A stretch of 62,971 nt of DNA from Anaerolineales bacterium (GTDB lineage: Bacteria > Chloroflexota > Anaerolineae > Anaerolineales > Villigracilaceae). Below the pieces are notes generated by a model. That model was given only the letters and a program-made list of their open reading frames with translations. It was not told the origin of the DNA and ran no database searches. Position 1 is the stretch's first letter; the number at the start of each line of letters is the position of its first letter. Position numbers and translations under genes: made by a program. The stretch lies in assembly GCA_014860745.1 (NCBI GenBank), contig JACZJC010000024.1, positions 1 through 62,971 on the forward strand. Direction: 5' to 3'. Shown in pieces: positions 1 through 62,971 of this stretch.

Positions 1-133
1 CATGGAAGCTGGGCTCTTGTTAGCTGCTTCTCCGTTCGAGTGATCTTTTCCCCTTCAACTGGACACGCTTGTCCTTTGCCCGTTCCTCAATTTCCCCCAC
101 CGCCTATGTTACAGAGTCCCCTGATTTTGTGGC

Positions 134-162
134 TTGAATAATTAGAATTTATGTTCTATAAT
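134..162 (+). promoter_or_regulatory. Sigma-70-like promoter of the radical SAM gene
   Basis: A TTGAAT box (134-139) and a perfect TATAAT box (157-162) are separated by 17 bases. Transcription would begin about 7 bases past the -10, at or next to the ATG at 169, so the transcript would be leaderless or nearly so. This is seen in sequence only; no start site is measured. Confidence 0.6.
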
Positions 163-168
163 GGATAT

Positions 169-1326
169 ATGGACTCGCTTGAAACCCTCAAAGAGTTGTC
201 CTCGCAAATGACCTTCGAAGCGGATGGAGAGCCCCGCGCCTCTACCCCCGCCCCGGCCTGCTTCACCCCGAAGGAAAGTGACCAGGCCTTTACACATTCC
301 GCCCAACTCCCCAACGGACAGAAGATCATTCTGCTCAAAACTCTGCTTTCCTCCGCCTGCGAACGGGATTGTTTCTACTGTCCCTTCCGCGCGGGCAGGG
401 ATTTCCGCCGCGCTACCTTCAAGCCCGATGAATTCGCAGGCTTGTTCAGTAAAATGAATCGGGGCGGAATGGCCGAAGGGGTCTTCCTCAGCTCCGGGCT
501 GGCCGGAGGCGGAGTCCGCACGCAGGATAAACTCCTCGATACGGCAGAGATTCTGCGCAGGAAACACCTATTCCGCGGGTATCTTCATCTGAAGATCATG
601 CCCGGTGCCGAGAAGGACCAGGTCTACCGCGCCATGCAGCTCGCGGATCGTGTCTCGGTCAACCTGGAGGCGCCCAGCACCGAAAGGCTCGCCAAACTCG
701 CCCCGCACAAGAACTTCTTCCAGGAGTTGCTGCGTCCGCTAAAATGGGTGGAGGAAATTCGCAGAAGCGTGCCCGCCTATAAATTCTGGAACGGGCGTTA
801 TCCCTCCACAGTGACTCAATTCGTGGCCGGCGGCTCCGATGAAAGCGACCTGGAATTGCTTGGCATCACCAGTTGGCTGAATAAAAATGTCAGGCTCAAG
901 CGCGCCTACTTTTCCGCATTCCATCCCATCCGTGATACCCCGCTCGAAAACAAACCCGCTGTCGACCCCATGCGCGAACATCGTTTATATCAGGCCTCGT
1001 TCTTATTGCGCGATTACGGCTTCGACCTCGAAGACCTGCCCTTCACGGAAGACAGCAACCTTCCTCTCCACACCGACCCAAAACAGGCCTGGGCGGAAAT
1101 GCATTTACTGCATCAGCCCATCGAGTTGAACAAAGCCGATCAGCGTGACCTGATCAAGATTCCCGGCATCGGCATGAAAGGCGCGCAGGCAATTCTATTT
1201 GCAAGAAAGAATAAAAAGATACGCGACCTTTCTTCGTTGAACAAACTCGGCATCATTGCCGAACGCGCTGCGCCGTATATTCTGCTCGATGGGCGCAAGC
1301 CGGCCATGCAAATGAATTTTTTATAA
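169..1326 (+). CDS. Radical SAM protein with C-terminal helix-hairpin-helix (putative DNA modification/repair type)
   Basis: A 385-residue protein. The radical SAM iron-sulfur motif CX3CX2C lies at about residues 64-71 (CERDCFYC), followed by a TIM-barrel-like region containing a GG-rich SAM-binding stretch. The last 60 residues form a helix-hairpin-helix (IKIPGIGMKGAQAI), a non-specific DNA-binding fold. This combination matches the family annotated as 'putative DNA modification/repair radical SAM protein', which in other genomes sits beside a uracil-DNA-glycosylase-like gene; no such partner is visible here. The reading frame is open from an ATG at 151, but the -10 box at 157-162 overlaps that stretch, so I place the start at the ATG at 169. 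The actual substrate is unknown. Confidence 0.8.
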   Translation: MDSLETLKELSSQMTFEADGEPRASTPAPACFTPKESDQAFTHSAQLPNGQKIILLKTLLSSACERDCFYCPFRAGRDFRRATFKPDEFAGLFSKMNRGGMAEGVFLSSGLAGGGVRTQDKLLDTAEILRRKHLFRGYLHLKIMPGAEKDQVYRAMQLADRVSVNLEAPSTERLAKLAPHKNFFQELLRPLKWVEEIRRSVPAYKFWNGRYPSTVTQFVAGGSDESDLELLGITSWLNKNVRLKRAYFSAFHPIRDTPLENKPAVDPMREHRLYQASFLLRDYGFDLEDLPFTEDSNLPLHTDPKQAWAEMHLLHQPIELNKADQRDLIKIPGIGMKGAQAILFARKNKKIRDLSSLNKLGIIAERAAPYILLDGRKPAMQMNFL

Positions 1327-1352
1327 CGCAGGTCGAACATCAATGACCGGAA

Positions 1353-1397
1353 GATAACAAAACATCGTCAATAAATCATTGACGATGTTTTGTTATC
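1353..1397. terminator. Perfect 19-bp inverted repeat, probable transcription terminator
   Basis: Arms 1353-1371 and 1379-1397 are exactly complementary around a 7-base loop. The outer stem is A-rich on the 5' side and T-rich on the 3' side, so it could act as a terminator downstream of the radical SAM gene. It is too symmetrical to tell which strand it serves. Confidence 0.6.
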
Positions 1398-1518
1398 GAT
1401 GAATTCATCAACCTTAAAATTTTACAATATCCCCCATTCATCCCTTGTATTTAATTTCATAACAGCTATACTAAATCAAACGATATGCATTTTTATAAAT
1501 GCAAAAGGAGATTTATAA

Positions 1519-2001
1519 ATGTCAACAACAACAATGGAAACACTTGCGATCAAGACCGAAAATAAATTCAGAACGCTGATCACAAAACAATCCTACCAAA
1601 AAGGCGAAGTGATCTGTGCCATGCCCAGCGAAAACATCATGGACAAGCCCAATCGCTTCACAGTCCAGATCGCACGCGACAGGCACACCCACGTAGGCAA
1701 ACTCGCCGCGTTGAATCACTCCTGTGACCCTAACGTGATCCTCGATACCGAGAAAATGCTGATGATCGCCCGCCGCGACATCGCAAAAGGCGAGGAACTT
1801 TCATTCTTCTATCCCTCCACCGAATGGGAAATGCAGGCGCCGTTCATTTGCTTGTGCGGAGCCGCAAACTGCATCCATGTGGTGGCGGGTGCGCGCTTCC
1901 TGCCTCTCTCCACGCTCGAGAATCACTACCTCAATCCCCACATCCGCGATCTGATGATCGAACTGCTCAAGAACACAAAACTACATTTGAAGAATCTGTA
2001 G
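1519..2001 (+). CDS. Small bacterial SET-domain protein (putative protein lysine methyltransferase)
   Basis: A 160-residue protein that is almost entirely a SET domain. The SAM-binding and pseudoknot motif NHSCDPN is at about residues 66-72, and the ELSFFYPST segment supplies the catalytic tyrosine region. The end carries a post-SET-like cysteine cluster (CLCGAANCIH), expected to bind zinc with the SET cysteine. SET proteins transfer methyl groups from S-adenosylmethionine to lysine side chains; the target in a bacterium without histones cannot be told from sequence. The ATG at 1519 has an AGGAG ribosome-binding site 9 bases upstream. The gene stands alone, between terminator-like hairpins. 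Confidence 0.85.
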   Translation: MSTTTMETLAIKTENKFRTLITKQSYQKGEVICAMPSENIMDKPNRFTVQIARDRHTHVGKLAALNHSCDPNVILDTEKMLMIARRDIAKGEELSFFYPSTEWEMQAPFICLCGAANCIHVVAGARFLPLSTLENHYLNPHIRDLMIELLKNTKLHLKNL

Positions 2002-2011
2002 CCATTGAATC

Positions 2012-2044
2012 AAAACTCCGCGTTCTAGTTGAACGTGGAGTTTT
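2012..2044. terminator. Hairpin terminator between convergent genes
   Basis: Arms 2012-2025 and 2031-2044 pair with a single G-U, around a 5-base loop, and the 3' arm runs into T6. It can end the SET gene on the plus strand, and its A-rich 5' arm gives a U tract for the convergent minus-strand gene. Confidence 0.75.
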
Positions 2045-2048
2045 TTGT

Positions 2049-2471
2049 TTACAATTTTTGGTGCAGGGCCAGCAGCTTGTATGCGCTCGACCACGGCTTG
2101 CCCAGACGGTGATTGTCAGAAACTACGATCTTGCTGAATTTCTGCGCGATCTGCGGCATCAGCATGGCGATCGCCCCCCAGTCATCCGCCAACACCGCTT
2201 CCTTCATTTTAGCGGCCACCTGTCCCGCCCACATCCACTCCATGCGGAATTTATCCGCCTTCACCCAGTAGTCACGCTTTTCCCACGCTGCCACCGACAC
2301 GTCGATGCCGTCCGCAATGGCTTGCAGCGCCAGTGCAATGAAGGCAGCCTGGTCCTTCGTTTCGGGCGTCACTGCGCTTTGCTTCGCCAGTTCACGGATG
2401 CACAGCACGATCGATTTTGTCAAACGGGTTCGTTCTTTTCCTACCGAATCGGGGTTGATCACACGGCTCAA
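2049..2471 (-). CDS. Conserved-looking hypothetical protein, 140 aa
   Basis: I do not recognise this protein. It is a soluble, mostly helical 140-residue chain without signal peptide or membrane segment. A Trp/Met-rich middle (MEWMWAGQVAAKMKEA) and a basic N-terminus (KERTRLTKS) are the only distinctive features. The start is a TTG at 2471 preceded by a GGAG ribosome-binding site about 9 bases away; no ATG or GTG gives a better start. The gene is convergent with the SET gene and shares the hairpin at 2012-2044 as terminator. It is divergent from the HAD phosphatase gene, with about 100 bases of shared upstream region. Confidence 0.65.
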   Translation of the reverse strand: MSRVINPDSVGKERTRLTKSIVLCIRELAKQSAVTPETKDQAAFIALALQAIADGIDVSVAAWEKRDYWVKADKFRMEWMWAGQVAAKMKEAVLADDWGAIAMLMPQIAQKFSKIVVSDNHRLGKPWSSAYKLLALHQKL

Positions 2472-2555
2472 GGTTATTCTCCAAAAAATTGTTTTTTACA
2501 GAAGCGCGATTATACCGCTTCGGACGCAGTCCTGCGAACATCGTCCGTGTTGGGA

Positions 2556-2561
2556 TAAAAT
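2556..2561 (+). promoter_or_regulatory. Possible -10 box of the HAD gene
   Basis: A TAAAAT hexamer ends 14 bases before the ATG at 2576, implying a 5' leader of only about 8 bases. The corresponding -35 is weak, and no ribosome-binding site is visible. Tentative. Confidence 0.35.
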
Positions 2562-2575
2562 AGGGTCACAACAAT

Positions 2576-3193
2576 ATGGGATCACCGCTCACCGCCATCA
2601 TCTTCGACTTTGGAAATGTCTTCGTTAATTGGGATGCCCGCAACCTCTATAAGCGCTTCTTCCCCAACCTCCAGGCGGTTGACTCTTTTCTCGAGGAAAT
2701 TCACTTCATCGAATGGAACGCACACCAGGATGCAGGCCGTCCATTCCAGGAGGGCGTTGCGGAACTCTCCGCTCGATTCCCCCACTACGCCGGGCTGATT
2801 CAAGCATATGACATGTATTGGGAGGAAAGCCTCACCGAAACCCTGCATGAGAATATCGAAATTGCCAAGAAATTAAAAGATTATGGCTGGCCGCTCTATC
2901 TTTTGAGTAATTTCTCAGTCGAGAAATTTGAGGTCGTTAAAAAGAAATATGATTTCCTGAAAATTTTCAATGAGATGATCATTTCGGGTGAACATAAGCT
3001 AGTCAAACCAGACCCCGCTATTTTTGAAATTGCCCTCAAGAAGATTCGCCGTCAGGCAACAGAGTGCCTGTTCATTGACGACTCGCTCCCAAATATTGAA
3101 TCAGCGCGTAGAATGGGGTTTGCGACCATCCATTACCTATCCCCTGCTCAATTGAAACGGGACTTATACCAATATTCCATAAAAGGAATTTAA
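2576..3193 (+). CDS. HAD-superfamily phosphatase (subfamily IA, YihX-like)
   Basis: A 205-residue haloacid-dehalogenase fold hydrolase. Motif I is IIFDFGNVFVNWD, with the nucleophile Asp11 and the FDxGNV signature of the YihX-type group, whose characterised members act on sugar phosphates such as glucose 1-phosphate. Motif II is LLSNFS, motif III is KLVKPDPAIF (catalytic Lys) and motif IV is FIDDSLPNIESA (two Asp residues for magnesium). All catalytic motifs are intact. A helical cap lies between motifs I and II. The stop is 4 bases before the polyprenyl synthase gene, so the two are probably co-transcribed. The substrate is not predictable. Confidence 0.88.
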   Translation: MGSPLTAIIFDFGNVFVNWDARNLYKRFFPNLQAVDSFLEEIHFIEWNAHQDAGRPFQEGVAELSARFPHYAGLIQAYDMYWEESLTETLHENIEIAKKLKDYGWPLYLLSNFSVEKFEVVKKKYDFLKIFNEMIISGEHKLVKPDPAIFEIALKKIRRQATECLFIDDSLPNIESARRMGFATIHYLSPAQLKRDLYQYSIKGI

Positions 3194-3197
3194 ATAC

Positions 3198-4235
3198 ATG
3201 ACAACCATCACGCAAACTATGCTGGAAACCATCGAAGAAGAATTGCAGCGACAGGTGGCGCGCCTTGACCAGCCACGTACAAAGGAATTTCACGACATGC
3301 TCACCTATCATATGGGGTGGACGGGGGCAGGCGCAGGTCCGCTTGCGACTGGCAAGCGGATTCGTCCTTTGATAACTTTGTTTTCTGTTGCTTCTTGTTT
3401 GAGTAAGAGTGATATGAAAGAAATTAAAGGTCTAAATTGGCTACACGCAAAATCAGCCGCTGCCGCGATCGAACTCATCCACAACTTCTCGCTTGTCCAT
3501 GATGATATCCAGGATAATTCAAACCTCAGGCGCGGGCGGCAAACCGTTTGGGTTAAATGGGGTTCGCCCATGGCGATCAATGCCGGTGATGCTTTGTTTG
3601 TGATTGCCAATCAAGCCGTCCTGGACCTGGCCGAATATTACCCGGCTGAAATTGTTGTCGGCGCGGCAAAGATTCTGAATGACTGCTGTCTGGACCTAAC
3701 CCGTGGCCAGTTTCTGGATATGTCATATGAAGAACGCACCGACCTTACTATGGAAGACTACTGGCCAATGATCGGCGGGAAGACCTCTGCCCTGCTGTCT
3801 GCTTGTACCCACATAGGCTCCCTTCTTGGCTACGCGAAGGAAAGTGAGCAGGAAGCTTATCGCCTCTTCGGGTATCACCTGGGTCTTGCTTTTCAAGTTC
3901 AAGACGATATTCTTGGCATATGGGGTGACGAATCCGTTACCGGGAAATCAGCCGCGAGTGATCTTGTGGAGGGCAAGAATTCCCTCCCGGTTCTTTTTGC
4001 CTTGGGGAAAAATGGAAAATTCGCTGAAAGATGGCGGCAGGGACCGATTACGTACGCCGATGTCGGCGTTGTATCCGCTTTGCTGGTGGATGAGGGCGGC
4101 CGGGAATTTGCAGAAAAAATGTCTGAGCTTGAAACACAGAAGGCGCTGGGCTATTTAAGGCAGGCAGATCCGCAAGGCGAAACGGGGCAGGCAATGCTCG
4201 AGCTGGCCAACATGCTGCTTAAACGGAATCAATGA
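3198..4235 (+). CDS. Polyprenyl (isoprenyl) diphosphate synthase
   Basis: A 345-residue trans-prenyltransferase. It condenses isopentenyl diphosphate with allylic diphosphates to give precursors of quinone tails, carotenoids or membrane lipids. The first aspartate-rich motif DDIQD is at residues 102-106, followed by the diphosphate-binding NLRRGRQT; the second, DDILGIWGD, is at 236-244, followed by GKSAASDLVEGK. The small residues before the first motif suggest a medium-chain product, but length cannot be fixed by eye. A substrate-binding GKRIRP is at about 52-57. The gene directly follows the HAD phosphatase gene. The last gene before tRNA-Gly. Confidence 0.9.
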   Translation: MTTITQTMLETIEEELQRQVARLDQPRTKEFHDMLTYHMGWTGAGAGPLATGKRIRPLITLFSVASCLSKSDMKEIKGLNWLHAKSAAAAIELIHNFSLVHDDIQDNSNLRRGRQTVWVKWGSPMAINAGDALFVIANQAVLDLAEYYPAEIVVGAAKILNDCCLDLTRGQFLDMSYEERTDLTMEDYWPMIGGKTSALLSACTHIGSLLGYAKESEQEAYRLFGYHLGLAFQVQDDILGIWGDESVTGKSAASDLVEGKNSLPVLFALGKNGKFAERWRQGPITYADVGVVSALLVDEGGREFAEKMSELETQKALGYLRQADPQGETGQAMLELANMLLKRNQ

Positions 4236-4268
4236 TTCGGTCCGCAAGGAGGCGGTTCTTAATCAGGC

Positions 4269-4298
4269 TTGACACCCGTTTTCAGCGTGGCGTATAAT
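4269..4298 (+). promoter_or_regulatory. Consensus sigma-70 promoter of tRNA-Gly
   Basis: A perfect TTGACA (4269-4274) and a perfect TATAAT (4293-4298) are 18 bases apart. The predicted start site is about 10 bases before the mature tRNA 5' end at 4315. It is the strongest promoter visible in the window. Confidence 0.88.
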
Positions 4299-4314
4299 CG
4301 CCCTCACCAATTAC

Positions 4315-4386
4315 GCGGGTGTAGTTCAGTGGTAGAACGCTTGCTTCCCAAGCAAGATATCGTGGGTTCGAGTCCCATCACCCGCT
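4315..4386 (+). tRNA. tRNA-Gly (anticodon CCC)
   Basis: A full cloverleaf can be drawn: acceptor stem GCGGGTG/CACCCGC, D stem GTTC/GAAC, anticodon stem CTTGC/GCAAG with loop TTCCCAA (anticodon CCC, reading GGG codons), and a T arm with GTGGG/CCCAT and loop TTCGAGT. The discriminator base is T, and the 3' CCA is not encoded. Confidence 0.95.
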
Positions 4387-4393
4387 CACAGTT

Positions 4394-4422
4394 AGTCGAG
4401 GAATCAGCCGCCTCGACTTTTT
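4394..4422 (+). terminator. Rho-independent terminator of tRNA-Gly
   Basis: Arms AGTCGAGG (4394-4401) and CCTCGACT (4411-4418) pair perfectly around a 9-base loop and are followed by a run of T. It lies right after the tRNA and separates it from the response-regulator operon. Confidence 0.85.
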
Positions 4423-4524
4423 GTTATGCTATACTATTTGCAAGGTTTTTCTCGTTTGTAAGGTAGCTGTTATGCTGAACTTCCAGGGTAACAAGTAAAA
4501 TTCGACCTGGAGTTCACAAGCAAA

Positions 4525-4917
4525 ATGGCTGAACAAAATAAAGGTACGGTACTTTACGTGGAGGACAACTTCGACAACCGCAATCTGATCCGCCGGGTCC
4601 TTGGCGCGGAGGGTTATTCGGTTGTGGATGCTGTCAATGCAGGGCAGGCGATCGGCAGGCTGGAAGAAACGAAGATCGATCTTATCTTGATGGATATCAA
4701 CATGCCCGACATGGACGGATATACATTAACCACAAAGATCAAGGGCATTCAAAAATTTTCGAGCATCCCCATTATCGCTGTCACCGCAAACGTCATGCGT
4801 GGAGACCGCGAGAAGTCGCTTGAAGCGGGATGCGACGGGTATATCCAAAAACCGATTGACATTGACACGCTTGCGCAGCAGATCGAGCGGTTTATGACAA
4901 GGAGCTCAAATGGCTGA
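4525..4917 (+). CDS. Single-domain CheY-like response regulator
   Basis: A 130-residue stand-alone receiver. The acidic pair is in YVEDN (about 11-15), the phospho-acceptor is Asp57 in LMDINMPDMDGY, the switch Thr lies in IIAVTAN and the conserved Lys in YIQKPID. No output domain is present, so it must act by protein contact or phosphotransfer, like CheY or DivK. It opens the 17-gene sensor operon and overlaps the next receiver gene by 8 bases, so the two are translationally coupled. Its most likely kinase partner is the hybrid kinase at 29303, but this is inferred only from gene order. Confidence 0.92.
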   Translation: MAEQNKGTVLYVEDNFDNRNLIRRVLGAEGYSVVDAVNAGQAIGRLEETKIDLILMDINMPDMDGYTLTTKIKGIQKFSSIPIIAVTANVMRGDREKSLEAGCDGYIQKPIDIDTLAQQIERFMTRSSNG

Positions 4918-5368
4918 CCAGAATCAACCCCCTGCTGTGTCCGACACACAGCCGATTCGCAAACCGAATATTCCGAAGGACGCCGCTGTGCTGGTGGTTG
5001 AGGATAATGTTTCGAACTTTGTGCTGATCGCGCGTATGCTTGGCTATCTCGGGGTCCATTGCGAATGGAAGACCTCCGGGTATGAAGTTCTTGAGTACGC
5101 CGACACCCTTCCGCGCCTGGACCTGATTCTGATGGACATCCGCCTTCCCTACGAGGATGGATACGGCGCGCTTAAAAAGATCCGCGCTTCTGAGCGCTTC
5201 AAATCGGTTCCAATCATTGCCGTCACCGCGGAAGCCAGCCAGGAGCAGATGAAGAAAGCCCAGGATTCCGGGTTTGATGGTTTCCTGGGAAAGCCGCTCG
5301 ACCCCGACCGCTTCCCGGATCAAATCCGCCGTATTTTAAGTGGTGAACCCGTTTGGGAATTTAGTTAA
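4910..5368 (+). CDS. Single-domain CheY-like response regulator with N-terminal extension
   Basis: A 152-residue receiver. About 23 disordered, proline-rich residues precede the fold. The acidic residues are in VVEDN (29-33), the phospho-acceptor is Asp76 in LMDIRLPYEDGY, and the conserved Lys is in FLGKPLDP. It lacks an output domain. It starts inside the preceding receiver gene (8-base overlap) and ends 12 bases before the first GAF sensor gene. It is related to its neighbour, but not a recent copy: the motif surroundings differ. Confidence 0.92.
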   Translation: MADQNQPPAVSDTQPIRKPNIPKDAAVLVVEDNVSNFVLIARMLGYLGVHCEWKTSGYEVLEYADTLPRLDLILMDIRLPYEDGYGALKKIRASERFKSVPIIAVTAEASQEQMKKAQDSGFDGFLGKPLDPDRFPDQIRRILSGEPVWEFS

Positions 5369-5380
5369 TAGAACAGATCG

Positions 5381-8300
5381 ATGACAGCGAATCAAGCGCC
5401 GCCCGGAATTGATCCAACCCAAAATAGAAATAAGGCCAGCCTGACGGGGACATTGGTAAGGACACTCCTTATTTTCGCCTTCATTCCCCTTGCCTTGATG
5501 GCAGGGGCGGCTTATTTTCGGGCACGGGCACTCCTGCGGGATCAGGTGATAATACAAACAGAAAACCTGTTGAGTAATCAACTTAAGATTGTCGAGCGGG
5601 AAATACGAATTAAAGAAGAATTGATTGAAATAAATGTGGCCACGGATGAGTTCTCACCGCTGATCGAACTGGCGCTGCATGCGAACCCCCAGAGCCGCGA
5701 ATTTCGTGATATCCGTCAGGATTTTATCAACCAGTTCCAATCGGGCAACACAGCCGAAGGCAAATCTGTTTTTGATCAGTTTTTTCTGGTCGATACGGAT
5801 GGGGTTATCAGGGTTTCAAGCAACGCCGAATGGCAAAACACATCTCTCGATCCATTGATGTTTGACGAAATGGAAAGGCCTCGGTCACACGCCTTCTTCG
5901 GCCTCTCCCCCATTTACCAGGGTGAATTCATTCTGGTCACAGCGGTCAACTATAAAACCGAACGCGGTTCCGTTCTCGGGTCATTGGTGGGCATCACGGA
6001 AAAGGAGAATCTTCAACAACTGCTCCAGCCCCTGAACGGGTTATCGCCTTTCGCGAACACCTACTTCATCCTGTCGGACAATCAATTCATTTCGAGTGAT
6101 CCAGAAACCGGAGAATTCACACAGGTGGCGGCTTCGGCTTCACAGAACGAACTGACCGCTGCCCTTGCCGGGCTTGTCGAAAATGCGGAGGAGAAACCGA
6201 AGGCGTTGGAAGTTACGTCACCGCAAGGCAGGCCGGCTCTTGCCCAAATAAAATGGTTCCCCGGCATGCAGGGCGGGGTTGTATTGGAGATCGATAATGA
6301 CAAGATCTACGCGCAGGTCGTTAGCCTTGCGCCGTTCACCATCATCCTCGCACTAGTAACGCTGGCAGGTTTGGGACTGGCATTGACGATCGGCATTCGC
6401 CGTGTCATCCGGCCGCTCCAGTCGCTGACAGAAATCACCCGAAGGTTCGCCGCCGGCGACTGGAGTCAGCGCGCGGAGGTCGGGAGCGACGATGAAGTTG
6501 GCATGCTCGCCAATTCCTTTAATTCCATGGCGGGTGAAATTGGGGATGTTTACCAGTCTCTCGAACAAAAGGTGGAAGAGAGAACGCGTCAAATCCATAC
6601 TGCTGCCGAGGTGGCTCAAAGCATTACAACCATTTCGAATCTGGATGAAATGCTAAAAAAGACTGCCGAACTTCTCGTTCAACAGTTTGGCTATCATCAG
6701 GCAAGCATCTACATGGTGGACAAGAGCGGGAAATTTCTCGATTTTAAAACTGGGTTTGGTCCCGCAACCCAGGGGCTGGCTGATAGGAAATACAGGCTCG
6801 AGGTCGGTTCCACCTCCATCATCGGTTGGGTTGGCGCGAAGAACCAGGCTCGCATCGCTTCGGATGTATTGGAAGATCCCATGCATCTTATGAACGAACT
6901 GCTTCCCGAAACACGCTCGGAAGCAAGTGTGCCGATTTCAGTCGGAACTTTGGTTCTTGGAGTCCTTGATGTCCAAAGCACACAGCCAGGCATGTTTGGT
7001 AAGGACAGCACGGTGATGCTCCAGACTTTGGCCAGCCAAATCGCAGCAGCCATCCAGACTGCGGGACTGGTCGAGGCGAGCCAGGTAAATTTCGAGGAAC
7101 TGGAGCGGCTGTATCGGTCGAGTCGGTTGGTTGCGGAAGCGGGCAACGAATCAGATATTTTAAAAATTGGCGGTCAGATTATCAGGGAGATCCCCTATCC
7201 AGCTATGTTGCTCCGAATGGAAAAGGACCAGCTCAAGGTTGTTGCCTCGTCCGATTCCATTCAATCTCTGAAGGTCTTGAATGAACCGCTGCGGTCTCAT
7301 GCCGGGTTCAACGAAATCTTCACCTACTTATATCGCGGGGCTGTTATTGCCGCCTCAACAGACACCACTCCACCCAGGATATTGCTCGACATCATGGGAG
7401 AATTGGGATTATCCAGCGCGGCTTTTGTGCCTGTCCGGCGCAGCAACTCTCTGGTTGCGATCATTCTTATCGGAGCGCGGAACCGAACCCTGACGCTTGC
7501 ATCCGTTCAACATTACGCCAACTTCGCCGACCTTATGTCGATCACCCTTGAAAAGGCGGAGGCGATTGGGCAGACGGAGCGGCATCTGCAGGAGGTCGAG
7601 TCCCTTGCTTCGGTAAATGAATTAATTTCATCCGCCTCCGACCTGCAGGGTTTCTATCAGTCATTGCTTGCGAAGATTCAGAAGATCATCGGTGATTACA
7701 ATTTGATCGTGGCCATCTTTGATGAAAAAAGCAATACCATCAGTATCCCGTTCAGTTACGAAAATAAACGGATCATCTCGATCGAACCGTTTCCCCTGGG
7801 CGAGGGATTAACCTCCATTCTGATTCGCACCCGCCAGCCTCTGTTGCTGGTGGAAAATACCGAACAGAAAGCATCGGAATTGGGTGCAAAAATTTCCGGC
7901 AAACCAGCCCGCTCGTGGATGGGCGCTCCAATGCTGGTACAGAACAACCCGATTGGTGCTTTGATTATCCAGGACCTTGAGAATGAGCACGCCTTCGACG
8001 AAAACGACCTGAAATTCTTTACCACTCTTGCCGGTCAAGTTGCGGGGGTTATTAACAACGTCCGCCTGTTGGATGAAAGCCGGCGCAAAGCGGTGCAGCT
8101 GGAGACCGCTGCGGAAATTGCCCGCGACATCAGCGTTTCCCTCAACCTCGATGAATTATTGATCAAGGCGGTTAATTTGATTCGAGAGCGGTTCGATTTT
8201 TATCACGCCGCCATCTTCCTGCACGACCTGCCCGGTGAATTTGCGCTGATCCGCGAGGCGACGGGAGAGGCCGGCATTCAGATGAAAAGGACTGGGTATA

Positions 8301-9247
8301 AGATCGGTGTGGGTTCGAAATCAATTGTCGGCTTTGTTAGCGGACGCGGCGAATTGCTTGTCGTCAATGACACGTCGAAAGATGCCACCTATTTTGCAAA
8401 TCCGCTTTTACCGGATACCCGCTCCGAAGCGGCCATTCCTCTCAAGGTTGGCGATCGCATCCTTGGTGTCCTGGATGTTCAAAGCACCCACCCTTATGCA
8501 TTTTCGGAGGACAATCTGCGCAGCCTGCAAATCCTCGCCGATCAATTGGCCGTTGCTGTAGTCAATACAGAATTGTTCGCGGAGACTCAAGAACACCTAT
8601 CCCAGCACCGCCTTCTTCACCATATCACCACCACGGCAGCGTCTGGAACCACTATAGAAGAAGCCCTGGAAAGCGCTGTGAATGGTTTACAGGTCACCCT
8701 TGGCGGTGACCGGGTGGCCATTCTCCTTGCCGACCGTGAAAAGAAGGCACTTGAAGTGAAAGCGGCGATGGGTTATTCCGCTGACATTTCAAGGATGCAG
8801 ATCGAGTTTGGGAGCGGGGTGACCGGCTGGGTGGCGGAACACAGACGGCCTTTGCGGATTCGAAATGTCAGTGAAGACCCGCGCTATATCCAGGCCAGTT
8901 CCAACACACGCTCCGAATTGGCGATCCCGTTGATCTATCGCAACGAGCTGCTCGGTGTATTGAACGTCGAGAGTGAACAGGTTGATGCCTACACGGAAAA
9001 CGATGAGGAAATGCTCGGCACTCTTGGTGGAAGTCTCGCCGCTATTATTGCGAACGCACGGCTTCTGGAACAAATTCGCATACAGGCCGAACGCGAAAGA
9101 CTGATCAATGAAATCGCGGGAAAGATTCGCAGGTCTACAGATATTCAGTCGATCCTGATGACAACGACGAGCGAAATCGCAAGAATTACAGGCTCTCGTT
9201 ATGCGCGGATCAACATTAACCCACTTGATAAACCGGATGATTCTTAA
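5381..9247 (+). CDS. Membrane sensor with dCACHE-like domain, HAMP and five GAF domains, no output domain
   Basis: A 1288-residue protein and the largest sensor of the array. One membrane helix lies at about 25-46, then an extracytoplasmic region to about 315 with a CACHE-like core (FFLVDTDGVIRVSSN), a second helix at 316-338 and a HAMP domain at about 338-392. Five tandem GAF domains follow, at roughly 406-566, 570-726, 736-898, 905-1066 and 1073-1228; the second and third are divergent. The first, fourth and fifth carry the LPxTRSE-type motif shared by the array. It ends with the 60-residue tail common to all eleven sensors, without kinase or other enzyme. The stop overlaps the next start (TAATG). 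Ligands are unknown. Confidence 0.85.
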   Translation: MTANQAPPGIDPTQNRNKASLTGTLVRTLLIFAFIPLALMAGAAYFRARALLRDQVIIQTENLLSNQLKIVEREIRIKEELIEINVATDEFSPLIELALHANPQSREFRDIRQDFINQFQSGNTAEGKSVFDQFFLVDTDGVIRVSSNAEWQNTSLDPLMFDEMERPRSHAFFGLSPIYQGEFILVTAVNYKTERGSVLGSLVGITEKENLQQLLQPLNGLSPFANTYFILSDNQFISSDPETGEFTQVAASASQNELTAALAGLVENAEEKPKALEVTSPQGRPALAQIKWFPGMQGGVVLEIDNDKIYAQVVSLAPFTIILALVTLAGLGLALTIGIRRVIRPLQSLTEITRRFAAGDWSQRAEVGSDDEVGMLANSFNSMAGEIGDVYQSLEQKVEERTRQIHTAAEVAQSITTISNLDEMLKKTAELLVQQFGYHQASIYMVDKSGKFLDFKTGFGPATQGLADRKYRLEVGSTSIIGWVGAKNQARIASDVLEDPMHLMNELLPETRSEASVPISVGTLVLGVLDVQSTQPGMFGKDSTVMLQTLASQIAAAIQTAGLVEASQVNFEELERLYRSSRLVAEAGNESDILKIGGQIIREIPYPAMLLRMEKDQLKVVASSDSIQSLKVLNEPLRSHAGFNEIFTYLYRGAVIAASTDTTPPRILLDIMGELGLSSAAFVPVRRSNSLVAIILIGARNRTLTLASVQHYANFADLMSITLEKAEAIGQTERHLQEVESLASVNELISSASDLQGFYQSLLAKIQKIIGDYNLIVAIFDEKSNTISIPFSYENKRIISIEPFPLGEGLTSILIRTRQPLLLVENTEQKASELGAKISGKPARSWMGAPMLVQNNPIGALIIQDLENEHAFDENDLKFFTTLAGQVAGVINNVRLLDESRRKAVQLETAAEIARDISVSLNLDELLIKAVNLIRERFDFYHAAIFLHDLPGEFALIREATGEAGIQMKRTGYKIGVGSKSIVGFVSGRGELLVVNDTSKDATYFANPLLPDTRSEAAIPLKVGDRILGVLDVQSTHPYAFSEDNLRSLQILADQLAVAVVNTELFAETQEHLSQHRLLHHITTTAASGTTIEEALESAVNGLQVTLGGDRVAILLADREKKALEVKAAMGYSADISRMQIEFGSGVTGWVAEHRRPLRIRNVSEDPRYIQASSNTRSELAIPLIYRNELLGVLNVESEQVDAYTENDEEMLGTLGGSLAAIIANARLLEQIRIQAERERLINEIAGKIRRSTDIQSILMTTTSEIARITGSRYARININPLDKPDDS

Positions 9248-10839
9248 TGGAAAGTTCGAATCCTAAACGCCAGCCCATGGCCCCCCAGGAGGCAACCCGC
9301 TTGCTTTATAAGAACTGGCGGGAGAAATTTGCGTTACCCCTGTTGATCGGGGTTCTGGTTTTTGGAGCAATCGTCCTTATTCCAGCGGTAAGCGCATCGA
9401 CCAGCGCTGTTGTGGATTCGATCTTTATCACAGCATATGCCATCACCGGCCTTGTCGCTGTGATTCGCTTCTCCTACACCATCCGAATGAGTGTATTTCT
9501 CTTTGCCGTCTATATGCTGGGGCTGGGCGAATTGATCACGCACGGGGTGTTGGGCGACAGCCTCATATTCTTCTTTGCCATCATTGTTTTTACGACGATT
9601 CTGCTCTCTCCGCGGGCTGGAATTGCCGTCACCGGGCTGAACATTCTTACATTCATCGTTTTCGCATATTTGTTCTTGAATAATTATATTACTCCTTTAA
9701 ACCCCTTTGCTTCGCCTGCAAAAGTGGAGGACTGGCTCAGCGCCCTGGGTGTGATCGTCATGTTCGGGGTTGTGGTCATTCTTGGCTTTCAAAGGCTGGA
9801 GAAGGAATTCCTGGAAGCCCAGAAACAAATAGATGCCACATTGAATATTCTGACCGAGGAACGGAACAACCTGGAAAACCGGGTGGCGGAGCGCACGCTT
9901 CAGCTTCGGAAAATTAATGACATTGGCCGGCAGATCGCCACCATCCTGGATCCGGACGAATTGCTTCCGAAGGCCGCAAGAATAATCGAATCCGAGTTTG
10001 ATTTCTATTACACAGCCTTCTTCCTGATCGACTCGAGCGGGCAATGGGTTGAATTAATTGAGGCAACCGGAGAGGCCGGGCGGGTCCTTCGCGAAAACAG
10101 ACACCGCCTTGATATAAACGGCAAGAGCAATATCGCGGCAGCCATTCGATTAAAAGAAGGAAAGGTCATGGATGCCGGGTCGGACCAGGCGCGTACCGAC
10201 AACCCATTGCTCCCCTATTCGCGGTCACAACTGGTTCTGCCGCTTGTCGTCGGGGAATCGGTTCTGGGGGCAATGGAGATCCATTCCACGCGTGAGAATG
10301 ATTTTCAACAAGCCGATGTGAACGCCTTTCAGAATATGGCCAACGAGATCGCGATTGCGCTTGAAAATTCCCGTCTATTCCGTGAGGCTCAGCAAAGTCT
10401 TGCTGAATTGCAGGCAACCCAAAGACAGTATCTTCAAGGTGCCTGGCAGACGATCGCGGATGACCACGATCTGAACTATGAACTTGGAGACAGCGACACA
10501 TCCGCAAGCAATGAAATGGAAATTCCCCTCATCTTAAGAGAGCAATACATCGGCCAGCTCCAATTGGTCAGCGCAACCGAGTGGACACCCGAACAGAAAA
10601 GCCTGGTCGAAGCGATTGCTTCACAGGCTGCGCTGGCGTTGGAGAATGCCCGTCTGGTGGAGGAAAGCCAGTCCCTTGCAGTGCGGGAAAAAACAGCGAA
10701 CGAGATCATTGCCAAGGTCTGGGCATCCACGAATATGGAAAATATCCTTCAAACAGCAGTCCGTGAATTGGGGCGCTCTCTCGAAGCAACTGAAGTTGAA
10801 ATTGAACTTTCGATGGATGGGGGCGAAAATGAACCCTAA
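9247..10839 (+). CDS. Six-helix membrane GAF sensor, no output domain
   Basis: A 530-residue protein. About six hydrophobic helices fill residues 20-178 with almost no soluble loops, resembling the integral-membrane (MASE-like) sensor regions of signalling proteins. A coiled coil (ERNNLENRVAERTLQL) spans about 185-220, then a full GAF domain at 222-380. A shorter second GAF-like unit (about 385-480) begins with the conserved Trp segment (LQGAWQ) of the family. The protein stops after the shared tail (EIIAKVWASTNMENILQTAV). It overlaps the previous gene by 1 base and the next by 11. Confidence 0.83.
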   Translation: MESSNPKRQPMAPQEATRLLYKNWREKFALPLLIGVLVFGAIVLIPAVSASTSAVVDSIFITAYAITGLVAVIRFSYTIRMSVFLFAVYMLGLGELITHGVLGDSLIFFFAIIVFTTILLSPRAGIAVTGLNILTFIVFAYLFLNNYITPLNPFASPAKVEDWLSALGVIVMFGVVVILGFQRLEKEFLEAQKQIDATLNILTEERNNLENRVAERTLQLRKINDIGRQIATILDPDELLPKAARIIESEFDFYYTAFFLIDSSGQWVELIEATGEAGRVLRENRHRLDINGKSNIAAAIRLKEGKVMDAGSDQARTDNPLLPYSRSQLVLPLVVGESVLGAMEIHSTRENDFQQADVNAFQNMANEIAIALENSRLFREAQQSLAELQATQRQYLQGAWQTIADDHDLNYELGDSDTSASNEMEIPLILREQYIGQLQLVSATEWTPEQKSLVEAIASQAALALENARLVEESQSLAVREKTANEIIAKVWASTNMENILQTAVRELGRSLEATEVEIELSMDGGENEP

Positions 10840-12493
10840 TACCCCATCAGCGAATTCTTCGATCCACTTCAGCTATCTGGATTGGCGCGAGCGCTTCATC
10901 CTGGGAATTCTGCGCATCACAAGCGTTCTCGCCATCCCCATGATGGTCCTATCTTTTCCAACAGCCACAACGGTCGACAAACTCCTGTTTGTAGTACTCT
11001 ACCTTGCCCTGCTCGCCGCAACCATTCTTCCATTCTCATATACTGTTCGAGCTTCTGTCTTGTTAGTGATGGCGTTTGCGGTCGGCATCAATGCGCTGCT
11101 TGCCTGGGGACCCTGGGCGGATGGAAGTCTCTTTCTACTGGCGGGGTTGATATTGTCCTCCCTATTGATCGATCGCCGGGTAGATGTAGTCTTATTGATC
11201 CTCAGCATAATCACCATCTTTTCATTGGGATTCCTCCAGCAGGTTGGGGTTTACAGGTTTTTGGCAGAAAACGTCCCCATCACCACACCAGGCGACTGGC
11301 GTGTGTATGGAATTGATTTTTCGATAGCCGGTACGGTGGTCGTTTTGGCATTAAGGCAGTTTAGATCCGCGTTTACCCGCGTCATTCAGGATATGCAACT
11401 TGCTTCCGAGGCTCTTGCGAGTGAACGTACCAATTTGGAGGAAAAAGTCCGTGAACGGACGAATGAACTGGAGACCCGCGCGGCTCAACTGCGGACCTCC
11501 ACTCTGGTTGCCCGCACTGTGGCAGGGATTCAAAGTTTGTCCGAGTTGCTGGAATCCGTTACCCAACTCATTTCCGAAAAATTTGGGTATTACCACGTGG
11601 GCATATATATCCTGGATGAACGCAAGAAAACCGCCTTCCTGCAAGCAGCTTCGTCTTCATTCGGTAAACAGTTGGTCGGACAGGGCTTTCGCGTGGACCT
11701 AGACAGACGAAACCCGATCAACCTGGTCGTTAATCAGAACCGAAATATTATTTCATTGGACAGCGACGGGGAAAATTTTCTCAGCGATCCTGACTTTCCG
11801 CTCACTCGCTCCCGCATGATACTGCCTCTCACGGTGCGTGGAAATGCCCTTGGAATGCTGGATCTGCACTCGGACCAACCGCGGGGATTCAGCGTCCTTG
11901 ATGCGGAGATTTTGCAAAATCTTGCAGATCTCGTGGCAATCTCTTTTGACAACGCCCGTCTGATCAATGAGACCAAAAGCCTCGTGGCACAACTTGATGT
12001 AAATAAAAGCATCCAAACCCAGCGGACATGGCAAAAATTAACCAGCCGCCAAAAGCCCGCCTATCAATACACCCCGGTCGGCGTGCGGCCTGTCTTCTCT
12101 TCGATCAAAAAGGATGACCCCGAGAGTTTACATGTGCCCCTCCTTCTCCATGGCCAAACGATCGGCGGAATTAGATTAAGTAGAAAGGCCGGCGTTACAG
12201 AATGGACCGAAAGGGAGCGGCTGCTCGTGGAGAAAATCGCCGACCAGATCGCGCTCGCCCTCGAAAATAGCCGGCTCGTTGAAGAGGCGCAAAAAAGCGC
12301 GCTGCGCGACCAAATGATTGCCAATATTTCAACCCGCATCCGCGAAACATTGAACACGGAATCCGTCGTCCGTACAGCCGCCACCGAACTTCGCAGGGTG
12401 TTCGATTTAAAGGAAGCCGAAATCAGCATCGGAGCACCCCAATTGGACTCCGCCCCCGGAAGGAAAAATACAGGTCCGCTCAAGTTGAAGTAA
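10829..12493 (+). CDS. Six-helix membrane GAF sensor, no output domain
   Basis: A 554-residue protein. The reading frame is open from 10616, but those first 71 codons overlap the preceding gene. The ATG at 10829 begins MNPNTPSANSS and gives a normal 11-base overlap. About six membrane helices occupy residues 20-178, followed by a coiled coil ending RERTNELETRAAQL. One GAF domain (about 225-390) has a diverged LPxTRSE motif (DPDFPLTRSRMILPL). A short second GAF with the Trp segment (TQRTWQKL) and the shared C-terminal tail complete it. The ligand cannot be predicted, and there is no catalytic domain. Confidence 0.8.
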   Translation: MNPNTPSANSSIHFSYLDWRERFILGILRITSVLAIPMMVLSFPTATTVDKLLFVVLYLALLAATILPFSYTVRASVLLVMAFAVGINALLAWGPWADGSLFLLAGLILSSLLIDRRVDVVLLILSIITIFSLGFLQQVGVYRFLAENVPITTPGDWRVYGIDFSIAGTVVVLALRQFRSAFTRVIQDMQLASEALASERTNLEEKVRERTNELETRAAQLRTSTLVARTVAGIQSLSELLESVTQLISEKFGYYHVGIYILDERKKTAFLQAASSSFGKQLVGQGFRVDLDRRNPINLVVNQNRNIISLDSDGENFLSDPDFPLTRSRMILPLTVRGNALGMLDLHSDQPRGFSVLDAEILQNLADLVAISFDNARLINETKSLVAQLDVNKSIQTQRTWQKLTSRQKPAYQYTPVGVRPVFSSIKKDDPESLHVPLLLHGQTIGGIRLSRKAGVTEWTERERLLVEKIADQIALALENSRLVEEAQKSALRDQMIANISTRIRETLNTESVVRTAATELRRVFDLKEAEISIGAPQLDSAPGRKNTGPLKLK

Positions 12494-12507
12494 AAGAGCA
12501 ATTTATC

Positions 12508-14880
12508 ATGCTGCCAACCAACCCTTCCTCCACTCCTCAAATTAATCCCCCCGGGCTGGATTCATCCATTCCCGCAGGCCGCCGCTTAAGCCTGAGGATC
12601 AAACTGCCATTAATGGTAATCTTGTTATTGATCCTTGCCTTCCTCGTCTCGACGATTCTAAGTATCCGCGCAGCTCAATCTGCACTGACTGAAACCCTCA
12701 AGAGTGAGCTCACTGCTCAAACAGCCACTAAAGCCGAATTAATCCGCACCAATCTGGTGTGGACGAGGAGCGTGGCGATTGACCTCGCCGCTTCCGCCGA
12801 GGTGATTAATTACGACGCGGAAACCATGCTCAAGCACATTCGAAATACACTTATCCATAACGAGCAGATCTTCGGGTCCACAATCGCCTATGAGCCTTAT
12901 AAGTTTCAACCTGATATATATTATTGGTCCCCTTATTACAGCCGCACCCCGGCGGGCGATCTTCGATTTACCCAGCTGGGCAATCCGGATTACAACTATT
13001 TTGGATGGGAATGGTATACCCTGCCCAAGGAAAAACGCGAGCCGGTTTTATCTCCTCCCTACTTTGACGAGGGCGGGGGCGAAATCTGGATGGTGACCTG
13101 GAGCGCCCCGTTTTTTGATGGCGCTGGAAATGTAAAGGGTGTCGCGACGGCTGACATTGCTTTCTCTCAGACCCAGGAAATCATCAGCAGCATTTCGGTT
13201 GGAAGGGATGGGTACGCGTTTCTGCTGGATTCTCAAGGCGTTGTTTTGGGAATTGGGAGCAATGGGGGTGAATATCAGGTAATGGTCGACTCGATGGTCT
13301 CCGCTTCAGAATCAGCGCAGGGATGGGCGGGACTTGTAGCTGCGATGACAACTGGTAAATCCGGTTTTTCCGAGGTGGTTGACGCCCGCGGTGAACCCAT
13401 GTTTGTGGCCTACACACCTGTGGGACTGGATACGGGCTGGTCGCTGGCTCTCGCCTTCCCCCAGACTGAATTGTTTCAAAAGGCATCCCAGCTTCAAAAC
13501 ACGTTGATCGTTTATGCGATTTTTGTCGTAATCTTATTCAGCATAATCTTTTATGTCTTCACCCTCTCCATTACGGAGCCGCTCCACAAATTAACCATTT
13601 TTACAAACCGCTTTTCGCCGCAACAGATTCGGATGACCAGAAGCCAGGAGGCTGAACCCATCCACATCCAGACCCGCGATGAATTGGAAGAATTGGCAAC
13701 AGCCTTCAACCGTATGACCACTGACTTACACCAGGTCTTCGACACCCTTGAAGACCGCGTAAATGAACGCACCACAGCATTAAATAAACGCGCCAACCAG
13801 TTAAGAACCGTTGCGGATGTCGGGAAAGTGGTCACTTCCTTTCACGATCTTTCTGAACTTCTCCAGCGCACCACCTTTCTGATCCATGAAAATTTCGGTT
13901 TCTACCATGTCGGCATCTTCCTGCTGGATGACCGTAAGGAATATGCCGAATTAACCGCCACCAACAGTCAGGGCGGCCAGCGGATGTTGGAAAGGAAACA
14001 CAGGCTGCGGATCGACGAAACAAGCATTGTCGGCTTTACGATCAAAAACGCCACTGCTCGCATCGCTCTCGACGTTGGGCAGGATTCTGTTTTCTTCGAC
14101 AACCCGGATCTCCCCCTGACGCGTTCTGAAATTGCGCTTCCACTCGTGACGAGCGGACAAATTCTCGGAGCGCTGGATGTGCAAAGCATGGAGCCTCAGG
14201 CGTTTAGCGAGGATGATATTTCCACCCTCCAAATCCTTGCCGACCAGATCGCGGTTGCCATTCAAAATGCAAAGCTTTTCGAAGAAATCGAAAAAGCACT
14301 GGAAGCCTCCCGCGTGGTCTACGGAGAAGTGAGCCGTGATGCCTGGAGCAAGATCCTGCACAACCAGAAACGCATCGGCTATATTGCCACCCAGCCCGCC
14401 ACCGTGGAATCCCACGGGGAGACGATGGAACCCAGCCTTGAAAAGGCGTTCGAGACGGGCGACCTGATTCACGGAAATGACGGACTGACCATTAGCGTTC
14501 CAATCAAGATTCGCGGGCAGGCCATCGGCGCGTTCCGCCTGAAAAAATCTGATATTGCCGAGGCATGGACGCAGGATGAAACAAACCTTGCAATTGCTTT
14601 GTCAGAGCAATTAAGCGGTGCATTGGAAAGCGCCCGCCTTTACAGAGAATCGCAGCAAAGAGCCGCGCGCGAGTCACTGGTATCCGATATTTCAGCCCGA
14701 ATCAGCAGTGTATCTCACATGGATGCGATTTTGCGCGAAACCGTGCAGGAACTTGGCCACGCCCTCGGGGGGGCGACGGTCTCTTTCCAGTTGCTTGACC
14801 AGATAGATGGTCAGGATCAAGCTTCAGGTCCCGACACACGAGGCGATAAAACGATTCCAAGAAGGGTCCTCGGAGAGTAA
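12508..14880 (+). CDS. dCACHE-HAMP-GAF membrane sensor, no output domain
   Basis: A 790-residue protein. Membrane helices lie at about 28-52 and 331-352. The segment between them has double-CACHE hallmarks (WEWYTLPKE, then VKGVATADIAFSQTQEIIS and GRDGYAFLLDSQG), the fold that binds small metabolites outside the cell in chemoreceptors and kinases. HAMP is at about 352-412, then a coiled coil, GAF at 440-600 with NPDLPLTRSEIALPL, a short second GAF with the Trp segment (SRDAWSKI), and the shared tail. It starts 14 bases after the previous gene and ends 2 bases before the next. Confidence 0.85.
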   Translation: MLPTNPSSTPQINPPGLDSSIPAGRRLSLRIKLPLMVILLLILAFLVSTILSIRAAQSALTETLKSELTAQTATKAELIRTNLVWTRSVAIDLAASAEVINYDAETMLKHIRNTLIHNEQIFGSTIAYEPYKFQPDIYYWSPYYSRTPAGDLRFTQLGNPDYNYFGWEWYTLPKEKREPVLSPPYFDEGGGEIWMVTWSAPFFDGAGNVKGVATADIAFSQTQEIISSISVGRDGYAFLLDSQGVVLGIGSNGGEYQVMVDSMVSASESAQGWAGLVAAMTTGKSGFSEVVDARGEPMFVAYTPVGLDTGWSLALAFPQTELFQKASQLQNTLIVYAIFVVILFSIIFYVFTLSITEPLHKLTIFTNRFSPQQIRMTRSQEAEPIHIQTRDELEELATAFNRMTTDLHQVFDTLEDRVNERTTALNKRANQLRTVADVGKVVTSFHDLSELLQRTTFLIHENFGFYHVGIFLLDDRKEYAELTATNSQGGQRMLERKHRLRIDETSIVGFTIKNATARIALDVGQDSVFFDNPDLPLTRSEIALPLVTSGQILGALDVQSMEPQAFSEDDISTLQILADQIAVAIQNAKLFEEIEKALEASRVVYGEVSRDAWSKILHNQKRIGYIATQPATVESHGETMEPSLEKAFETGDLIHGNDGLTISVPIKIRGQAIGAFRLKKSDIAEAWTQDETNLAIALSEQLSGALESARLYRESQQRAARESLVSDISARISSVSHMDAILRETVQELGHALGGATVSFQLLDQIDGQDQASGPDTRGDKTIPRRVLGE

Positions 14881-14882
14881 CC

Positions 14883-16661
14883 ATGTCGTTCCATACCCCA
14901 TCCGATCCCCGAAATAATTCGATAATGGCCCGCGCGCGCAATTTCTTAAGGCGGCTGGTTTCCGCGCATCCGTCGATAACAGATGCGGTCGATATTCGCC
15001 GCGCAGAATTGCTCTCGATGATCAGCCTCTTCACGGGTTTGGTCCTTGTCGCCGCCGTGCTATTCCAACCGGCAAGATACACTGTTTTTCTGGCATTAAC
15101 CGTGATCGCCCTCACTACCTACGTATTTGGCAGAACATCGCGGCCCTGGATAGGCGCATATTTATTTACATATTTGTTTACGACTATTGGATTAGTGTCC
15201 GTTTTTCAAGGCACTGCTGAATCTATCGAGGCTTCCATTGCATATACTGCGCTTGCATCTTTTCTAATTTCAAGTGTACTTCTTTCAGGGCGGGGATTCC
15301 TTGGGCTGATCTTCATCTCCATTGCCTCGCTATTCATCATTCCATTTTTTTTCCTCGTTCCCGGGTTGGGAATGGACGTTCTCGTCCGCAGCGGCGGATT
15401 GATTCTTGTCGCTGGTGCAATGCTTTTCGGAGGAAATATTTTCCGTGATAACCTGGAAAAGGAAAAAAACAGGGAAACAAATAATATCAATCAGGATTTG
15501 GAGAACGCAAAAGGAATTCTGGAACAGCGCTTACACGCCAGCGCCCTTGAACTTAAGGAGGCTGCCGGGCAAAGCGAGGAGCGCACAAATCGATTGCAGA
15601 TTCTTTCCGAAATATCCCAGGAAATCGCGACCCATATTTCACAAAACCCAAAGGATTACCTCACACACATTGCCAGGATGATCAGCGAAAAACTCGGTTA
15701 TTACCATGTCGGCATCTTTATGATCGATGAAAACCAGGAACATGCAGTGCTTCGTGCCGCCAACAGCAAAGGCGGGCAGCAGATGCTTGCCCGCCGCCAT
15801 CAACTCAAGGTTGGGGGCGCGGGGATCGTCGGCTATGTTTCTCAAAGCGGGCGTCCGCGCATCGCGTTGGATACCGGTGTCGATGCGGTTTTCTTCAACA
15901 ATCCCGACCTGCCGGAAACCCGTTCCGAGATTGCGATTCCCCTGAAGTACGGGCCTTCGATCATTGGTGTGCTGGATGTGCAAAGCAATAAACCATCTGC
16001 TTTCAAGGCGGAGGATGGAATTACGCTGGAGACCCTAGCAAATCAGATTGCAATCGCGATCAGCAGCCAGCAAACCGGCGGCCCGGCGGAGCCGCTCCCC
16101 TTTTCGAAAAGCATTAGCCGCCGCGGAGGTTCTCACCTCGGTCAAAGACAAGCCCACCCCGGTTATTCCTTCTCGCCAGACGGCACGCTCACAAACGCGA
16201 CGCCGGGAAATAACCCAATCACAAACAAAGCTCTCGCCTCGGGCGAAACCGTGATTCTGGATCCGTCACCGAAGGGCATTGTCCCCGCTTTGGCAGTGCC
16301 CGTCAAACTCCGCGACCAGGTGATCGGGGTAATTCATATTGAAGCAGCGGATCCAAAAAGAAAATGGAGCGAGGATGAGCTTGCCCTCGTGCAGGCCATA
16401 TCGGAACGTGCTGCACTGGCGTTGGAAAACGCGCGGTTGTTTGAAAATGCAACCCGCCGCGCGGAACAGGAGGAAACCATCGCCCGGGTCACAACCAAGA
16501 TTGGTTCGTCCACCGATTTCAACCACATTCTCCAGACGACAATTCAGGAACTAGGCCAGGCGCTGGGTGTCTCCCGCTCTTTCATCCAGCTTAAAACCCC
16601 ATCCAACAATGACCAGGTTAGACCTCCGGGTAATTTTCACGACGCGGCAGGCAAAGGATAA
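14883..16661 (+). CDS. Six-helix membrane GAF sensor, no output domain
   Basis: A 592-residue protein. About six membrane helices lie between residues 38 and 185, then a coiled coil of about 50 residues. The main GAF domain (240-395) contains GIVGYVSQSGRPRIALD and NPDLPETRSEIAIPL. The second GAF is shorter; here the conserved Trp segment has been replaced by a Gly/Arg/His-rich linker (about 400-440), the only member where this happens. The shared tail (TTKIGSSTDFNHILQTTIQ) ends the protein. It is separated by 2 bases from the gene before and 1 base from the gene after. Confidence 0.82.
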   Translation: MSFHTPSDPRNNSIMARARNFLRRLVSAHPSITDAVDIRRAELLSMISLFTGLVLVAAVLFQPARYTVFLALTVIALTTYVFGRTSRPWIGAYLFTYLFTTIGLVSVFQGTAESIEASIAYTALASFLISSVLLSGRGFLGLIFISIASLFIIPFFFLVPGLGMDVLVRSGGLILVAGAMLFGGNIFRDNLEKEKNRETNNINQDLENAKGILEQRLHASALELKEAAGQSEERTNRLQILSEISQEIATHISQNPKDYLTHIARMISEKLGYYHVGIFMIDENQEHAVLRAANSKGGQQMLARRHQLKVGGAGIVGYVSQSGRPRIALDTGVDAVFFNNPDLPETRSEIAIPLKYGPSIIGVLDVQSNKPSAFKAEDGITLETLANQIAIAISSQQTGGPAEPLPFSKSISRRGGSHLGQRQAHPGYSFSPDGTLTNATPGNNPITNKALASGETVILDPSPKGIVPALAVPVKLRDQVIGVIHIEAADPKRKWSEDELALVQAISERAALALENARLFENATRRAEQEETIARVTTKIGSSTDFNHILQTTIQELGQALGVSRSFIQLKTPSNNDQVRPPGNFHDAAGKG

Positions 16662-16662
16662 G

Positions 16663-19011
16663 ATGAGTCAGAGTAATTTGGAACAGCAATACCCGTTACG
16701 GAATTCTCCAATCAGGAGCACCTCCCTTCAAACGCGGTTGGTGCTGTTCACCCTTGTCATCTCCCTGGTTCCCTTGATAATTCTTTCAGTTCGCGATATC
16801 TTACAATTGCAGCAGGCATTAACCAACAGTGCGGAGGAATCCCTCAAAACCAGCGCGGAACAGACCGCGAACAGCCTCGATACGTTCATCCATACCACAT
16901 TAGACTCGATCAGCATCGAGTCGCAAATCTCTGATTTCACAGAATACCTCTCCCTCTCGGCCGTTGAACGGCCCGGGAGTGAAGAGGAGGTGCGCGCTCG
17001 AAATTTGCTGAATAAATTGGTTACAAAGGATCCAGACACCATCCTTTCATATGCCCTTGTGGATGTGGATGGGAACGTTCTCCTGGATTCAGCGAACCCG
17101 GCCACCGCCAGGAATGAGGCGGACGAGGCTTATTTTCCACAAGTCCGATTTAGCACTGAGCCGGTCCTCACCGAAGTAATCTATGATGAAAATCAGACGA
17201 CTACCATTACCTTTGCTAATCGGGTGTTGGGTGCAAACGGGGACTACATCGGAATTCTAAGAGTAAAGTACGATTCCAACATCCTGCAAACCATTCTTGT
17301 CGAAAACTCAGAATCGTCTGCAAACGCCCTGGTGTTACTCCTCGACCAAACCTATATCCGCCTGGCGGACAGTCGGAATCCGAGCATGATCCAAAAGTCG
17401 ATTGCTCCTCTGACCCCTGTTGATTATTTGCTCGCCGTACAGTCCAAACGCTTCCTTAATATCCCTTCCAAAGAACAAACCACCAATTTTTTCGATTTTG
17501 AAAATGCCCTCGATAACTCCGCGACACAACCCTTCTTCAGAGTGGACATCACCCCGAACATCGCAGGCGACGACACTGTAGCGGTCGCACCCATGAGTGC
17601 CCGGCCATGGATCGTTGCCTATAGCAAACCTACCTCGCTTTTCCTCGCCGATGTTCAAAAGCAGACGCAGGCAAACGCGATCCTTGTGTTTGGAACCTCT
17701 GTTATCGTAGCGATCGTTGCAACATGGGTGGCCAGGGCTTTGACGAACCCCATCCTTACCCTGACCAAAGTGGCAAATCTAATTTCGCAGGGTGATCAAA
17801 ACGCCCGTGCAACGGTCAAATCGACCGATGAAATCGGGCTGCTGGCCTCGGCATTCAACTCCATGACAGACCAGCTTCGATCTGTGTTAATTGGATTGGA
17901 ACAGCGTATTTTCGAGCGCACTGCGGAATTACAAAGGAACAAATTGGAATTGGAAACCATCGCGGATGTCACCCGCGAAATCACCATCATCCGCGATCTG
18001 GATACTCTGCTGAGGGTCTCGGCTGGGTTGATCCGGGATCGGTTTAAGTATTACCATGTCGGCATTTTCCTTGTAGATGAGCGCGGCGAAAATGCAGTTT
18101 TACGGGCTGCAAACAGCGCCGCCGCCAATCAAATGCTGGCAATGAATTACAAATTGAAGGTCGGTAAAACAGGCGTGGTCGGGAATGTGACCGCCACAGG
18201 CCAGGCATATATTGCCCTGGATGTCGGTCTCGATGCCGTCCATTTTGAGAATCCCTTCCTGCCGGAAACCCGCTCTGAAATCGCCCTCCCCCTGCGGGCA
18301 AGGAATATCACGATCGGCGCGCTCGATATTCAGGCAAATATTCCGAACGCGTTTAATCAACAGGATATCCAAACCCTTCAAATACTGGCCGACCAGCTCG
18401 CCGCAGCAATTGAGAACGCACAGCTAGCCCAGCAGGTGGAAGGAACCCTTGAAGAGTTGACAAAAGCGAATCGCGTCCATACCCGTGAAGTATGGGAATC
18501 TACTATCGCGGAAAGGGGCATCCCCACATATGAGTATGACGGCCTGCAGATCAAACCGACACCAAAAAATCTACCGGTGAATTTGCTTAATCAATTGGAG
18601 GCCGGAAAACCTGTCATCGTACAGCAAAATGGGCAAAAAGCAAACGAGGTCACTTTCAATAAGGGAAACACGCTTCTTGTTCCGTTGATAATGCTCAACC
18701 AGGTTATCGGGGTGATCGGCCTGGAGCAGGAAGACGGAGCTCACGTCTGGACCGATGAAGAAATAGCGGTCGCCCAGGCAGCCGCCAACCGCGCCGCTCT
18801 CACCCTTGAAAATGCCCGCCTGCTTGAAGAAAGCCAGAGGCGGGCCTCCAAAGAGCGCACCATCCTCGAATCCACGGCTCGGGTCGGTTCCGCTATCAGC
18901 ATCGAAAATATTCTCCAGCAGACTGCCGAGGAGCTGGAGCGGGTACTCGGCGATTCGGAAGTGGTATTGCAATTTAACACCGAATCCAACCCGCCGCAAA
19001 AAGGGCTCTAA
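16663..19011 (+). CDS. dCACHE-HAMP-GAF membrane sensor, no output domain
   Basis: A 782-residue protein. An upstream ATG at 16567 lies inside the preceding gene; the ATG at 16663 comes 1 base after the preceding stop and gives MSQSNLEQQ followed by a typical first membrane helix (about 24-45). The extracytoplasmic part to about 335 shows CACHE features (YALVDVDGNVLLDSA, GANGDYIGILRVKYDSNIL). The second helix is at 337-360, HAMP at 360-410 and GAF at 440-595 (NPFLPETRSEIALPL). A short second GAF with the Trp segment (TREVWES) and the shared tail follow. No catalytic output. Confidence 0.84.
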   Translation: MSQSNLEQQYPLRNSPIRSTSLQTRLVLFTLVISLVPLIILSVRDILQLQQALTNSAEESLKTSAEQTANSLDTFIHTTLDSISIESQISDFTEYLSLSAVERPGSEEEVRARNLLNKLVTKDPDTILSYALVDVDGNVLLDSANPATARNEADEAYFPQVRFSTEPVLTEVIYDENQTTTITFANRVLGANGDYIGILRVKYDSNILQTILVENSESSANALVLLLDQTYIRLADSRNPSMIQKSIAPLTPVDYLLAVQSKRFLNIPSKEQTTNFFDFENALDNSATQPFFRVDITPNIAGDDTVAVAPMSARPWIVAYSKPTSLFLADVQKQTQANAILVFGTSVIVAIVATWVARALTNPILTLTKVANLISQGDQNARATVKSTDEIGLLASAFNSMTDQLRSVLIGLEQRIFERTAELQRNKLELETIADVTREITIIRDLDTLLRVSAGLIRDRFKYYHVGIFLVDERGENAVLRAANSAAANQMLAMNYKLKVGKTGVVGNVTATGQAYIALDVGLDAVHFENPFLPETRSEIALPLRARNITIGALDIQANIPNAFNQQDIQTLQILADQLAAAIENAQLAQQVEGTLEELTKANRVHTREVWESTIAERGIPTYEYDGLQIKPTPKNLPVNLLNQLEAGKPVIVQQNGQKANEVTFNKGNTLLVPLIMLNQVIGVIGLEQEDGAHVWTDEEIAVAQAAANRAALTLENARLLEESQRRASKERTILESTARVGSAISIENILQQTAEELERVLGDSEVVLQFNTESNPPQKGL

Positions 19012-19036
19012 CCTTCATTTCCGCCAAGGAAGCAAT

Positions 19037-20764
19037 ATGATCAAGGCATTTGGAAATTTGTTTCAACCCCCAAAATTCGAAGACCCGGAGCAGATGCGGC
19101 TCGCCAGGGTGCTTCATGTCATTACAATTGGAGCCTGGCTTGTTCCGTTAACTATCCTGGTCATAGCCCTGTTTTTTCCGTCCTTCCAAACAAGGGGCTT
19201 TATTGCGGGATCCATAGTAATAATAATAAATCTGATCGTCATCCTTCTTTTGCGAAGGGGCAGCTTGAGATTGGCGGGATTAGTTTTCATTCTTGCGCTA
19301 ACCGCCGTTCTCTCCTTTATAAGCTATACGTTCAACGCTCAACCCCGCCCTTACATTCTATTTTTTGCCTGGATCATTATCCTGGCAGGGCTCTTATTGG
19401 GCAGGCATGCCGCAACAGCCGTCGCAGTGTATTTCGCACTTTTACAGACCGTGATCATTCTGCTGGTGGAGCAGGGAGTGATACGGCCGAATCCCGTGGA
19501 AACTCTATCGTTGGGCAATGTCCTCATTTTCGCAGTCGCCTTCCTGCTTATTTCAAGTTCGATCAACCTCGCCTCCAAGAGCATTCAAGACCTTTATGAG
19601 AAAGGCAGATTAAATCAAATAAAACTGGAGCAGGCAAACCAGGAATTGACCGGATTGACGCATCACCTGGAAGAGCGGATTGCCAGCCGCACCTCGGAAC
19701 TGGAAAACGCCAACGTGAGGATCGAAAAACGCGCCCGCCAATTTCAATCCATTTCCCAGATCACGCGCGCGATCATCTTGCCACAAAACTTGCACGACCT
19801 TCTTCCCCAAATTGCGAAAGTGATCAGCGAACAATTTGATTTTTATCACGCCGGCATTTTTCTGATTGATCCGAACAAGGTATTTGCCGTGCTTAGCGCC
19901 GCAAATAGCGAGGGCGGGGAACGGATGCTTGCCAGATCCCACAAATTACGCATCGGGCAGACAGGGATCGTCGGGTATGTGGCGAAAACGGGGAAGATCC
20001 GCGTCGCGTTGGATACCGGAGCTGATTCTATTTATTTCAATAACCCGGATCTGCCGAATACCCGCTCTGAAATGGCTCTCCCACTCCTGCATGCGAACGG
20101 TGATGTCATCGGCGTCCTGGATATTCAAAGCACGTCACCCAATGCTTTCCTTCAAGAGGATATCGAAATCCTGACCACCCTCGCTGAGCAGGTGTCCATG
20201 GCCATGGTCAATGCCCGCCAATTTGAGGAGACCCAAAAAGCCCTGGCCGAAGCTGAAATGGTTTACAGGCAGGAACTTAAGACCGGCTGGGAAAAATTTT
20301 CGCGATACCAAAAACTTGCCGGCATACGCAGGCGCGGCATGAAAACCAGTTTTCTCGCTGAACCCGTTGAAATTCCGGGAGCCAGTGAGGTGACTCAATC
20401 CGGAACGCCGTTTAAAGAGAATATGGAAAATATCGATTCCACCCATTTGACCATGCCTGTCAAACTGCGCGGGGAAGTGGTGGGGTTGTTAAATCTCAAG
20501 GCGGGAAAAAATCGGGAATGGAGTCCGGATGAAATGGACGTCATCACAGCCATCATCGAGAGAGCCGCACTGACGATTGAAAATGCCAGGCTGCTGGATG
20601 AAAGCCGCAGAATTGCAGGCAGAGAACGCGCGATCAGCGAAATTTCAGCAAAGATCGGCCAGGGGACGGAGATCGAATCCATTTTAAGGACCGCCGTCAG
20701 GGAGCTGGGTGCCCAGATCAGCGATGCCCAAGTAACCATCGAAATCGATGGCGGTCAGGAATGA
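19037..20764 (+). CDS. Six-helix membrane GAF sensor, no output domain
   Basis: A 575-residue protein. The frame is open from 18806, but the ATG at 19037 follows the previous stop by 25 bases and has an AAGGAAG ribosome-binding site, giving MIKAFGNLFQPP. Six strongly hydrophobic helices lie at about 30-190, then a coiled coil (THHLEERIASRTSELENANV). GAF at 240-400 contains GQTGIVGYVAKTGKIRVALD and NPDLPNTRSEMALPL. The short second GAF begins with the Trp segment (LKTGWEKFSRYQ), and the protein ends in the shared tail. Confidence 0.83.
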   Translation: MIKAFGNLFQPPKFEDPEQMRLARVLHVITIGAWLVPLTILVIALFFPSFQTRGFIAGSIVIIINLIVILLLRRGSLRLAGLVFILALTAVLSFISYTFNAQPRPYILFFAWIIILAGLLLGRHAATAVAVYFALLQTVIILLVEQGVIRPNPVETLSLGNVLIFAVAFLLISSSINLASKSIQDLYEKGRLNQIKLEQANQELTGLTHHLEERIASRTSELENANVRIEKRARQFQSISQITRAIILPQNLHDLLPQIAKVISEQFDFYHAGIFLIDPNKVFAVLSAANSEGGERMLARSHKLRIGQTGIVGYVAKTGKIRVALDTGADSIYFNNPDLPNTRSEMALPLLHANGDVIGVLDIQSTSPNAFLQEDIEILTTLAEQVSMAMVNARQFEETQKALAEAEMVYRQELKTGWEKFSRYQKLAGIRRRGMKTSFLAEPVEIPGASEVTQSGTPFKENMENIDSTHLTMPVKLRGEVVGLLNLKAGKNREWSPDEMDVITAIIERAALTIENARLLDESRRIAGRERAISEISAKIGQGTEIESILRTAVRELGAQISDAQVTIEIDGGQE

Positions 20765-20799
20765 CCTTCCAATGGAATTAGTTTTTTGAGGTGTTTATT

Positions 20800-22155
20800 G
20801 TGACCAATTCATCTTACCGCCCTCCCCTTAATGAAACTCGGCGTTACGCCATGTTCGGCGTCGCCTTTGGATTCACGTTTCCGCTCACCGCTACAATTCT
20901 GGAAGTATTATTTTCAAACCTACCGATCACCATTTTCAACATGCTTTACGTTCAGAGGATCACCCCCCTATTATGGATTGTCGATACTGCGCCGATTGTC
21001 ATCGGGTTGCTTGCAGGGTATGCCGGCCGCAAGCAGGATTTATTAAGCGAAGTCAACAGACAATTAAGCGAGCGTGAAAACGAGTTGAAAAACAATCAAG
21101 TCAATCTCGAACAATACGCAAATGATCGAACCCAGGAATTATTAATAGCCAACCAGCGCAATCAACACCGCGCGTCCCAATTCGAATCGATCGCACAAAT
21201 TTCACGTACCATCAGCTCCACACAAGCTCTCGATACCCTTCTTCCGCAAATCGCGGAAACAATTTCTGAAAATCTCGGGTTTTACCATGTCGGTATCTTC
21301 CTTTTGGATGTGAAAAAAGAATACGCTGTGCTTGTTGCCACGAACAGCCCCGGCGGGACCAGAATGCTCGAGAGGAACCATCGCCTTCCGGTCGGCGAGA
21401 CGGGACTGGTCGGGTATGTGGCCGGAAGCGGTCAACCCCGCCTCGCGCTGGATGTTGGTAAAGATGCAGTTTACTTCAACAATCCCGACCTTCCCGAAAC
21501 CCGCTCCGAGATCGCCCTCCCCCTCCGGATCGGCTCGAACATCTTCGGTGTCCTGGATGTACAAAGCACCGAGGCACAGGCCTTTTCACAGGAGGATGTC
21601 AGCATCCTTTCCACACTTGCCGAACAGGTGGGCATCGCCATCCAAAATGCCCGTTCCTACCAGGAAAGTCAGGAAGCCCTGGCGCAGGCCGAGATCATTT
21701 CAGCCCAGCTAAGCCAGCAGCAGTGGAATCATTTCCGGAACCGTCAGCCGGTTAGTGGCTATCATTTTGACGGCGTGGAAACGAAGCGGGTGGATCCCTC
21801 ATCGGGGAAACGGTCTGCCCACAGTCTTTCGATTCCTTTGACCCTGCGTGGCACTCGTATTGGAACCTTGAAACTAAACACGCCTGACCCCAACCGTAAC
21901 TGGACCGATGAAGAGATCGCAATGGCACAGGCAACCGCAGAGCGCACAACCCTCGCCATCGAAAATGCCCGTCTTCTGCAGGATGCCCAAAAACGCGCGG
22001 CCAAGGAACGTACCATTGGCGAGATTTCATCAAAGATCGGCAGCCTCGTGAATTTGGATAACATCGTTCAAACCACCCTTCAGGAACTTGGAAACACCCT
22101 GCCCGGAACCGAGATCGCCATTCAATTCACCCCACAGAAACCCGGGCAATCTTAA
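20800..22155 (+). CDS. Two-helix membrane GAF sensor, no output domain (shortest member)
   Basis: A 451-residue protein. Two GTG codons compete, at 20791 and 20800. GAGGTG at 20788-20793 makes a good ribosome-binding site for the second (6 bases), so I choose MTNSSYRPPLN. Only two membrane helices are seen (about 17-40 and 55-75), so it has no sizeable external sensor domain. A long coiled coil precedes GAF at 125-285 with TGLVGYVAGSGQPRLALD and NPDLPETRSEIALPL, then the short second GAF with the Trp segment (SQQQWNHF) and the shared tail. It may sense only cytoplasmic ligands or act as a linker between other members. Confidence 0.82.
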   Translation: MTNSSYRPPLNETRRYAMFGVAFGFTFPLTATILEVLFSNLPITIFNMLYVQRITPLLWIVDTAPIVIGLLAGYAGRKQDLLSEVNRQLSERENELKNNQVNLEQYANDRTQELLIANQRNQHRASQFESIAQISRTISSTQALDTLLPQIAETISENLGFYHVGIFLLDVKKEYAVLVATNSPGGTRMLERNHRLPVGETGLVGYVAGSGQPRLALDVGKDAVYFNNPDLPETRSEIALPLRIGSNIFGVLDVQSTEAQAFSQEDVSILSTLAEQVGIAIQNARSYQESQEALAQAEIISAQLSQQQWNHFRNRQPVSGYHFDGVETKRVDPSSGKRSAHSLSIPLTLRGTRIGTLKLNTPDPNRNWTDEEIAMAQATAERTTLAIENARLLQDAQKRAAKERTIGEISSKIGSLVNLDNIVQTTLQELGNTLPGTEIAIQFTPQKPGQS

Positions 22156-22172
22156 AGGCTCAGGAGAACGAT

Positions 22173-23894
22173 ATGATTTTTAAATTACTTGAGTATTTTA
22201 AAGATGAAAAAGATAACGACCCGTCGTTTATTCGCCTGACACGGAATATTCTTCTCTTCGTGATATTTCTGAATATCATGCTTTTGCCGCTCCTGTCTGG
22301 TCTGGTAATGGAGGACGCTCAAAATTCGCGGGAAATAACAGCCCTTTCCATCACGCTCATCCTGGAAGGGATTTCGCTTTATTACGTCCTGCGGGGGAAA
22401 ATACGCATGGCAAAGGTGGTTGTGCCGATCGCTTTGATCGTTGCGGTAACCTTTATTTCGCTTACAACAAACGGGCTGAAAAATCCGGCCATGACCGGCC
22501 TCCCCCTCATCCTCGTTATTTCCGCGATTCTTTTGGAAAAACGCTCGGTCTATATTATTGCCCCCCTGGCGGTCATCGCGGTGATCGTGGTTGGGATTTT
22601 CGATCTAAGCGGCAAAATTCGATTTGTCCCGGTCGGCCTTGATGATGCGATCATCATCCCGGTTCTTTTGATCGGCTGCGCGGGGATCATTCAATTATTG
22701 ATCGGGCGGTTGAACGAAAGCATCCAAAGAGCCCGCGAAAGCGAAGAAATCCAAAAGCAGGAAAATATCGAGCTTAACCAACTGCGAACTTCCCTTGAAG
22801 AGCGTGTGGAACAGCGCACTTCCGAATTGGATGCCGCCAACCGTAATAACGAAAAACGCGCAAAGCAGTTCGAAGCAGTTGCTCAAATTGCCCGCGCCAT
22901 CTCATCCATTCAGGACCTCGATACAATCCTTCCGCGCATCACGCAGGTGATCAGCGAGCAATTCGGCTATTATCACACCGGCATTTTTTTGATCGACGAC
23001 AACCGCGAGTATGCAGTCCTGCGTGCTGCCAATAGTGAAGGTGGAAGGAAAATGCTTGCCAATGGGCACCGGCTACCCGTAGGCCAGACCGGGATCGTCG
23101 GATATGTCACCGCCACCGGTCAGCCTCGCATCGCCCTTGACGTGGGAACGGATGCGGTATACTTTGACAATCCCTTCCTCCCGAACACCCACTCCGAGAT
23201 CGCCCTCCCCCTTCGCATTGCCGGGCAGGTAATTGGCGCATTAGACGTCCAAAGCGAGGAGTCCAATGCATTTTCAGTGATCGATACCGAAGTCTTGACC
23301 ACCCTTGCAGACCAGGTCTCGATTGCCATTCAAAATGCCCGTACCCTCGAAGATGCCCAAAAAGCCCTCGCGGAAGCCCGCAGTGCGTTTGGTCAATTAA
23401 CCCAGGATGCCTGGAAGATCCTGCGTCCGGAAACCGTCGGCCTCGGCTTCCAATTGACGAACCGCACCACCCGGCCTCTGGAAAACCCCATCGAGGATGA
23501 TGATATAAAGGAAGCTGTCGATAGAGGGGAAACCGTCATCACCACCCAAAATAAAAATACCTCCAGGCTGACCATTCCGATCCGCCTGCGAAATAACGTA
23601 ATTGGGGTGATGAACCTTAAGACAACCAGCGATGTTGTCTTTTCACAGGATGAAGTGGAGATCGCCGAAGCGGTTGCCGAGCGTCTCTCACTCGCGATTG
23701 AAACCGCCACCCTGCTTCGCGCCACCCAGCGCCGCGCTGACATCGAAAAGATCACAACAAATATTTCTGCAAAAGTAAGCTCATCCACCCGCTTCGATAC
23801 CATCCTGCAAACCGCTGCGCAGGAACTCAGCCGCGCATTGGGTGGTGAAGTCATCGTGCAGATCGAACCGATTGCAATGAAAATGGATGCATAA
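22173..23894 (+). CDS. Six-helix membrane GAF sensor, no output domain
   Basis: A 573-residue protein with an AGGAG ribosome-binding site before the ATG. About six hydrophobic helices lie at 25-185. The coiled coil (TSLEERVEQRTSELDAANR) leads to GAF at 235-395 with GQTGIVGYVTATGQPRIALD and NPFLPNTHSEIALPL, where the usual Arg of TRSE is His. The short second GAF with the Trp segment (TQDAWKIL) and the shared tail follow. It is separated from its neighbours by 17 and 44 bases. Confidence 0.83.
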   Translation: MIFKLLEYFKDEKDNDPSFIRLTRNILLFVIFLNIMLLPLLSGLVMEDAQNSREITALSITLILEGISLYYVLRGKIRMAKVVVPIALIVAVTFISLTTNGLKNPAMTGLPLILVISAILLEKRSVYIIAPLAVIAVIVVGIFDLSGKIRFVPVGLDDAIIIPVLLIGCAGIIQLLIGRLNESIQRARESEEIQKQENIELNQLRTSLEERVEQRTSELDAANRNNEKRAKQFEAVAQIARAISSIQDLDTILPRITQVISEQFGYYHTGIFLIDDNREYAVLRAANSEGGRKMLANGHRLPVGQTGIVGYVTATGQPRIALDVGTDAVYFDNPFLPNTHSEIALPLRIAGQVIGALDVQSEESNAFSVIDTEVLTTLADQVSIAIQNARTLEDAQKALAEARSAFGQLTQDAWKILRPETVGLGFQLTNRTTRPLENPIEDDDIKEAVDRGETVITTQNKNTSRLTIPIRLRNNVIGVMNLKTTSDVVFSQDEVEIAEAVAERLSLAIETATLLRATQRRADIEKITTNISAKVSSSTRFDTILQTAAQELSRALGGEVIVQIEPIAMKMDA

Positions 23895-23938
23895 CCCCTC
23901 GGTTTACATGTTAAAACTGGACACACGAGAATAAGAAT

Positions 23939-26461
23939 ATGAATCAACCCAAACTCAAACTCCCCTCGATCAGCCGCTGGCTTCTGGCTATCCCCCTAAG
24001 CCTGCGTGGAAAATTGATTGTGGGAAATATGTTGATTACATTGCTGGCCATCCTCGGCATGGGCTATTATGTATACTTCCGCGCCCAGGAATCCAACGAT
24101 TATCTCACCACCCAGTTGGAACAAAGTGTATCCCAGAGCGCAGATGAGCAATTGGCGGCGGTGGCGAATGAGCAGTCGGCAACGCTCAATGATTTCTTTT
24201 CATCAAAAAGTTATGAGATTTCACTGATCGGCGCGAACCTGAATAATTTATTATCCGGGGAATCCCGGTTGGGCAATGGTGTTTATTGGGATTCCGCCCA
24301 ATCCTTATCGCTCCTCCCCAATGGAAGCTGGGATAATTCCAACGAAGAGCCGTCCTCCATATTTATCCCGGCGGGTCCGCAGGAATTGACCCCGGCCATG
24401 GTCGCCGTATTAAATACGATCAAATTAACCGAATCCTCGGTCCCCCCCCTCCTTGAAAAGAATCCGGAGATCATCGCGATTTATTTTGGCGGTACGTTCC
24501 GCGAAACGATCTATTATCCAAACATCGACCTTGCCAATATCGTGCCGCCGGACTTTGATGTAACGCAGAGGCCCTGGTATGTCGCATCCACACCGCGGAA
24601 CAACCCAGAGGGCAGTGTCGTCTGGTCGGAGCCTTACCAGGATGCAGCTCTGAACGGTCTCGTCGTTACGGCAAGTATTCCTGTCTTTGACTCATATCGG
24701 AGATTTCGCGGCGTTGCCGCCATGGATATTCAGCTCAACCAGATCACCAGCATCGTTTCCAATATCCGCCTGGGCGACACAGGCTATGCCTTTTTGGTCG
24801 ATCGTGATAACCGTCTGATCGCTTTTCCCCAGGCTGGTTATGATGATTTCGGAATCTCCCCAGAGAGTCTTCCACTCGGCGAGATCGTCACCCAGCAAGA
24901 ACTGCCCAGCCTGCCTACCTCGTTCTTCGAGACCCTATCCAAAATTTCAGCAGGCGAAAGTGGATTCACAAAAATCAAGATCAACGACACGACCCGCTAT
25001 ATCATTTACCGCCCCTTGCCGGAGGTCGGTTACGGGCTTGCAATTCTGGTTCCAGAGGTCGAACTTCAGAAAGATGCCATTATCGCCAATGAGCAAATAA
25101 ACCGGCAGACCCGCAACGCAATTTTGGTCAGCTTATTTTTGATCCTTGGCATTTTGTTCACGGCCTCGCTTGCCTCCCTTGTCATGGGAAACGCAGTCAC
25201 TGCGCCTTTAATCTCATTAACAAAGACCGCCAGAGCCATCGCAGGGGGAGACCTGGATGCGCGGGCTGAGATTCATAACCAGGACGAGATCGGTATCCTT
25301 GGCCAGTCGCTGAATATGATGGCTGCTGAATTGCAGAAGTCCTTTGGCTCGCTCGAGCAGGGAGTCGCTGATCGAACCAGGGAACTCGAGATTGCACGCA
25401 CAAACAGCGAGCGCCGCGCGAGCGACCTTCAAGCGATCAGTGAAATATCAAAAGTAATCGCAGGCGAACAAAAATTAGATACCCTGCTTCCATTAATTAC
25501 GCGGGTGGTAAGCGACCGTTTTGGCTTCTATCATATTGGAATCTTTCTGATTGATGAGGCGAATCAATATGCGGTTCTTCTTGCGTCTAACAGCGAAGGC
25601 GGACAGGCAATGCTACACCGCGGACACATGTTGGAGGTCGGTGGAGGCGGAATCGTCGGATACGTCGCCAAGTTTAGCGCGCCTCGCATCGCTCTCGACG
25701 TCGGGCTGGATGCTGTTTTCTTCAACAACCCCGACCTCCCCGAAACCCGCTCTGAAATGGCGGTACCTTTGATCGTCCGCAATAAGATCGTTGGCGTACT
25801 GGACCTGCAAAGCACAAAGGCCGGCGCATTCACGGACAACGAGGTCAACACCATGAGCATCCTTGCCGACCAGATCGCCATCGCCATTGAAAATGCCCGC
25901 CTCTTCCAGCAGACTCAACAAGCCCTGATCGAAGCAGAGACGTTATACCGCCAGAATATCAAGGAAGGCTGGTCGAAGTTCAGCCGCGAAGAAACATCCA
26001 TCGGCTATTATCAAACTCTCAAAGGCGGCGGCAAATTGAACGCTCCCATCGACTCGGAAGAAATTCGCCAGGCAATGAACAGCGGCGAAGCGCAAATCTT
26101 TAACAACCCGCAAGGCGCGCAGGAACCATCCATCGTCGTTCCCATTAAATTACGCGGACAGGTCATTGGCGCATTGAATGTGAAATCCCCCGCCTCCGGA
26201 CGGCATTGGTCTGCCGACGAGGTCAACCTAGTAGAAGCCATCTCAGAACGTTTATCTTTTTCCTTGGAAAATGCGCGCCTGATCCAGGAATCTCAACGTC
26301 AGGTGATCAAGGAGCAGACGATCAGCGAAGTAACCGGCAAGATCGGCGCATCGATCAACTTGAAGAACGTCCTTCAAACCGCGGTCGAGGAATTGGCACG
26401 CGCCATGCCCGGCTCGGAAGTGATCATCGAGTTTGACCAGAAGAACGGGAATCCGGATTAA
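23939..26461 (+). CDS. dCACHE-HAMP-GAF membrane sensor, no output domain
   Basis: An 840-residue protein. The first membrane helix is at about 26-46 and the second at 393-417. The region between is a clear double CACHE domain: TQRPWYVASTPRNNPEGSV, SEPYQDAALNGLVVTASIPV, then GVAAMDIQLNQITSIV and GDTGYAFLVDRDNRLIAFP, the pattern of chemoreceptors that bind amino acids and similar small molecules. HAMP is at 418-470, GAF at 500-660 (NPDLPETRSEMAVPL), then a short second GAF with the Trp segment (KEGWSKFS) and the shared tail. Amino-acid sensing would fit the threonine synthase fusion downstream, but this is speculation. Confidence 0.87.
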   Translation: MNQPKLKLPSISRWLLAIPLSLRGKLIVGNMLITLLAILGMGYYVYFRAQESNDYLTTQLEQSVSQSADEQLAAVANEQSATLNDFFSSKSYEISLIGANLNNLLSGESRLGNGVYWDSAQSLSLLPNGSWDNSNEEPSSIFIPAGPQELTPAMVAVLNTIKLTESSVPPLLEKNPEIIAIYFGGTFRETIYYPNIDLANIVPPDFDVTQRPWYVASTPRNNPEGSVVWSEPYQDAALNGLVVTASIPVFDSYRRFRGVAAMDIQLNQITSIVSNIRLGDTGYAFLVDRDNRLIAFPQAGYDDFGISPESLPLGEIVTQQELPSLPTSFFETLSKISAGESGFTKIKINDTTRYIIYRPLPEVGYGLAILVPEVELQKDAIIANEQINRQTRNAILVSLFLILGILFTASLASLVMGNAVTAPLISLTKTARAIAGGDLDARAEIHNQDEIGILGQSLNMMAAELQKSFGSLEQGVADRTRELEIARTNSERRASDLQAISEISKVIAGEQKLDTLLPLITRVVSDRFGFYHIGIFLIDEANQYAVLLASNSEGGQAMLHRGHMLEVGGGGIVGYVAKFSAPRIALDVGLDAVFFNNPDLPETRSEMAVPLIVRNKIVGVLDLQSTKAGAFTDNEVNTMSILADQIAIAIENARLFQQTQQALIEAETLYRQNIKEGWSKFSREETSIGYYQTLKGGGKLNAPIDSEEIRQAMNSGEAQIFNNPQGAQEPSIVVPIKLRGQVIGALNVKSPASGRHWSADEVNLVEAISERLSFSLENARLIQESQRQVIKEQTISEVTGKIGASINLKNVLQTAVEELARAMPGSEVIIEFDQKNGNPD

Positions 26462-26535
26462 CGAAAATGACCCCATTCCATTTTAACGCTGTGATTTTTC
26501 AAATGACGCGAGAAACGAATTAAAGGAAAACAGTC

Positions 26536-28530
26536 ATGGCTTTTGATTCCGACCTTCAAGGTTCACAATCCTCCCAGACCAGCCTGCAGGAAAAATTTCT
26601 TGCGAATATCAGCGTTTCCTGGAAACTTAATTTATTGATTCTAGTGATGGTCATCGGTATTCTTGGAATTTTCATCATTGCCCTGCAGGGCATAAACACC
26701 ATCGAAAAATCAGAGGAACTCAATTTTACGGCCATGAGCGCACCCATCGCCGCCTTGAATCAGGCGGATATTGCCTTAAGTGAAATTCAGGCGGATTTGC
26801 ATGGGTTGGAAAACTCGAATCTGACCCCCGAAGAAATCGAAAACCGATTGGCTCAAATCGCCGGTGCAGAGGACCGTATCGCTTCAACCCTTCAAAAATA
26901 TGAAACGGACTGGTTCCAGCCTTTGGATTTAACTTTTCAGGCAGGGATGCCCAAAAATAGAATGGAAGAAATCCAAAATTCCCTGGTTGAACTGGCCAAC
27001 GAAGAGAAATTGTTGTTCGGCCAAATTAAGCAAAGTTACAACTTATACAATGAGAAATCCGCCGTCTTCTATCAAAAAATCAAGGCGGGCAGTTTTGATT
27101 CGGAGGCGGAAACCGAGATCAACGAACTTCTTGTTCTTATGCAAACCACCTCGAAAAAGTTGATTTACATCCACAGTGAAAGGCAGCTGCTGGCCAATGA
27201 AGTATTCCGTTCAACCTATCTCAATTTGAATATCAGGATGATTTTCGCACTCGTATTGGCGATCGGCGCGGGTCTGATATTAACAAATATGGTGGCACGC
27301 TCCATCAGCTCCAGGCTGATCATCCTGGGCAACAACGCCCTGGCTTTACAGGACAATCTTCTCGATCTCCGCTCGAATGTCACCATGGCGGGCAGGGATG
27401 AGATCGCCCTTGTTTCGAGGTCGTTCGATGAAATGTCCGGGCGCCTGAGAGAAATATTTGCAGACCTTGAAAACAAGGTCAACGAACGTACGGAAAGACT
27501 TGCCGCCGCCACCGCTGAAAGTTCCAAGCGGGCTCAGCAATTTGAGGCGATTACAATCGTAGCGCGCGCTATCAGTGCCACCCAGGACTTGCAGGAATTG
27601 CTCCCCAGAATCTCAAATGTGATCAGCGAACAATTCGGCTTTTATCATGTCGGTATTTTCCTGAACGACCCTTCCAACCAAATTGCAACCCTTGTGGCAG
27701 CAAACAGCGAAGGCGGACAGAAAATGCTCCAGCGCAGCCACCAGTTGAGGATTGGCGAACAAGGAATCGTGGGGTACGTCACCCAGACCGGCAATTCGCG
27801 CATCGCGCTGGACGTGGGAGCGGATGCGAATTACTTCGACAACCCTGAACTTCCCAACACCCATTCTGAAATGGCACTGCCCCTCAAGGCGGGCAGCCAG
27901 ATCATCGGCGCGTTGGATATCCAGAGCACGGAAGCGGGGGCATTTACAGACGATGATTTCGAAGCCCTTTCTGCCCTTGCGGATCAGGTCAGCCTTGCGA
28001 TTCAAAATGCCCGCCTGTTCGACCAGCTAAAAAAGACGTTGTCCGAATCTGAATCCATCCAGCGCCAATATATCCGCGAAACATGGAGCCGCCTGCCCAA
28101 AGAGGAAAAATTGACCGGTTATCGATATTCTGTAACGGGCGCCATCCCGCTGGATGAAAAGTCAAAAATTTCTGTTAATGAGCATCTCAGGGAAAAGCGC
28201 AAGGTCAGCGTACCGATCACCCTCCGTGGAGAGACCATCGGCACCCTTTCCGTTCATGTTCAAAAATCACAACACGTCAGCGCAGACCACATCGACCTTG
28301 TTCGAGCCGTGGCCGACCGCGTGGCTCTTTCTGCTGAAAACGCGCGCCTCTTCGAAGAGACCTCCTCCCGCGCCGAGAGGGAGCGCCTTGTATCAGATAT
28401 CACGACCAAGATTCGCACCACCAATGACCCGCAGGAAATGCTCCTCACCGCTGTGGATGAATTGCGACGGGCATTGGGCGTCAGCCATATCGAAATCATC
28501 CCGCAAAAAGTAACTCCCCCGGACAATTAG
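26536..28530 (+). CDS. Four-helix-bundle, HAMP and GAF membrane sensor, no output domain
   Basis: A 664-residue protein. Membrane helices lie at about 31-55 and 234-256; the roughly 175 residues between are entirely helical and charged (for example EEIENRLAQIAGAEDRIAST), like the 4HB sensor domain of chemoreceptors. HAMP is at about 257-315, then a coiled coil, GAF at 345-500 (NPELPNTHSEMALPL), a short second GAF with the Trp segment (IRETWSRLPKEEK) and the shared tail. An AAAGGAAAA ribosome-binding site precedes the ATG. The 74-base gap before it is the longest in the operon and shows no clear promoter. Confidence 0.85.
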   Translation: MAFDSDLQGSQSSQTSLQEKFLANISVSWKLNLLILVMVIGILGIFIIALQGINTIEKSEELNFTAMSAPIAALNQADIALSEIQADLHGLENSNLTPEEIENRLAQIAGAEDRIASTLQKYETDWFQPLDLTFQAGMPKNRMEEIQNSLVELANEEKLLFGQIKQSYNLYNEKSAVFYQKIKAGSFDSEAETEINELLVLMQTTSKKLIYIHSERQLLANEVFRSTYLNLNIRMIFALVLAIGAGLILTNMVARSISSRLIILGNNALALQDNLLDLRSNVTMAGRDEIALVSRSFDEMSGRLREIFADLENKVNERTERLAAATAESSKRAQQFEAITIVARAISATQDLQELLPRISNVISEQFGFYHVGIFLNDPSNQIATLVAANSEGGQKMLQRSHQLRIGEQGIVGYVTQTGNSRIALDVGADANYFDNPELPNTHSEMALPLKAGSQIIGALDIQSTEAGAFTDDDFEALSALADQVSLAIQNARLFDQLKKTLSESESIQRQYIRETWSRLPKEEKLTGYRYSVTGAIPLDEKSKISVNEHLREKRKVSVPITLRGETIGTLSVHVQKSQHVSADHIDLVRAVADRVALSAENARLFEETSSRAERERLVSDITTKIRTTNDPQEMLLTAVDELRRALGVSHIEIIPQKVTPPDN

Positions 28531-28548
28531 CTTTATCGAGGAACCATC

Positions 28549-29337
28549 ATGTTGAGAACCATAGCCATATCGAATGAAAAAGGCGGCGTTGCAAAAACCA
28601 CCACCACCCTTTCCCTGGGCGCCGCCCTTGTTGAATTGGGAAACCGCGTTTTACTGATCGACCTGGACGCCCAGGCCAACCTTACCCTCGCCCTCGGCCT
28701 TGAACCAGGCGAGACAGACAAGACATCCAGCAACATCATGCTGGACAATGTCCCGATTCTTGAGGTTTGCAAAAAGACGGATATCGAGAAATTGGATGTG
28801 ATTCCATCGAGCTCCCGCATTGAAATTTCCGAGCAATTCCTGCCGGTCCGCACGAATTACACCACCATCCTTCAACGCGCCATTCGGAATGCCACCAACC
28901 TGCACTATGATTACATTATTCTGGATTGCCCGCCGGCTTTGGGCGCCATCACCAAGAATGCGCTCGCCGCAGCGGAACTGCTGCTCATCCCAACCCAGGC
29001 GGAATATTTCTCGGCATATGCCTTGAGAAACATGATGACCCTCATCCGCAACATCCGCGAGGCGGATAACCCCAGCCTGGCCTATCGCATTCTCGTCACC
29101 ATGATGGATCGCAGAAACCGCACCCACCGCAACATCCACGAGCAGCTTCGCGCAACCTTCGGCGAAGGCGTCTTCAACACCGTCATCGAGATGGATACCA
29201 AATTACGCGAAAGTCCCATTGCCGGCCTGCCGATCACACATTACAAACCCGGCGCACGCGGTTCCACCCAATACCGTGTCCTCGCCCAGGAGTTAATGGA
29301 ATATGCCAAAGAAACCGAAAATAGACAAGCGGCTTAA
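28549..29337 (+). CDS. Orphan ParA/Soj-type ATPase
   Basis: A 262-residue ParA-family protein. The deviant Walker A motif EKGGVAKTTT has the signature Lys11 and P-loop Lys16, Walker A' is VLLIDLDAQAN and Walker B is YIILDCPPA. Plasmid-type N-terminal DNA-binding domain is absent, so it is of the chromosomal or orphan class. No ParB or parS is next to it. Orphan ParA proteins in chemotaxis operons (ParC of Vibrio, PpfA of Rhodobacter) position signalling clusters on nucleoid or pole; placement between the GAF sensors and their kinase suggests an analogous role here. The coding end overlaps the kinase gene by 35 bases. Confidence 0.9.
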   Translation: MLRTIAISNEKGGVAKTTTTLSLGAALVELGNRVLLIDLDAQANLTLALGLEPGETDKTSSNIMLDNVPILEVCKKTDIEKLDVIPSSSRIEISEQFLPVRTNYTTILQRAIRNATNLHYDYIILDCPPALGAITKNALAAAELLLIPTQAEYFSAYALRNMMTLIRNIREADNPSLAYRILVTMMDRRNRTHRNIHEQLRATFGEGVFNTVIEMDTKLRESPIAGLPITHYKPGARGSTQYRVLAQELMEYAKETENRQAA

Positions 29338-32300
29338 TAAGCTCTTCGAGGACATTCAGCCGGAGAAGAATGACTCGAAGCCTGGGAACAGGCCGACGGT
29401 CAGCGATGAGGCGCCTCCTCCTCCGCTGAAACCTGCCCCGCAAAAAACTGAATCAGCCGCCCCCCCGATTCCGACCCGCAAGCGCCAAACGTCTGCCCTC
29501 GTTCTACCGGAGATTGTCACTCGCCCGCTGGTTGGATTGGATTCCTCGGCATATTCCGTAAATATCCAAACTGGTGATCAGGAATGGGTCACGATGCGCC
29601 TGCTGGATGAAAACCGCGAGCGTCAATGGTCCACCGAAGAACAACTGCTCATCAAACAGGTGACCGACCAGTTGTCTCTGGCTCTTGAAAACGCCCGGCT
29701 CTTCCAGGAAACGCAAAAGCGTGCGCAGGAACTCGCTGTCATCAATGAGGTGGTATCCTCGGTCGCAAGCACGCTGGATATTAACAATACCCTGCAGAAG
29801 ATCGCGGACAATCTGCTTATTTTGCTTTCCGCAAGCCGGGTAGGCATCACGCTGATGAATAACGATAGAACGGCATTGATACTTACAGCCGATGCAACAC
29901 CGACCTTCGGTATACCCGTCAACCTCGGCCTGATCATTCCAATCGAGGGTAATCTGGCTACAGAAGAAGTCATCCGCACCCGCAAGCCGCTCTTTATCCA
30001 GGATGTGGCAAACAACCCGCTGGCTGGACCCATTCGTGATGTGCTGGTCCAACGGGGCACAAAGAACCTTTTGATCATGCCCCTTCTCACAGAGGAAGAA
30101 GTCATCGGCACGATCGGTGTGGATTTTGACAGCCTCGACCGTTTAATTACCCAGGATGAACTGCGCCTGCTGGATAACATCGTCTACCAAACCGCAACGG
30201 CCATTCAGAAGAATCAACTCTTCGAACGTATCGGAAAATCGGAAGCGGACTTGCGCGCCTTGTTCCACTCAATGGAAGATGTGGTGCTGGTGATGAGCAG
30301 GGATGGACGGTATGAACGCATCGCTCCGACTAATCCTTCAAAACTAATCAAGCCCCCGGATGAACTGCTTGGAAAATACGTCCATGAAGTGCTACCAAAG
30401 GAAACCGCCGACCGGTTCATGACGGCCATTCAAGATACCCTCGATAAAACCGAAAGAATTCAGATCGAATACGAACTGCCCGTTGGCAATGATAAATACT
30501 GGTTCCTTGCCAACCTGACCAAGCTGGATGAAGACCGCGTGTTCTGGGTGGCCCGCGATATTACCGACCGCAAGATGGCGGAAGAGGCGATCCGCCGCAG
30601 GAACGAATATCTCGCCGTGTCGGCAGAGATCGGCAAGCTGGTTACCTCCACGCTCGATCTGAACTCGATCTTTGCCCGCACCGTAAACCTGGTCAACGAA
30701 CGCTTCAATCACTACTATGCCGCGATCTACATTGTGGAGGAGACGGGATTCAACGCCGCCCTGCGGGAAGCGACCGGCGCAGCCGGTGCTCAAATGAAGA
30801 GGCAAAATCACTCATATCAGATCAATACCAAGACCACGGTGGGCAAGGTGGCTTCAGAGGGAAAAGCGCTTGTCGTAAATAATGTTAAGACGAATCCGCT
30901 TCACGATAAAAATCCGCTTCTTCCCAATACCAGGGCTGAGGCCGCCATTCCCCTCAAGATCGGCAATCGTATCATCGGTGTGATCGATATTCAAGCGGAA
31001 AGCGAAGATGCCTTCACCGACGATGAAGTAGGCGTACTACAAACCCTCGCCGACCAGATCGCCGTGGCGATCGATAACGCGCGCTCCTTCGAGCTTTCAC
31101 AGCAGGCCGTGATGGAAATGCGTGAGATCGACCGTTTGAAGAGTCAATTCCTCGCCAATATGAGCCATGAGCTGCGCACGCCTCTCAACTCGATTATTGG
31201 TTTTTCCCGCGTCATCCTGAAGGGCATCGACGGCCCGGTGACGGAATTGCAGCAGCAGGACCTGACCGCCATTTATAACTCCGGCCAGCACCTGCTCGGC
31301 CTTATCAACGATATCCTCGACCTTGCCAAGATCGAAGCCGGCAAGATGGAACTGGCATTCGACGAAGTCAATATTGCTGATGTCGCCAACAGCGTGCTTT
31401 CCACCATGAGCGGGCTGGTGAAAGACCGTCCGATTCAGTTGAAGCGCATTATCGAACCGAATCTGCCGACAGTCCGCGCGGACGCGATTCGCGTCCGCCA
31501 AGTGATGATCAATCTCCTTTCCAATGCAGCCAAATTTACCGAGGATGGGGATATCATCGTCGAGGTAGGCATGCGGCCCGGAACAGCCGGCCGCAACGAG
31601 ATTCGGGTAAGCGTCACGGATACCGGCCCTGGGATCTCCGAACAGGATCAGGAAAAGTTATTCCAGCCATTCTCACAGGTGGACGACTCACCCACCCGTA
31701 AGACCGGCGGCACAGGTTTGGGTTTGTCCATCTGCCAGCAATTAATCAATATGCACGGCGGGCGGATTTGGGTGGAAAGCAAGGTTGGCAAGGGCAGCAC
31801 ATTCTATTTCACTCTGCCCCTCTTCCGCAAGGAAAAGGACGGGGAAATTCTCCCTTTGGGCAACAAGATCATCCTCTCCATAGATGATGATCCGCAGGTC
31901 ATTGGTTTATATGAACGCTACCTGCAGCCGCAAGGCTACCAGGTCATTCCGTTGACCGACCCCTCGCGGGCAGTGGAGCGGGTTAAACAATTGAAACCGT
32001 TTGCGGTTACATTGGATATCATGATGCCGGGCATTGACGGATGGCAGGTTTTGGATACCTTGAAAGGCAATCCCGATACCCGCAACATTCCCGTGATCGT
32101 CTGCAGTATTGTCGAAGACCTTGAAAAAGGTTTCAACCTCGGTGCCACCGATTACCTCGTGAAACCCATCCTTGAAGATGACCTTGTCAACGCGCTCGAC
32201 CGCCTGAACTCCGACGGCTCGATCCGCGATGTGCTGGTGATCGACGACAACCCGGACGATCTGCGTTTGATCAGCAAAATATTAAATGACGACGGCAGAT

Positions 32301-32611
32301 ATAAGCCCATCCTCGCCGAAGGCGGGCGCAGCGGATGGAATATTATTTCAACCGGAAACCCTCCCCACGCCATCATTCTTGACTTGTTCATGCCGGAGCT
32401 TAACGGGTTCCAGATCCTGGAGAACTTACAAGCGGATAAAAGACTGCGCGATATTCCCACTCTCGTCATCAGTGGCGTGGAACTGACACCGGAACAAAAA
32501 CAGCAGCTTCACGAGTTTGGCCGGAACGTGCTCACAAAAGGGATGTTCAGCGAAAAGGAACTGCTGACCTCCATCCAGCGCTCGCTCGAAAGAATCCAAC
32601 CGAACAAGTAA
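29303..32611 (+). CDS. Soluble hybrid histidine kinase: partial GAF, GAF, PAS, GAF, HisKA, HATPase, two receivers
   Basis: A 1102-residue kinase without membrane segments, the only kinase of the operon. A basic, proline-rich linker (1-80) leads into what looks like only the second half of a GAF domain (about 85-135, with WSTEEQLLIKQVTDQLSLAL). Next come a full GAF (140-305), PAS (310-425), GAF (435-590, NPLLPNTRAEAAIPL), HisKA with phospho-acceptor His622 (FLANMSHELRTPLNSIIGF), HATPase (about 720-840, DTGPGIS and GGTGLGLSICQQL), and two receivers with Asp905 and Asp1027. The GAF type matches the eleven upstream sensors, so mixed GAF pairing is plausible. Possible phosphate recipients are the two small receivers and the threonine synthase receiver. 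Confidence 0.92.
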   Translation: MPKKPKIDKRLNKLFEDIQPEKNDSKPGNRPTVSDEAPPPPLKPAPQKTESAAPPIPTRKRQTSALVLPEIVTRPLVGLDSSAYSVNIQTGDQEWVTMRLLDENRERQWSTEEQLLIKQVTDQLSLALENARLFQETQKRAQELAVINEVVSSVASTLDINNTLQKIADNLLILLSASRVGITLMNNDRTALILTADATPTFGIPVNLGLIIPIEGNLATEEVIRTRKPLFIQDVANNPLAGPIRDVLVQRGTKNLLIMPLLTEEEVIGTIGVDFDSLDRLITQDELRLLDNIVYQTATAIQKNQLFERIGKSEADLRALFHSMEDVVLVMSRDGRYERIAPTNPSKLIKPPDELLGKYVHEVLPKETADRFMTAIQDTLDKTERIQIEYELPVGNDKYWFLANLTKLDEDRVFWVARDITDRKMAEEAIRRRNEYLAVSAEIGKLVTSTLDLNSIFARTVNLVNERFNHYYAAIYIVEETGFNAALREATGAAGAQMKRQNHSYQINTKTTVGKVASEGKALVVNNVKTNPLHDKNPLLPNTRAEAAIPLKIGNRIIGVIDIQAESEDAFTDDEVGVLQTLADQIAVAIDNARSFELSQQAVMEMREIDRLKSQFLANMSHELRTPLNSIIGFSRVILKGIDGPVTELQQQDLTAIYNSGQHLLGLINDILDLAKIEAGKMELAFDEVNIADVANSVLSTMSGLVKDRPIQLKRIIEPNLPTVRADAIRVRQVMINLLSNAAKFTEDGDIIVEVGMRPGTAGRNEIRVSVTDTGPGISEQDQEKLFQPFSQVDDSPTRKTGGTGLGLSICQQLINMHGGRIWVESKVGKGSTFYFTLPLFRKEKDGEILPLGNKIILSIDDDPQVIGLYERYLQPQGYQVIPLTDPSRAVERVKQLKPFAVTLDIMMPGIDGWQVLDTLKGNPDTRNIPVIVCSIVEDLEKGFNLGATDYLVKPILEDDLVNALDRLNSDGSIRDVLVIDDNPDDLRLISKILNDDGRYKPILAEGGRSGWNIISTGNPPHAIILDLFMPELNGFQILENLQADKRLRDIPTLVISGVELTPEQKQQLHEFGRNVLTKGMFSEKELLTSIQRSLERIQPNK

Positions 32612-32631
32612 TCACCAGGAGATTTAATTAA

Positions 32632-34284
32632 GTGTCTTTCATTATCAAGTGTCTGGACTGCGGGCATAACGCGCCTTATTACCCAACATCATCCACCTGT
32701 CCTAAATGCGGAAGTCAATGGCGGGAAGCGGAATATGACTACGAACGGATCGGTAAGATCCTGCCGCCCCTGCTTGCATCCAGGCCGGCTGACTTGTGGC
32801 GATTTCGAGAGTTATTACCCGTCCGAAACCCCAATGTAAGCCTGTCTCTCGGGGAAGGCAGCACGCCGTTGATCCGCGCGGGAAACCTTGGCATGATGCT
32901 TGGCTGCCCTAACATATTCATTAAAGATGAAAGGCAGGGGCCGACTTCCTCCTTTAAGGACCGGCAGGCGGCAGTCACCATCGCGGCGTTGAAGGAGGCA
33001 GGTATCACCGAAATGGTGGCCGCATCCACAGGCAATGTCGCCATCTCATACTCCGCCTATGCCTCCCGCGCAGGGATGAAATTATGGGCTTTCGTCACCA
33101 GCCTTGTGCCTGCAGTAAAAATGCGCGAAATCGCGCTCTATGGAAGCCAAGTGATCAAGATCACCGGGTCATACGATCAATGCAAACAGGTCGCGTCTGA
33201 ATTCGCTCGTCAGCGCCGCCTCTACCAGGATATGGGTGCGCGGACCATCACATCCATCGAAGCCATGAAAACGATCGCCTTCGAGATCGCCGAGCAGTTG
33301 ACTGCCGTGCAGGGTCCCGGTGAAACCTCCCCCTGGCGTACACCCGATTGGTATGTGCAGGCGATCAGCGGAGGGATGGGACCGCTGGGCGTATATAAAG
33401 GCTTCCGGGAAATGAAGCAAATGGGATGGGTGGACCGCATCCCCGCCTTTGCCCCGATTCAAGCAGAAGGCTGCGCACCAATGGTCAATAGCTGGAAAAA
33501 GGGACTGGATAAAGTTGAGCCGGTAAAGTCGCCTAAAACCCGCATTGAGACCCTCGCCACCGGCGACCCCGGACGCTCCTACGAATTCCTGCGTGAATAT
33601 GTCAACAGCACGAACGGCGCATTCGAAAGTGTCAGCGATGAGGATGCCTTCCGCGCCATGCATGTGCTGGCAAAAATGGAAGGCATCTCTGCCGAACCAG
33701 CCGCGGCGGCGGCATTCGCCGGGCTATTCAAACTGATTCGCGCCGGGGTGATCAAACCCAGCGACACGGTTGTGGTCAACTGCACCGGCCACACCATGCC
33801 GGCCGAAGCGGGCATCCTTGGCGACAACTGGTCGCGCGATGTAAAGTTCCCGACCCTGGATGAGACTCCGCAGGAAGGTCTGCTCTCCGCCCTTACCCAG
33901 GTGGCTCCGGAGCGCTTCCCCAAGATCGTGATCGTCGAAGATACCACCGAGGCGCGTCGTCTTATTCGCCGCATTTTACAATCGCAGGGAAACTTCACAA
34001 TCCTGGAGGCCGTCAATGGGCGCGAAGGCCTCGAATTGATCCAGCGCGAACGGCCCGACCTCATCATCCTTGACTTGATGATGCCGGAAATGGACGGCTT
34101 TGCCGTCATCGAAGCCTTGCGGGCGAATCCAGAAACAGCCACCATACCGGTGATCGTTGCAACCGCAAAGGAATTGACCCCGGATGAGAAGAACCGCCTC
34201 GGCGGCCAGATCCAATCCCTGATGCAAAAGGGCGATTTTCTCAACGATGAATTCCTTGAAGAAGTAAAGTCCCTGATCAAATAA
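32632..34284 (+). CDS. Threonine synthase-like PLP enzyme fused to a C-terminal receiver domain
   Basis: A 550-residue fusion. Residues 1-35 hold a CX2C...CX2C zinc ribbon (CLDCGHNAP, CPKCGSQW). Residues 45-410 are a fold-type II PLP enzyme like threonine synthase, with the Schiff-base lysine at 109 (TSSFKDRQA), a substrate loop AASTGNVAIS and a phosphate-binding QAISGGMGPLG. After a 20-residue linker, residues 428-550 form a CheY-like receiver: acidic IVEDTT, phospho-acceptor Asp481 (LIILDLMMPEMDGF), switch Thr in IVATAKE and Lys in MQKGDF. The GTG start has an AGGAG site 10 bases upstream. The reading frame is continuous, so this is a true fusion. Known threonine synthases lack receivers; control of the enzyme by phosphorylation is an inference. 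Confidence 0.9.
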   Translation: MSFIIKCLDCGHNAPYYPTSSTCPKCGSQWREAEYDYERIGKILPPLLASRPADLWRFRELLPVRNPNVSLSLGEGSTPLIRAGNLGMMLGCPNIFIKDERQGPTSSFKDRQAAVTIAALKEAGITEMVAASTGNVAISYSAYASRAGMKLWAFVTSLVPAVKMREIALYGSQVIKITGSYDQCKQVASEFARQRRLYQDMGARTITSIEAMKTIAFEIAEQLTAVQGPGETSPWRTPDWYVQAISGGMGPLGVYKGFREMKQMGWVDRIPAFAPIQAEGCAPMVNSWKKGLDKVEPVKSPKTRIETLATGDPGRSYEFLREYVNSTNGAFESVSDEDAFRAMHVLAKMEGISAEPAAAAAFAGLFKLIRAGVIKPSDTVVVNCTGHTMPAEAGILGDNWSRDVKFPTLDETPQEGLLSALTQVAPERFPKIVIVEDTTEARRLIRRILQSQGNFTILEAVNGREGLELIQRERPDLIILDLMMPEMDGFAVIEALRANPETATIPVIVATAKELTPDEKNRLGGQIQSLMQKGDFLNDEFLEEVKSLIK

Positions 34285-34323
34285 CATCCTTTACAAGCAA
34301 GGAACAAACAAAGGCTGGCATCA

Positions 34324-35271
34324 TTGCCCAAAAAACAACCCGCCGGGATCTTAGCGGCATTTAGTTCCGCCGTGTTCCTGGGGCTGGCGCCTGTTTTCGG
34401 AAAACTCGCCATCCTCGAGGGCTTCACGCCGCTGGCGGTGGTCGCCTTGCGTACCGGCTTCGCCGCGGCGATCCTGCTGCTGGTTGTTTCACTTTTCTAT
34501 CGCCAATATTTGTATATTTTCCCGGTCGGCCTGGTGGGCTGTATGTTGGCAGGTACCATTAATGGCCTGGGGTCGCTCCTTTACTATCTCGCGCTTGAAA
34601 AACTGGATGCCAGCCTGGGGCAGTTGTTATATTCGCTCTATCCCTTCTTTGTGGCGCTCTGGCTCATCCTCGATCATCAACCCCCCAGCCGATTAACATT
34701 TTTCCGAATTGGGCTGGCGATGATCGCCGTCCTCCTGCTAACAAGCGTACCCGGGCGTTCCATCGACGTTCCCGGAGTCCTCATGATGATCGGCGCGGCC
34801 ATTCTTTACGCCATGCACCTGCCCATCAACCAGCGCGTTCTGTATGAAGTGCCCGCCCCCACCGTGGCGCTGTATACCCTACTTTCAATGAGCGCAGTTG
34901 TCATTCCCGCCTATCTTTTGTTCGACAGGGCCTGGCCGGTTTCAAATATTCCCTGGCTGCCCGTTGCAGGCCTGACCTTTGTCACCGTCTTTTCGCGGAT
35001 TGCCCTCTTTTTAGGGGTTAAGAAAATTGGTGGAATGCAAACCGCCTTATTAGGACTCGCCGAATTATTGATTGCCATATTCTTCAGCCACATTTGGCTG
35101 GGCGAGAACCTTTCCCCGCTCCAATGGCTGGGCGCGCTCGGACTCACGATCAGCCTGATTCTGGTAATGTATGAGCATCCTGCCACGCCGACGCATAGCG
35201 GGAAAACCGGCTGGCTATCATGGATCCGCGCGCCAGGCTTGCCGAAGGATATCTTTGGTCCCTATGAATGA
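34324..35271 (+). CDS. EamA/DMT-family transporter
   Basis: A 315-residue protein with about ten membrane helices in two EamA repeats of five, the architecture of the drug/metabolite transporter superfamily. Members export or import metabolites such as amino acids (RhtA exports threonine and homoserine). The start is a TTG at 34324; there is no nearer ATG. It lies 39 bases after the threonine synthase-receiver gene on the same strand and just before a terminator, so it is probably the last gene of the operon. A threonine link is suggested only by position. Confidence 0.85.
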   Translation: MPKKQPAGILAAFSSAVFLGLAPVFGKLAILEGFTPLAVVALRTGFAAAILLLVVSLFYRQYLYIFPVGLVGCMLAGTINGLGSLLYYLALEKLDASLGQLLYSLYPFFVALWLILDHQPPSRLTFFRIGLAMIAVLLLTSVPGRSIDVPGVLMMIGAAILYAMHLPINQRVLYEVPAPTVALYTLLSMSAVVIPAYLLFDRAWPVSNIPWLPVAGLTFVTVFSRIALFLGVKKIGGMQTALLGLAELLIAIFFSHIWLGENLSPLQWLGALGLTISLILVMYEHPATPTHSGKTGWLSWIRAPGLPKDIFGPYE

Positions 35272-35304
35272 AAAAAATGCCGCTTTTGAAGCGGCCATTT
35301 TTAT
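35272..35304. terminator. Bidirectional terminator closing two convergent operons
   Basis: An A-rich stretch and CCGCTT pair with AAGCGG and a T-rich stretch around a 3-base loop, with a one-base bulge. It lies directly after the transporter stop and just before the end of the minus-strand response regulator. Confidence 0.8.
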
Positions 35305-35307
35305 CCC

Positions 35308-36036
35308 TTACTTATCCCCTTCATATAGATAACCGGTCCCGCGCACACTGATGACTTGCTCGGAGAGGGAGGGGAATTGTTCCAGTTTATGGCGCAGGCG
35401 GCTGACGAGCGGGCGGAGTATCTCCGGCGCCTCGCGCTGGGTGGTATCGTACCCCTGCACCAATAAAACCAACTCGCGATGGGAAAACACCTTCCCTTTA
35501 TTTTCCATCAGGATTCGCAGCAGCCGACCTTCGGCGGGTGTGAGATGCTCGACCTTGTTTTTATAACGAATCTGGCGGCGGGAAAGGTCCACAGAGGTGC
35601 CGTCCTTCAGGTTGAAAACCTCCTGCCCGCTGTCTGCATCCAGGATTGAATTATTCAAGCGCGATTTGCTCGAACGTCGTGTAAGGCCCTTCTTTACCGT
35701 GGCCAGGATCTGCGCCGGAGAGGCGGGCTTCAAAAGATAATCATGAATCCTCAACCGCAAAGCCTGAATCGCAGTTTCCGTGGAGCCGTAGGCTGTGAGC
35801 AATATCACCTCGGTTTCGGGTGAAACCTGGTTCACCACCTGCACCACTTCGAGGCCGTCCATGCCGGGCATTTTCAAGTCCACGATCATCAGGTCCACAT
35901 TTTGGGTGCGGACATATTCGACAGCCGCCTGTCCATTCGGCGCAGAGGCCACGGTGTACCCTTCGAGTTTGAGGATGTCGGTGAGGGATTGTCTTGCGAC
36001 GGGTTCATCGTCTACAACCAGAATGTTCGACTTCAT
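35308..36036 (-). CDS. OmpR-family-like response regulator (receiver plus winged helix)
   Basis: A 242-residue protein. The receiver has VVDDEP near the N-terminus, phospho-acceptor Asp in LMIVDLKMPGMDGL, switch Thr in ILLTAYG and Lys in LLKPASP. The C-terminal part (about 150-242) is a winged helix with LTPAEGRLLRILMENKG and the wing VRGTGYLYE typical of OmpR-type DNA-binding regulators. An ATG at 36072 is possible, but the ATG at 36036 is preceded by GGAGG and shares an ATGA overlap with the stop of the upstream kinase gene. It is the transcriptional output of the kinase pair. Target genes are unknown. Confidence 0.9.
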   Translation of the reverse strand: MKSNILVVDDEPVARQSLTDILKLEGYTVASAPNGQAAVEYVRTQNVDLMIVDLKMPGMDGLEVVQVVNQVSPETEVILLTAYGSTETAIQALRLRIHDYLLKPASPAQILATVKKGLTRRSSKSRLNNSILDADSGQEVFNLKDGTSVDLSRRQIRYKNKVEHLTPAEGRLLRILMENKGKVFSHRELVLLVQGYDTTQREAPEILRPLVSRLRHKLEQFPSLSEQVISVRGTGYLYEGDK

Positions 36037-37613
36037 TGTTTTCCTCCGGCAGGTATGAATATGCGGAAACAAGCGCCCGGCCCGCGTTCGGGGAGCAGTT
36101 CCAGAACGCCGCCATGCGCGATAATTATATTGTAACTTACCGTGAGTCCCAAACCGGTCCCCCCATCCTTCGTGCTGAAGAAAGGTTCGAAAATGTTGGT
36201 CTGTTTTTCCTCAGGAATTCCCTTTCCGCTGTCTTGAAACAAGAGTTCAACTCCAGTGCTGGAGGAACGCGCGGTGATGCGTAGTTCCCCGCCTTCGGGC
36301 ATGGCGTCAGCGGCGTTGAGGATGAGGTTGATGAATACCTGCTGGATCTGGCTGCTGACCGCCATAATCGTCGTAAGGTTCGGGGGCAGGTCCACCTTGA
36401 CATTGATTCTTGCTTCGTTGAGCTGCTTCGACATTAAAGTGATAATGTATTGCAGCATTTCGGCCAGGTCCACTTTTTCAAGGGAGCTGGTACCGGGCCG
36501 GTAAAAATCGAGCATGCGGCGCACGGTGAGCATCAGCCTTTCCAGCTCGGTACGGGCGAGGTCGAAATATTCCTTGCGCTTTTCCTCGGGCAGGTCCTCC
36601 CGCCCGGCCAGGTGCAGGCAGTTCTGCACAGCCTGCAAAGGGTTGTTCACTTCATGGGCGATCGATGCGCTGAGCCGTCCCGCCGCCGCCATCTTTTCGG
36701 CTTGCAGCAGAGCTTTTTGCGATTCCTCCACTTTGCGGACGTAATCCAACTGCTCGGCGTATAAACGCGCATTCTCCAAAGCGGCAATGGACTGGCGTGC
36801 CAGAATCTGGAACATCTCCAGGTCCGATTCGCGGAAAGGAGGTTCGTCCGTGGTGCGGGCGGCATACAATACCAGCCGCAGGTTCGGGCGGACGATAGGC
36901 GCGAGAATCACCGCACCAAGCCCGAGCGCGGAAAGATGCGCTTTCAGGGTTAAGTCGCCGGGCCCATTGGCATTGACCAGAATCGGCGTAGAGGATTCCG
37001 CCGCATGGGAGATCAGATCCAAATGTGTTTGGGAGGAAGTAAAGCCACGCGCCGCCAGTATGGAAAAATCTTTCGTTTCCAAATTTTGCTGATAACAACC
37101 CGCCTGCGCACATTGCATATGGCCGCAGATGGCATTGACGATAAGATCGAGCAGGGGTTCCCGGCGCGTTTCAGAAAGCAGGGCTTCGGTGACGGAGAAC
37201 AACGGACGCAGAGCCTGGGTGCGGGCGGCGTCGCGTTTGGTCTGGCTGTCTGCAAGCGCCAACTTGACGGCTTCGATCAACTCGTTTCCCTGGCTGAATG
37301 GTTTAAGCAATAACCCGTCCACTCCCTGCCGCAGGGCACGGATTGCGGTTTCGACCGTGCCATGCCCGGTCATGATCAGCACTGCGGCATCGGGCTGCAA
37401 ACGCTGGGCGTGCTGGATGACCTCGAAGCCGTCCACTTCGGGCATACGGATATCGACAAGCAGCAGGTTGATTCTGTTTTCTTTCAGGTATTCGATGGCC
37501 TTGCGTGGATCGGTCTCGGTGGCCACCTTATACCCGGCGCGGGTCAGCAATCGGCTGCACAACAGGGCAATGCCGGGTTCGTCGTCGACAACAAAGACAA
37601 AAGGATTTTCCAT
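36033..37613 (-). CDS. Receiver-GAF-histidine kinase
   Basis: A 526-residue soluble protein. An N-terminal receiver (1-120) has VVDDEP, phospho-acceptor Asp in LLLVDIRMPEVDGF and Lys in LLKPFS. A GAF domain lies at about 145-280, then HisKA with His in SIAHEVNNPLQAVQN, and HATPase with NLILNAADAMPEGGE, DSGKGIP and GGTGLGLTVSY. The N-terminal receiver suggests it is controlled by another kinase, most likely the GAF kinase encoded just upstream (11 bases away), giving a two-step relay. The stop overlaps the response regulator start by 4 bases. Confidence 0.9.
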   Translation of the reverse strand: MENPFVFVVDDEPGIALLCSRLLTRAGYKVATETDPRKAIEYLKENRINLLLVDIRMPEVDGFEVIQHAQRLQPDAAVLIMTGHGTVETAIRALRQGVDGLLLKPFSQGNELIEAVKLALADSQTKRDAARTQALRPLFSVTEALLSETRREPLLDLIVNAICGHMQCAQAGCYQQNLETKDFSILAARGFTSSQTHLDLISHAAESSTPILVNANGPGDLTLKAHLSALGLGAVILAPIVRPNLRLVLYAARTTDEPPFRESDLEMFQILARQSIAALENARLYAEQLDYVRKVEESQKALLQAEKMAAAGRLSASIAHEVNNPLQAVQNCLHLAGREDLPEEKRKEYFDLARTELERLMLTVRRMLDFYRPGTSSLEKVDLAEMLQYIITLMSKQLNEARINVKVDLPPNLTTIMAVSSQIQQVFINLILNAADAMPEGGELRITARSSSTGVELLFQDSGKGIPEEKQTNIFEPFFSTKDGGTGLGLTVSYNIIIAHGGVLELLPERGPGACFRIFIPAGGKQ

Positions 37614-37624
37614 ATTGATTCCGT

Positions 37625-40222
37625 TTACACCGGCAGCCAGACTTCGAATGTGGAGCCTTGTTCCGGCTGGCTGGAAATTTCGATGGTGCCTCCGTGGTCG
37701 GTAACGATGCCATAGGTGACCGAAAGCCCCAGTCCTGTGCCGCCGCTGTCACCTTTCGTAGTGAAGAACGGCTCGAAGATGCGCGCCTGGTCCTCTCTGG
37801 AAATACCGCTTCCGCTATCCGTTACGCTGAGCACGACCCATTTCCTGCCATCGCGTTTGGAGGGAGCGGTGCCGACCGTTAGGTCGCCGCCGTTCTTCAT
37901 GGACTGCAGGGCATTGTGGATCAAGTTCAATAACACTTGTTTCATCTGATTCGTGTCGATGGAGATCCAGGGCAGTTTTTCGGCCAGCTGAAGCGAAAGG
38001 GTTACATTGTTGGTCTGGATCAGGTGCCGTGTGAGGGCGATCACATCGTTCACCACTTCGTTGATGCCCGCGCTCGTACGCATCCGTTCGCCCTGGCGCG
38101 AGAAATCCAACAGGCGGCGTACCACCCCGCTGGCGCGGCGCGCTTCCTTCAAGACCATTTCCAATTCATTACGATGCGGGGAGTCTTCGGCAAGTTCATC
38201 CAGAACGATCTCGGAAAACCCGGTGACGGTGGTGAGCGGGTTGTTCAACTCGTGCGCGATGCCCGCGGCCATTTCACCGACAGCTGCAAGCTTGGCGGCC
38301 TGGAGCAGCCTATTTTCAGCGGACTGCTGCGCCTCCATGCGGGCGTTCAATTCGATCTCGGCGGTGCGAAGCTGCCGCACCGTCTCTTGTAATTTTTGAT
38401 ATTGATTGGCGCTGGTCACCACCGAAGCGAGGATGCCCGCCAGTGACTCCATGGCGATCAGGTCGTTATATGAAAAGGCGTTCTGCTCCCTGCTTTCCAC
38501 GTCGATGATGCCCAGGATGGTCTCGCCGTCCTTCAAGGCTACACACAACTCGGAGCGCGCCTCCCAGCCCTTGATGGGTTTATACAGGGCATCCTTTTCG
38601 GTATCGTTGACAAGGATACTCTCCCCCGTCCTAGCGACGTGCCCGGTGACCCCATCAATTCGGATGAACTCACGTCCCGCCAGCGCCGTGACGACCGTCT
38701 CGGAATGCGAGCCGCCGATTCCCTGAATGGAAAAGTGTTTCTCGTCGTCGATCAGCAGGATGGCGGCAAGCTCATATTTGAAATATTGCGCAACCAGCTC
38801 GGCAGTGATCGTAGCGACTTCGCTTTTATCGTTCAGGCCGATGACCTGCTGCACCACTTCATGGATCAAGCCCAGGCTGCGCGCGCGGCCTTCCGCCTCT
38901 TCACGCAGGCGCGTGTATTCGATCAACCCCGCCAGGTGGCTGGCGATCACCACCATTAGATGTTCATCGTACTGGCTGAAAGCTTCGGCATGCGTGTTCT
39001 CAATCACCAGCGCCCCGGTGGGCTGGCCGCGATATTTAAGCGGGATGATCAATTGCGAACGCGCCCCCTTGTTGACCTCGAGGAAGCCTTCCTTCGTCGA
39101 ATCGGCAATGCGACGGACCTTCCCCTCCTTGAGCATCGACTGCATGAGGTGTCCCATCAAAGGAACACTGATCACATTCAGTTTACCTTCGAACATGCGA
39201 TAGTCGCGCAGGATGCGCCCATCGCTGGAGCGCAGGAAGAGCGTGATCAATTCGGTGGTAAAGGCGCGCGTCAGCAGGCCGAACATGCGCCGCGCGATCT
39301 GGTCCAGGTTCTGGGCGGAGGAAACGGTCAATACGAAATCATTGAGCAGGCCGAGGCGGCGGAGATGAGCCGCCATTTCTGAAAAGGTGATCACCACATC
39401 CACCGACTGCGGCACGCGCATTGCCAGTTCGCGCAGTTGTCCGCGCTCGGTCATGGTAAGTTCTTTCTGCCGCCAAAGCGTAATTACACCGATCAAACGC
39501 TGGCCGATCACCAGGGGCAGGCAAGTCCAAACAGTAGTATTGGATTTCAACGTACCGAAGGGCAGATTTTCCCAATTGGGCTGGCCGCGGGTTACAAGCA
39601 CATCGGCCAGGGATCGGTTCACACGACGGAGGACAGGGTTCTCGTCGATGGGCAGGGACACACCCCTGGCTTTTGGTGTATTCCATTCCGCTTGAATCTC
39701 GAGCAAGTCGCCGCGCCGAATAGCCAGCCAGGCACCCTGGCACGGCACGGATTGTACGAATGCGCCCAGCACTTTTTCGAGAGCCAGCGGCAGGTCGAAA
39801 GCCAGGCCGGATTGCAAATCCGGCAGGAACGGCTGGCTCGGGGAAGTGGACCGCCCCGAGAGCAGGGATGCGGTCAGCTTCCAAATGCGCTGGGCATCTA
39901 CAGATTGGTCATCCGCCCCGATGATGATGCTCTGGGAGGTGCCGCTGATGGGAAAGGCATAGATCCGCGTTGTATTTAATTTGCTTTCTTCGGGAGTGGA
40001 CGTGTAACGGGAGTAGCCCCCGCTCAACGCACCGCACAACCATGCATCCACCACTGGGGTGGCCATGATGTTCATCAATTCGTTTTGTGCCGACTTGCCC
40101 AGCCGGTGCACGGAGCGAAGCAGCCAGGCTCCCCCCACCCGCTCAGCCAGAACCGCCCAGACCGCGCCTGAAAGCTGCGCCGCATCCTTGAGTTGAGTTT
40201 CGATGCCGTTTTCGATTTGCAT
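37625..40222 (-). CDS. Multi-GAF soluble histidine kinase
   Basis: An 865-residue protein without membrane helices. About three GAF or GAF-like domains fill residues 130-600; the most typical is the third (GRSEFIRIDGVTGHVARTGE-like region and ARSELCVALKDGETILGIID). HisKA carries His in AAGIAHELNNPLTTVTGFSE, and HATPase carries NLIHNALQSMKNGGD, DSGSGISREDQ and GGTGLGLSVTYGI. It heads a three-gene operon with a receiver kinase and a winged-helix regulator. ATTATA at 40237-40242, read on the minus strand, gives a perfect TATAAT -10 box 14 bases before the ATG, so the leader is very short. Confidence 0.9.
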   Translation of the reverse strand: MQIENGIETQLKDAAQLSGAVWAVLAERVGGAWLLRSVHRLGKSAQNELMNIMATPVVDAWLCGALSGGYSRYTSTPEESKLNTTRIYAFPISGTSQSIIIGADDQSVDAQRIWKLTASLLSGRSTSPSQPFLPDLQSGLAFDLPLALEKVLGAFVQSVPCQGAWLAIRRGDLLEIQAEWNTPKARGVSLPIDENPVLRRVNRSLADVLVTRGQPNWENLPFGTLKSNTTVWTCLPLVIGQRLIGVITLWRQKELTMTERGQLRELAMRVPQSVDVVITFSEMAAHLRRLGLLNDFVLTVSSAQNLDQIARRMFGLLTRAFTTELITLFLRSSDGRILRDYRMFEGKLNVISVPLMGHLMQSMLKEGKVRRIADSTKEGFLEVNKGARSQLIIPLKYRGQPTGALVIENTHAEAFSQYDEHLMVVIASHLAGLIEYTRLREEAEGRARSLGLIHEVVQQVIGLNDKSEVATITAELVAQYFKYELAAILLIDDEKHFSIQGIGGSHSETVVTALAGREFIRIDGVTGHVARTGESILVNDTEKDALYKPIKGWEARSELCVALKDGETILGIIDVESREQNAFSYNDLIAMESLAGILASVVTSANQYQKLQETVRQLRTAEIELNARMEAQQSAENRLLQAAKLAAVGEMAAGIAHELNNPLTTVTGFSEIVLDELAEDSPHRNELEMVLKEARRASGVVRRLLDFSRQGERMRTSAGINEVVNDVIALTRHLIQTNNVTLSLQLAEKLPWISIDTNQMKQVLLNLIHNALQSMKNGGDLTVGTAPSKRDGRKWVVLSVTDSGSGISREDQARIFEPFFTTKGDSGGTGLGLSVTYGIVTDHGGTIEISSQPEQGSTFEVWLPV

Positions 40223-40236
40223 GGCTTGTCCGTCGA

Positions 40237-40242
40237 ATTATA
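40237..40242 (-). promoter_or_regulatory. -10 box of the kinase-kinase-regulator operon
   Basis: A perfect TATAAT on the minus strand. The predicted start site is about 8 bases before the ATG at 40222. No good -35 is visible. Confidence 0.5.
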
Positions 40243-40484
40243 ACCCGGCGCCTGCGGCGTACCGCATTGGATGCGTTTTTAGCGTTCCTGACGGTCAAGG
40301 AGTTTTATCGCCGCGCCTTAACGGTCACGATAAAATTCGAGCGGTCTTAATAAAATAGGCGGGTTATAAGCCCCCACCCTGCTCTTTAGAACAATGTGAC
40401 CAATGCATAGATCCCCGCAAGGACTGTGCCCCCGCACGAAGTCCCCGAGGGCAGCGAGTGGGAGCGCGTGATCCTTCGCATGAA
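40243..40484. other. Intergenic region with no gene recognised
   Basis: About 240 bases between the kinase operon promoter and the end of the next minus-strand gene. It contains short GC-rich inverted segments (around 40425-40470) and no convincing reading frame. I see no RNA gene. Confidence 0.4.
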
Positions 40485-41111
40485 CTATTTAAGAAAGCTG
40501 ACTCCAAAAATGGTAATGATATGTTGACCACTGACAAAATCCCTGTCAGAATTAAAACCAACATCCTTCAACGCGTTGAAATCTACGTTTTTGAAAATAT
40601 TCAAGTCGAATCGAAATGGTGTCGCTTCGGTTCCCTTACTCACAACGCGGACATAGTCTCCGTTACCGCCAATATCCTTCACATAAAAGTCGATTGGAAT
40701 GTTCCCTTCGGAAAACTGGATGTTAAATGCAATGGCTGAGTAATCGGTAACATCCTGACCTTTATCAAATTGAAAGGCTATTCCCGCATATCCTTCCTGA
40801 TCCGATGGAATGGTGTAATTTAATAAATAATGTGGATTTATTCCACTCCCGTCAAAGATGATATCCAATTTGGCAAAACCGCCGAGATCTTCCGAGTTGC
40901 CATAATACGAAAAAACTCGTTGCGGAATTTGCTCGATTGCCAGTGAAGCAGCTTCAGGAAGTGGTGTAGATTGGATACCAGCTTCAGGCTTTCTCAGAAA
41001 TTGCCAATACCCTAATATTAAGTTGCCAATAAGACTTGTTACGGCAACAATAATTGTCCCCGCTACTGTTATTTTTGCTATCGTGACAGTGTTTTGCGTT
41101 CTTTTAGCCAT
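40485..41111 (-). CDS. Membrane-anchored protein with a beta-rich C-terminal domain, unknown function
   Basis: A 208-residue protein. One membrane helix lies at about 12-34 (a signal anchor), followed by a short Pro/Glu linker and a domain of about 140 residues rich in beta-strand patterns (YAGIAFQFDKGQDVTDYSAI, GNGDYVRVVSKG, FRFDLNIF). The pattern, with a modelled sugar-binding-like jelly roll (CBM11-like), is suggestive but not certain. It is the last gene of the minus-strand island; lower-GC coding than its neighbours on the left. Confidence 0.65.
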   Translation of the reverse strand: MAKRTQNTVTIAKITVAGTIIVAVTSLIGNLILGYWQFLRKPEAGIQSTPLPEAASLAIEQIPQRVFSYYGNSEDLGGFAKLDIIFDGSGINPHYLLNYTIPSDQEGYAGIAFQFDKGQDVTDYSAIAFNIQFSEGNIPIDFYVKDIGGNGDYVRVVSKGTEATPFRFDLNIFKNVDFNALKDVGFNSDRDFVSGQHIITIFGVSFLK

Positions 41112-41219
41112 CTATCACATCTCCTTGCATTTTATAGACGCCCTGCCGCAGCGCGGGATATCATCCCCTTGCGGGGTACCTTCCCCGAGGGGCGTGCCGC
41201 GCCTGGACGATGTTAAGGC

Positions 41220-41519
41220 TCATGACTGGCTTGTACCAACTACGCCAATTATAAAAACAAAATACGCCATGAAACAACAAATTGCTACAACCCCCAAACC
41301 AATTTGAATCCATCCCATCACAATACCCGCTGTTGCCATGCCATCGCCCGAGGCTCTGGGCGGAATCGAACGGGTATCTTTTCGAGCAGCATAGCCCGCC
41401 CAGATGGCAACAATGCTCCCAATGATCGGGAAACCTGCAAATCCCAATATCCCCGCGATTAGACTGATCGTAGCCAGGGTGCTCGTGGGTAAAATAGTGT
41501 AATTCTGCTGATTCATTTG
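41220..41519 (-). CDS. DUF4190-like small membrane protein
   Basis: A 99-residue protein with two to three membrane helices: SLIAGILGFAGFPIIGSIVAI and a second helix near the C-terminus. The order helix, GYAARKDTR, glycine-rich turn, helix matches the DUF4190 family, which has no assigned function. The frame is open from 41561, but the ATG at 41519 has an AAGGTG ribosome-binding site 7 bases upstream and gives MNQQNYTILPT. Confidence 0.7.
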   Translation of the reverse strand, partial: QMNQQNYTILPTSTLATISLIAGILGFAGFPIIGSIVAIWAGYAARKDTRSIPPRASGDGMATAGIVMGWIQIGLGVVAICCFMAYFVFIIGVVGTSQS

Positions 41520-41609
41520 TTCACCTTTTTTTATTTTTGATTCTTTCAAATCATAACTCATTTATGGAAACCTTATCTAAAACGCTCGCCATCAACACGG
41601 ACAACAACC

Positions 41610-41861
41610 TCACCCTTTCACAAACCGCACCCACTCCTCCCGCAAGTGTACCTTGTCCACGCGCCAGCCTGCCTTCGCCCATGCCCGTGCGTTGACATGG
41701 TTGCCCTCCGTCTCGTGTTCCCACCACGACATTTCATTGGCAGAAGCAGGTAATTTGCTTTTGATGATGGTTTCGATGCGTTCAAAACTCAAAGTGACCT
41801 CTCGCTCGGCGGACGAGAGAGCACGTAAAAAGTTTTCGAGCGGAGTGTATTTGCTAAGCAT
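41610..41861 (-). CDS. Small protein of the DUF7662-like type
   Basis: An 83-residue protein. The core reads YTPLENFL, then VTLSFERIETII, LPASANEMSWWEHE and AWAKAGWRVDKVHL, a pattern I know from many small bacterial proteins near restriction systems and called DUF7662; function unknown. The start at 41861 (MLSKYTPL) is supported by AAGGAA upstream, and the longer frame to 41957 is not needed. Confidence 0.7.
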   Translation of the reverse strand: MLSKYTPLENFLRALSSAEREVTLSFERIETIIKSKLPASANEMSWWEHETEGNHVNARAWAKAGWRVDKVHLREEWVRFVKG

Positions 41862-41894
41862 ACATGCTTTCCTTTCAAAACCAAACCCCTCCAA

Positions 41895-41919
41895 CCTCCC
41901 CAAATGGGGAGGCTTTTTA
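41895..41919. repeat. GC-rich hairpin between small genes
   Basis: CCTCCCC (41895-41901) and GGGGAGG (41906-41912) pair around AAAT and are followed on the plus strand by CTTTTTA. It looks like a terminator in the plus orientation, although all surrounding genes are on the minus strand, where it precedes the DUF7662-like gene. Confidence 0.4.
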
Positions 41920-41978
41920 CTCCATTCACTGTATGCAAACCACAAAACTAATCGCATAGTAAACTCCCAAACGCTTTC

Positions 41979-42839
41979 TCAGTCTTGATGTGAATTTTGT
42001 TCTCCCAGTTGTATTGCCTCAATAATTAAATCTTTGTTTTCATCAAACTCTTTTTCTGTTATTGAGATGTTTACTATTTCGGGGTTACGATGCTGATTAC
42101 ATTCAACTTCAGTGCCCTCGAATTTTTTTATTATTAATTCCCTGTCCTCCCCAATTCTTAATTCAAAGAATAGATACGGATTTTTTCGTGGGTGACACCA
42201 CATGAAATTTCTGCCGGTTGTTCCAATCGCAATATGTCCTCTGTTGTAGGTAATTCTCGGCTCTGATATTGCTTTTACAGCACTAGTCAAGATATCCAAT
42301 ATCTTCATGGATTTGACATTAGCCCTTTTATCCCAGTAATTTCTATCTACAACATCCTGCCCGCCCTGATCTTCATCTTCACTAGTTTCCACCAGATCCA
42401 GCACTTTTACGAAGTTGAGGAAAAGATTATTCTCATATGTAAACGCATTCAATTGAATTGCAATGATTGGAATTGCTTTGTTCATCAAACTGATTACATT
42501 GAAGAATCTATTTGTGATATCTTCCGCTACTACGACAGCCCTATGGGTAAGGGAAGGATATTTCCTTCTTTCAACATCCCAGTATTCAATCGTTCTGATA
42601 ATATGACTTTCATTCAGAGTTCCCAGCATGATTTCAGTCTCATAACGAATTGTGTCGTCTTCCGGGTCGGCCAGGACAAAGTCCACTCTTCCCTTTGTTG
42701 TTTGTATTTTTTCGCGCCTGTAAACACTCAGTTCTCCCAAACCTAGGATGGCAGGATCGTCATTTATGAGATCTTGAAGCCACTTTTCGTCCTTGCCAAC
42801 TTCTCTTAATTTGACAGGTTGTGCTTTTTTGTATTCCAT
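41979..42839 (-). CDS. PD-(D/E)XK-like protein (putative nuclease) of the restriction island
   Basis: A 286-residue protein. The N-terminal half contains GRVDFVLADPEDDTIRYETE, where Asp and the spaced Glu residues resemble a PD-(D/E)XK active site, followed by SHIIRTIEYWDVERRKYP and AVVVAEDITNRFFNVISL, segments I recognise from a widespread family of uncharacterised nuclease-like proteins. The usual lysine is replaced by Glu-Ile, so activity is uncertain. The start at 42839 has AGGAG 8 bases upstream and is preferred to 42878. It follows an unknown gene by 28 bases and is in the same operon as hsdS. Confidence 0.65.
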   Translation of the reverse strand: MEYKKAQPVKLREVGKDEKWLQDLINDDPAILGLGELSVYRREKIQTTKGRVDFVLADPEDDTIRYETEIMLGTLNESHIIRTIEYWDVERRKYPSLTHRAVVVAEDITNRFFNVISLMNKAIPIIAIQLNAFTYENNLFLNFVKVLDLVETSEDEDQGGQDVVDRNYWDKRANVKSMKILDILTSAVKAISEPRITYNRGHIAIGTTGRNFMWCHPRKNPYLFFELRIGEDRELIIKKFEGTEVECNQHRNPEIVNISITEKEFDENKDLIIEAIQLGEQNSHQD

Positions 42840-42867
42840 GCCAGATTCTCCTTTACTTTTGAACTTC

Positions 42868-43494
42868 TTAGAACCCAAGCCGCCCCATCGCTAAGTCTAG
42901 CGCAATTTTTTGCGCAGCTGCTTTTACAAACCCGATGATAAAATCTGAAAAAGCCCCCACGACATCAAAGCCTTTTTCGTTCATCTGACTTTCCATTGCT
43001 TTAAATCCATCATGGAAGTCTTTTGCTATTCCTTTGTTATACAATTCGCCCAATACCGCTTCAAGGAATTTTGTGTCTATTTTGATCAATTCTGTGTTGA
43101 ACGAAGTGTCTGCAAACATCCCCTTTGCTTTCAACTGACCCTGTAAGGCATGACGAATATAGCTGTCTTCAATTGCAAAAACAATTTTGCCCGTTTCGAT
43201 TGCATATTGTGCTTTTGAAAGAATGTAGAAGAATTCCCGCTTTACATAATCAGCATCGGGCGGATATTTCAGTCTGGCTTCGTAGCGCAAACTTTTGACC
43301 TTCGACTCCGTCGCCTGGAGCAAAATACTGAGTTCCTGATTACTTTTTGCGGCAAGGTCGCCGTATTTCATCAGAAGGTTCATGATGAGGATATCAATTT
43401 CCCTTTTGTTCTTTGCGCCTAACCCATCCGAAAGATATTCGTCCAAAAATTCCTTTACGAAACCTTTTGTATCCTTGATCGATTTGATGTCCAT
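42868..43494 (-). CDS. Unknown soluble helical protein, 208 aa
   Basis: I do not recognise this protein. It is mostly helical, with a middle segment YVKREFFYILSKAQYAIETG and an Ala-rich amphipathic C-terminus (VKAAAQKIALDLAMG) that could associate with a membrane or partner. An AGGAGG ribosome-binding site precedes the ATG. It sits between the hsdS remnant and the PD-(D/E)XK-like gene. It may form a pair with the latter. Confidence 0.65.
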   Translation of the reverse strand: MDIKSIKDTKGFVKEFLDEYLSDGLGAKNKREIDILIMNLLMKYGDLAAKSNQELSILLQATESKVKSLRYEARLKYPPDADYVKREFFYILSKAQYAIETGKIVFAIEDSYIRHALQGQLKAKGMFADTSFNTELIKIDTKFLEAVLGELYNKGIAKDFHDGFKAMESQMNEKGFDVVGAFSDFIIGFVKAAAQKIALDLAMGRLGF

Positions 43495-43507
43495 TGTTCC
43501 TCCTGAT

Positions 43508-43711
43508 TTATTCTATACGATTTTCCTTTACCTGCCTAATTCTCTCCGCCGTCCCCGCCGCGGACTCATCCCCCGCATCCTGCCCTGCCAACTCCACTGC
43601 GGACTTGTCCTTCGCCAGCAGGGACGGGGTCAGCCGCTCAACATGCTCGGACGCGGACGTGTAGCGGGCTTCCCATTCGTTGATTTGTGACTTATTCGTG
43701 GATGGTCTCAT
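43508..43711 (-). pseudogene. HsdS C-terminal remnant
   Basis: A 67-codon frame. Its middle (EARYTSASEHVERLTPSLLAK) is nearly identical to the end of the intact HsdS, and its end (AGQDAGDESAAGTAERIRQ) resembles the normal C-terminus of HsdS proteins that the intact gene lacks. At DNA level, 43609-43672 and 45473-45536 match at 61 of 64 bases. It begins in an ATGA overlap with the TPR gene stop, so it may still be translated. Confidence 0.75.
43609..43672. repeat. Direct repeat, hsdS-end copy 1
   Basis: 64 bases differing at three positions from 45473-45536. The two copies bracket the TPR gene, suggesting that this gene entered the hsdS end by a duplication or recombination event. Confidence 0.9.
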
Positions 43712-45402
43712 GGCACATCCTGCCCTGTGAGTTCTTTGTATTTGGCAAAATCAGCTTCAGCTTCGGCAGTTTTACTAAGTTTCTGATAAGCAAATCCGCG
43801 ATTGCGGTAAGCTTCAGCAATACTCGGATCTAATTCAATGCCCCTACTATAATCTTGGATGGCACGATCATAGTCTTTCAAATAGTAATAGGCAACCCCG
43901 CGGTTGAGGTACGCTGCCGCTAATTGAACTGAATTCGGATTCAGTTCAATGGCCCTGTTAAAATCTTGGATGGCGCGATCATAGTCTTGCAAATCAGAAT
44001 AGGCGCCCCCGCGATTGATATAAGTCGCAGCGAAATTCGGATTCAGTTCAATGGCCTTGTCAAAATCTCGGATGGCACGGTTATAGTCTTGCATCTTACG
44101 ATAGGCATATCCGCGGTTGTTGTATATTGCCACGCTATTCGGTTCCAATTGAATGGCTTTGTCAAAATCCAGGATGGCCCGACTGTAGTCTTGTAAATCA
44201 GAATAAGTATAGCCACGATTGACGTATGCTATAGCGTCATTCGGATCTAGTTCAATGGCCTTGTCAAAATCTTGGATGGCACGGTCGTAGTCGTGAAGGT
44301 CACTGTAGGCAATCCCTCGATTGATATATCCTGAAACATCATTTGGATCTAATTGAATCGCTTTGTCAAAATCTTGAATGGCGTGCTCGTAGTCGCGCAG
44401 AACGGTATAAGCAATCCCGCGATTGTTATATACTGCATCTAAATTCGGGTCTAGTTGAATGGCTTTGTCGAAATCTTGGATAGCACGCTGATGTTGGTTG
44501 AGGTAGAGATTTGCGAATCCTCGATAAAAATAGATGTCAGCCGGATTGTTAATAAGATGGGGCTGTGCAGACAGGTTGGCTAAAGCGCTATCAAAACGCG
44601 TAATGGCGGATTCGTAATTGTTTGTTCGAAAATCAATAAAGCCAGTCAAGAAAAAGATTAGAGCCCTAGCTTCCTGACCAGCTTGTTGTTGGAATGAAAA
44701 GGATTTTAATTCCGACAGGTCTGCGGTAGGCTGTAAAGTTTCGCTTGACTTGATGGGTAAATGTCCATACGCAAGGTTCTCGACGTGGATGGTAATGTTA
44801 GGATTGTCAGTGGGCTTATACCAAGCCCAAATGACCAAATCAGCATTTTCCTTCTCTCCTAAGCCTCGAGCATAATTACTGCCTTGACCGGAGGTAACAA
44901 TTTCTTGGCTATCTACAATTACAACGTCGCTGTTTTCTTTAGCAGCGTTGTGAAGTTCTTCCATGATTTGGGCACGAAGTCCGTAGGTTTCTTCAGGACC
45001 ATCAAACTGAGCAACAAGGATAATGATTTTCTTCTCTAATGCCTCAGCCTGTGACACCGAGTTCTTATATAGGAGCCAGCCGCCAATTCCGCTTCCAACG
45101 ACAACAATGCCAAGCAAACCAAGTGCAATTCGCCGATATATTGCGGAGTAACGCGGTTCATGTTTAGTTTTTTTCTTATTTACAACAGTCTTTTTGCTTA
45201 GTCTGACCCACCCCAAAACGATAACCAGAACAATCAGCCCACCGCAAGCCGTAAAATAAGTGATTGTTGTTTGATCCCCCAACCATAGTTGGTAGAAGTT
45301 ATACGCTAATGTAATCGCGCCTAAGAAACCTGCGATAGGGAGCCACAGTTTCTTGATCAATTCCAGCAGACCATCTTTCTCTTCAGGTGACTTATCAGGC
45401 AT
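43708..45402 (-). CDS. Membrane TPR protein with an adhesive-type repeat region
   Basis: A 564-residue protein. Three membrane helices are near residues 20-41, 45-66 and 91-111. Next is a roughly 130-residue domain (KIIILVAQFDGPEE, ENADLVIWAWYKPTDN) also found in the TPR protein at 54959. The C-terminal 290 residues contain eight near-identical 34-residue TPR repeats of the form YxNRGxAYxxLxDYxxAIQDFDKAI, so a protein-binding role is likely. The GGAG ribosome-binding site is 8 bases from the ATG. It lies between hsdS and the hsdS remnant, so it was inserted in the operon. Whether it contributes to defence is unknown. Confidence 0.85.
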   Translation of the reverse strand: MPDKSPEEKDGLLELIKKLWLPIAGFLGAITLAYNFYQLWLGDQTTITYFTACGGLIVLVIVLGWVRLSKKTVVNKKKTKHEPRYSAIYRRIALGLLGIVVVGSGIGGWLLYKNSVSQAEALEKKIIILVAQFDGPEETYGLRAQIMEELHNAAKENSDVVIVDSQEIVTSGQGSNYARGLGEKENADLVIWAWYKPTDNPNITIHVENLAYGHLPIKSSETLQPTADLSELKSFSFQQQAGQEARALIFFLTGFIDFRTNNYESAITRFDSALANLSAQPHLINNPADIYFYRGFANLYLNQHQRAIQDFDKAIQLDPNLDAVYNNRGIAYTVLRDYEHAIQDFDKAIQLDPNDVSGYINRGIAYSDLHDYDRAIQDFDKAIELDPNDAIAYVNRGYTYSDLQDYSRAILDFDKAIQLEPNSVAIYNNRGYAYRKMQDYNRAIRDFDKAIELNPNFAATYINRGGAYSDLQDYDRAIQDFNRAIELNPNSVQLAAAYLNRGVAYYYLKDYDRAIQDYSRGIELDPSIAEAYRNRGFAYQKLSKTAEAEADFAKYKELTGQDVP

Positions 45403-45434
45403 GGATAATCTCCAATTTATTCATCATTCCGCCT

Positions 45435-46679
45435 TCATCCTTGCTCTTGACCCACCAACTCCCCCCTAAACGCCTTCGCCAGCAGGGACGGGGTCAGCCG
45501 CTCGACATGCTCGGACGCGGACAGGTAGCGGGCTTCGAGACGTTCGGCGTAGGCAAATAGTTTTTCGACGCGCCGCACGATTTCAGCTTGTTCTTCTACA
45601 TTTGGAACACGAATAACCAAAGCCATAAGAATTTTTTGATTCAGATTAGACATAGTAGAGCCAACTGAGTCTTCGACTAAATTGGCCACTGTTTCAGGAC
45701 TTGATAAGAATATTTGCAAATATTCTGGCAATAATCTTTCGGTAGGATGAAGCAACATTGAACCACTTCCGCACAACCAGCCATCTTCCCTTTCCCCAAC
45801 AACTGCACATCGTCCCATTACCCCTCGACGCGCAAGAACTACATCGCCACGAGTCAGAAGGAATTCCTTGAGTTCTTTCGCCTTCTGTTTTGAGATCGTC
45901 ATTTCATCTGATGGAGTAATTCGACCATCGTTGATGTGCATTGGATTCACAAATGGAATTCCATTGGAAATGTAGTCAGCCTTATGAAGCGTACTACCAA
46001 AAGGACCAGTTTTGAGTCTCTCTATAACTTCCGACAAAAGCAAATATTTTTCTTTGCCGTTTTCATCGTTACCCGTCAAGCGACCTGACGTAGCCGCCGC
46101 AAGCACGGACTGGCGGAAGCGTTTGAGAATTTGGGGGACTCGTTCCAGATGAGTCTGGCACGAGTCTACGCGGGCGAGCAGGGAATCGAGTTTTTCGGCA
46201 ATGCGTTTTTGTTCGTTGAGTGGGGGTAGGGGCAAAATTACGTTTGCTAATTTTTTGGCATTTACATTTGCAAGCGCAATTCCAGCAGACGCATCAGAAA
46301 TTTGTTGCCAGTAATTAGGAGATTGAAGAAAGCGAGCAATGAACTTCGGAATAACTTGTGAATTTGGAATGTAGCGAATTAAATATGAAGCAAATACAGC
46401 AGGAGTTGAAGGGACATCTTCAATCAAAGCACTAAAACCAACAGAACCTGCCCGTGAGATTAATATGTCTCCAGGTTCAATTTTATATTTTTCAACATTT
46501 GGTGGATTGTCTTGGCAGTAGGGAACCGTATCCCAGTTTAAATGACCAGAAGTTATATCTGTCGTTCGTAAATACTTGACTCGCCCTTTTTCGGCAGCCT
46601 TTGAAGTCCAACCATACTGTCCTTGTGAGGCGATTTCGCCCAAGGTAGTTTCTGTCCAGCCAGCAGGCAAATCACTCAC
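45435..46679 (-). CDS. hsdS: Type I restriction-modification specificity subunit
   Basis: A 414-residue HsdS. Two target-recognition domains of about 150 residues are separated by conserved coiled-coil spacers: the first ends in LPPLNEQKRIAEKLDSLLARVDSCQ, the second in VPNVEEQAEIVRRVEKLFAYAERL. It selects the bipartite DNA site for HsdM and HsdR. I place the start at GTG 46679 (VSDLPAGWTE), with GAGGTG 5 bases before it and an 8-base overlap with the hsdM stop; the frame is open up to 46703. The C-terminus stops at KAFRGELVGQEQG, shorter than usual; the missing tail type is seen in the remnant at 43508. Confidence 0.93.
   Translation of the reverse strand: MSDLPAGWTETTLGEIASQGQYGWTSKAAEKGRVKYLRTTDITSGHLNWDTVPYCQDNPPNVEKYKIEPGDILISRAGSVGFSALIEDVPSTPAVFASYLIRYIPNSQVIPKFIARFLQSPNYWQQISDASAGIALANVNAKKLANVILPLPPLNEQKRIAEKLDSLLARVDSCQTHLERVPQILKRFRQSVLAAATSGRLTGNDENGKEKYLLLSEVIERLKTGPFGSTLHKADYISNGIPFVNPMHINDGRITPSDEMTISKQKAKELKEFLLTRGDVVLARRGVMGRCAVVGEREDGWLCGSGSMLLHPTERLLPEYLQIFLSSPETVANLVEDSVGSTMSNLNQKILMALVIRVPNVEEQAEIVRRVEKLFAYAERLEARYLSASEHVERLTPSLLAKAFRGELVGQEQG
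45473..45536. repeat. Direct repeat, hsdS-end copy 2
   Basis: The copy inside intact hsdS of the 64-base repeat at 43609-43672. Confidence 0.9.
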
Positions 46680-48231
46680 TGCCCACCTCATCGCCCAGTT
46701 CAATCAAGATACTGCGGATTTCAGCCATCGCCGCTTCGAGTTCGCCCAGGGCTTCTTCTGCCAGGGCTTCGGGTTCGGGCAAATCTTCGGCGGCGGTTTC
46801 AGAATCATCTTTCAGCCAGGCAATATCTAAATTGTCGCCGCGCTCAGCTATCCAGTCCCGTGTGAAGCGGCGGAAGCGTCCTTCTTCGCCAGTGTCTTTG
46901 CGTTTCTTCAAATTCTCGCCCAGCGCATTATCGCCGAACGCCTTTTCAAAATCCCTAAAATACTCGCGCGTGAATTCAGTCCGCTTGCCAAAGTTCGGCA
47001 TGTTGGCGCGCATGTCGTACACCCACACTTCCTTCGTGTTGCCCTTATCGCTTTCGCCGCGAGTAAAGAACAGCACGTTGGTCTTCACACCCTGCGCGTA
47101 AAAGATACCCGTCGGCAGGCGCAAGATGGTGTGCAGGTTGCACTTGTCCATCAAGTCGGCGCGGATCTGTCTGCCCGTGTTGGCTTCAAACAAGACGTTA
47201 TCAGGCAACACCACCGCGGCGCGTCCGCCCGCTTTTAGTCCGCGATAGATGTGCTGTAAAAACGCAAACTGCTTGTTGCTGGTGGGAAAGGTGAAATCGT
47301 CACGCGTGGGCAAGCCGCCGCCCTTCTTCGTCCCAAACGGCGGATTGGTGAGGATGAGCGTGGCTTTGGGCAGGGCAGCTCCCTCAGGCGAGAGCGTGTC
47401 ACCGTAGCGGATTCCTGCCGCGGCGGGGTCTGACTCGAGCCCGTGCAGCATTAGGTTCATCAACGCCAGACGGTGCGTATCCTGCACAAATTCCATCCCA
47501 TAAAAAGTCTTGTGACGATATTTGCGCTGCTGCGACTCCGTCCACGAATCGGGATCGCTATTTTCTCGGATATGCCGATTGGCAGCGATCAGGAATCCGC
47601 CCGTGCCTGCTGCTGGATCTTGAACAGTATCCTCCAGCGACGGTTTCATCATCGCCACCATGCTGTCGATCAGCGGACGTGGCGTGAAATACTGCCCCGC
47701 ACCAGATTTCTTCTCGTTGGCATTCTTTTCAAGCAAGCCTTCATATAGATCGCCCATGCCTTCCTTGCGGGCGTTGTACCAATCCAGCTTGTCGATCTCC
47801 GTCACCAAAATCGAAAGCGTGGTCGGCTTCTTGATGAACGAACTGGCATTCGCAAAAATCTCACGCGTCAGCAACGAACCGTTTTCGCCCAAATGGATCA
47901 ACAGCAGTTTATAAAATCCCAGCCGCTCAGGCGCGCTCTTGGTCTCCAGATCGTCCCAGCGATAACCATCGGGCAATTGTTTCTCGGTGTTTGTCTCTTT
48001 CGCCATCTTGAGGAAGAGCAAATAGGTCAGCTCGGTGACATATTGATGATAAGTGACACCGTCATCTTTGAGTACATTGCACAAATTCCACAGTTTGGCG
48101 ACGATATCCGCCGTGACGGTTTGTCGTAGAGACGGATAATTATCCGTCTCTGTTTTGTGGTTTGTATGATTATCCGTCTCTAAAGACGCATTATCATGCG
48201 TCTTTACGCGATTATTTATTGAATTCATCAT
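46672..48231 (-). CDS. hsdM: Type I restriction-modification methyltransferase subunit
   Basis: A 519-residue N6-adenine methyltransferase. It has an HsdM N-terminal helical domain (TADIVAKLWNLCNVLKDDG), SAM motif I DPAAGTGGFLIAA and catalytic motif NPPFG. The first 40 residues are odd: they are encoded by REP-like palindromes and contain ETDN twice. No other start codon precedes the domain, so ATG 48231 (or 48228) must be used. It overlaps the end of the RAYT gene by about 20 bases and is followed by hsdS with an 8-base overlap. Methylates host DNA to protect it from HsdR. Confidence 0.93.
   Translation of the reverse strand: MMNSINNRVKTHDNASLETDNHTNHKTETDNYPSLRQTVTADIVAKLWNLCNVLKDDGVTYHQYVTELTYLLFLKMAKETNTEKQLPDGYRWDDLETKSAPERLGFYKLLLIHLGENGSLLTREIFANASSFIKKPTTLSILVTEIDKLDWYNARKEGMGDLYEGLLEKNANEKKSGAGQYFTPRPLIDSMVAMMKPSLEDTVQDPAAGTGGFLIAANRHIRENSDPDSWTESQQRKYRHKTFYGMEFVQDTHRLALMNLMLHGLESDPAAAGIRYGDTLSPEGAALPKATLILTNPPFGTKKGGGLPTRDDFTFPTSNKQFAFLQHIYRGLKAGGRAAVVLPDNVLFEANTGRQIRADLMDKCNLHTILRLPTGIFYAQGVKTNVLFFTRGESDKGNTKEVWVYDMRANMPNFGKRTEFTREYFRDFEKAFGDNALGENLKKRKDTGEEGRFRRFTRDWIAERGDNLDIAWLKDDSETAAEDLPEPEALAEEALGELEAAMAEIRSILIELGDEVGSE
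48128..48151. repeat. REP-like palindrome inside hsdM 5' end (perfect)
   Basis: A 24-base perfect palindrome with arms AGAGACGGATAA and its complement. It begins with the GAGACG core shared with three further elements nearby and typical of REP sequences linked to RAYT transposases. Confidence 0.8.
48181..48206. repeat. REP-like palindrome at the hsdM start
   Basis: Ten-base arms TAAAGACGCA and TGCGTCTTTA around a 6-base loop, encoding part of the HsdM N-terminus. A half-copy (GATTATCCGTCTCT) lies next to it at about 48169-48182. Confidence 0.8.
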
Positions 48232-48751
48232 TTTTCCAATTCATCGGGTTTGCAATAATATATTTCGTAATTCGTTCCCATTCACCATCATTGCGAATCA
48301 CATGGTCATGATACCGCGCCTGCCACGTAAACGGGATGTTATTCGCCCGTGCAAATTTCGTCACCCCAATTTTATACCCACGAATGATTGACGCCAGGTT
48401 TTTGGATTGCGGACCGAATTTATTTCCCCGCAGAGACGCATCATCATGCGTCTCTGCCGTTGCCACGGCAATATCGGTTTTATTGATCACCACCACCCCA
48501 TGCGCATGATTCGGCATGATCTGGTGCGCGCCCAATTCCACAAACGGGAAATGCTGCGGGATTTCATTCCAACAATCATCGGCACATTGCCCCAATGGTG
48601 TGAATTGCATTTTGCCATCCACTACCCTACCGAAATCATGGGCGCGGTTGGCAACACAAATCGTCACAAAATACGCACCGTTCGCCGAATAATCCCACGC
48701 CGCCCATCGGGCGCTGGGAATGCGGTATTTGTTTTGGTATTTGTCCGTCAT
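48212..48751 (-). CDS. REP-associated tyrosine transposase (RAYT, IS200-like)
   Basis: A 179-residue Y1-type transposase. The HUH motif is in MPNHAHGVVVI, and the catalytic tyrosine lies in ARYHDHVIRNDGEW followed by YIIANPMNW, the RAYT hallmark. RAYTs move or maintain short REP palindromes but are usually single-copy and domesticated. The ATG at 48751 shares an ATGA overlap with the hsdR stop; 48760 is an alternative. A REP-like palindrome (48430-48457) is inside the coding region and adds a loop of about ten residues between the HUH motif and the catalytic helix. The gene sits between hsdR and hsdM, within the operon. Confidence 0.88.
   Translation of the reverse strand: MTDKYQNKYRIPSARWAAWDYSANGAYFVTICVANRAHDFGRVVDGKMQFTPLGQCADDCWNEIPQHFPFVELGAHQIMPNHAHGVVVINKTDIAVATAETHDDASLRGNKFGPQSKNLASIIRGYKIGVTKFARANNIPFTWQARYHDHVIRNDGEWERITKYIIANPMNWKNDEFNK
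48430..48457. repeat. REP-like palindrome inside the RAYT gene
   Basis: Eleven-base arms GCAGAGACGCA and TGCGTCTCTGC pair perfectly around TCATCA. It is in frame and encodes AETHDDASL. Confidence 0.8.
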
Positions 48752-51700
48752 TGTTTCCACAACAACCCATTAAACGTTTCCAGCGTTTCCGCCAACTGCC
48801 CATCGAACATTTTATCAAGCCTGCTGAAACCGCCTCCTTCGCGGGAGAAAATCAGATCGGGATCATCCAAGGCCTCACGGTCAACGATCACATTCGCCTT
48901 GGTCTGTGCCGCAATGCGTTGCAGCCATTGCCTCTGTGGCGTCGTCCATTGTTTTGCCGCCAGCATCTGACCCAACGCCCAATCCACGCGTTGTTCGTAG
49001 GGAATCAATGGGTCACCCGTGGCGATGTGCCGAATAAACCCAATGATGTGCGCGGCGATTTCCTGGTTGGTCATATCACGCCATGCAATGGTGATGCTTG
49101 TTTCGCTGAACCCTGCCTTCTCCAAATCCATTGCCAACATGCGCAATTGTTTGCGGGTCAACTCACGCGGGCGCGTCAACACCGTCACCAGTGCAGGGAT
49201 GGTATCTCGATTCTCTTGAATAAACTTCTTGAATTCATCCAGATAATCCTGCGGCTTCTTTCCAGCCCCGTAACCATGTTCGGCGGTCACAAATTCATCG
49301 GCATGTTCCGAGAGCAGCATCGGTCTTTGCATGGTTTCATGGCGGTCAAGGATCTCTCCCAAACGCTGATTATCGGTGAACCATTTCGCCACTTCATCAA
49401 TTGGCATCTCGCGCAGCTTTTTAACAAACGCCTCAATGGATACCCCAGCAACAGTTTCAAAATCTTTTTTGGATGTCTCGTTGATGTGCCTTTTCTTACG
49501 CTGGAATTTTGCCAGTAACTGGTCACGCACCAACTCCCGCTCCGCCTCATCCTTAACCCGAATCAGCTCATCCACCATTTGGCTGAAACTGATCTTCGGG
49601 TCAACCACCACGGGTTTCATGGCGGTCATATCCTGCAAAGCGTTATAGATTCCTACCGCATCGTACACACGGAAAGTTTCCTTGCCGATCTCTTCACACA
49701 GGCGCGTGGCACGTCCCAGCATTTGGTCAAACAGGATACGGCTGTTCACACTCCGCAGAAAAACGATGTTGCAGATTTCAGGCACATCCACGCCCGTGGT
49801 CAGCAAGTCTACGGTCACGGCGATTTTCGGGTTGCGTTCATTTTTGTAACGGCGAATGAGTTGTAGAGGCTGGTCGGCACTGCCTGTGATTTTCACAATC
49901 GCGTCGTCATCCACGCCATCAAGCCGTTTCGCGAATTCCTGCTTGAGCAAATCCACTACCAAATCGGCATGCAAATCGTTGGCGCAGAAGATCAACGTCT
50001 TTTGCGGCGAATACAAATCCAGTTCGCGCGCCAGATATTCACAGACTACCTGATTGAATTGCTTTGTAATGACCTTTTTATTGAACTCATCCACGTTTAA
50101 TTTGATATCATCGGGCGCTTTGAACAACTCCAATTGGTTGCGGCGCGGATAATACAACTTCACATCCTCGCCCGCTTTCCATTTAATCCCCGCTTCTGAA
50201 AGTTTGGTCTTGATCTGGATCGGCGGCTCATGGTCGATCAAAAATCCGTCAATCACTGCTTCGCGATAACTGTACGTGTAAACAGGTTCGCCAAAAATCT
50301 CGGTGGTGTGCATGGCAGGCGTGGCGGTCAGCCCGATTTTCACCGCATCAAAATAATCGATCACACGCCGATATTTTGAAACATAATCCTCAAAATTGCG
50401 GAATTTGATTTCCGTGTCCGAGAGTTCGCGGTCAAGCAAATATCCGCGATGGCATTCATCCACCACAATACAATCATACTGATCCACAGTGGGCAGGGTT
50501 TGGTTTTCACTTGGGTAGAGCAGCCGCTTGACCATGCCTTGCACGGTGGCAATCTGCACAGCCGTTTCTGTTTCAGGCTTTTGCCCATCCAATTCCATCA
50601 CGCCGAAAATATCAGAGAATGCCTGAATGGCATCCATGCGCGTGTCTTTGAACGCATTGGCGGCTTGTTCGCCCAGCGCCGAGCGGTCTACCAAAAACAA
50701 AATTCGTTTGAAGCGCTTTACTTTGAGCAGGCGATAGATCAACGCAATACAGGTTTTGGTTTTGCCTGTCCCTGTTGCCATCGCGATCAGCATATTTTGT
50801 TTGCCTTGCGCAATTTCATTTTCTACTGCGCGAATGGCGTCTCTTTGGTAAAACCGCAACGGAAAACCAAACTCCATCGGCTCATTGTCCAATTGCTTAT
50901 TGGCTTCCGCTGTATCCTGCTTCAAAAGTGTGGTCAAGCCTTCGGGTGTATACCAACCGCTTAGAGCACGGCTTATGTTTTGAGGGTTGCGCACATCACA
51001 GAACCAGACCCCATGCATGGTTTCAAGCTGTTGGTAGTTTTCCATGCGTCCGTTTGTTGAGAAAACAAATGGGATGTGATATTCACCCCAAGCTCCGCCT
51101 GGCGATTGCATTTCTGCATCGATTGAAAAACCTCGGCTGTATCGTTTTGCTTGTTGCACCGACGCAGAGACATCTACATTCTTGCGTTTGGCTTCTACAA
51201 CCGCAATAGGCATCAACCCGATGAACAGCACATAATCAGCGGGTCCATTGGCAGTCGGGTATTCCGCAATTGCCAAATTCCTGCCGCGTTCAGGTCTCGT
51301 CCCTTTGTTATAGCGCAGGTAGACCGTATCCACTTCCCAACCCGCCGCGCGCAATTGTGCATCAATGATCTGGCGGGTTTGCGCTTCATCCAAATAAATC
51401 GACTGGCTGGCAGTCGTTGCAGCCCTTCGATATTTCTCAAAAGTTGCGGGTCGTTTCCGCTTGGAAGCAGCTTGTTGCTCATTTAGCAACTCTTCCACTT
51501 TGGCATTGGCTTTTTCCGCCTTCGCTGCCAGTTCCTCACGCTCTTTGAGCAAGGCTTCCACTTCGTTTCTGCCAGATGGCTCAACGAAAGCGTCCGCCAT
51601 AAAATCTTCTTTCAAAAATGTCCGCTGAAACCAAATCCCCAACTGCCAGCCAATTTTCAACACATTGAGTGCAGTTGCCGAATCCCCTTGAATGGCATGA

Positions 51701-52002
51701 CTCGCGACATTCCCCGCCCTGCGAACCTCACCAAATAATTGATAGATTTCTTGTGATAGAACGCCTTCATCCCGTAAACGGCGCAATAACTCATACTGGC
51801 TTTCTTCTTTTTCGGTTTGGTAAAGTCCCATCTTTGTGGCAACATGCTTTGCCAACAACTCCCCAAACTGCCGCATCTTGATCAGACTGGTATTCGGGTC
51901 GTCCGCATAATATTTCTCCGCCAAGGCGCCCAAAATCACAAGCTGTTCATCAACAGCCTGTAGGTGAGAAAAATTTGGGGAGATGGGAAATTGGTGCACC
52001 AT
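48748..52002 (-). CDS. hsdR: Type I restriction endonuclease/translocase subunit
   Basis: A 1084-residue HsdR. The N-terminus (FPISPNFSHLQ to RQFGELLAK) is the family's usual opening, then a PD-(D/E)XK nuclease (PADYVLFIGLMPIAVVEAKRK), an SF2 motor with Walker A MATGTGKTKT, a DECH box (DECHRG), motif III LTATPAMHT and motif VI MLGRATRLCEE, and a C-terminal helical domain for HsdM binding. The frame is open to 52197, but residues before MVHQFPISP look like translated promoter sequence, so I set the start at 52002. All catalytic motifs are intact. Cleaves unmodified DNA after translocation, with HsdM and HsdS. Confidence 0.93.
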   Translation of the reverse strand: MVHQFPISPNFSHLQAVDEQLVILGALAEKYYADDPNTSLIKMRQFGELLAKHVATKMGLYQTEKEESQYELLRRLRDEGVLSQEIYQLFGEVRRAGNVASHAIQGDSATALNVLKIGWQLGIWFQRTFLKEDFMADAFVEPSGRNEVEALLKEREELAAKAEKANAKVEELLNEQQAASKRKRPATFEKYRRAATTASQSIYLDEAQTRQIIDAQLRAAGWEVDTVYLRYNKGTRPERGRNLAIAEYPTANGPADYVLFIGLMPIAVVEAKRKNVDVSASVQQAKRYSRGFSIDAEMQSPGGAWGEYHIPFVFSTNGRMENYQQLETMHGVWFCDVRNPQNISRALSGWYTPEGLTTLLKQDTAEANKQLDNEPMEFGFPLRFYQRDAIRAVENEIAQGKQNMLIAMATGTGKTKTCIALIYRLLKVKRFKRILFLVDRSALGEQAANAFKDTRMDAIQAFSDIFGVMELDGQKPETETAVQIATVQGMVKRLLYPSENQTLPTVDQYDCIVVDECHRGYLLDRELSDTEIKFRNFEDYVSKYRRVIDYFDAVKIGLTATPAMHTTEIFGEPVYTYSYREAVIDGFLIDHEPPIQIKTKLSEAGIKWKAGEDVKLYYPRRNQLELFKAPDDIKLNVDEFNKKVITKQFNQVVCEYLARELDLYSPQKTLIFCANDLHADLVVDLLKQEFAKRLDGVDDDAIVKITGSADQPLQLIRRYKNERNPKIAVTVDLLTTGVDVPEICNIVFLRSVNSRILFDQMLGRATRLCEEIGKETFRVYDAVGIYNALQDMTAMKPVVVDPKISFSQMVDELIRVKDEAERELVRDQLLAKFQRKKRHINETSKKDFETVAGVSIEAFVKKLREMPIDEVAKWFTDNQRLGEILDRHETMQRPMLLSEHADEFVTAEHGYGAGKKPQDYLDEFKKFIQENRDTIPALVTVLTRPRELTRKQLRMLAMDLEKAGFSETSITIAWRDMTNQEIAAHIIGFIRHIATGDPLIPYEQRVDWALGQMLAAKQWTTPQRQWLQRIAAQTKANVIVDREALDDPDLIFSREGGGFSRLDKMFDGQLAETLETFNGLLWKQ

Positions 52003-52064
52003 TTGTGTTTGCACTTCAAACCAAAATATGATTATCTTATTTGCAGGGCTATCCCCGCTCACAT

Positions 52065-52175
52065 TCCCAAGTATACCCGACCCCTTCCAGTCATGGTCAA
52101 GGCTTTCGGGAGAGTGGCAGCCGTCCCAACTCGCGAAACGACCGCCACTCAAACTATCCAACCAGCAAACTACCC
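52065..52175. repeat. Duplicated upstream block, hsdR copy
   Basis: About 110 bases closely similar to 54187-54290, including GTATAC...CGACCCCTTC and a long identical run ending CGCCACTCAAACTATCCAAC. Both copies lie upstream of minus-strand genes. Confidence 0.85.
52070..52100 (-). promoter_or_regulatory. Probable hsdR promoter
   Basis: On the minus strand, TTGACC (52100-52095) and TATACT (52075-52070) are 19 bases apart. The elements are conserved in the second copy. The 5' leader would be about 60 bases. Confidence 0.5.
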
Positions 52176-52211
52176 AACTAAAACCTTCTCCTCCCACCCG
52201 TCCGCATCCGT

Positions 52212-54122
52212 TTATTGTTGCGCCAGGCCGCAGACCGGGCAGTAAACAAAATTGTCAATCAACGCCTGGCAGTTCGGGCAGACTTTCTTCTTTTCAGTAA
52301 GCGCAGCGTAAGCCCAATCAAAGAGCAGGGCGCTGGTGAGAATGAAAAAGGCGATGGTTAATGTTGCGCCAAAGGTGCTGGCATCCAGTCCCAAGCCTGG
52401 GGCGGAATTGGCTTTAAGAAAATCCTCCAGGCGTGAAGCCGCGAAGAGAAGTACCATATAGAATATGCCTCTCCACCAGCCTCCAATCGCCAAATAGGGG
52501 ATCACAAACATCAGCAGGGCGCCTGTCAAAACCATCCATACCAGAAATGTGTTTACAGCCCATTTCAATGAAGGCTCCTCCAAACTCCATAGCGAGACGT
52601 TCGGGTCAAGCATGCGGATGGAGGGCTCTTTCAAGGCGATAACCAGCGGCTTGAGGAAATTATCGCATTCATCCATGGCAGAGCTGTAGAGGGGACTCGC
52701 AGGGTCGTTATTGGCAAGTGTCAGGGCTTCCTGCTCACAGGTTCGGTCCATTTTCTGGAGATAATTGGGAAGGATGGCTCGCTCGTAGATCAGGTTGTAC
52801 GCGGTGTTTGTCCCTGTCAAAACTGCGGTAATCATCGCATACATGCCTGCAAACACGAACAGGATGTGAATAAGCATGTACAGCAGGTAACGCTTTAGGC
52901 TTTCGCGTTCCCTCTCCCAATCGATGGCCACACCCGTGAATAGATGGAAATAGGTGGCGGAGCTTCCCATCAGTCCGATCAATCCCCCGAATATTGCGGC
53001 GGGCAGGGAATATGGGTTAAGCGCCTGCACGCTCATGTCAAAATTTATAAAATACGTATAGATCACCAAAGGGATAAGCACCAGTGCGAACAGGATAAGC
53101 GCCGCCTGGGATGTACGTTGTTCCCGCCGCAGCGAAACTTGAATTGCCTTGATGAAGAAGGAGCGGTGGCTTGCATTGTTCATTAATAAGGTGCTCGCCG
53201 GATAGCTGACGTACATCGGCGAAAGAGCCGCGAGAGACATACTGATGCCCAGGACAGCGATAAGTACCAGCGCAAAAATCACTGAACTCCCTGTAAATGC
53301 TTCACCTGAGACGTTTACCAAAGCACTGTACATCTGCGAAGAACCGTCCAGAACGGGCGGAAGAGGTTCGGTTAAATCGCGCATTTGTTTTAAAGTGATC
53401 AGAGTTGCGGCGGTTTCAAAGACAATAAAGAACCCCATGCCGATGGAAATTAATCCAAGCCCCACCCTCGACATTCTCCACGCGCGTGTCTTCATTGTCT
53501 GCCGAAAGAGGTCGTCCCCATCATCTACTGCGAGCACAAGGCGGGGGCGCAGCTCCACTGCTTCTTCTGCCAGTTCAATCAATCGGGAAGCGCTGGGGAT
53601 GTTCTGGCGGGTGCGTTGCTTTCTAGCGTAAGCGGCCAGGTTTTGGCGAAGATGACCAGCGGCGATTCGGACCGACTCGCGCTCTGTGGTGGGCTGATCG
53701 GATACATCCTCGCTGGTTGGAGTATCCTCTAATGGACGTGCCAAACCCAGAGTCCGCAGAAGGAACGAGCCGAAAGTCTGCAAGCCCATTTGGATGGTCT
53801 GCCAACCCGTCCTGGCCCGCCTGGTATTCGCAGGTTCAAGAATCATCCGCTCGATGAATTCTTGCAGGCTGTGAACCTGCCCTGATTTAACCAGAAGGTC
53901 GGCGGTTGCAGTGCCCATGCCTTTAATGCGAATCAGATCGGCAACGCCTGCCCAGTGTGCCAGGTCGTGGACGGGAATGCGGGAGGTTTTGCTGAATTCT
54001 TTTCTTCGTTCGGGGAGTGCCAGCCGCTGCAAAATGTCATCCGCAGAGTGAATACCATGGTTTGAGAGATTCTTGCGCTCTTGAGTGGAAATGCATGGCA
54101 AATCTTCAAGTCTGTATTTCAT
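52212..54122 (-). CDS. Helix-hairpin-helix, multi-span membrane protein with C-terminal zinc ribbon
   Basis: A 636-residue protein of unknown function. Residues 1-110 hold two helix-hairpin-helix units (IHSADDILQRLAL and VADLIRIKGMGTATADLLVK) of DUF4332 type, usually DNA binding. A charged linker follows, then six or more membrane helices between about 225 and 590. The last 25 residues form a CX2C...CX2C zinc ribbon (CPNCQALIDNFVYCPVCG). The ATG has an AGAGGA site. It sits directly upstream of hsdR and shares a duplicated promoter block with it, so expression may be parallel. A role in DNA sensing at the membrane is only a guess. Confidence 0.7.
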   Translation of the reverse strand: MKYRLEDLPCISTQERKNLSNHGIHSADDILQRLALPERRKEFSKTSRIPVHDLAHWAGVADLIRIKGMGTATADLLVKSGQVHSLQEFIERMILEPANTRRARTGWQTIQMGLQTFGSFLLRTLGLARPLEDTPTSEDVSDQPTTERESVRIAAGHLRQNLAAYARKQRTRQNIPSASRLIELAEEAVELRPRLVLAVDDGDDLFRQTMKTRAWRMSRVGLGLISIGMGFFIVFETAATLITLKQMRDLTEPLPPVLDGSSQMYSALVNVSGEAFTGSSVIFALVLIAVLGISMSLAALSPMYVSYPASTLLMNNASHRSFFIKAIQVSLRREQRTSQAALILFALVLIPLVIYTYFINFDMSVQALNPYSLPAAIFGGLIGLMGSSATYFHLFTGVAIDWERERESLKRYLLYMLIHILFVFAGMYAMITAVLTGTNTAYNLIYERAILPNYLQKMDRTCEQEALTLANNDPASPLYSSAMDECDNFLKPLVIALKEPSIRMLDPNVSLWSLEEPSLKWAVNTFLVWMVLTGALLMFVIPYLAIGGWWRGIFYMVLLFAASRLEDFLKANSAPGLGLDASTFGATLTIAFFILTSALLFDWAYAALTEKKKVCPNCQALIDNFVYCPVCGLAQQ

Positions 54123-54186
54123 ATATCCTCTCAGGGATAGGTACTACATCAACTAATTCTTCTTTGCAGTGTATCTCCCCTATTAT

Positions 54187-54290
54187 TCCACAGTATACCG
54201 ACCCCTTCGAGGCATGGTTAGGTATTCGGATCAGTGGCAGCCGTCTCAACGCGCGAAACGACCGCCACTCAAACTATCCAACTACCAAAC
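54187..54290. repeat. Duplicated upstream block, second copy
   Basis: The copy of 52065-52175, lying upstream of the HhH membrane protein gene. It is followed on the plus strand by an octamer repeat. Confidence 0.85.
54192..54221 (-). promoter_or_regulatory. Probable promoter of the HhH membrane protein gene
   Basis: On the minus strand, CTAACC (54221-54216) and TATACT (54197-54192) are 18 bases apart, in the same place as in the hsdR copy. The -35 is weaker here. Confidence 0.45.
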
Positions 54291-54330
54291 TACCAATCTA
54301 CCAACCTACCAAACTACCAACCTACTCCTC
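54272..54330. repeat. Octamer tandem repeat
   Basis: About six imperfect copies of an 8-base unit (AACTACCA, ATCTACCA, ACCTACCA). The corresponding place in the hsdR copy has only two to three degenerate units, so copy number has changed since the duplication. Confidence 0.7.
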
Positions 54331-54376
54331 CCACTCCATCTGCGCGATGTGCCCGACTTGTATTCGCCGACGCACA

Positions 54377-54913
54377 TTAGCAATTTCTATTACCACAATA
54401 GCAGCGCGGCTTCTTGGTAACAGGGTCGTAATAACATACTTTTTTCTTCGTTCCATTCGAACAGCAATCCACGGCATACCCGCGGATCGGGCTGCCCATC
54501 AAGACGATATAAACCCCCACAACTAATGAAACGCCGCCTGCCTCTTCGAGCGCCTTTTTGGCTTCCTCTCGCAGTTCTTCCATAAACTCAAGCGAGATAG
54601 GCGAGTTCTTGAATGCCACCAGCATTTCCTCTTCTGTGGGCTGGTTTGGCTCCGCGCACTGAGCGGCCGCATCCAGGGGTCCCAAATAACCGAATTCCAC
54701 CTTGTATGGCAAGGCGCCTGGTTCGCTGCTCGAATCCGCTTCGTCATACGCCAACCGCAAGCCGATCGGAAAATACTCATTGTCGAGGCCGCCTATATGA
54801 GTATGTATCCTGCTTTGAAAACTCTGAAAAACTTCATAGTGTTTTTCCAGTGGCACTGGTCTCGGGGATTCCTGGCGCTGCCCTCTCTTTGGGTCTTGCT
54901 CTATAATGCTCAT
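54377..54913 (-). CDS. Unknown protein with a cysteine-rich tail, 178 aa
   Basis: I do not recognise this protein. Residues 1-100 are acidic and probably soluble (EADSSSEPGALPYKVEF); a helical segment EEEMLVAFKNSPISLEFMEE and a hydrophobic stretch (GGVSLVVGVYIVLMG) follow. The last 30 residues hold six cysteines (CCSNGTKKKVCYYD, CYCGNRNC). The AGGAG ribosome-binding site is 6 bases from the ATG. It is followed by the HhH membrane protein gene and preceded by a TPR gene. The tail could bind metal or be disulfide-bonded; it also recalls leader-core peptides, but no modifying enzyme is nearby. Confidence 0.65.
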   Translation of the reverse strand: MSIIEQDPKRGQRQESPRPVPLEKHYEVFQSFQSRIHTHIGGLDNEYFPIGLRLAYDEADSSSEPGALPYKVEFGYLGPLDAAAQCAEPNQPTEEEMLVAFKNSPISLEFMEELREEAKKALEEAGGVSLVVGVYIVLMGSPIRGYAVDCCSNGTKKKVCYYDPVTKKPRCYCGNRNC

Positions 54914-54958
54914 TTTTTCTCCTTTGGTGAATGGTGAAGGTGCGCTGCATGCGCAGCC

Positions 54959-56506
54959 TCATGGCAACCTGGCTTTCTGTAAGGCACGGATGATCTCCTC
55001 TACAGCAGGCGCGATCTCGGGCTTGAATTCTGCATCCTCTCGCAATTCAGCGATTACCTGCTCGCGCCTGTCTTCATCCAGCCTTGGGATGATGCGCTCA
55101 TATGTCCGTTTGGCTGCATCCGTCTCGCCTGCATATAACTGTGCCTGTCCCAGCAGGTGGTAATAATAAAATTCTCCAGGGTCGGCCTCAATCGCCTTTT
55201 CGAAATCTTCGATCGCTCCCTCGTAATCCTCCTGTTGATAACGGTCGATGCCGCTGAAGAAATACCCATCGGCAGGGTCCAGCTTAATGGCTTCATCCAA
55301 ATCCCGACGACGCGCCTCGGGGTCTACCTGCAAGCTGGCTCTGTTTATCAGGGCACCGGCCTTCAATCGGTCATCGTTCTCGATCACATACGTAAACTCG
55401 GCCGTGGCCTCGTCGACCTGGCCTGAATACAGATAAACCAGCCCGCGGTTAAATCTTGCGCCATAGAGAGTATGGTCCAACTCAAATGCCGTCTCGTAGG
55501 CATTCAGCACTGTCTCCCGATCCGAATCCGATAAATTCATTGAGTCATACATAAGCCCCTGCAGAAAATAGCCCCGTGCCAGAGCTGTGGGATTCGTCTC
55601 ACCGAGCCCATCCCTCTCAGCCCTGCTAATGGCATCTCTCAGGCGGGTCTGTGACTTACCCGTCTGTCCATTCAGCAGAAGAATTTCACTGAGAGCGAAT
55701 TCCGTTAAATAAGCAATCTGTTTCGGTTCATGAACCAGAAAATCAGAGGAAGCCAGTTCTTCAGAAGTAGCTTCAGATATCGTCTTGTCGTGGTCCTCGA
55801 ACGCAGGCGTTTCGAGGTGCATCTCATAACCTGCCGCATCCTTGATGCCCCAGATCATAATATCCGCATTGCGTTCCGTCGCCTTGTTCAACGCGTTGGT
55901 GGATACATCGAATGCTTCCTCCAGGTGGCAGACATCATATAAATTTCCCGCCTGGTTATTGACCAGTTCATTATAGATCTTGCTCGATACCAGCCATTGT
56001 TGTCCGCCAGTCTCCTTCACATCCGCCACGATCACCAGTAAATTATCCTCTCCTTCAGCGTAACTGCAAGTCAGCGCAGGGTCTGTGGTCAACTCTGTCA
56101 TCACGCTCTTCGCATTCACCCCCGACCATCCCAACGTGAAGACCGTCAAGGCTGCAATGAATCCCGCCTCCATCCGCCGCCTTGGAAGGGACTGCACATA
56201 GGGGTCATATTTGGATGGCCTGATCGGTGCCAACAAGCGCTCGAGAAACGAACCTCGCCTGGGTGTTTTCGAATTTCTGCTGTTTTGGGTTTTCTTCTTT
56301 TTCTCATTAAGCTTCCCCCAACGCCTGCTGATCACGATCATTGAGCTTGCAACGATTAGCAACAGCGAAACAGTATTCGGGATCGGCGTCTCGGCGATTT
56401 TGAAAATACCCTGAATATACGCCACCACCGCCCCCACAGAGACTGTAATATCTGTAATGGATTTTATGATATTGCTGATGGAACCCGATGTTTTTTCTTC
56501 GGTCAT
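54959..56506 (-). CDS. Membrane TPR protein
   Basis: A 515-residue protein with three membrane helices (about 15-40, 48-68 and 115-135), an extracytoplasmic or cytoplasmic domain with VIVADVKETGGQQWLVSSKI and RNADIMIWGIKDAAG, and at least four TPR-like repeats in the last 200 residues. It has the same architecture as the protein at 43708. The start at 56506 (MTEEKTSGS) has AGGG upstream; the longer frame to 56635 overlaps the region of the trmFO promoter. It probably heads the minus-strand island. Confidence 0.8.
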   Translation of the reverse strand: MTEEKTSGSISNIIKSITDITVSVGAVVAYIQGIFKIAETPIPNTVSLLLIVASSMIVISRRWGKLNEKKKKTQNSRNSKTPRRGSFLERLLAPIRPSKYDPYVQSLPRRRMEAGFIAALTVFTLGWSGVNAKSVMTELTTDPALTCSYAEGEDNLLVIVADVKETGGQQWLVSSKIYNELVNNQAGNLYDVCHLEEAFDVSTNALNKATERNADIMIWGIKDAAGYEMHLETPAFEDHDKTISEATSEELASSDFLVHEPKQIAYLTEFALSEILLLNGQTGKSQTRLRDAISRAERDGLGETNPTALARGYFLQGLMYDSMNLSDSDRETVLNAYETAFELDHTLYGARFNRGLVYLYSGQVDEATAEFTYVIENDDRLKAGALINRASLQVDPEARRRDLDEAIKLDPADGYFFSGIDRYQQEDYEGAIEDFEKAIEADPGEFYYYHLLGQAQLYAGETDAAKRTYERIIPRLDEDRREQVIAELREDAEFKPEIAPAVEEIIRALQKARLP

Positions 56507-56627
56507 TACTTGTCCCTGTACCAAGTGGATAATAAAAAAGGCACAATTACTATACAATGAACACAACCCAAATACAAGTGTCGCCGCCCGTTTTTCACAT
56601 CCTTCACCCTTCTCCCCATTCCCCGCC

Positions 56628-56636
56628 TGATACAAT
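56628..56636 (+). promoter_or_regulatory. Extended -10 promoter of trmFO
   Basis: TGATACAAT, a TGn-extended -10 element, ends 7 bases before the ATG at 56644. The start site would coincide with the start codon, giving a leaderless mRNA. No -35 is obvious, as expected with an extended -10. Confidence 0.5.
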
Positions 56637-56643
56637 AGCCCCC

Positions 56644-57990
56644 ATGCAAACCCTCACCATCATCGGCGGCGGACTCGCCGGCAGTGAAGCCGCCTGGCAG
56701 GCCGCACAGCACGGACTGCAAGTGAACCTCTACGAAATGCGCCCCAGCCATCCCACCGGCGCGCATCTCGGCGCCGACCTCGCGGAGCTGGTCTGTTCCA
56801 ACTCGCTCGGTTCCAACCTGCCAGACCGCGCCTCTGGCGTGCTCAAGAACGAACTGCGCGCGCTCCACTCCATGCTGCTCGAATGTGCCCAAGCCTCCGC
56901 CCTGCCGGCCGGCGCCGCCCTCGCTGTAGACCGTGAGTCCTTTGCCCGTCTCGTCACCGAACGCGTGCAAAGCCACCCCAATATCAAGGTCATCCGTGAA
57001 GAAGTGCAAGCCATCCCCGAAACCCCCGTCATCGTCGCCAGCGGGCCGCTCACATCCGAAAGCCTCTCGCAATCCATTGCCAGGCTCAGCGGCGAAGAGC
57101 ATCTCTTCTTCTTCGACGCCATCGCCCCCATCGTCCGCGCCGACAGCATCGACATGCAAGTGGCCTTCCGCGCCTCACGCTACGACCAAAGCGGCGACGA
57201 CGAAGGCGATTACATCAACTGTCCCTTCAATAAAGAGCAATACTACGTTTTTGTGAATGCGCTCAAAGAAGCCGAACGCATCGAGCTGCGTTCGTTCGAA
57301 GAAGCCATTCGCTCGGGCGTCAAAGCCGGTCAATTCTTCGAAGGCTGCCTGCCCGTCGAGATCATTGCGTCCCGCGGCGAGGACTCGCTGGCCTTCGGCC
57401 CCATGCGCCCCGTCGGCCTGCGGAATCCGCACACCGGCAAACGGCCGTATGCCGTTGTGCAATTAAGGCAGGATAACCTCGCGGGCAGTTTATATAACCT
57501 GGTCGGCTTTCAAACCAACCTCAAATTCCCCGAACAAAAGCGCGTCTTTCACCTCATCCCCGGCCTCCAGAACGCCGAGTTCGAACGCTTCGGCCAGATG
57601 CACCGCAACACCTTCATCGCCTCGCCCAAACTCCTGCGCCCCACCCTCCAGCACATCACCCGCGCCGATCTCTTCTTTGCGGGGCAGATCACCGGCGTCG
57701 AAGGCTACATGGGCAACATCGCCACCGGTCTGCTCGCGGGTCTCAACGCCGCGCGCCTGCTGGCCGGCCAGCCCCTGCTCGAACTTCCCCGCGAGACCAT
57801 GCTCGGTTCGCTCTGTCACTACATCACCCACGCCAGCCTCAAAGACTTCCAGCCCATGAAGGCCAACTTCGGCATCCTCCCCCCGCTCGAGCTGGAGGAC
57901 AAACGCATCGGCAAACGCGAACGCGGCGGACTCTACGCCGACCGCTCCGCCAATGTGCTTACTCGATACCTGTCACTGGCGGTTGAGTAG
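56644..57990 (+). CDS. trmFO: tRNA (uracil-54-C5)-methyltransferase, folate/FAD-dependent
   Basis: A 448-residue flavoprotein that makes 5-methyluridine at position 54 of tRNA with methylenetetrahydrofolate as methyl donor. The N-terminal FAD-binding motif is [16 protein letters not shown] (about 5-20). [10 protein letters not shown] contains the conserved Cys near residue 53, and [14 protein letters not shown] holds the second conserved Cys. The C-terminal FAD site is [22 protein letters not shown]. Length is typical. The upstream ATG at 56557 is inside the promoter region and is rejected. It is divergent from the minus-strand island. Confidence 0.95.
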
Positions 57991-58037
57991 GGCGAGCGCA
58001 CTTCTTGCCCGTATCGAAACCACCACATCACATCATG

Positions 58038-58120
58038 TCGTTGCGAGCCGCGAAGCGGCGAAGCAATCTCCTCTTATTGGGAGACTGCTTCGGCAAAAGA
58101 CAAGAGCGCCTCGCAGCGAC
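58038..58120. repeat. Inverted-repeat element (REP/MITE-like), intact copy
   Basis: 83 bases. The outer arms GTCGTTGCGAG (58038-58048) and CTCGCAGCGAC (58110-58120) and inner arms GAAGCAATCTCC and GGAGACTGCTTC pair with single G-U changes. I have seen the same GTCGTTGCGAG...GAAGCAATCTCC sequence in many bacterial genomes as a dispersed repeat. No gene is inside. Confidence 0.8.
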
Positions 58121-58134
58121 ATAACCATACATCC

Positions 58135-59043
58135 ATGTCCAAACGCGCCGTCTTCCTCTACCTCTCCTTGATCTTCGCTCTTCTGGCTCTGGTCGCAGGC
58201 TGGTACATCGCCTCCTTCCTCAACCGTGAGCCTGCTCCTCTTTCCTTCGACAGTTCCCGCGCCTATGCCCACGTGCAGACCCAGGTCGCCTTCGGGCCGC
58301 GCCCGCCCGGGTCGTCTGCCCATGCCCAGGTCCGCGAATGGATGCGCGCCGAATTGGAATCCGCTGGCTGGCAGGTGCAAGTCCACGAGACCGAGCGCCT
58401 CGGGCATCCCATCTACAACCTCATCGCCAAACGCGGCGGCGAATCGCCGCAGGTCATCCTCGGCGCTCATTACGATACCCGCCTCCACTCCGATAACGAC
58501 CCCGACCCCGCGATGCATACACAGCCCGGCCCCGGCGCAAACGACGGTGCATCGGGTGTTGCCGTCCTGCTCGAGCTTGCGCGCTCGCTTCCCAAAGACA
58601 CGGTCCCCGTTTGGCTGGTCTTCTTCGACGCCGAAGACCAAGGGCGCATCCCCGGCTGGGAATGGATTCTCGGTTCGCGCGCCTTCGTGGAAGAGATTCC
58701 CGTCCAGCCGCAGGCGGTGGTCATTGTCGATATGGTCGGCGATGCCGACCTGAACATTTACCAGGAAATGAGCTCAGACCCCGCCCTGCGCGCCGAGATC
58801 TGGGACGCCGCTGAAAGGCTCGGCTATGGGGATGTCTTCATCAAAAAAGAAAAGCACACCATCATCGACGACCACCTTCCTTTCCTCGAAGCCGGGATCC
58901 CCGCTGTGGATATCATCGACATAGAATATCCATACTGGCACACCATGCAAGACACCCCGGATAAGATCTCTCCCGCGAGCCTGCAAGCCGTGGGCGAAAC
59001 CCTTCTGCATTGGGTAACCTCCCTGTCATCGCAAGCCGAATAG
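58135..59043 (+). CDS. M28-family metallopeptidase/glutaminyl cyclase-like protein
   Basis: A 302-residue protein. An uncleaved signal anchor lies at about 5-25. Zinc ligands fit LGAHYDTRLH and GANDGASGVAVLLELAR, and the acidic catalytic residue lies in VFFDAEDQGRIPGWEWILGSR. DHLPFLEAGIPAVDIIDIEYPYWHT holds the last zinc His. The W..GS pattern after the acid pair resembles glutaminyl-peptide cyclotransferases more than aminopeptidases. It is probably active outside the cell membrane. The last residues and stop codon lie in a decayed copy of the inverted-repeat element. Confidence 0.85.
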   Translation: MSKRAVFLYLSLIFALLALVAGWYIASFLNREPAPLSFDSSRAYAHVQTQVAFGPRPPGSSAHAQVREWMRAELESAGWQVQVHETERLGHPIYNLIAKRGGESPQVILGAHYDTRLHSDNDPDPAMHTQPGPGANDGASGVAVLLELARSLPKDTVPVWLVFFDAEDQGRIPGWEWILGSRAFVEEIPVQPQAVVIVDMVGDADLNIYQEMSSDPALRAEIWDAAERLGYGDVFIKKEKHTIIDDHLPFLEAGIPAVDIIDIEYPYWHTMQDTPDKISPASLQAVGETLLHWVTSLSSQAE

Positions 59044-59087
59044 GCGCGGCAATCTCCCAGCGGCTCATCAACGAGTTTAGGATGACA
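59024..59087. repeat. Decayed copy of the inverted-repeat element
   Basis: Ends TGTCATC and GATGACA are perfect complements. The interior (GCAAGCC...GGCAATCTCCC) resembles the intact element at 58038. It contains the stop codon of the M28 gene. Confidence 0.55.
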
Positions 59088-59122
59088 TAATCAAAACTAT
59101 GTTCAAAACCCCCAACTCGGCG

Positions 59123-59128
59123 TAAACT
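59123..59128 (+). promoter_or_regulatory. Possible -10 box of the kinase gene
   Basis: TAAACT ends 7 bases before the ATG at 59136, a spacing also seen for trmFO and the radical SAM gene. No clear -35. Confidence 0.35.
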
Positions 59129-59135
59129 TAAGTCA

Positions 59136-60416
59136 ATGACCTTACAAGCCTCGCTGCAAAAACTCCGCGCTCCCTGGGTGGAACGCATCGCTCGCGAACT
59201 GGCGAGCGGTGAAGGTGTGCGCGCGGGCTTTTCGGAACAACTGGTCCGTTTTTACGAACTCCTCGAACAGACCGTCATGACGGGTGACACCGCCTGGCTC
59301 GACCCCATCCTCTACGACTGGGGGCGCTCCCCCACCGAAACCAATCTCGAAGAAGCCGGCTACTACGTCTCCTTCGTGGTCAACCGCATGATCGCCCTCA
59401 CCATCGAAGTGGCGCGCGAGAACCTCAAACAAAAAGAGGCGCTCGTGTTGCTGACCGCCGTCATCCCCATCCTCACCCACAGCCTCAGCGTCGTCGTCCG
59501 CTACGAAATGGAAACCCGCGTCGCGCACATTTCCAACGAGCTGGGCAAAACGCAGGAGAAACTCCAGCGCCTCGACCGCAACAAATCGAATTTCATCTCC
59601 GTCGCCGCCCACGAGTTGAAGACCCCGCTTACCCTCATCGAAGGCTACGCCTCCATGATGGTGGATGTGGTGCAGGCCTCGTCCCAGCCACTCATGGACG
59701 AATATCTCAACGGTGTCGAAACCGGCATCCACCGCCTACGCCACATCATCGACGATATGATCGACGTCTCCCTGATCGACAACAACCTGCTCACCCTCAA
59801 CTTCCAGCCGCTCTGGATCAGCCACCTCTTCACCCTGCTCGAGAATGAAATGCGAAAGACCGTCACCGAGCGCCGCCAGACCCTGGATATTCATTCGTTC
59901 GAGGGCAGCGACCTCATGATCTACGCCGACTCGGAACGCCTGTATCAGGCCCTGCATAACGTCGTCTCCAACGCCATCAAATACACTCCCGACAAAGGTA
60001 CGATCACCATTAACGGGCGCCTGCTGCCCGGCTTCGTCGAGATCGTCATCACCGATACCGGCATCGGCATCTCGCCCGAGCATCAGGCCACCATCTTCGA
60101 GAAGTTCGAACAGCTTGGCCGCGCCGATCTGCACTCCAGCGGCAAGACCAAGTTCAAAGGCGGCGGACCCGGCCTCGGCCTGCCCATCACCCGCGGCATT
60201 ATCGAAGCGCACGGCGGCACCATCTGGGTGGAATCGGATGGCTACGACGAAGTAAAATTGAACGGCTCCACCTTTCACATTCTCCTGCCCTCGCGCACCG
60301 AGCCAAGCGACCCCAACATGCTCAAGTTCTTCGGTGAATTCGACGCCGATAAAAAAGATATAGAAACGGAAGCCAGTGCCAAAGAAAATACCCCAACCGA
60401 CAAACCCGCCGCGTGA
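59136..60416 (+). CDS. Soluble histidine kinase with RsbRD-like N-terminal helical domain
   Basis: A 426-residue protein without membrane helices. The N-terminal 145 residues are helical (WVERIARELASGEG, RMIALTIEVARENLKQ), like RsbR N-terminal sensory domains. HisKA follows with phospho-acceptor His159 (FISVAAHELKTPLTLIEGY), then HATPase with NVVSNAIKYTPDKG, DTGIGISPEHQ and GGGPGLGLPITRGI. The last 40 residues are charged. No response regulator is adjacent. The 3' end overlaps hflX by 41 bases. Confidence 0.88.
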   Translation: MTLQASLQKLRAPWVERIARELASGEGVRAGFSEQLVRFYELLEQTVMTGDTAWLDPILYDWGRSPTETNLEEAGYYVSFVVNRMIALTIEVARENLKQKEALVLLTAVIPILTHSLSVVVRYEMETRVAHISNELGKTQEKLQRLDRNKSNFISVAAHELKTPLTLIEGYASMMVDVVQASSQPLMDEYLNGVETGIHRLRHIIDDMIDVSLIDNNLLTLNFQPLWISHLFTLLENEMRKTVTERRQTLDIHSFEGSDLMIYADSERLYQALHNVVSNAIKYTPDKGTITINGRLLPGFVEIVITDTGIGISPEHQATIFEKFEQLGRADLHSSGKTKFKGGGPGLGLPITRGIIEAHGGTIWVESDGYDEVKLNGSTFHILLPSRTEPSDPNMLKFFGEFDADKKDIETEASAKENTPTDKPAA

Positions 60417-61752
60417 ACGCGCCTTTCTCGTGGGTGCGGAAATATACGGCAGTAAACAAATTCTCACCCTCGATGATTCCCTCGCGGAATTGGCCCTGCT
60501 GGCCGATACCGCCGGGGTGGATGTGGTCGGTGAACTCACCCAAAAGTTGCAGCGCCCCCATGTCGTCACCTACATCGGCCCCGGCAAGGTGGAGGAATTA
60601 AAAGCCCTCGCCGAGGAGACCCTCGCCGAAGTCGTCATCTTCGATGATGAGCTTTCCCCGCGTCACCAGCGCGAATTGGAAAAAGCGCTCGGTATCAATA
60701 TCCGCGTCATCGACCGCACCGCCCTCATTCTCGATATCTTCGCCCAGCATGCCCATACGAAGGAAGGCATGCTGCAGGTGGAACTCGCCCAATACGAATA
60801 CAACCTGCCGCGTCTTACCCGCGCCTGGACCCATCTCGAACGGCAGGCGGGCGGCGGCGGCGGAAGAGCCGGCTCCACAGGCGGTGTGGGCTTGCGCGGC
60901 CCCGGCGAAACCCAGTTGGAAGTCGACCGCCGTTCCATCCGCACCCGCATTGCGCACATCAAGCGCGAGCTCGAAAAAGTGGAAGCGCATCGGCTGAGAT
61001 ACCGCGCTCAACGCAAACGCTCGCGCATCCCCATCGTGGCGCTGGTCGGGTATACCAACGCGGGGAAATCCACCCTGCTGAATCGCCTCGCCAAAGCCGA
61101 AGTCTACGTGGCCGACCAGCTTTTCGCCACCCTCGATCCCACCACCCGCCGCGTGCAGCTCCCCGGAGATGACCTGGCCCTCATCACCGACACGGTCGGC
61201 TTTATCCAAAAACTGCCCACCTCGTTGATCGCCGCCTTCCATGCCACCCTGGAGGAGATCGCCGAAGCCGACCTGCTCCTGCATGTGGTGGATATTTCAC
61301 ATCCCAATGCGCTCGGTCAATTCCAGGCCGTGCAGGAAACGCTGGACGAGATCGACGCGAGTCACATCCCCATGGTCACCGCGCTGAACAAAGCGGACTT
61401 ATTGAAGAATCCAGAGAACGCCCGCGAGGTCTTGAAGGAATTCCCCAAATCGGTATCCATCTCCGCGTTGACCGGCTCCGGCATCTCTGACCTGCTGCAT
61501 CTTGTCCGCGAGGAATTGTTCGAAGCGTATTCTCCCATCCACGTGCGCCTGCCCTACAAACAGGGCGCGCTTATCTCCCTCTTCCATGAGCTTGGGCAGG
61601 TGGAGCGCGTCGAACACGAACGCGGCGGCGTCGTCATGCACGGACGCATCCCCGGCCGTCTGCTGGCGCAATTCTCTCCCTGGCATGCGGCCCCGGCCCG
61701 CAACGGCAATGGATATGAAAATGTCGAAGAGAACGACCTGGAGGAAGTATGA
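60376..61752 (+). CDS. hflX: Ribosome-associated GTPase HflX
   Basis: A 458-residue GTPase. It has an N-terminal HflX domain with YIGPGKVEEL, a glycine-rich linker (GGGGGRAGSTGG) and the GPGETQLEVDRR motif. The G domain carries G1 GYTNAGKSTL, G2 FATLDPTTRR, G3 DTVGFIQKLP and G4 NKAD. HflX splits stalled ribosomes after heat or antibiotic stress. I use the ATG at 60376 (MPKKIPQPTN), which overlaps the kinase end by 41 bases; a later GTG at 60430 would remove the overlap. Length is typical. Confidence 0.93.
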   Translation: MPKKIPQPTNPPRERAFLVGAEIYGSKQILTLDDSLAELALLADTAGVDVVGELTQKLQRPHVVTYIGPGKVEELKALAEETLAEVVIFDDELSPRHQRELEKALGINIRVIDRTALILDIFAQHAHTKEGMLQVELAQYEYNLPRLTRAWTHLERQAGGGGGRAGSTGGVGLRGPGETQLEVDRRSIRTRIAHIKRELEKVEAHRLRYRAQRKRSRIPIVALVGYTNAGKSTLLNRLAKAEVYVADQLFATLDPTTRRVQLPGDDLALITDTVGFIQKLPTSLIAAFHATLEEIAEADLLLHVVDISHPNALGQFQAVQETLDEIDASHIPMVTALNKADLLKNPENAREVLKEFPKSVSISALTGSGISDLLHLVREELFEAYSPIHVRLPYKQGALISLFHELGQVERVEHERGGVVMHGRIPGRLLAQFSPWHAAPARNGNGYENVEENDLEEV

Positions 61753-61952
61753 TCTCGAAATTATTAGACCGCATGTCTGAATATCTGGCGCATCGGAAGG
61801 GTCTGCTGCCCATCATCGGCATCGTCCTCATCCTCGTCAACCTGCTGGTTCAATTCATCTTTCCGGGCAGCCCGCTGGCTTTCAGCAACATTTTCCTGCA
61901 CATCGGTTTGATCGTGGCCATCTTTGGGCTGATGTTGTCCTGGGCGCTTTGA
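61749..61952 (+). CDS. Small two-helix membrane protein
   Basis: A 67-residue protein with two hydrophobic helices (LLPIIGIVLILVNLLVQFI and IFLHIGLIVAIFGLMLSW). It has an ATGA overlap with hflX, so it is translationally coupled to it. I do not know its function. A similar short membrane gene often trails other genes in Anaerolineae, but this is an impression only. Confidence 0.7.
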   Translation: MISKLLDRMSEYLAHRKGLLPIIGIVLILVNLLVQFIFPGSPLAFSNIFLHIGLIVAIFGLMLSWAL

Positions 61953-61982
61953 TTTCGTTGAGTCCCAGGCCTCAAGACCCTC

Positions 61983-62971
61983 ATGCCTTCCGCGATCACA
62001 GGCAGGACGTTCCTCAATCAATATCGTGTCGAAGAATTCATTGCCCTCACCCCACTGGGTGAATTATGTCGCGCCGTCGATGAGCGCAGCCATAAACCGC
62101 TGGCCTTCACTCTCCTGCCCAAATCGATCTCCGATAACGCTGAAACCATAAAAGAACTCGAAGCGGAATCGAAGAAACTTCAAAGCCTCTCCCATCCCAA
62201 CCTGACGAAATATCTCGGGCTGTTTCAAACGCCCACCCTGGCCTTTCTACTCGAAGAATGGGTGGACGGCCCGTCCCTGCAAACTGTGCTTCAGCATGCG
62301 CCTGTGACGGTAAATGAAGCGCTCGTTTATGCAAAAGCGATCTGCGGCGCGTTGGACGCGCTTCATAAACAAAATTATCTGCATCTCAATCTTTCCCCGG
62401 AATTGGTCCGCATCGATAAAAAGGGTGACATCTTTCTCGGTGGGGTTGCATTTGCCGGTATCGGGGACCATCAGCGCGTCGAACCCGCAGCCAAATATCC
62501 GCAGTTGTATCACTCCCCGGAACAAATTCGAAAGCAGCCTCTCAGCCCCGCTGCCGATACCTACGCCCTCGCCGTCATCCTTTATGAGCTGGTGACAGGC
62601 GCATGGATCAATGGAAAGAAGGCGCCGAAAACCAACGAGGCCGTTTGCAGGGCGCATCTTGAAATCGCCCCGCCCGCGCCCATCTCGTTGAACAAACAGA
62701 TCCCCGATCATTTTTCCCGCATGATTCTTTGGGCGCTCCGCAAGAATCCAGAGGAGCGCTTGAAGTCCACGACGGAGTTGCTTTCATCGCTTGCCCTAGC
62801 CGCGCAGGTCTCAGTGGATTCAATTCCGCCTCGCATCACCCCGCCAACGGATTCAGTTCCGAAGGGCGGGTCTGTCACTTCAGCCATTCTCAACGAATGG
62901 AATTTCCTGCCGCCGCCCAAAAAGAATATCATCGGCGCAGACACTCCCCCTCTCGAAGACCGCCTCGCCAC
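61983..62971 (+). CDS. Protein-kinase-like protein without catalytic motifs (pseudokinase), partial
   Basis: 329 residues visible; the reading frame runs off the right edge. It starts with MPSAITGRTFLNQYRVEEF, then shows the kinase fold pattern: a Lys region (PLAFTLLPK), ELEAESKKLQSLSHPNLTKYLG of the C-helix, EEWVDGPSL as hinge, LVYAKAICGALDALHKQNYLH, then the catalytic loop as LHLNLSPELVRI. The HRD Asp is missing, and the DFG position reads GGVAFAG. YHSPEQ and DTYALAVILYELVTG are kept. It is likely a scaffold rather than an enzyme. A Pro-rich linker follows. The C-terminal part is outside the window. Confidence 0.75.
   Translation, partial: MPSAITGRTFLNQYRVEEFIALTPLGELCRAVDERSHKPLAFTLLPKSISDNAETIKELEAESKKLQSLSHPNLTKYLGLFQTPTLAFLLEEWVDGPSLQTVLQHAPVTVNEALVYAKAICGALDALHKQNYLHLNLSPELVRIDKKGDIFLGGVAFAGIGDHQRVEPAAKYPQLYHSPEQIRKQPLSPAADTYALAVILYELVTGAWINGKKAPKTNEAVCRAHLEIAPPAPISLNKQIPDHFSRMILWALRKNPEERLKSTTELLSSLALAAQVSVDSIPPRITPPTDSVPKGGSVTSAILNEWNFLPPPKKNIIGADTPPLEDRLA

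Follow-up and report, generated by a model that had tools for sequence, protein, structure and literature searches.

The window analysed here is a stretch of 62,971 nucleotides from an Anaerolineales bacterium (contig JACZJC010000024.1). Between positions 4525 and 35271 the large genes called all lie on the + strand, and comprise two receivers, eleven GAF genes lacking a kinase domain, a ParA/MinD-type ATPase, a histidine kinase, a fusion of a threonine-synthase-like enzyme with a receiver (TS-REC) and an EamA transporter. The features considered are as follows.

4525-5368, + strand: two stand-alone receivers heading the array (4525-4917 and 4910-5368), recognised by receiver similarity and not by Pfam
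5381-23894, + strand: nine further kinase-less GAF genes in a row, five with HAMP, MASE11 or PDC/dCache and four with GAF only
23939-26461, + strand: dCache-HAMP-GAF sensor without a kinase domain (Pfam), with the amino-acid motif of PMC11237719 at aa 206-263 (24554-24727)
26536-28530, + strand: HAMP-GAF sensor without a kinase domain (Pfam)
28549-29337, + strand: ParA/MinD-type ATPase (AAA_31, Pfam)
29303-32611, + strand: hybrid histidine kinase directly upstream of the fusion (PAS, GAF, HisKA, HATPase_c and two REC by Pfam; H-box and ATP-binding boxes by eye)
32632-34284, + strand: TS-REC fusion protein, 550 aa, GTG start (open frame, Pfam, relatives)
32650-32709, + strand: zinc-ribbon cysteines, aa 7-26, zinc binding predicted from four invariant Cys
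32845-33789, + strand: PLP-dependent (PALP) domain, aa 72-386 (PF00291; threonine synthases match the model)
32956-32958, + strand: Schiff-base Lys109
33232-33273, + strand: aa 201-214, the site of N-S/T..N-P in other proteins, replaced in the fusion (alignment)
33919-34281, + strand: receiver (REC) domain, aa 430-550 (PF00072 and conserved residues)
34072-34074, + strand: phospho-acceptor Asp481
34324-35271, + strand: EamA (DMT) transporter, TTG start, directly downstream of the fusion (Pfam)

The whole row of eleven GAF genes (5381-28530, + strand) thus contains seven members with a HAMP, MASE11 or Cache match and four with GAF only. Start positions within the run are uncertain because some neighbouring frames overlap. 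The spacing of the genes suggests that the run may be read as one transcript. Of the same-strand genes of the run that were scanned, none showed a DNA-binding domain.

The fusion is encoded by a single open frame free of internal stops and consists, from N- to C-terminus, of a zinc ribbon, a PLP domain with Lys109, a linker and a receiver with Asp481. A Pfam scan matched PALP to aa 72-386 at 218.1 bits (cut-off 35) and Response_reg to aa 432-525 at 73.1 bits (cut-off 30.2), which identifies a PALP-family protein carrying a response-regulator domain. Cysteines are present at positions 7, 10, 23 and 26, and Lys109 sits in an SFKDR loop. Conservation was assessed by aligning 52 fusion sequences, of which L050 and L147 are fragments; PMC12172450 and PMC10104139 were consulted on the residues. 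The four cysteines and the Schiff-base lysine are invariant (51/51). In the receiver, E/D436, D437 and D481 are kept in 52 of 52 sequences, and T/S511 and K533 in 51 of 51, so that the acidic pair, the phospho-acceptor Asp, the Thr/Ser and the Lys of a response regulator are all in place. The preliminary description of this DNA had read the gene as a PLP enzyme with zinc ribbon and catalytic lysine continuing in frame into a receiver with an intact Asp481, and that reading holds.

An AlphaFold model of the fusion gave a pLDDT of 78.2 and a pTM of 0.69, and therefore docking between the domains is not claimed. Residues 388-416, in the linker, and 512-550 fall below a pLDDT of 50, and the domains have no fixed contact in the model. 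An apparent second C-terminal receiver was seen in the fusions of six loci (L133, L138, L140, L142, L143 and L147), with frame starts uncertain in L142 and L143.

Other fusions of this kind, for which the preliminary description had proposed a search, are found. A match at E<=1e-100 occurs in 45 of 150 genomes of the class, and in 43 of these it extends through the receiver. In the two others, G104 and G132, it is confined to the enzyme part, and a weaker C-terminal piece was matched in G049. At the same threshold a sample of the phylum gave matches in 34 of 301 genomes, six of them belonging to one genus outside the class (6.0-6.8 Mb). Beyond the phylum, the distribution is sampled by a contig pattern scan, which returned at least 16 enzyme-bearing loci, all titled as Chloroflexota lineages among the matches listed; L054-L117 of that scan match the receiver only and were excluded. 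The hosts are mostly uncultured Chloroflexota, known here mainly from metagenome-assembled genomes. Since the fusion is found across genomes of the class and the phylum with its residues kept, it is neither a chance event nor the error of one assembly. A sequencing or assembly artefact joining two genes, which the preliminary description had raised against itself, is ruled out by the recurrence of the fusion in dozens of genomes.

Rough dN/dS values between the window protein and nine close relatives lay at 0.011-0.047 in the enzyme part (5/9 pairs could be computed) and 0.017-0.030 in the receiver part (3/9 pairs), silent change being saturated in the remaining pairs. A 73-row tree places 50 fusions in a single clade with support of 100/100 and a stem of 2.29 changes per site. 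Left out of it are the fragments L050 and L147 and all fusions of L181-L194. Long branches lead to L139_2 and to the Arabidopsis row, and the tree tool flagged a possible false joining of the fusions with the L144/L145/L152 group. No receiver-less enzyme of the fusion clade was recognised in the 150-genome class sample, with short matches taken as they stand. The class-sample matches between 1e-60 and 1e-72 are receiver-less enzymes, 33-39% identical, which were treated as lying outside the clade; twelve of them are in the tree.

Only 20 bases separate the hybrid kinase from the fusion in the window. For comparison, 68 loci were chosen from the class, contig-scan and phylum matches. A same-strand kinase gene lies immediately upstream of the fusion in 57 of these loci, which are a choice and not every match, and are not independent, as genomes may overlap and several share a genus. 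The gap has a median of 22 bases (range -5 to 280) and is within 50 bases in 41 of the 57. Gene calls were longest-frame picks, and in L125, L137 and L193 antisense frames masked the fusion, which was re-found by tblastn. Because of this adjacency and the short median gap, the earlier proposal that the fusion is the likely output of the upstream kinase is a sound inference.

The remaining eleven loci lack such a kinase gene. In L042 the kinase and its receivers are split into two genes, in L053 and L126 a REC-kinase gene lies directly downstream of the fusion, L147 is truncated where its contig stops, and the long frame upstream in L137 gave no Pfam match. A recognised kinase beside the fusion was not found in L129, L130, L133, L136, L142 and L149; a lone receiver lies downstream in L133 and L142, and a receiver protein two genes downstream in L149. 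Some of the eleven are surrounded by unrelated genes, among them those for polynucleotide phosphorylase (L129), an ion exchanger (L149), a redoxin (L136) and AMMECR1 (L126). Across the whole set, eight of the 68 loci have a REC-kinase gene as the next gene after the fusion.

Within its own genome, the receiver closest to that of the fusion is the second and last receiver of the upstream kinase, at 63.1 bits, with the next at 61.8. Where the upstream kinase has no receivers (for example in L143, L144 and L181), the fusion is the adjacent receiver. A second locus type consists of a kinase, often receiver-less, followed by the fusion and then by a lone receiver. In five of the 68 loci (L189:11365-12552, and L144, L145, L190 and L193), all of the second type, the fusion is followed, mostly after the lone receiver, by a threonine-synthase-like gene that stands alone.

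An opposite-strand DNA-binding regulator at 35308-36072, with its own REC-kinase (to 37613), adjoins the gene run, and because it is next door the upstream kinase may have other targets. The two-component genes on the - strand at 35308-40222 are REC-DNA-binding, REC-GAF-kinase and GAF-kinase; the pair of REC-DNA-binding and REC-GAF-kinase genes also follows the EamA gene in L039, L044, L118, L184 and L188.

Several other members of the run recur beside the fusion. Within the DNA fetched, a ParA gene lies upstream in 25 of the 68 loci. EamA is found within 3.5 kb downstream on the same strand in 30 and on the opposite strand in three, and was not seen in 35 within the DNA fetched. Longer upstream stretches were compared in seven genomes; elsewhere the arrays may exceed the DNA fetched. 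The plan of two receivers, n GAF genes, ParA and kinase recurs with n=12 in G027, about 11 in G358, and n=4 in both G350 and G245, the last two coming from one other family of the order. G253 has about ten GAF genes, with the receiver pair not seen in the stretch; the stretch of G111 stops inside the array; and G214 has the kinase and GAF genes, with ParA not recognised. A ParA-type ATPase in a sensory run might perhaps serve to place the sensor array.

A hint at the signal comes from the sensor at 23939-26461. Its dCache_1 domain scores 86.5 bits (cut-off 45) and carries the pattern of an amino-acid sensor (dCache_1AA), for which amino-acid binding is predicted; the amino-acid-binding dCache motif is published in PMC11237719. 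Among 5000 shuffles of the window sensor protein, three match the motif. Of the 68 loci, 13 carry it in an upstream gene, all 13 with fusions at least 74% identical to that of the window. It is in none of 553 other frames of those loci, a weak control because these frames were not chosen as Cache proteins. In the longer stretches it recurs in array sensors of G027, G111, G253 (two) and G358, and it was seen once outside an array (L211:10198-12663).

The preliminary description had named the enzyme threonine synthase, and here it fared less well. The nearest solved structures, both in sequence and in the fold predicted by AlphaFold, are threonine synthases (Z 36-43, the best at 43.4), and the cysteate synthase 9k3c is among the fold neighbours at Z 40.9. 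The window fusion lies below the cut-offs of all six threonine synthase models that it matched, and so falls outside the curated profiles; it scores 159.3 bits against 167.1 for TIGR00260 and 262.8 against 303 for NF006050. TIGR00260 is passed by eight of the 30 fusions in 24 chosen genomes. The N-S/T..N-P(.R) motif, which we take from the Thermus enzyme to be the substrate-phosphate site, is absent in 50/50 fusions, where an invariant D-x-G occupies its position, and is present in 18 of 23 other threonine-synthase-like rows. The five other rows without it comprise the Arabidopsis row (N-S-L-N-S), three stand-alone rows with S-T-F-K-E-P and one with none of these; the last four, all stand-alone, are also without N-S/T..N. 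One of the S-T-F-K-E-P rows (L152, contig C74) passes NF006050 at 576 bits without the strict motif. As only 18 of the 23 other rows carry it, the motif argument is suggestive and not more.

The genome of the window also has a separate ThrC, which scores 297.1 bits against the TIGR00260 cut-off of 167.1 and is encoded divergently from thrB on contig C13; homoserine dehydrogenase is on contig C8. A thrB/hom neighbourhood, a supporting rather than a required feature, is not seen around the fusion, thrB lying beside the other ThrC. A C13-type thrC was found at E<=1e-60 in 29 of 45 fusion-bearing class genomes. A TIGR00260 search of 24 chosen fusion-bearing genomes, made up of the 16 from the class in which the C13 type had not been found and eight others, recovered a separate ThrC-like protein in 22; in G124 (87% complete) and G096 (81% complete) the fusion was found alone, with no other ThrC-like protein in that search. 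A housekeeping ThrC as the sole role is ruled out for the window genome by the separate thrC beside thrB. Cysteate synthase (TIGR03844) was also rejected, at 112.7 bits against a cut-off of 324.9, though it is a near fold neighbour. Threonine synthesis as the reaction of the fusion is thus not supported, although these sequence comparisons are not proof against it. Since the substrate site appears changed, the substrate is probably not O-phosphohomoserine. Genes of this family would readily be annotated as threonine synthase, and such annotations may be unsafe for inferring threonine synthesis.

Based on these observations, we favour the reading that the fusion is a response regulator with a PLP-dependent enzyme as its output, gated by phosphorylation and acting on an amino-acid substrate, and we put its probability at about 0.55. 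The sensors of the gene run, one of them with the amino-acid Cache motif, would feed the upstream hybrid kinase, which would pass phosphate to Asp481. The receiver, held on a flexible linker, could then change how active or accessible the enzyme is, or its state of oligomerisation. The enzyme may be threonine-synthase-like, carrying out an elimination or replacement at an altered substrate site, and its product, or an amino acid related to it, may leave the cell through the EamA transporter. The fusion itself, its conservation, the kept residues, the gene order and the separate thrC are observed; phosphotransfer, gating, the change of substrate and export are what we infer from them. Against this reading weigh the eight fusions that pass TIGR00260, the two of 24 genomes (81 and 87% complete) without another ThrC-like protein, the 11 loci lacking an upstream kinase gene, the four stand-alone rows without N-S/T..N, the opposite-strand regulator beside the run, the 35 loci in which EamA was not seen, and a model in which the domains make no fixed contact.

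The same arrangement could be read in other ways. The PLP domain might itself be a sensor, which would bind an amino acid, perhaps carry out half a catalytic cycle, and so alter the flow of phosphate through the receiver. In MocR/GabR regulators an aminotransferase-like domain acts as a sensor in a comparable way, invariant active-site residues would also suit a ligand sensor, and the REC-kinase gene that directly follows the fusion in eight loci fits such a role, as do a kinase and sensors that already make an input array. We nevertheless regard it as unlikely, given PLP catalytic residues and a zinc ribbon conserved over a wide clade, same-strand genes scanned in which no DNA-binding domain was found, and a second locus type with the fusion as the receiver beside a plain kinase. 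A genuine threonine synthase under phospho-control, converting O-phosphohomoserine to threonine, is a doubtful reading too. The missing N-S/T..N-P motif, the scores of the window protein under all matched cut-offs and the thrC with thrB elsewhere in its genome speak against it, whereas the closest solved structures, the eight fusions that pass TIGR00260, the stand-alone threonine-synthase-like gene just downstream in five loci and the three stand-alone rows that lack the strict motif (one of them passing NF006050) speak in its favour.

It could also be argued that the receiver serves only for docking, of the enzyme to the kinase or to the sensor array, or for keeping an oligomer together, with catalysis independent of phosphorylation. 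A flexible linker with no fixed domain contact in the model would allow this, and the ParA-type ATPase suggests placement of an array; however, the conservation of the phosphorylation residues across 52 sequences goes beyond what docking needs and makes this reading highly improbable. Taking the preferred reading of a phospho-gated enzymatic output further, the run could form a loop. About a dozen GAF sensors, several of membrane type, would act through one kinase on the PLP enzyme as the main output, and its product, of a non-protein amino-acid type, would be exported by EamA and read by the dCache sensor, giving a signal between cells for which no transcription factor is needed. As a whole this scheme is distinctly unlikely, and we offer it as speculation.

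Compared with ThrC (TIGR00260; PDB 2d1f, 2zsj, 1uim, 6cgq and 2c2b), the fusion shares the PLP domain, the SFKDR lysine loop and an STGN loop, and its zinc ribbon also occurs in several stand-alone ThrC-like rows; it differs in the added C-terminal receiver, the replaced N-S/T..N-P, scores under the curated cut-offs and the presence of a separate thrC. Cysteate synthase (CapA2, PDB 9k3c) has a ThrC-like fold matched from residue 1 and a profile E-value of 1.6e-21, but has no receiver, and its profile cut-off lies well above the fusion's score. PleD and CheB are response regulators with enzymatic output. An intact REC, an enzyme and an adjoining kinase are shared with such regulators, whereas here the enzyme is N-terminal and is a PLP-dependent amino-acid enzyme. 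Control of a fold type II PLP enzyme by an extra domain or ligand would likewise be shared with plant threonine synthase and cystathionine beta-synthase (PMC9081730), where control is by S-adenosylmethionine binding and not by a phosphorylated receiver; in that text the terms 'response regulator' and 'receiver' were not found.

The preliminary description had presented the fusion as an unusual, direct metabolic output. The fusion is real and conserved, but its unusualness was overstated, as receivers attached to metabolic enzymes were known earlier, according to PMC5847659, which cites Galperin 2006 and 2010. A literature search, which covered few subscription papers and the others in part, returned no report of a REC-threonine synthase or REC-PLP fusion. 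With the class of receiver-metabolic enzyme joins already noted, the whole gene run is the more unusual part. If our reading is true, a histidine kinase would here be linked directly to amino-acid chemistry, bypassing transcription. Kinase, enzyme, candidate amino-acid sensor and candidate exporter can all be named from the order of the genes, so that receiver control of a PLP enzyme is open to testing with a single purified protein.

Elsewhere in the window, a type I restriction-modification system lies on the - strand at 46672-52197, with an hsdM-like gene at 46672-48231 and an hsdR-like gene at 48748-52197; the frame at 45435-46703 is in the position expected for hsdS and is a candidate for it.
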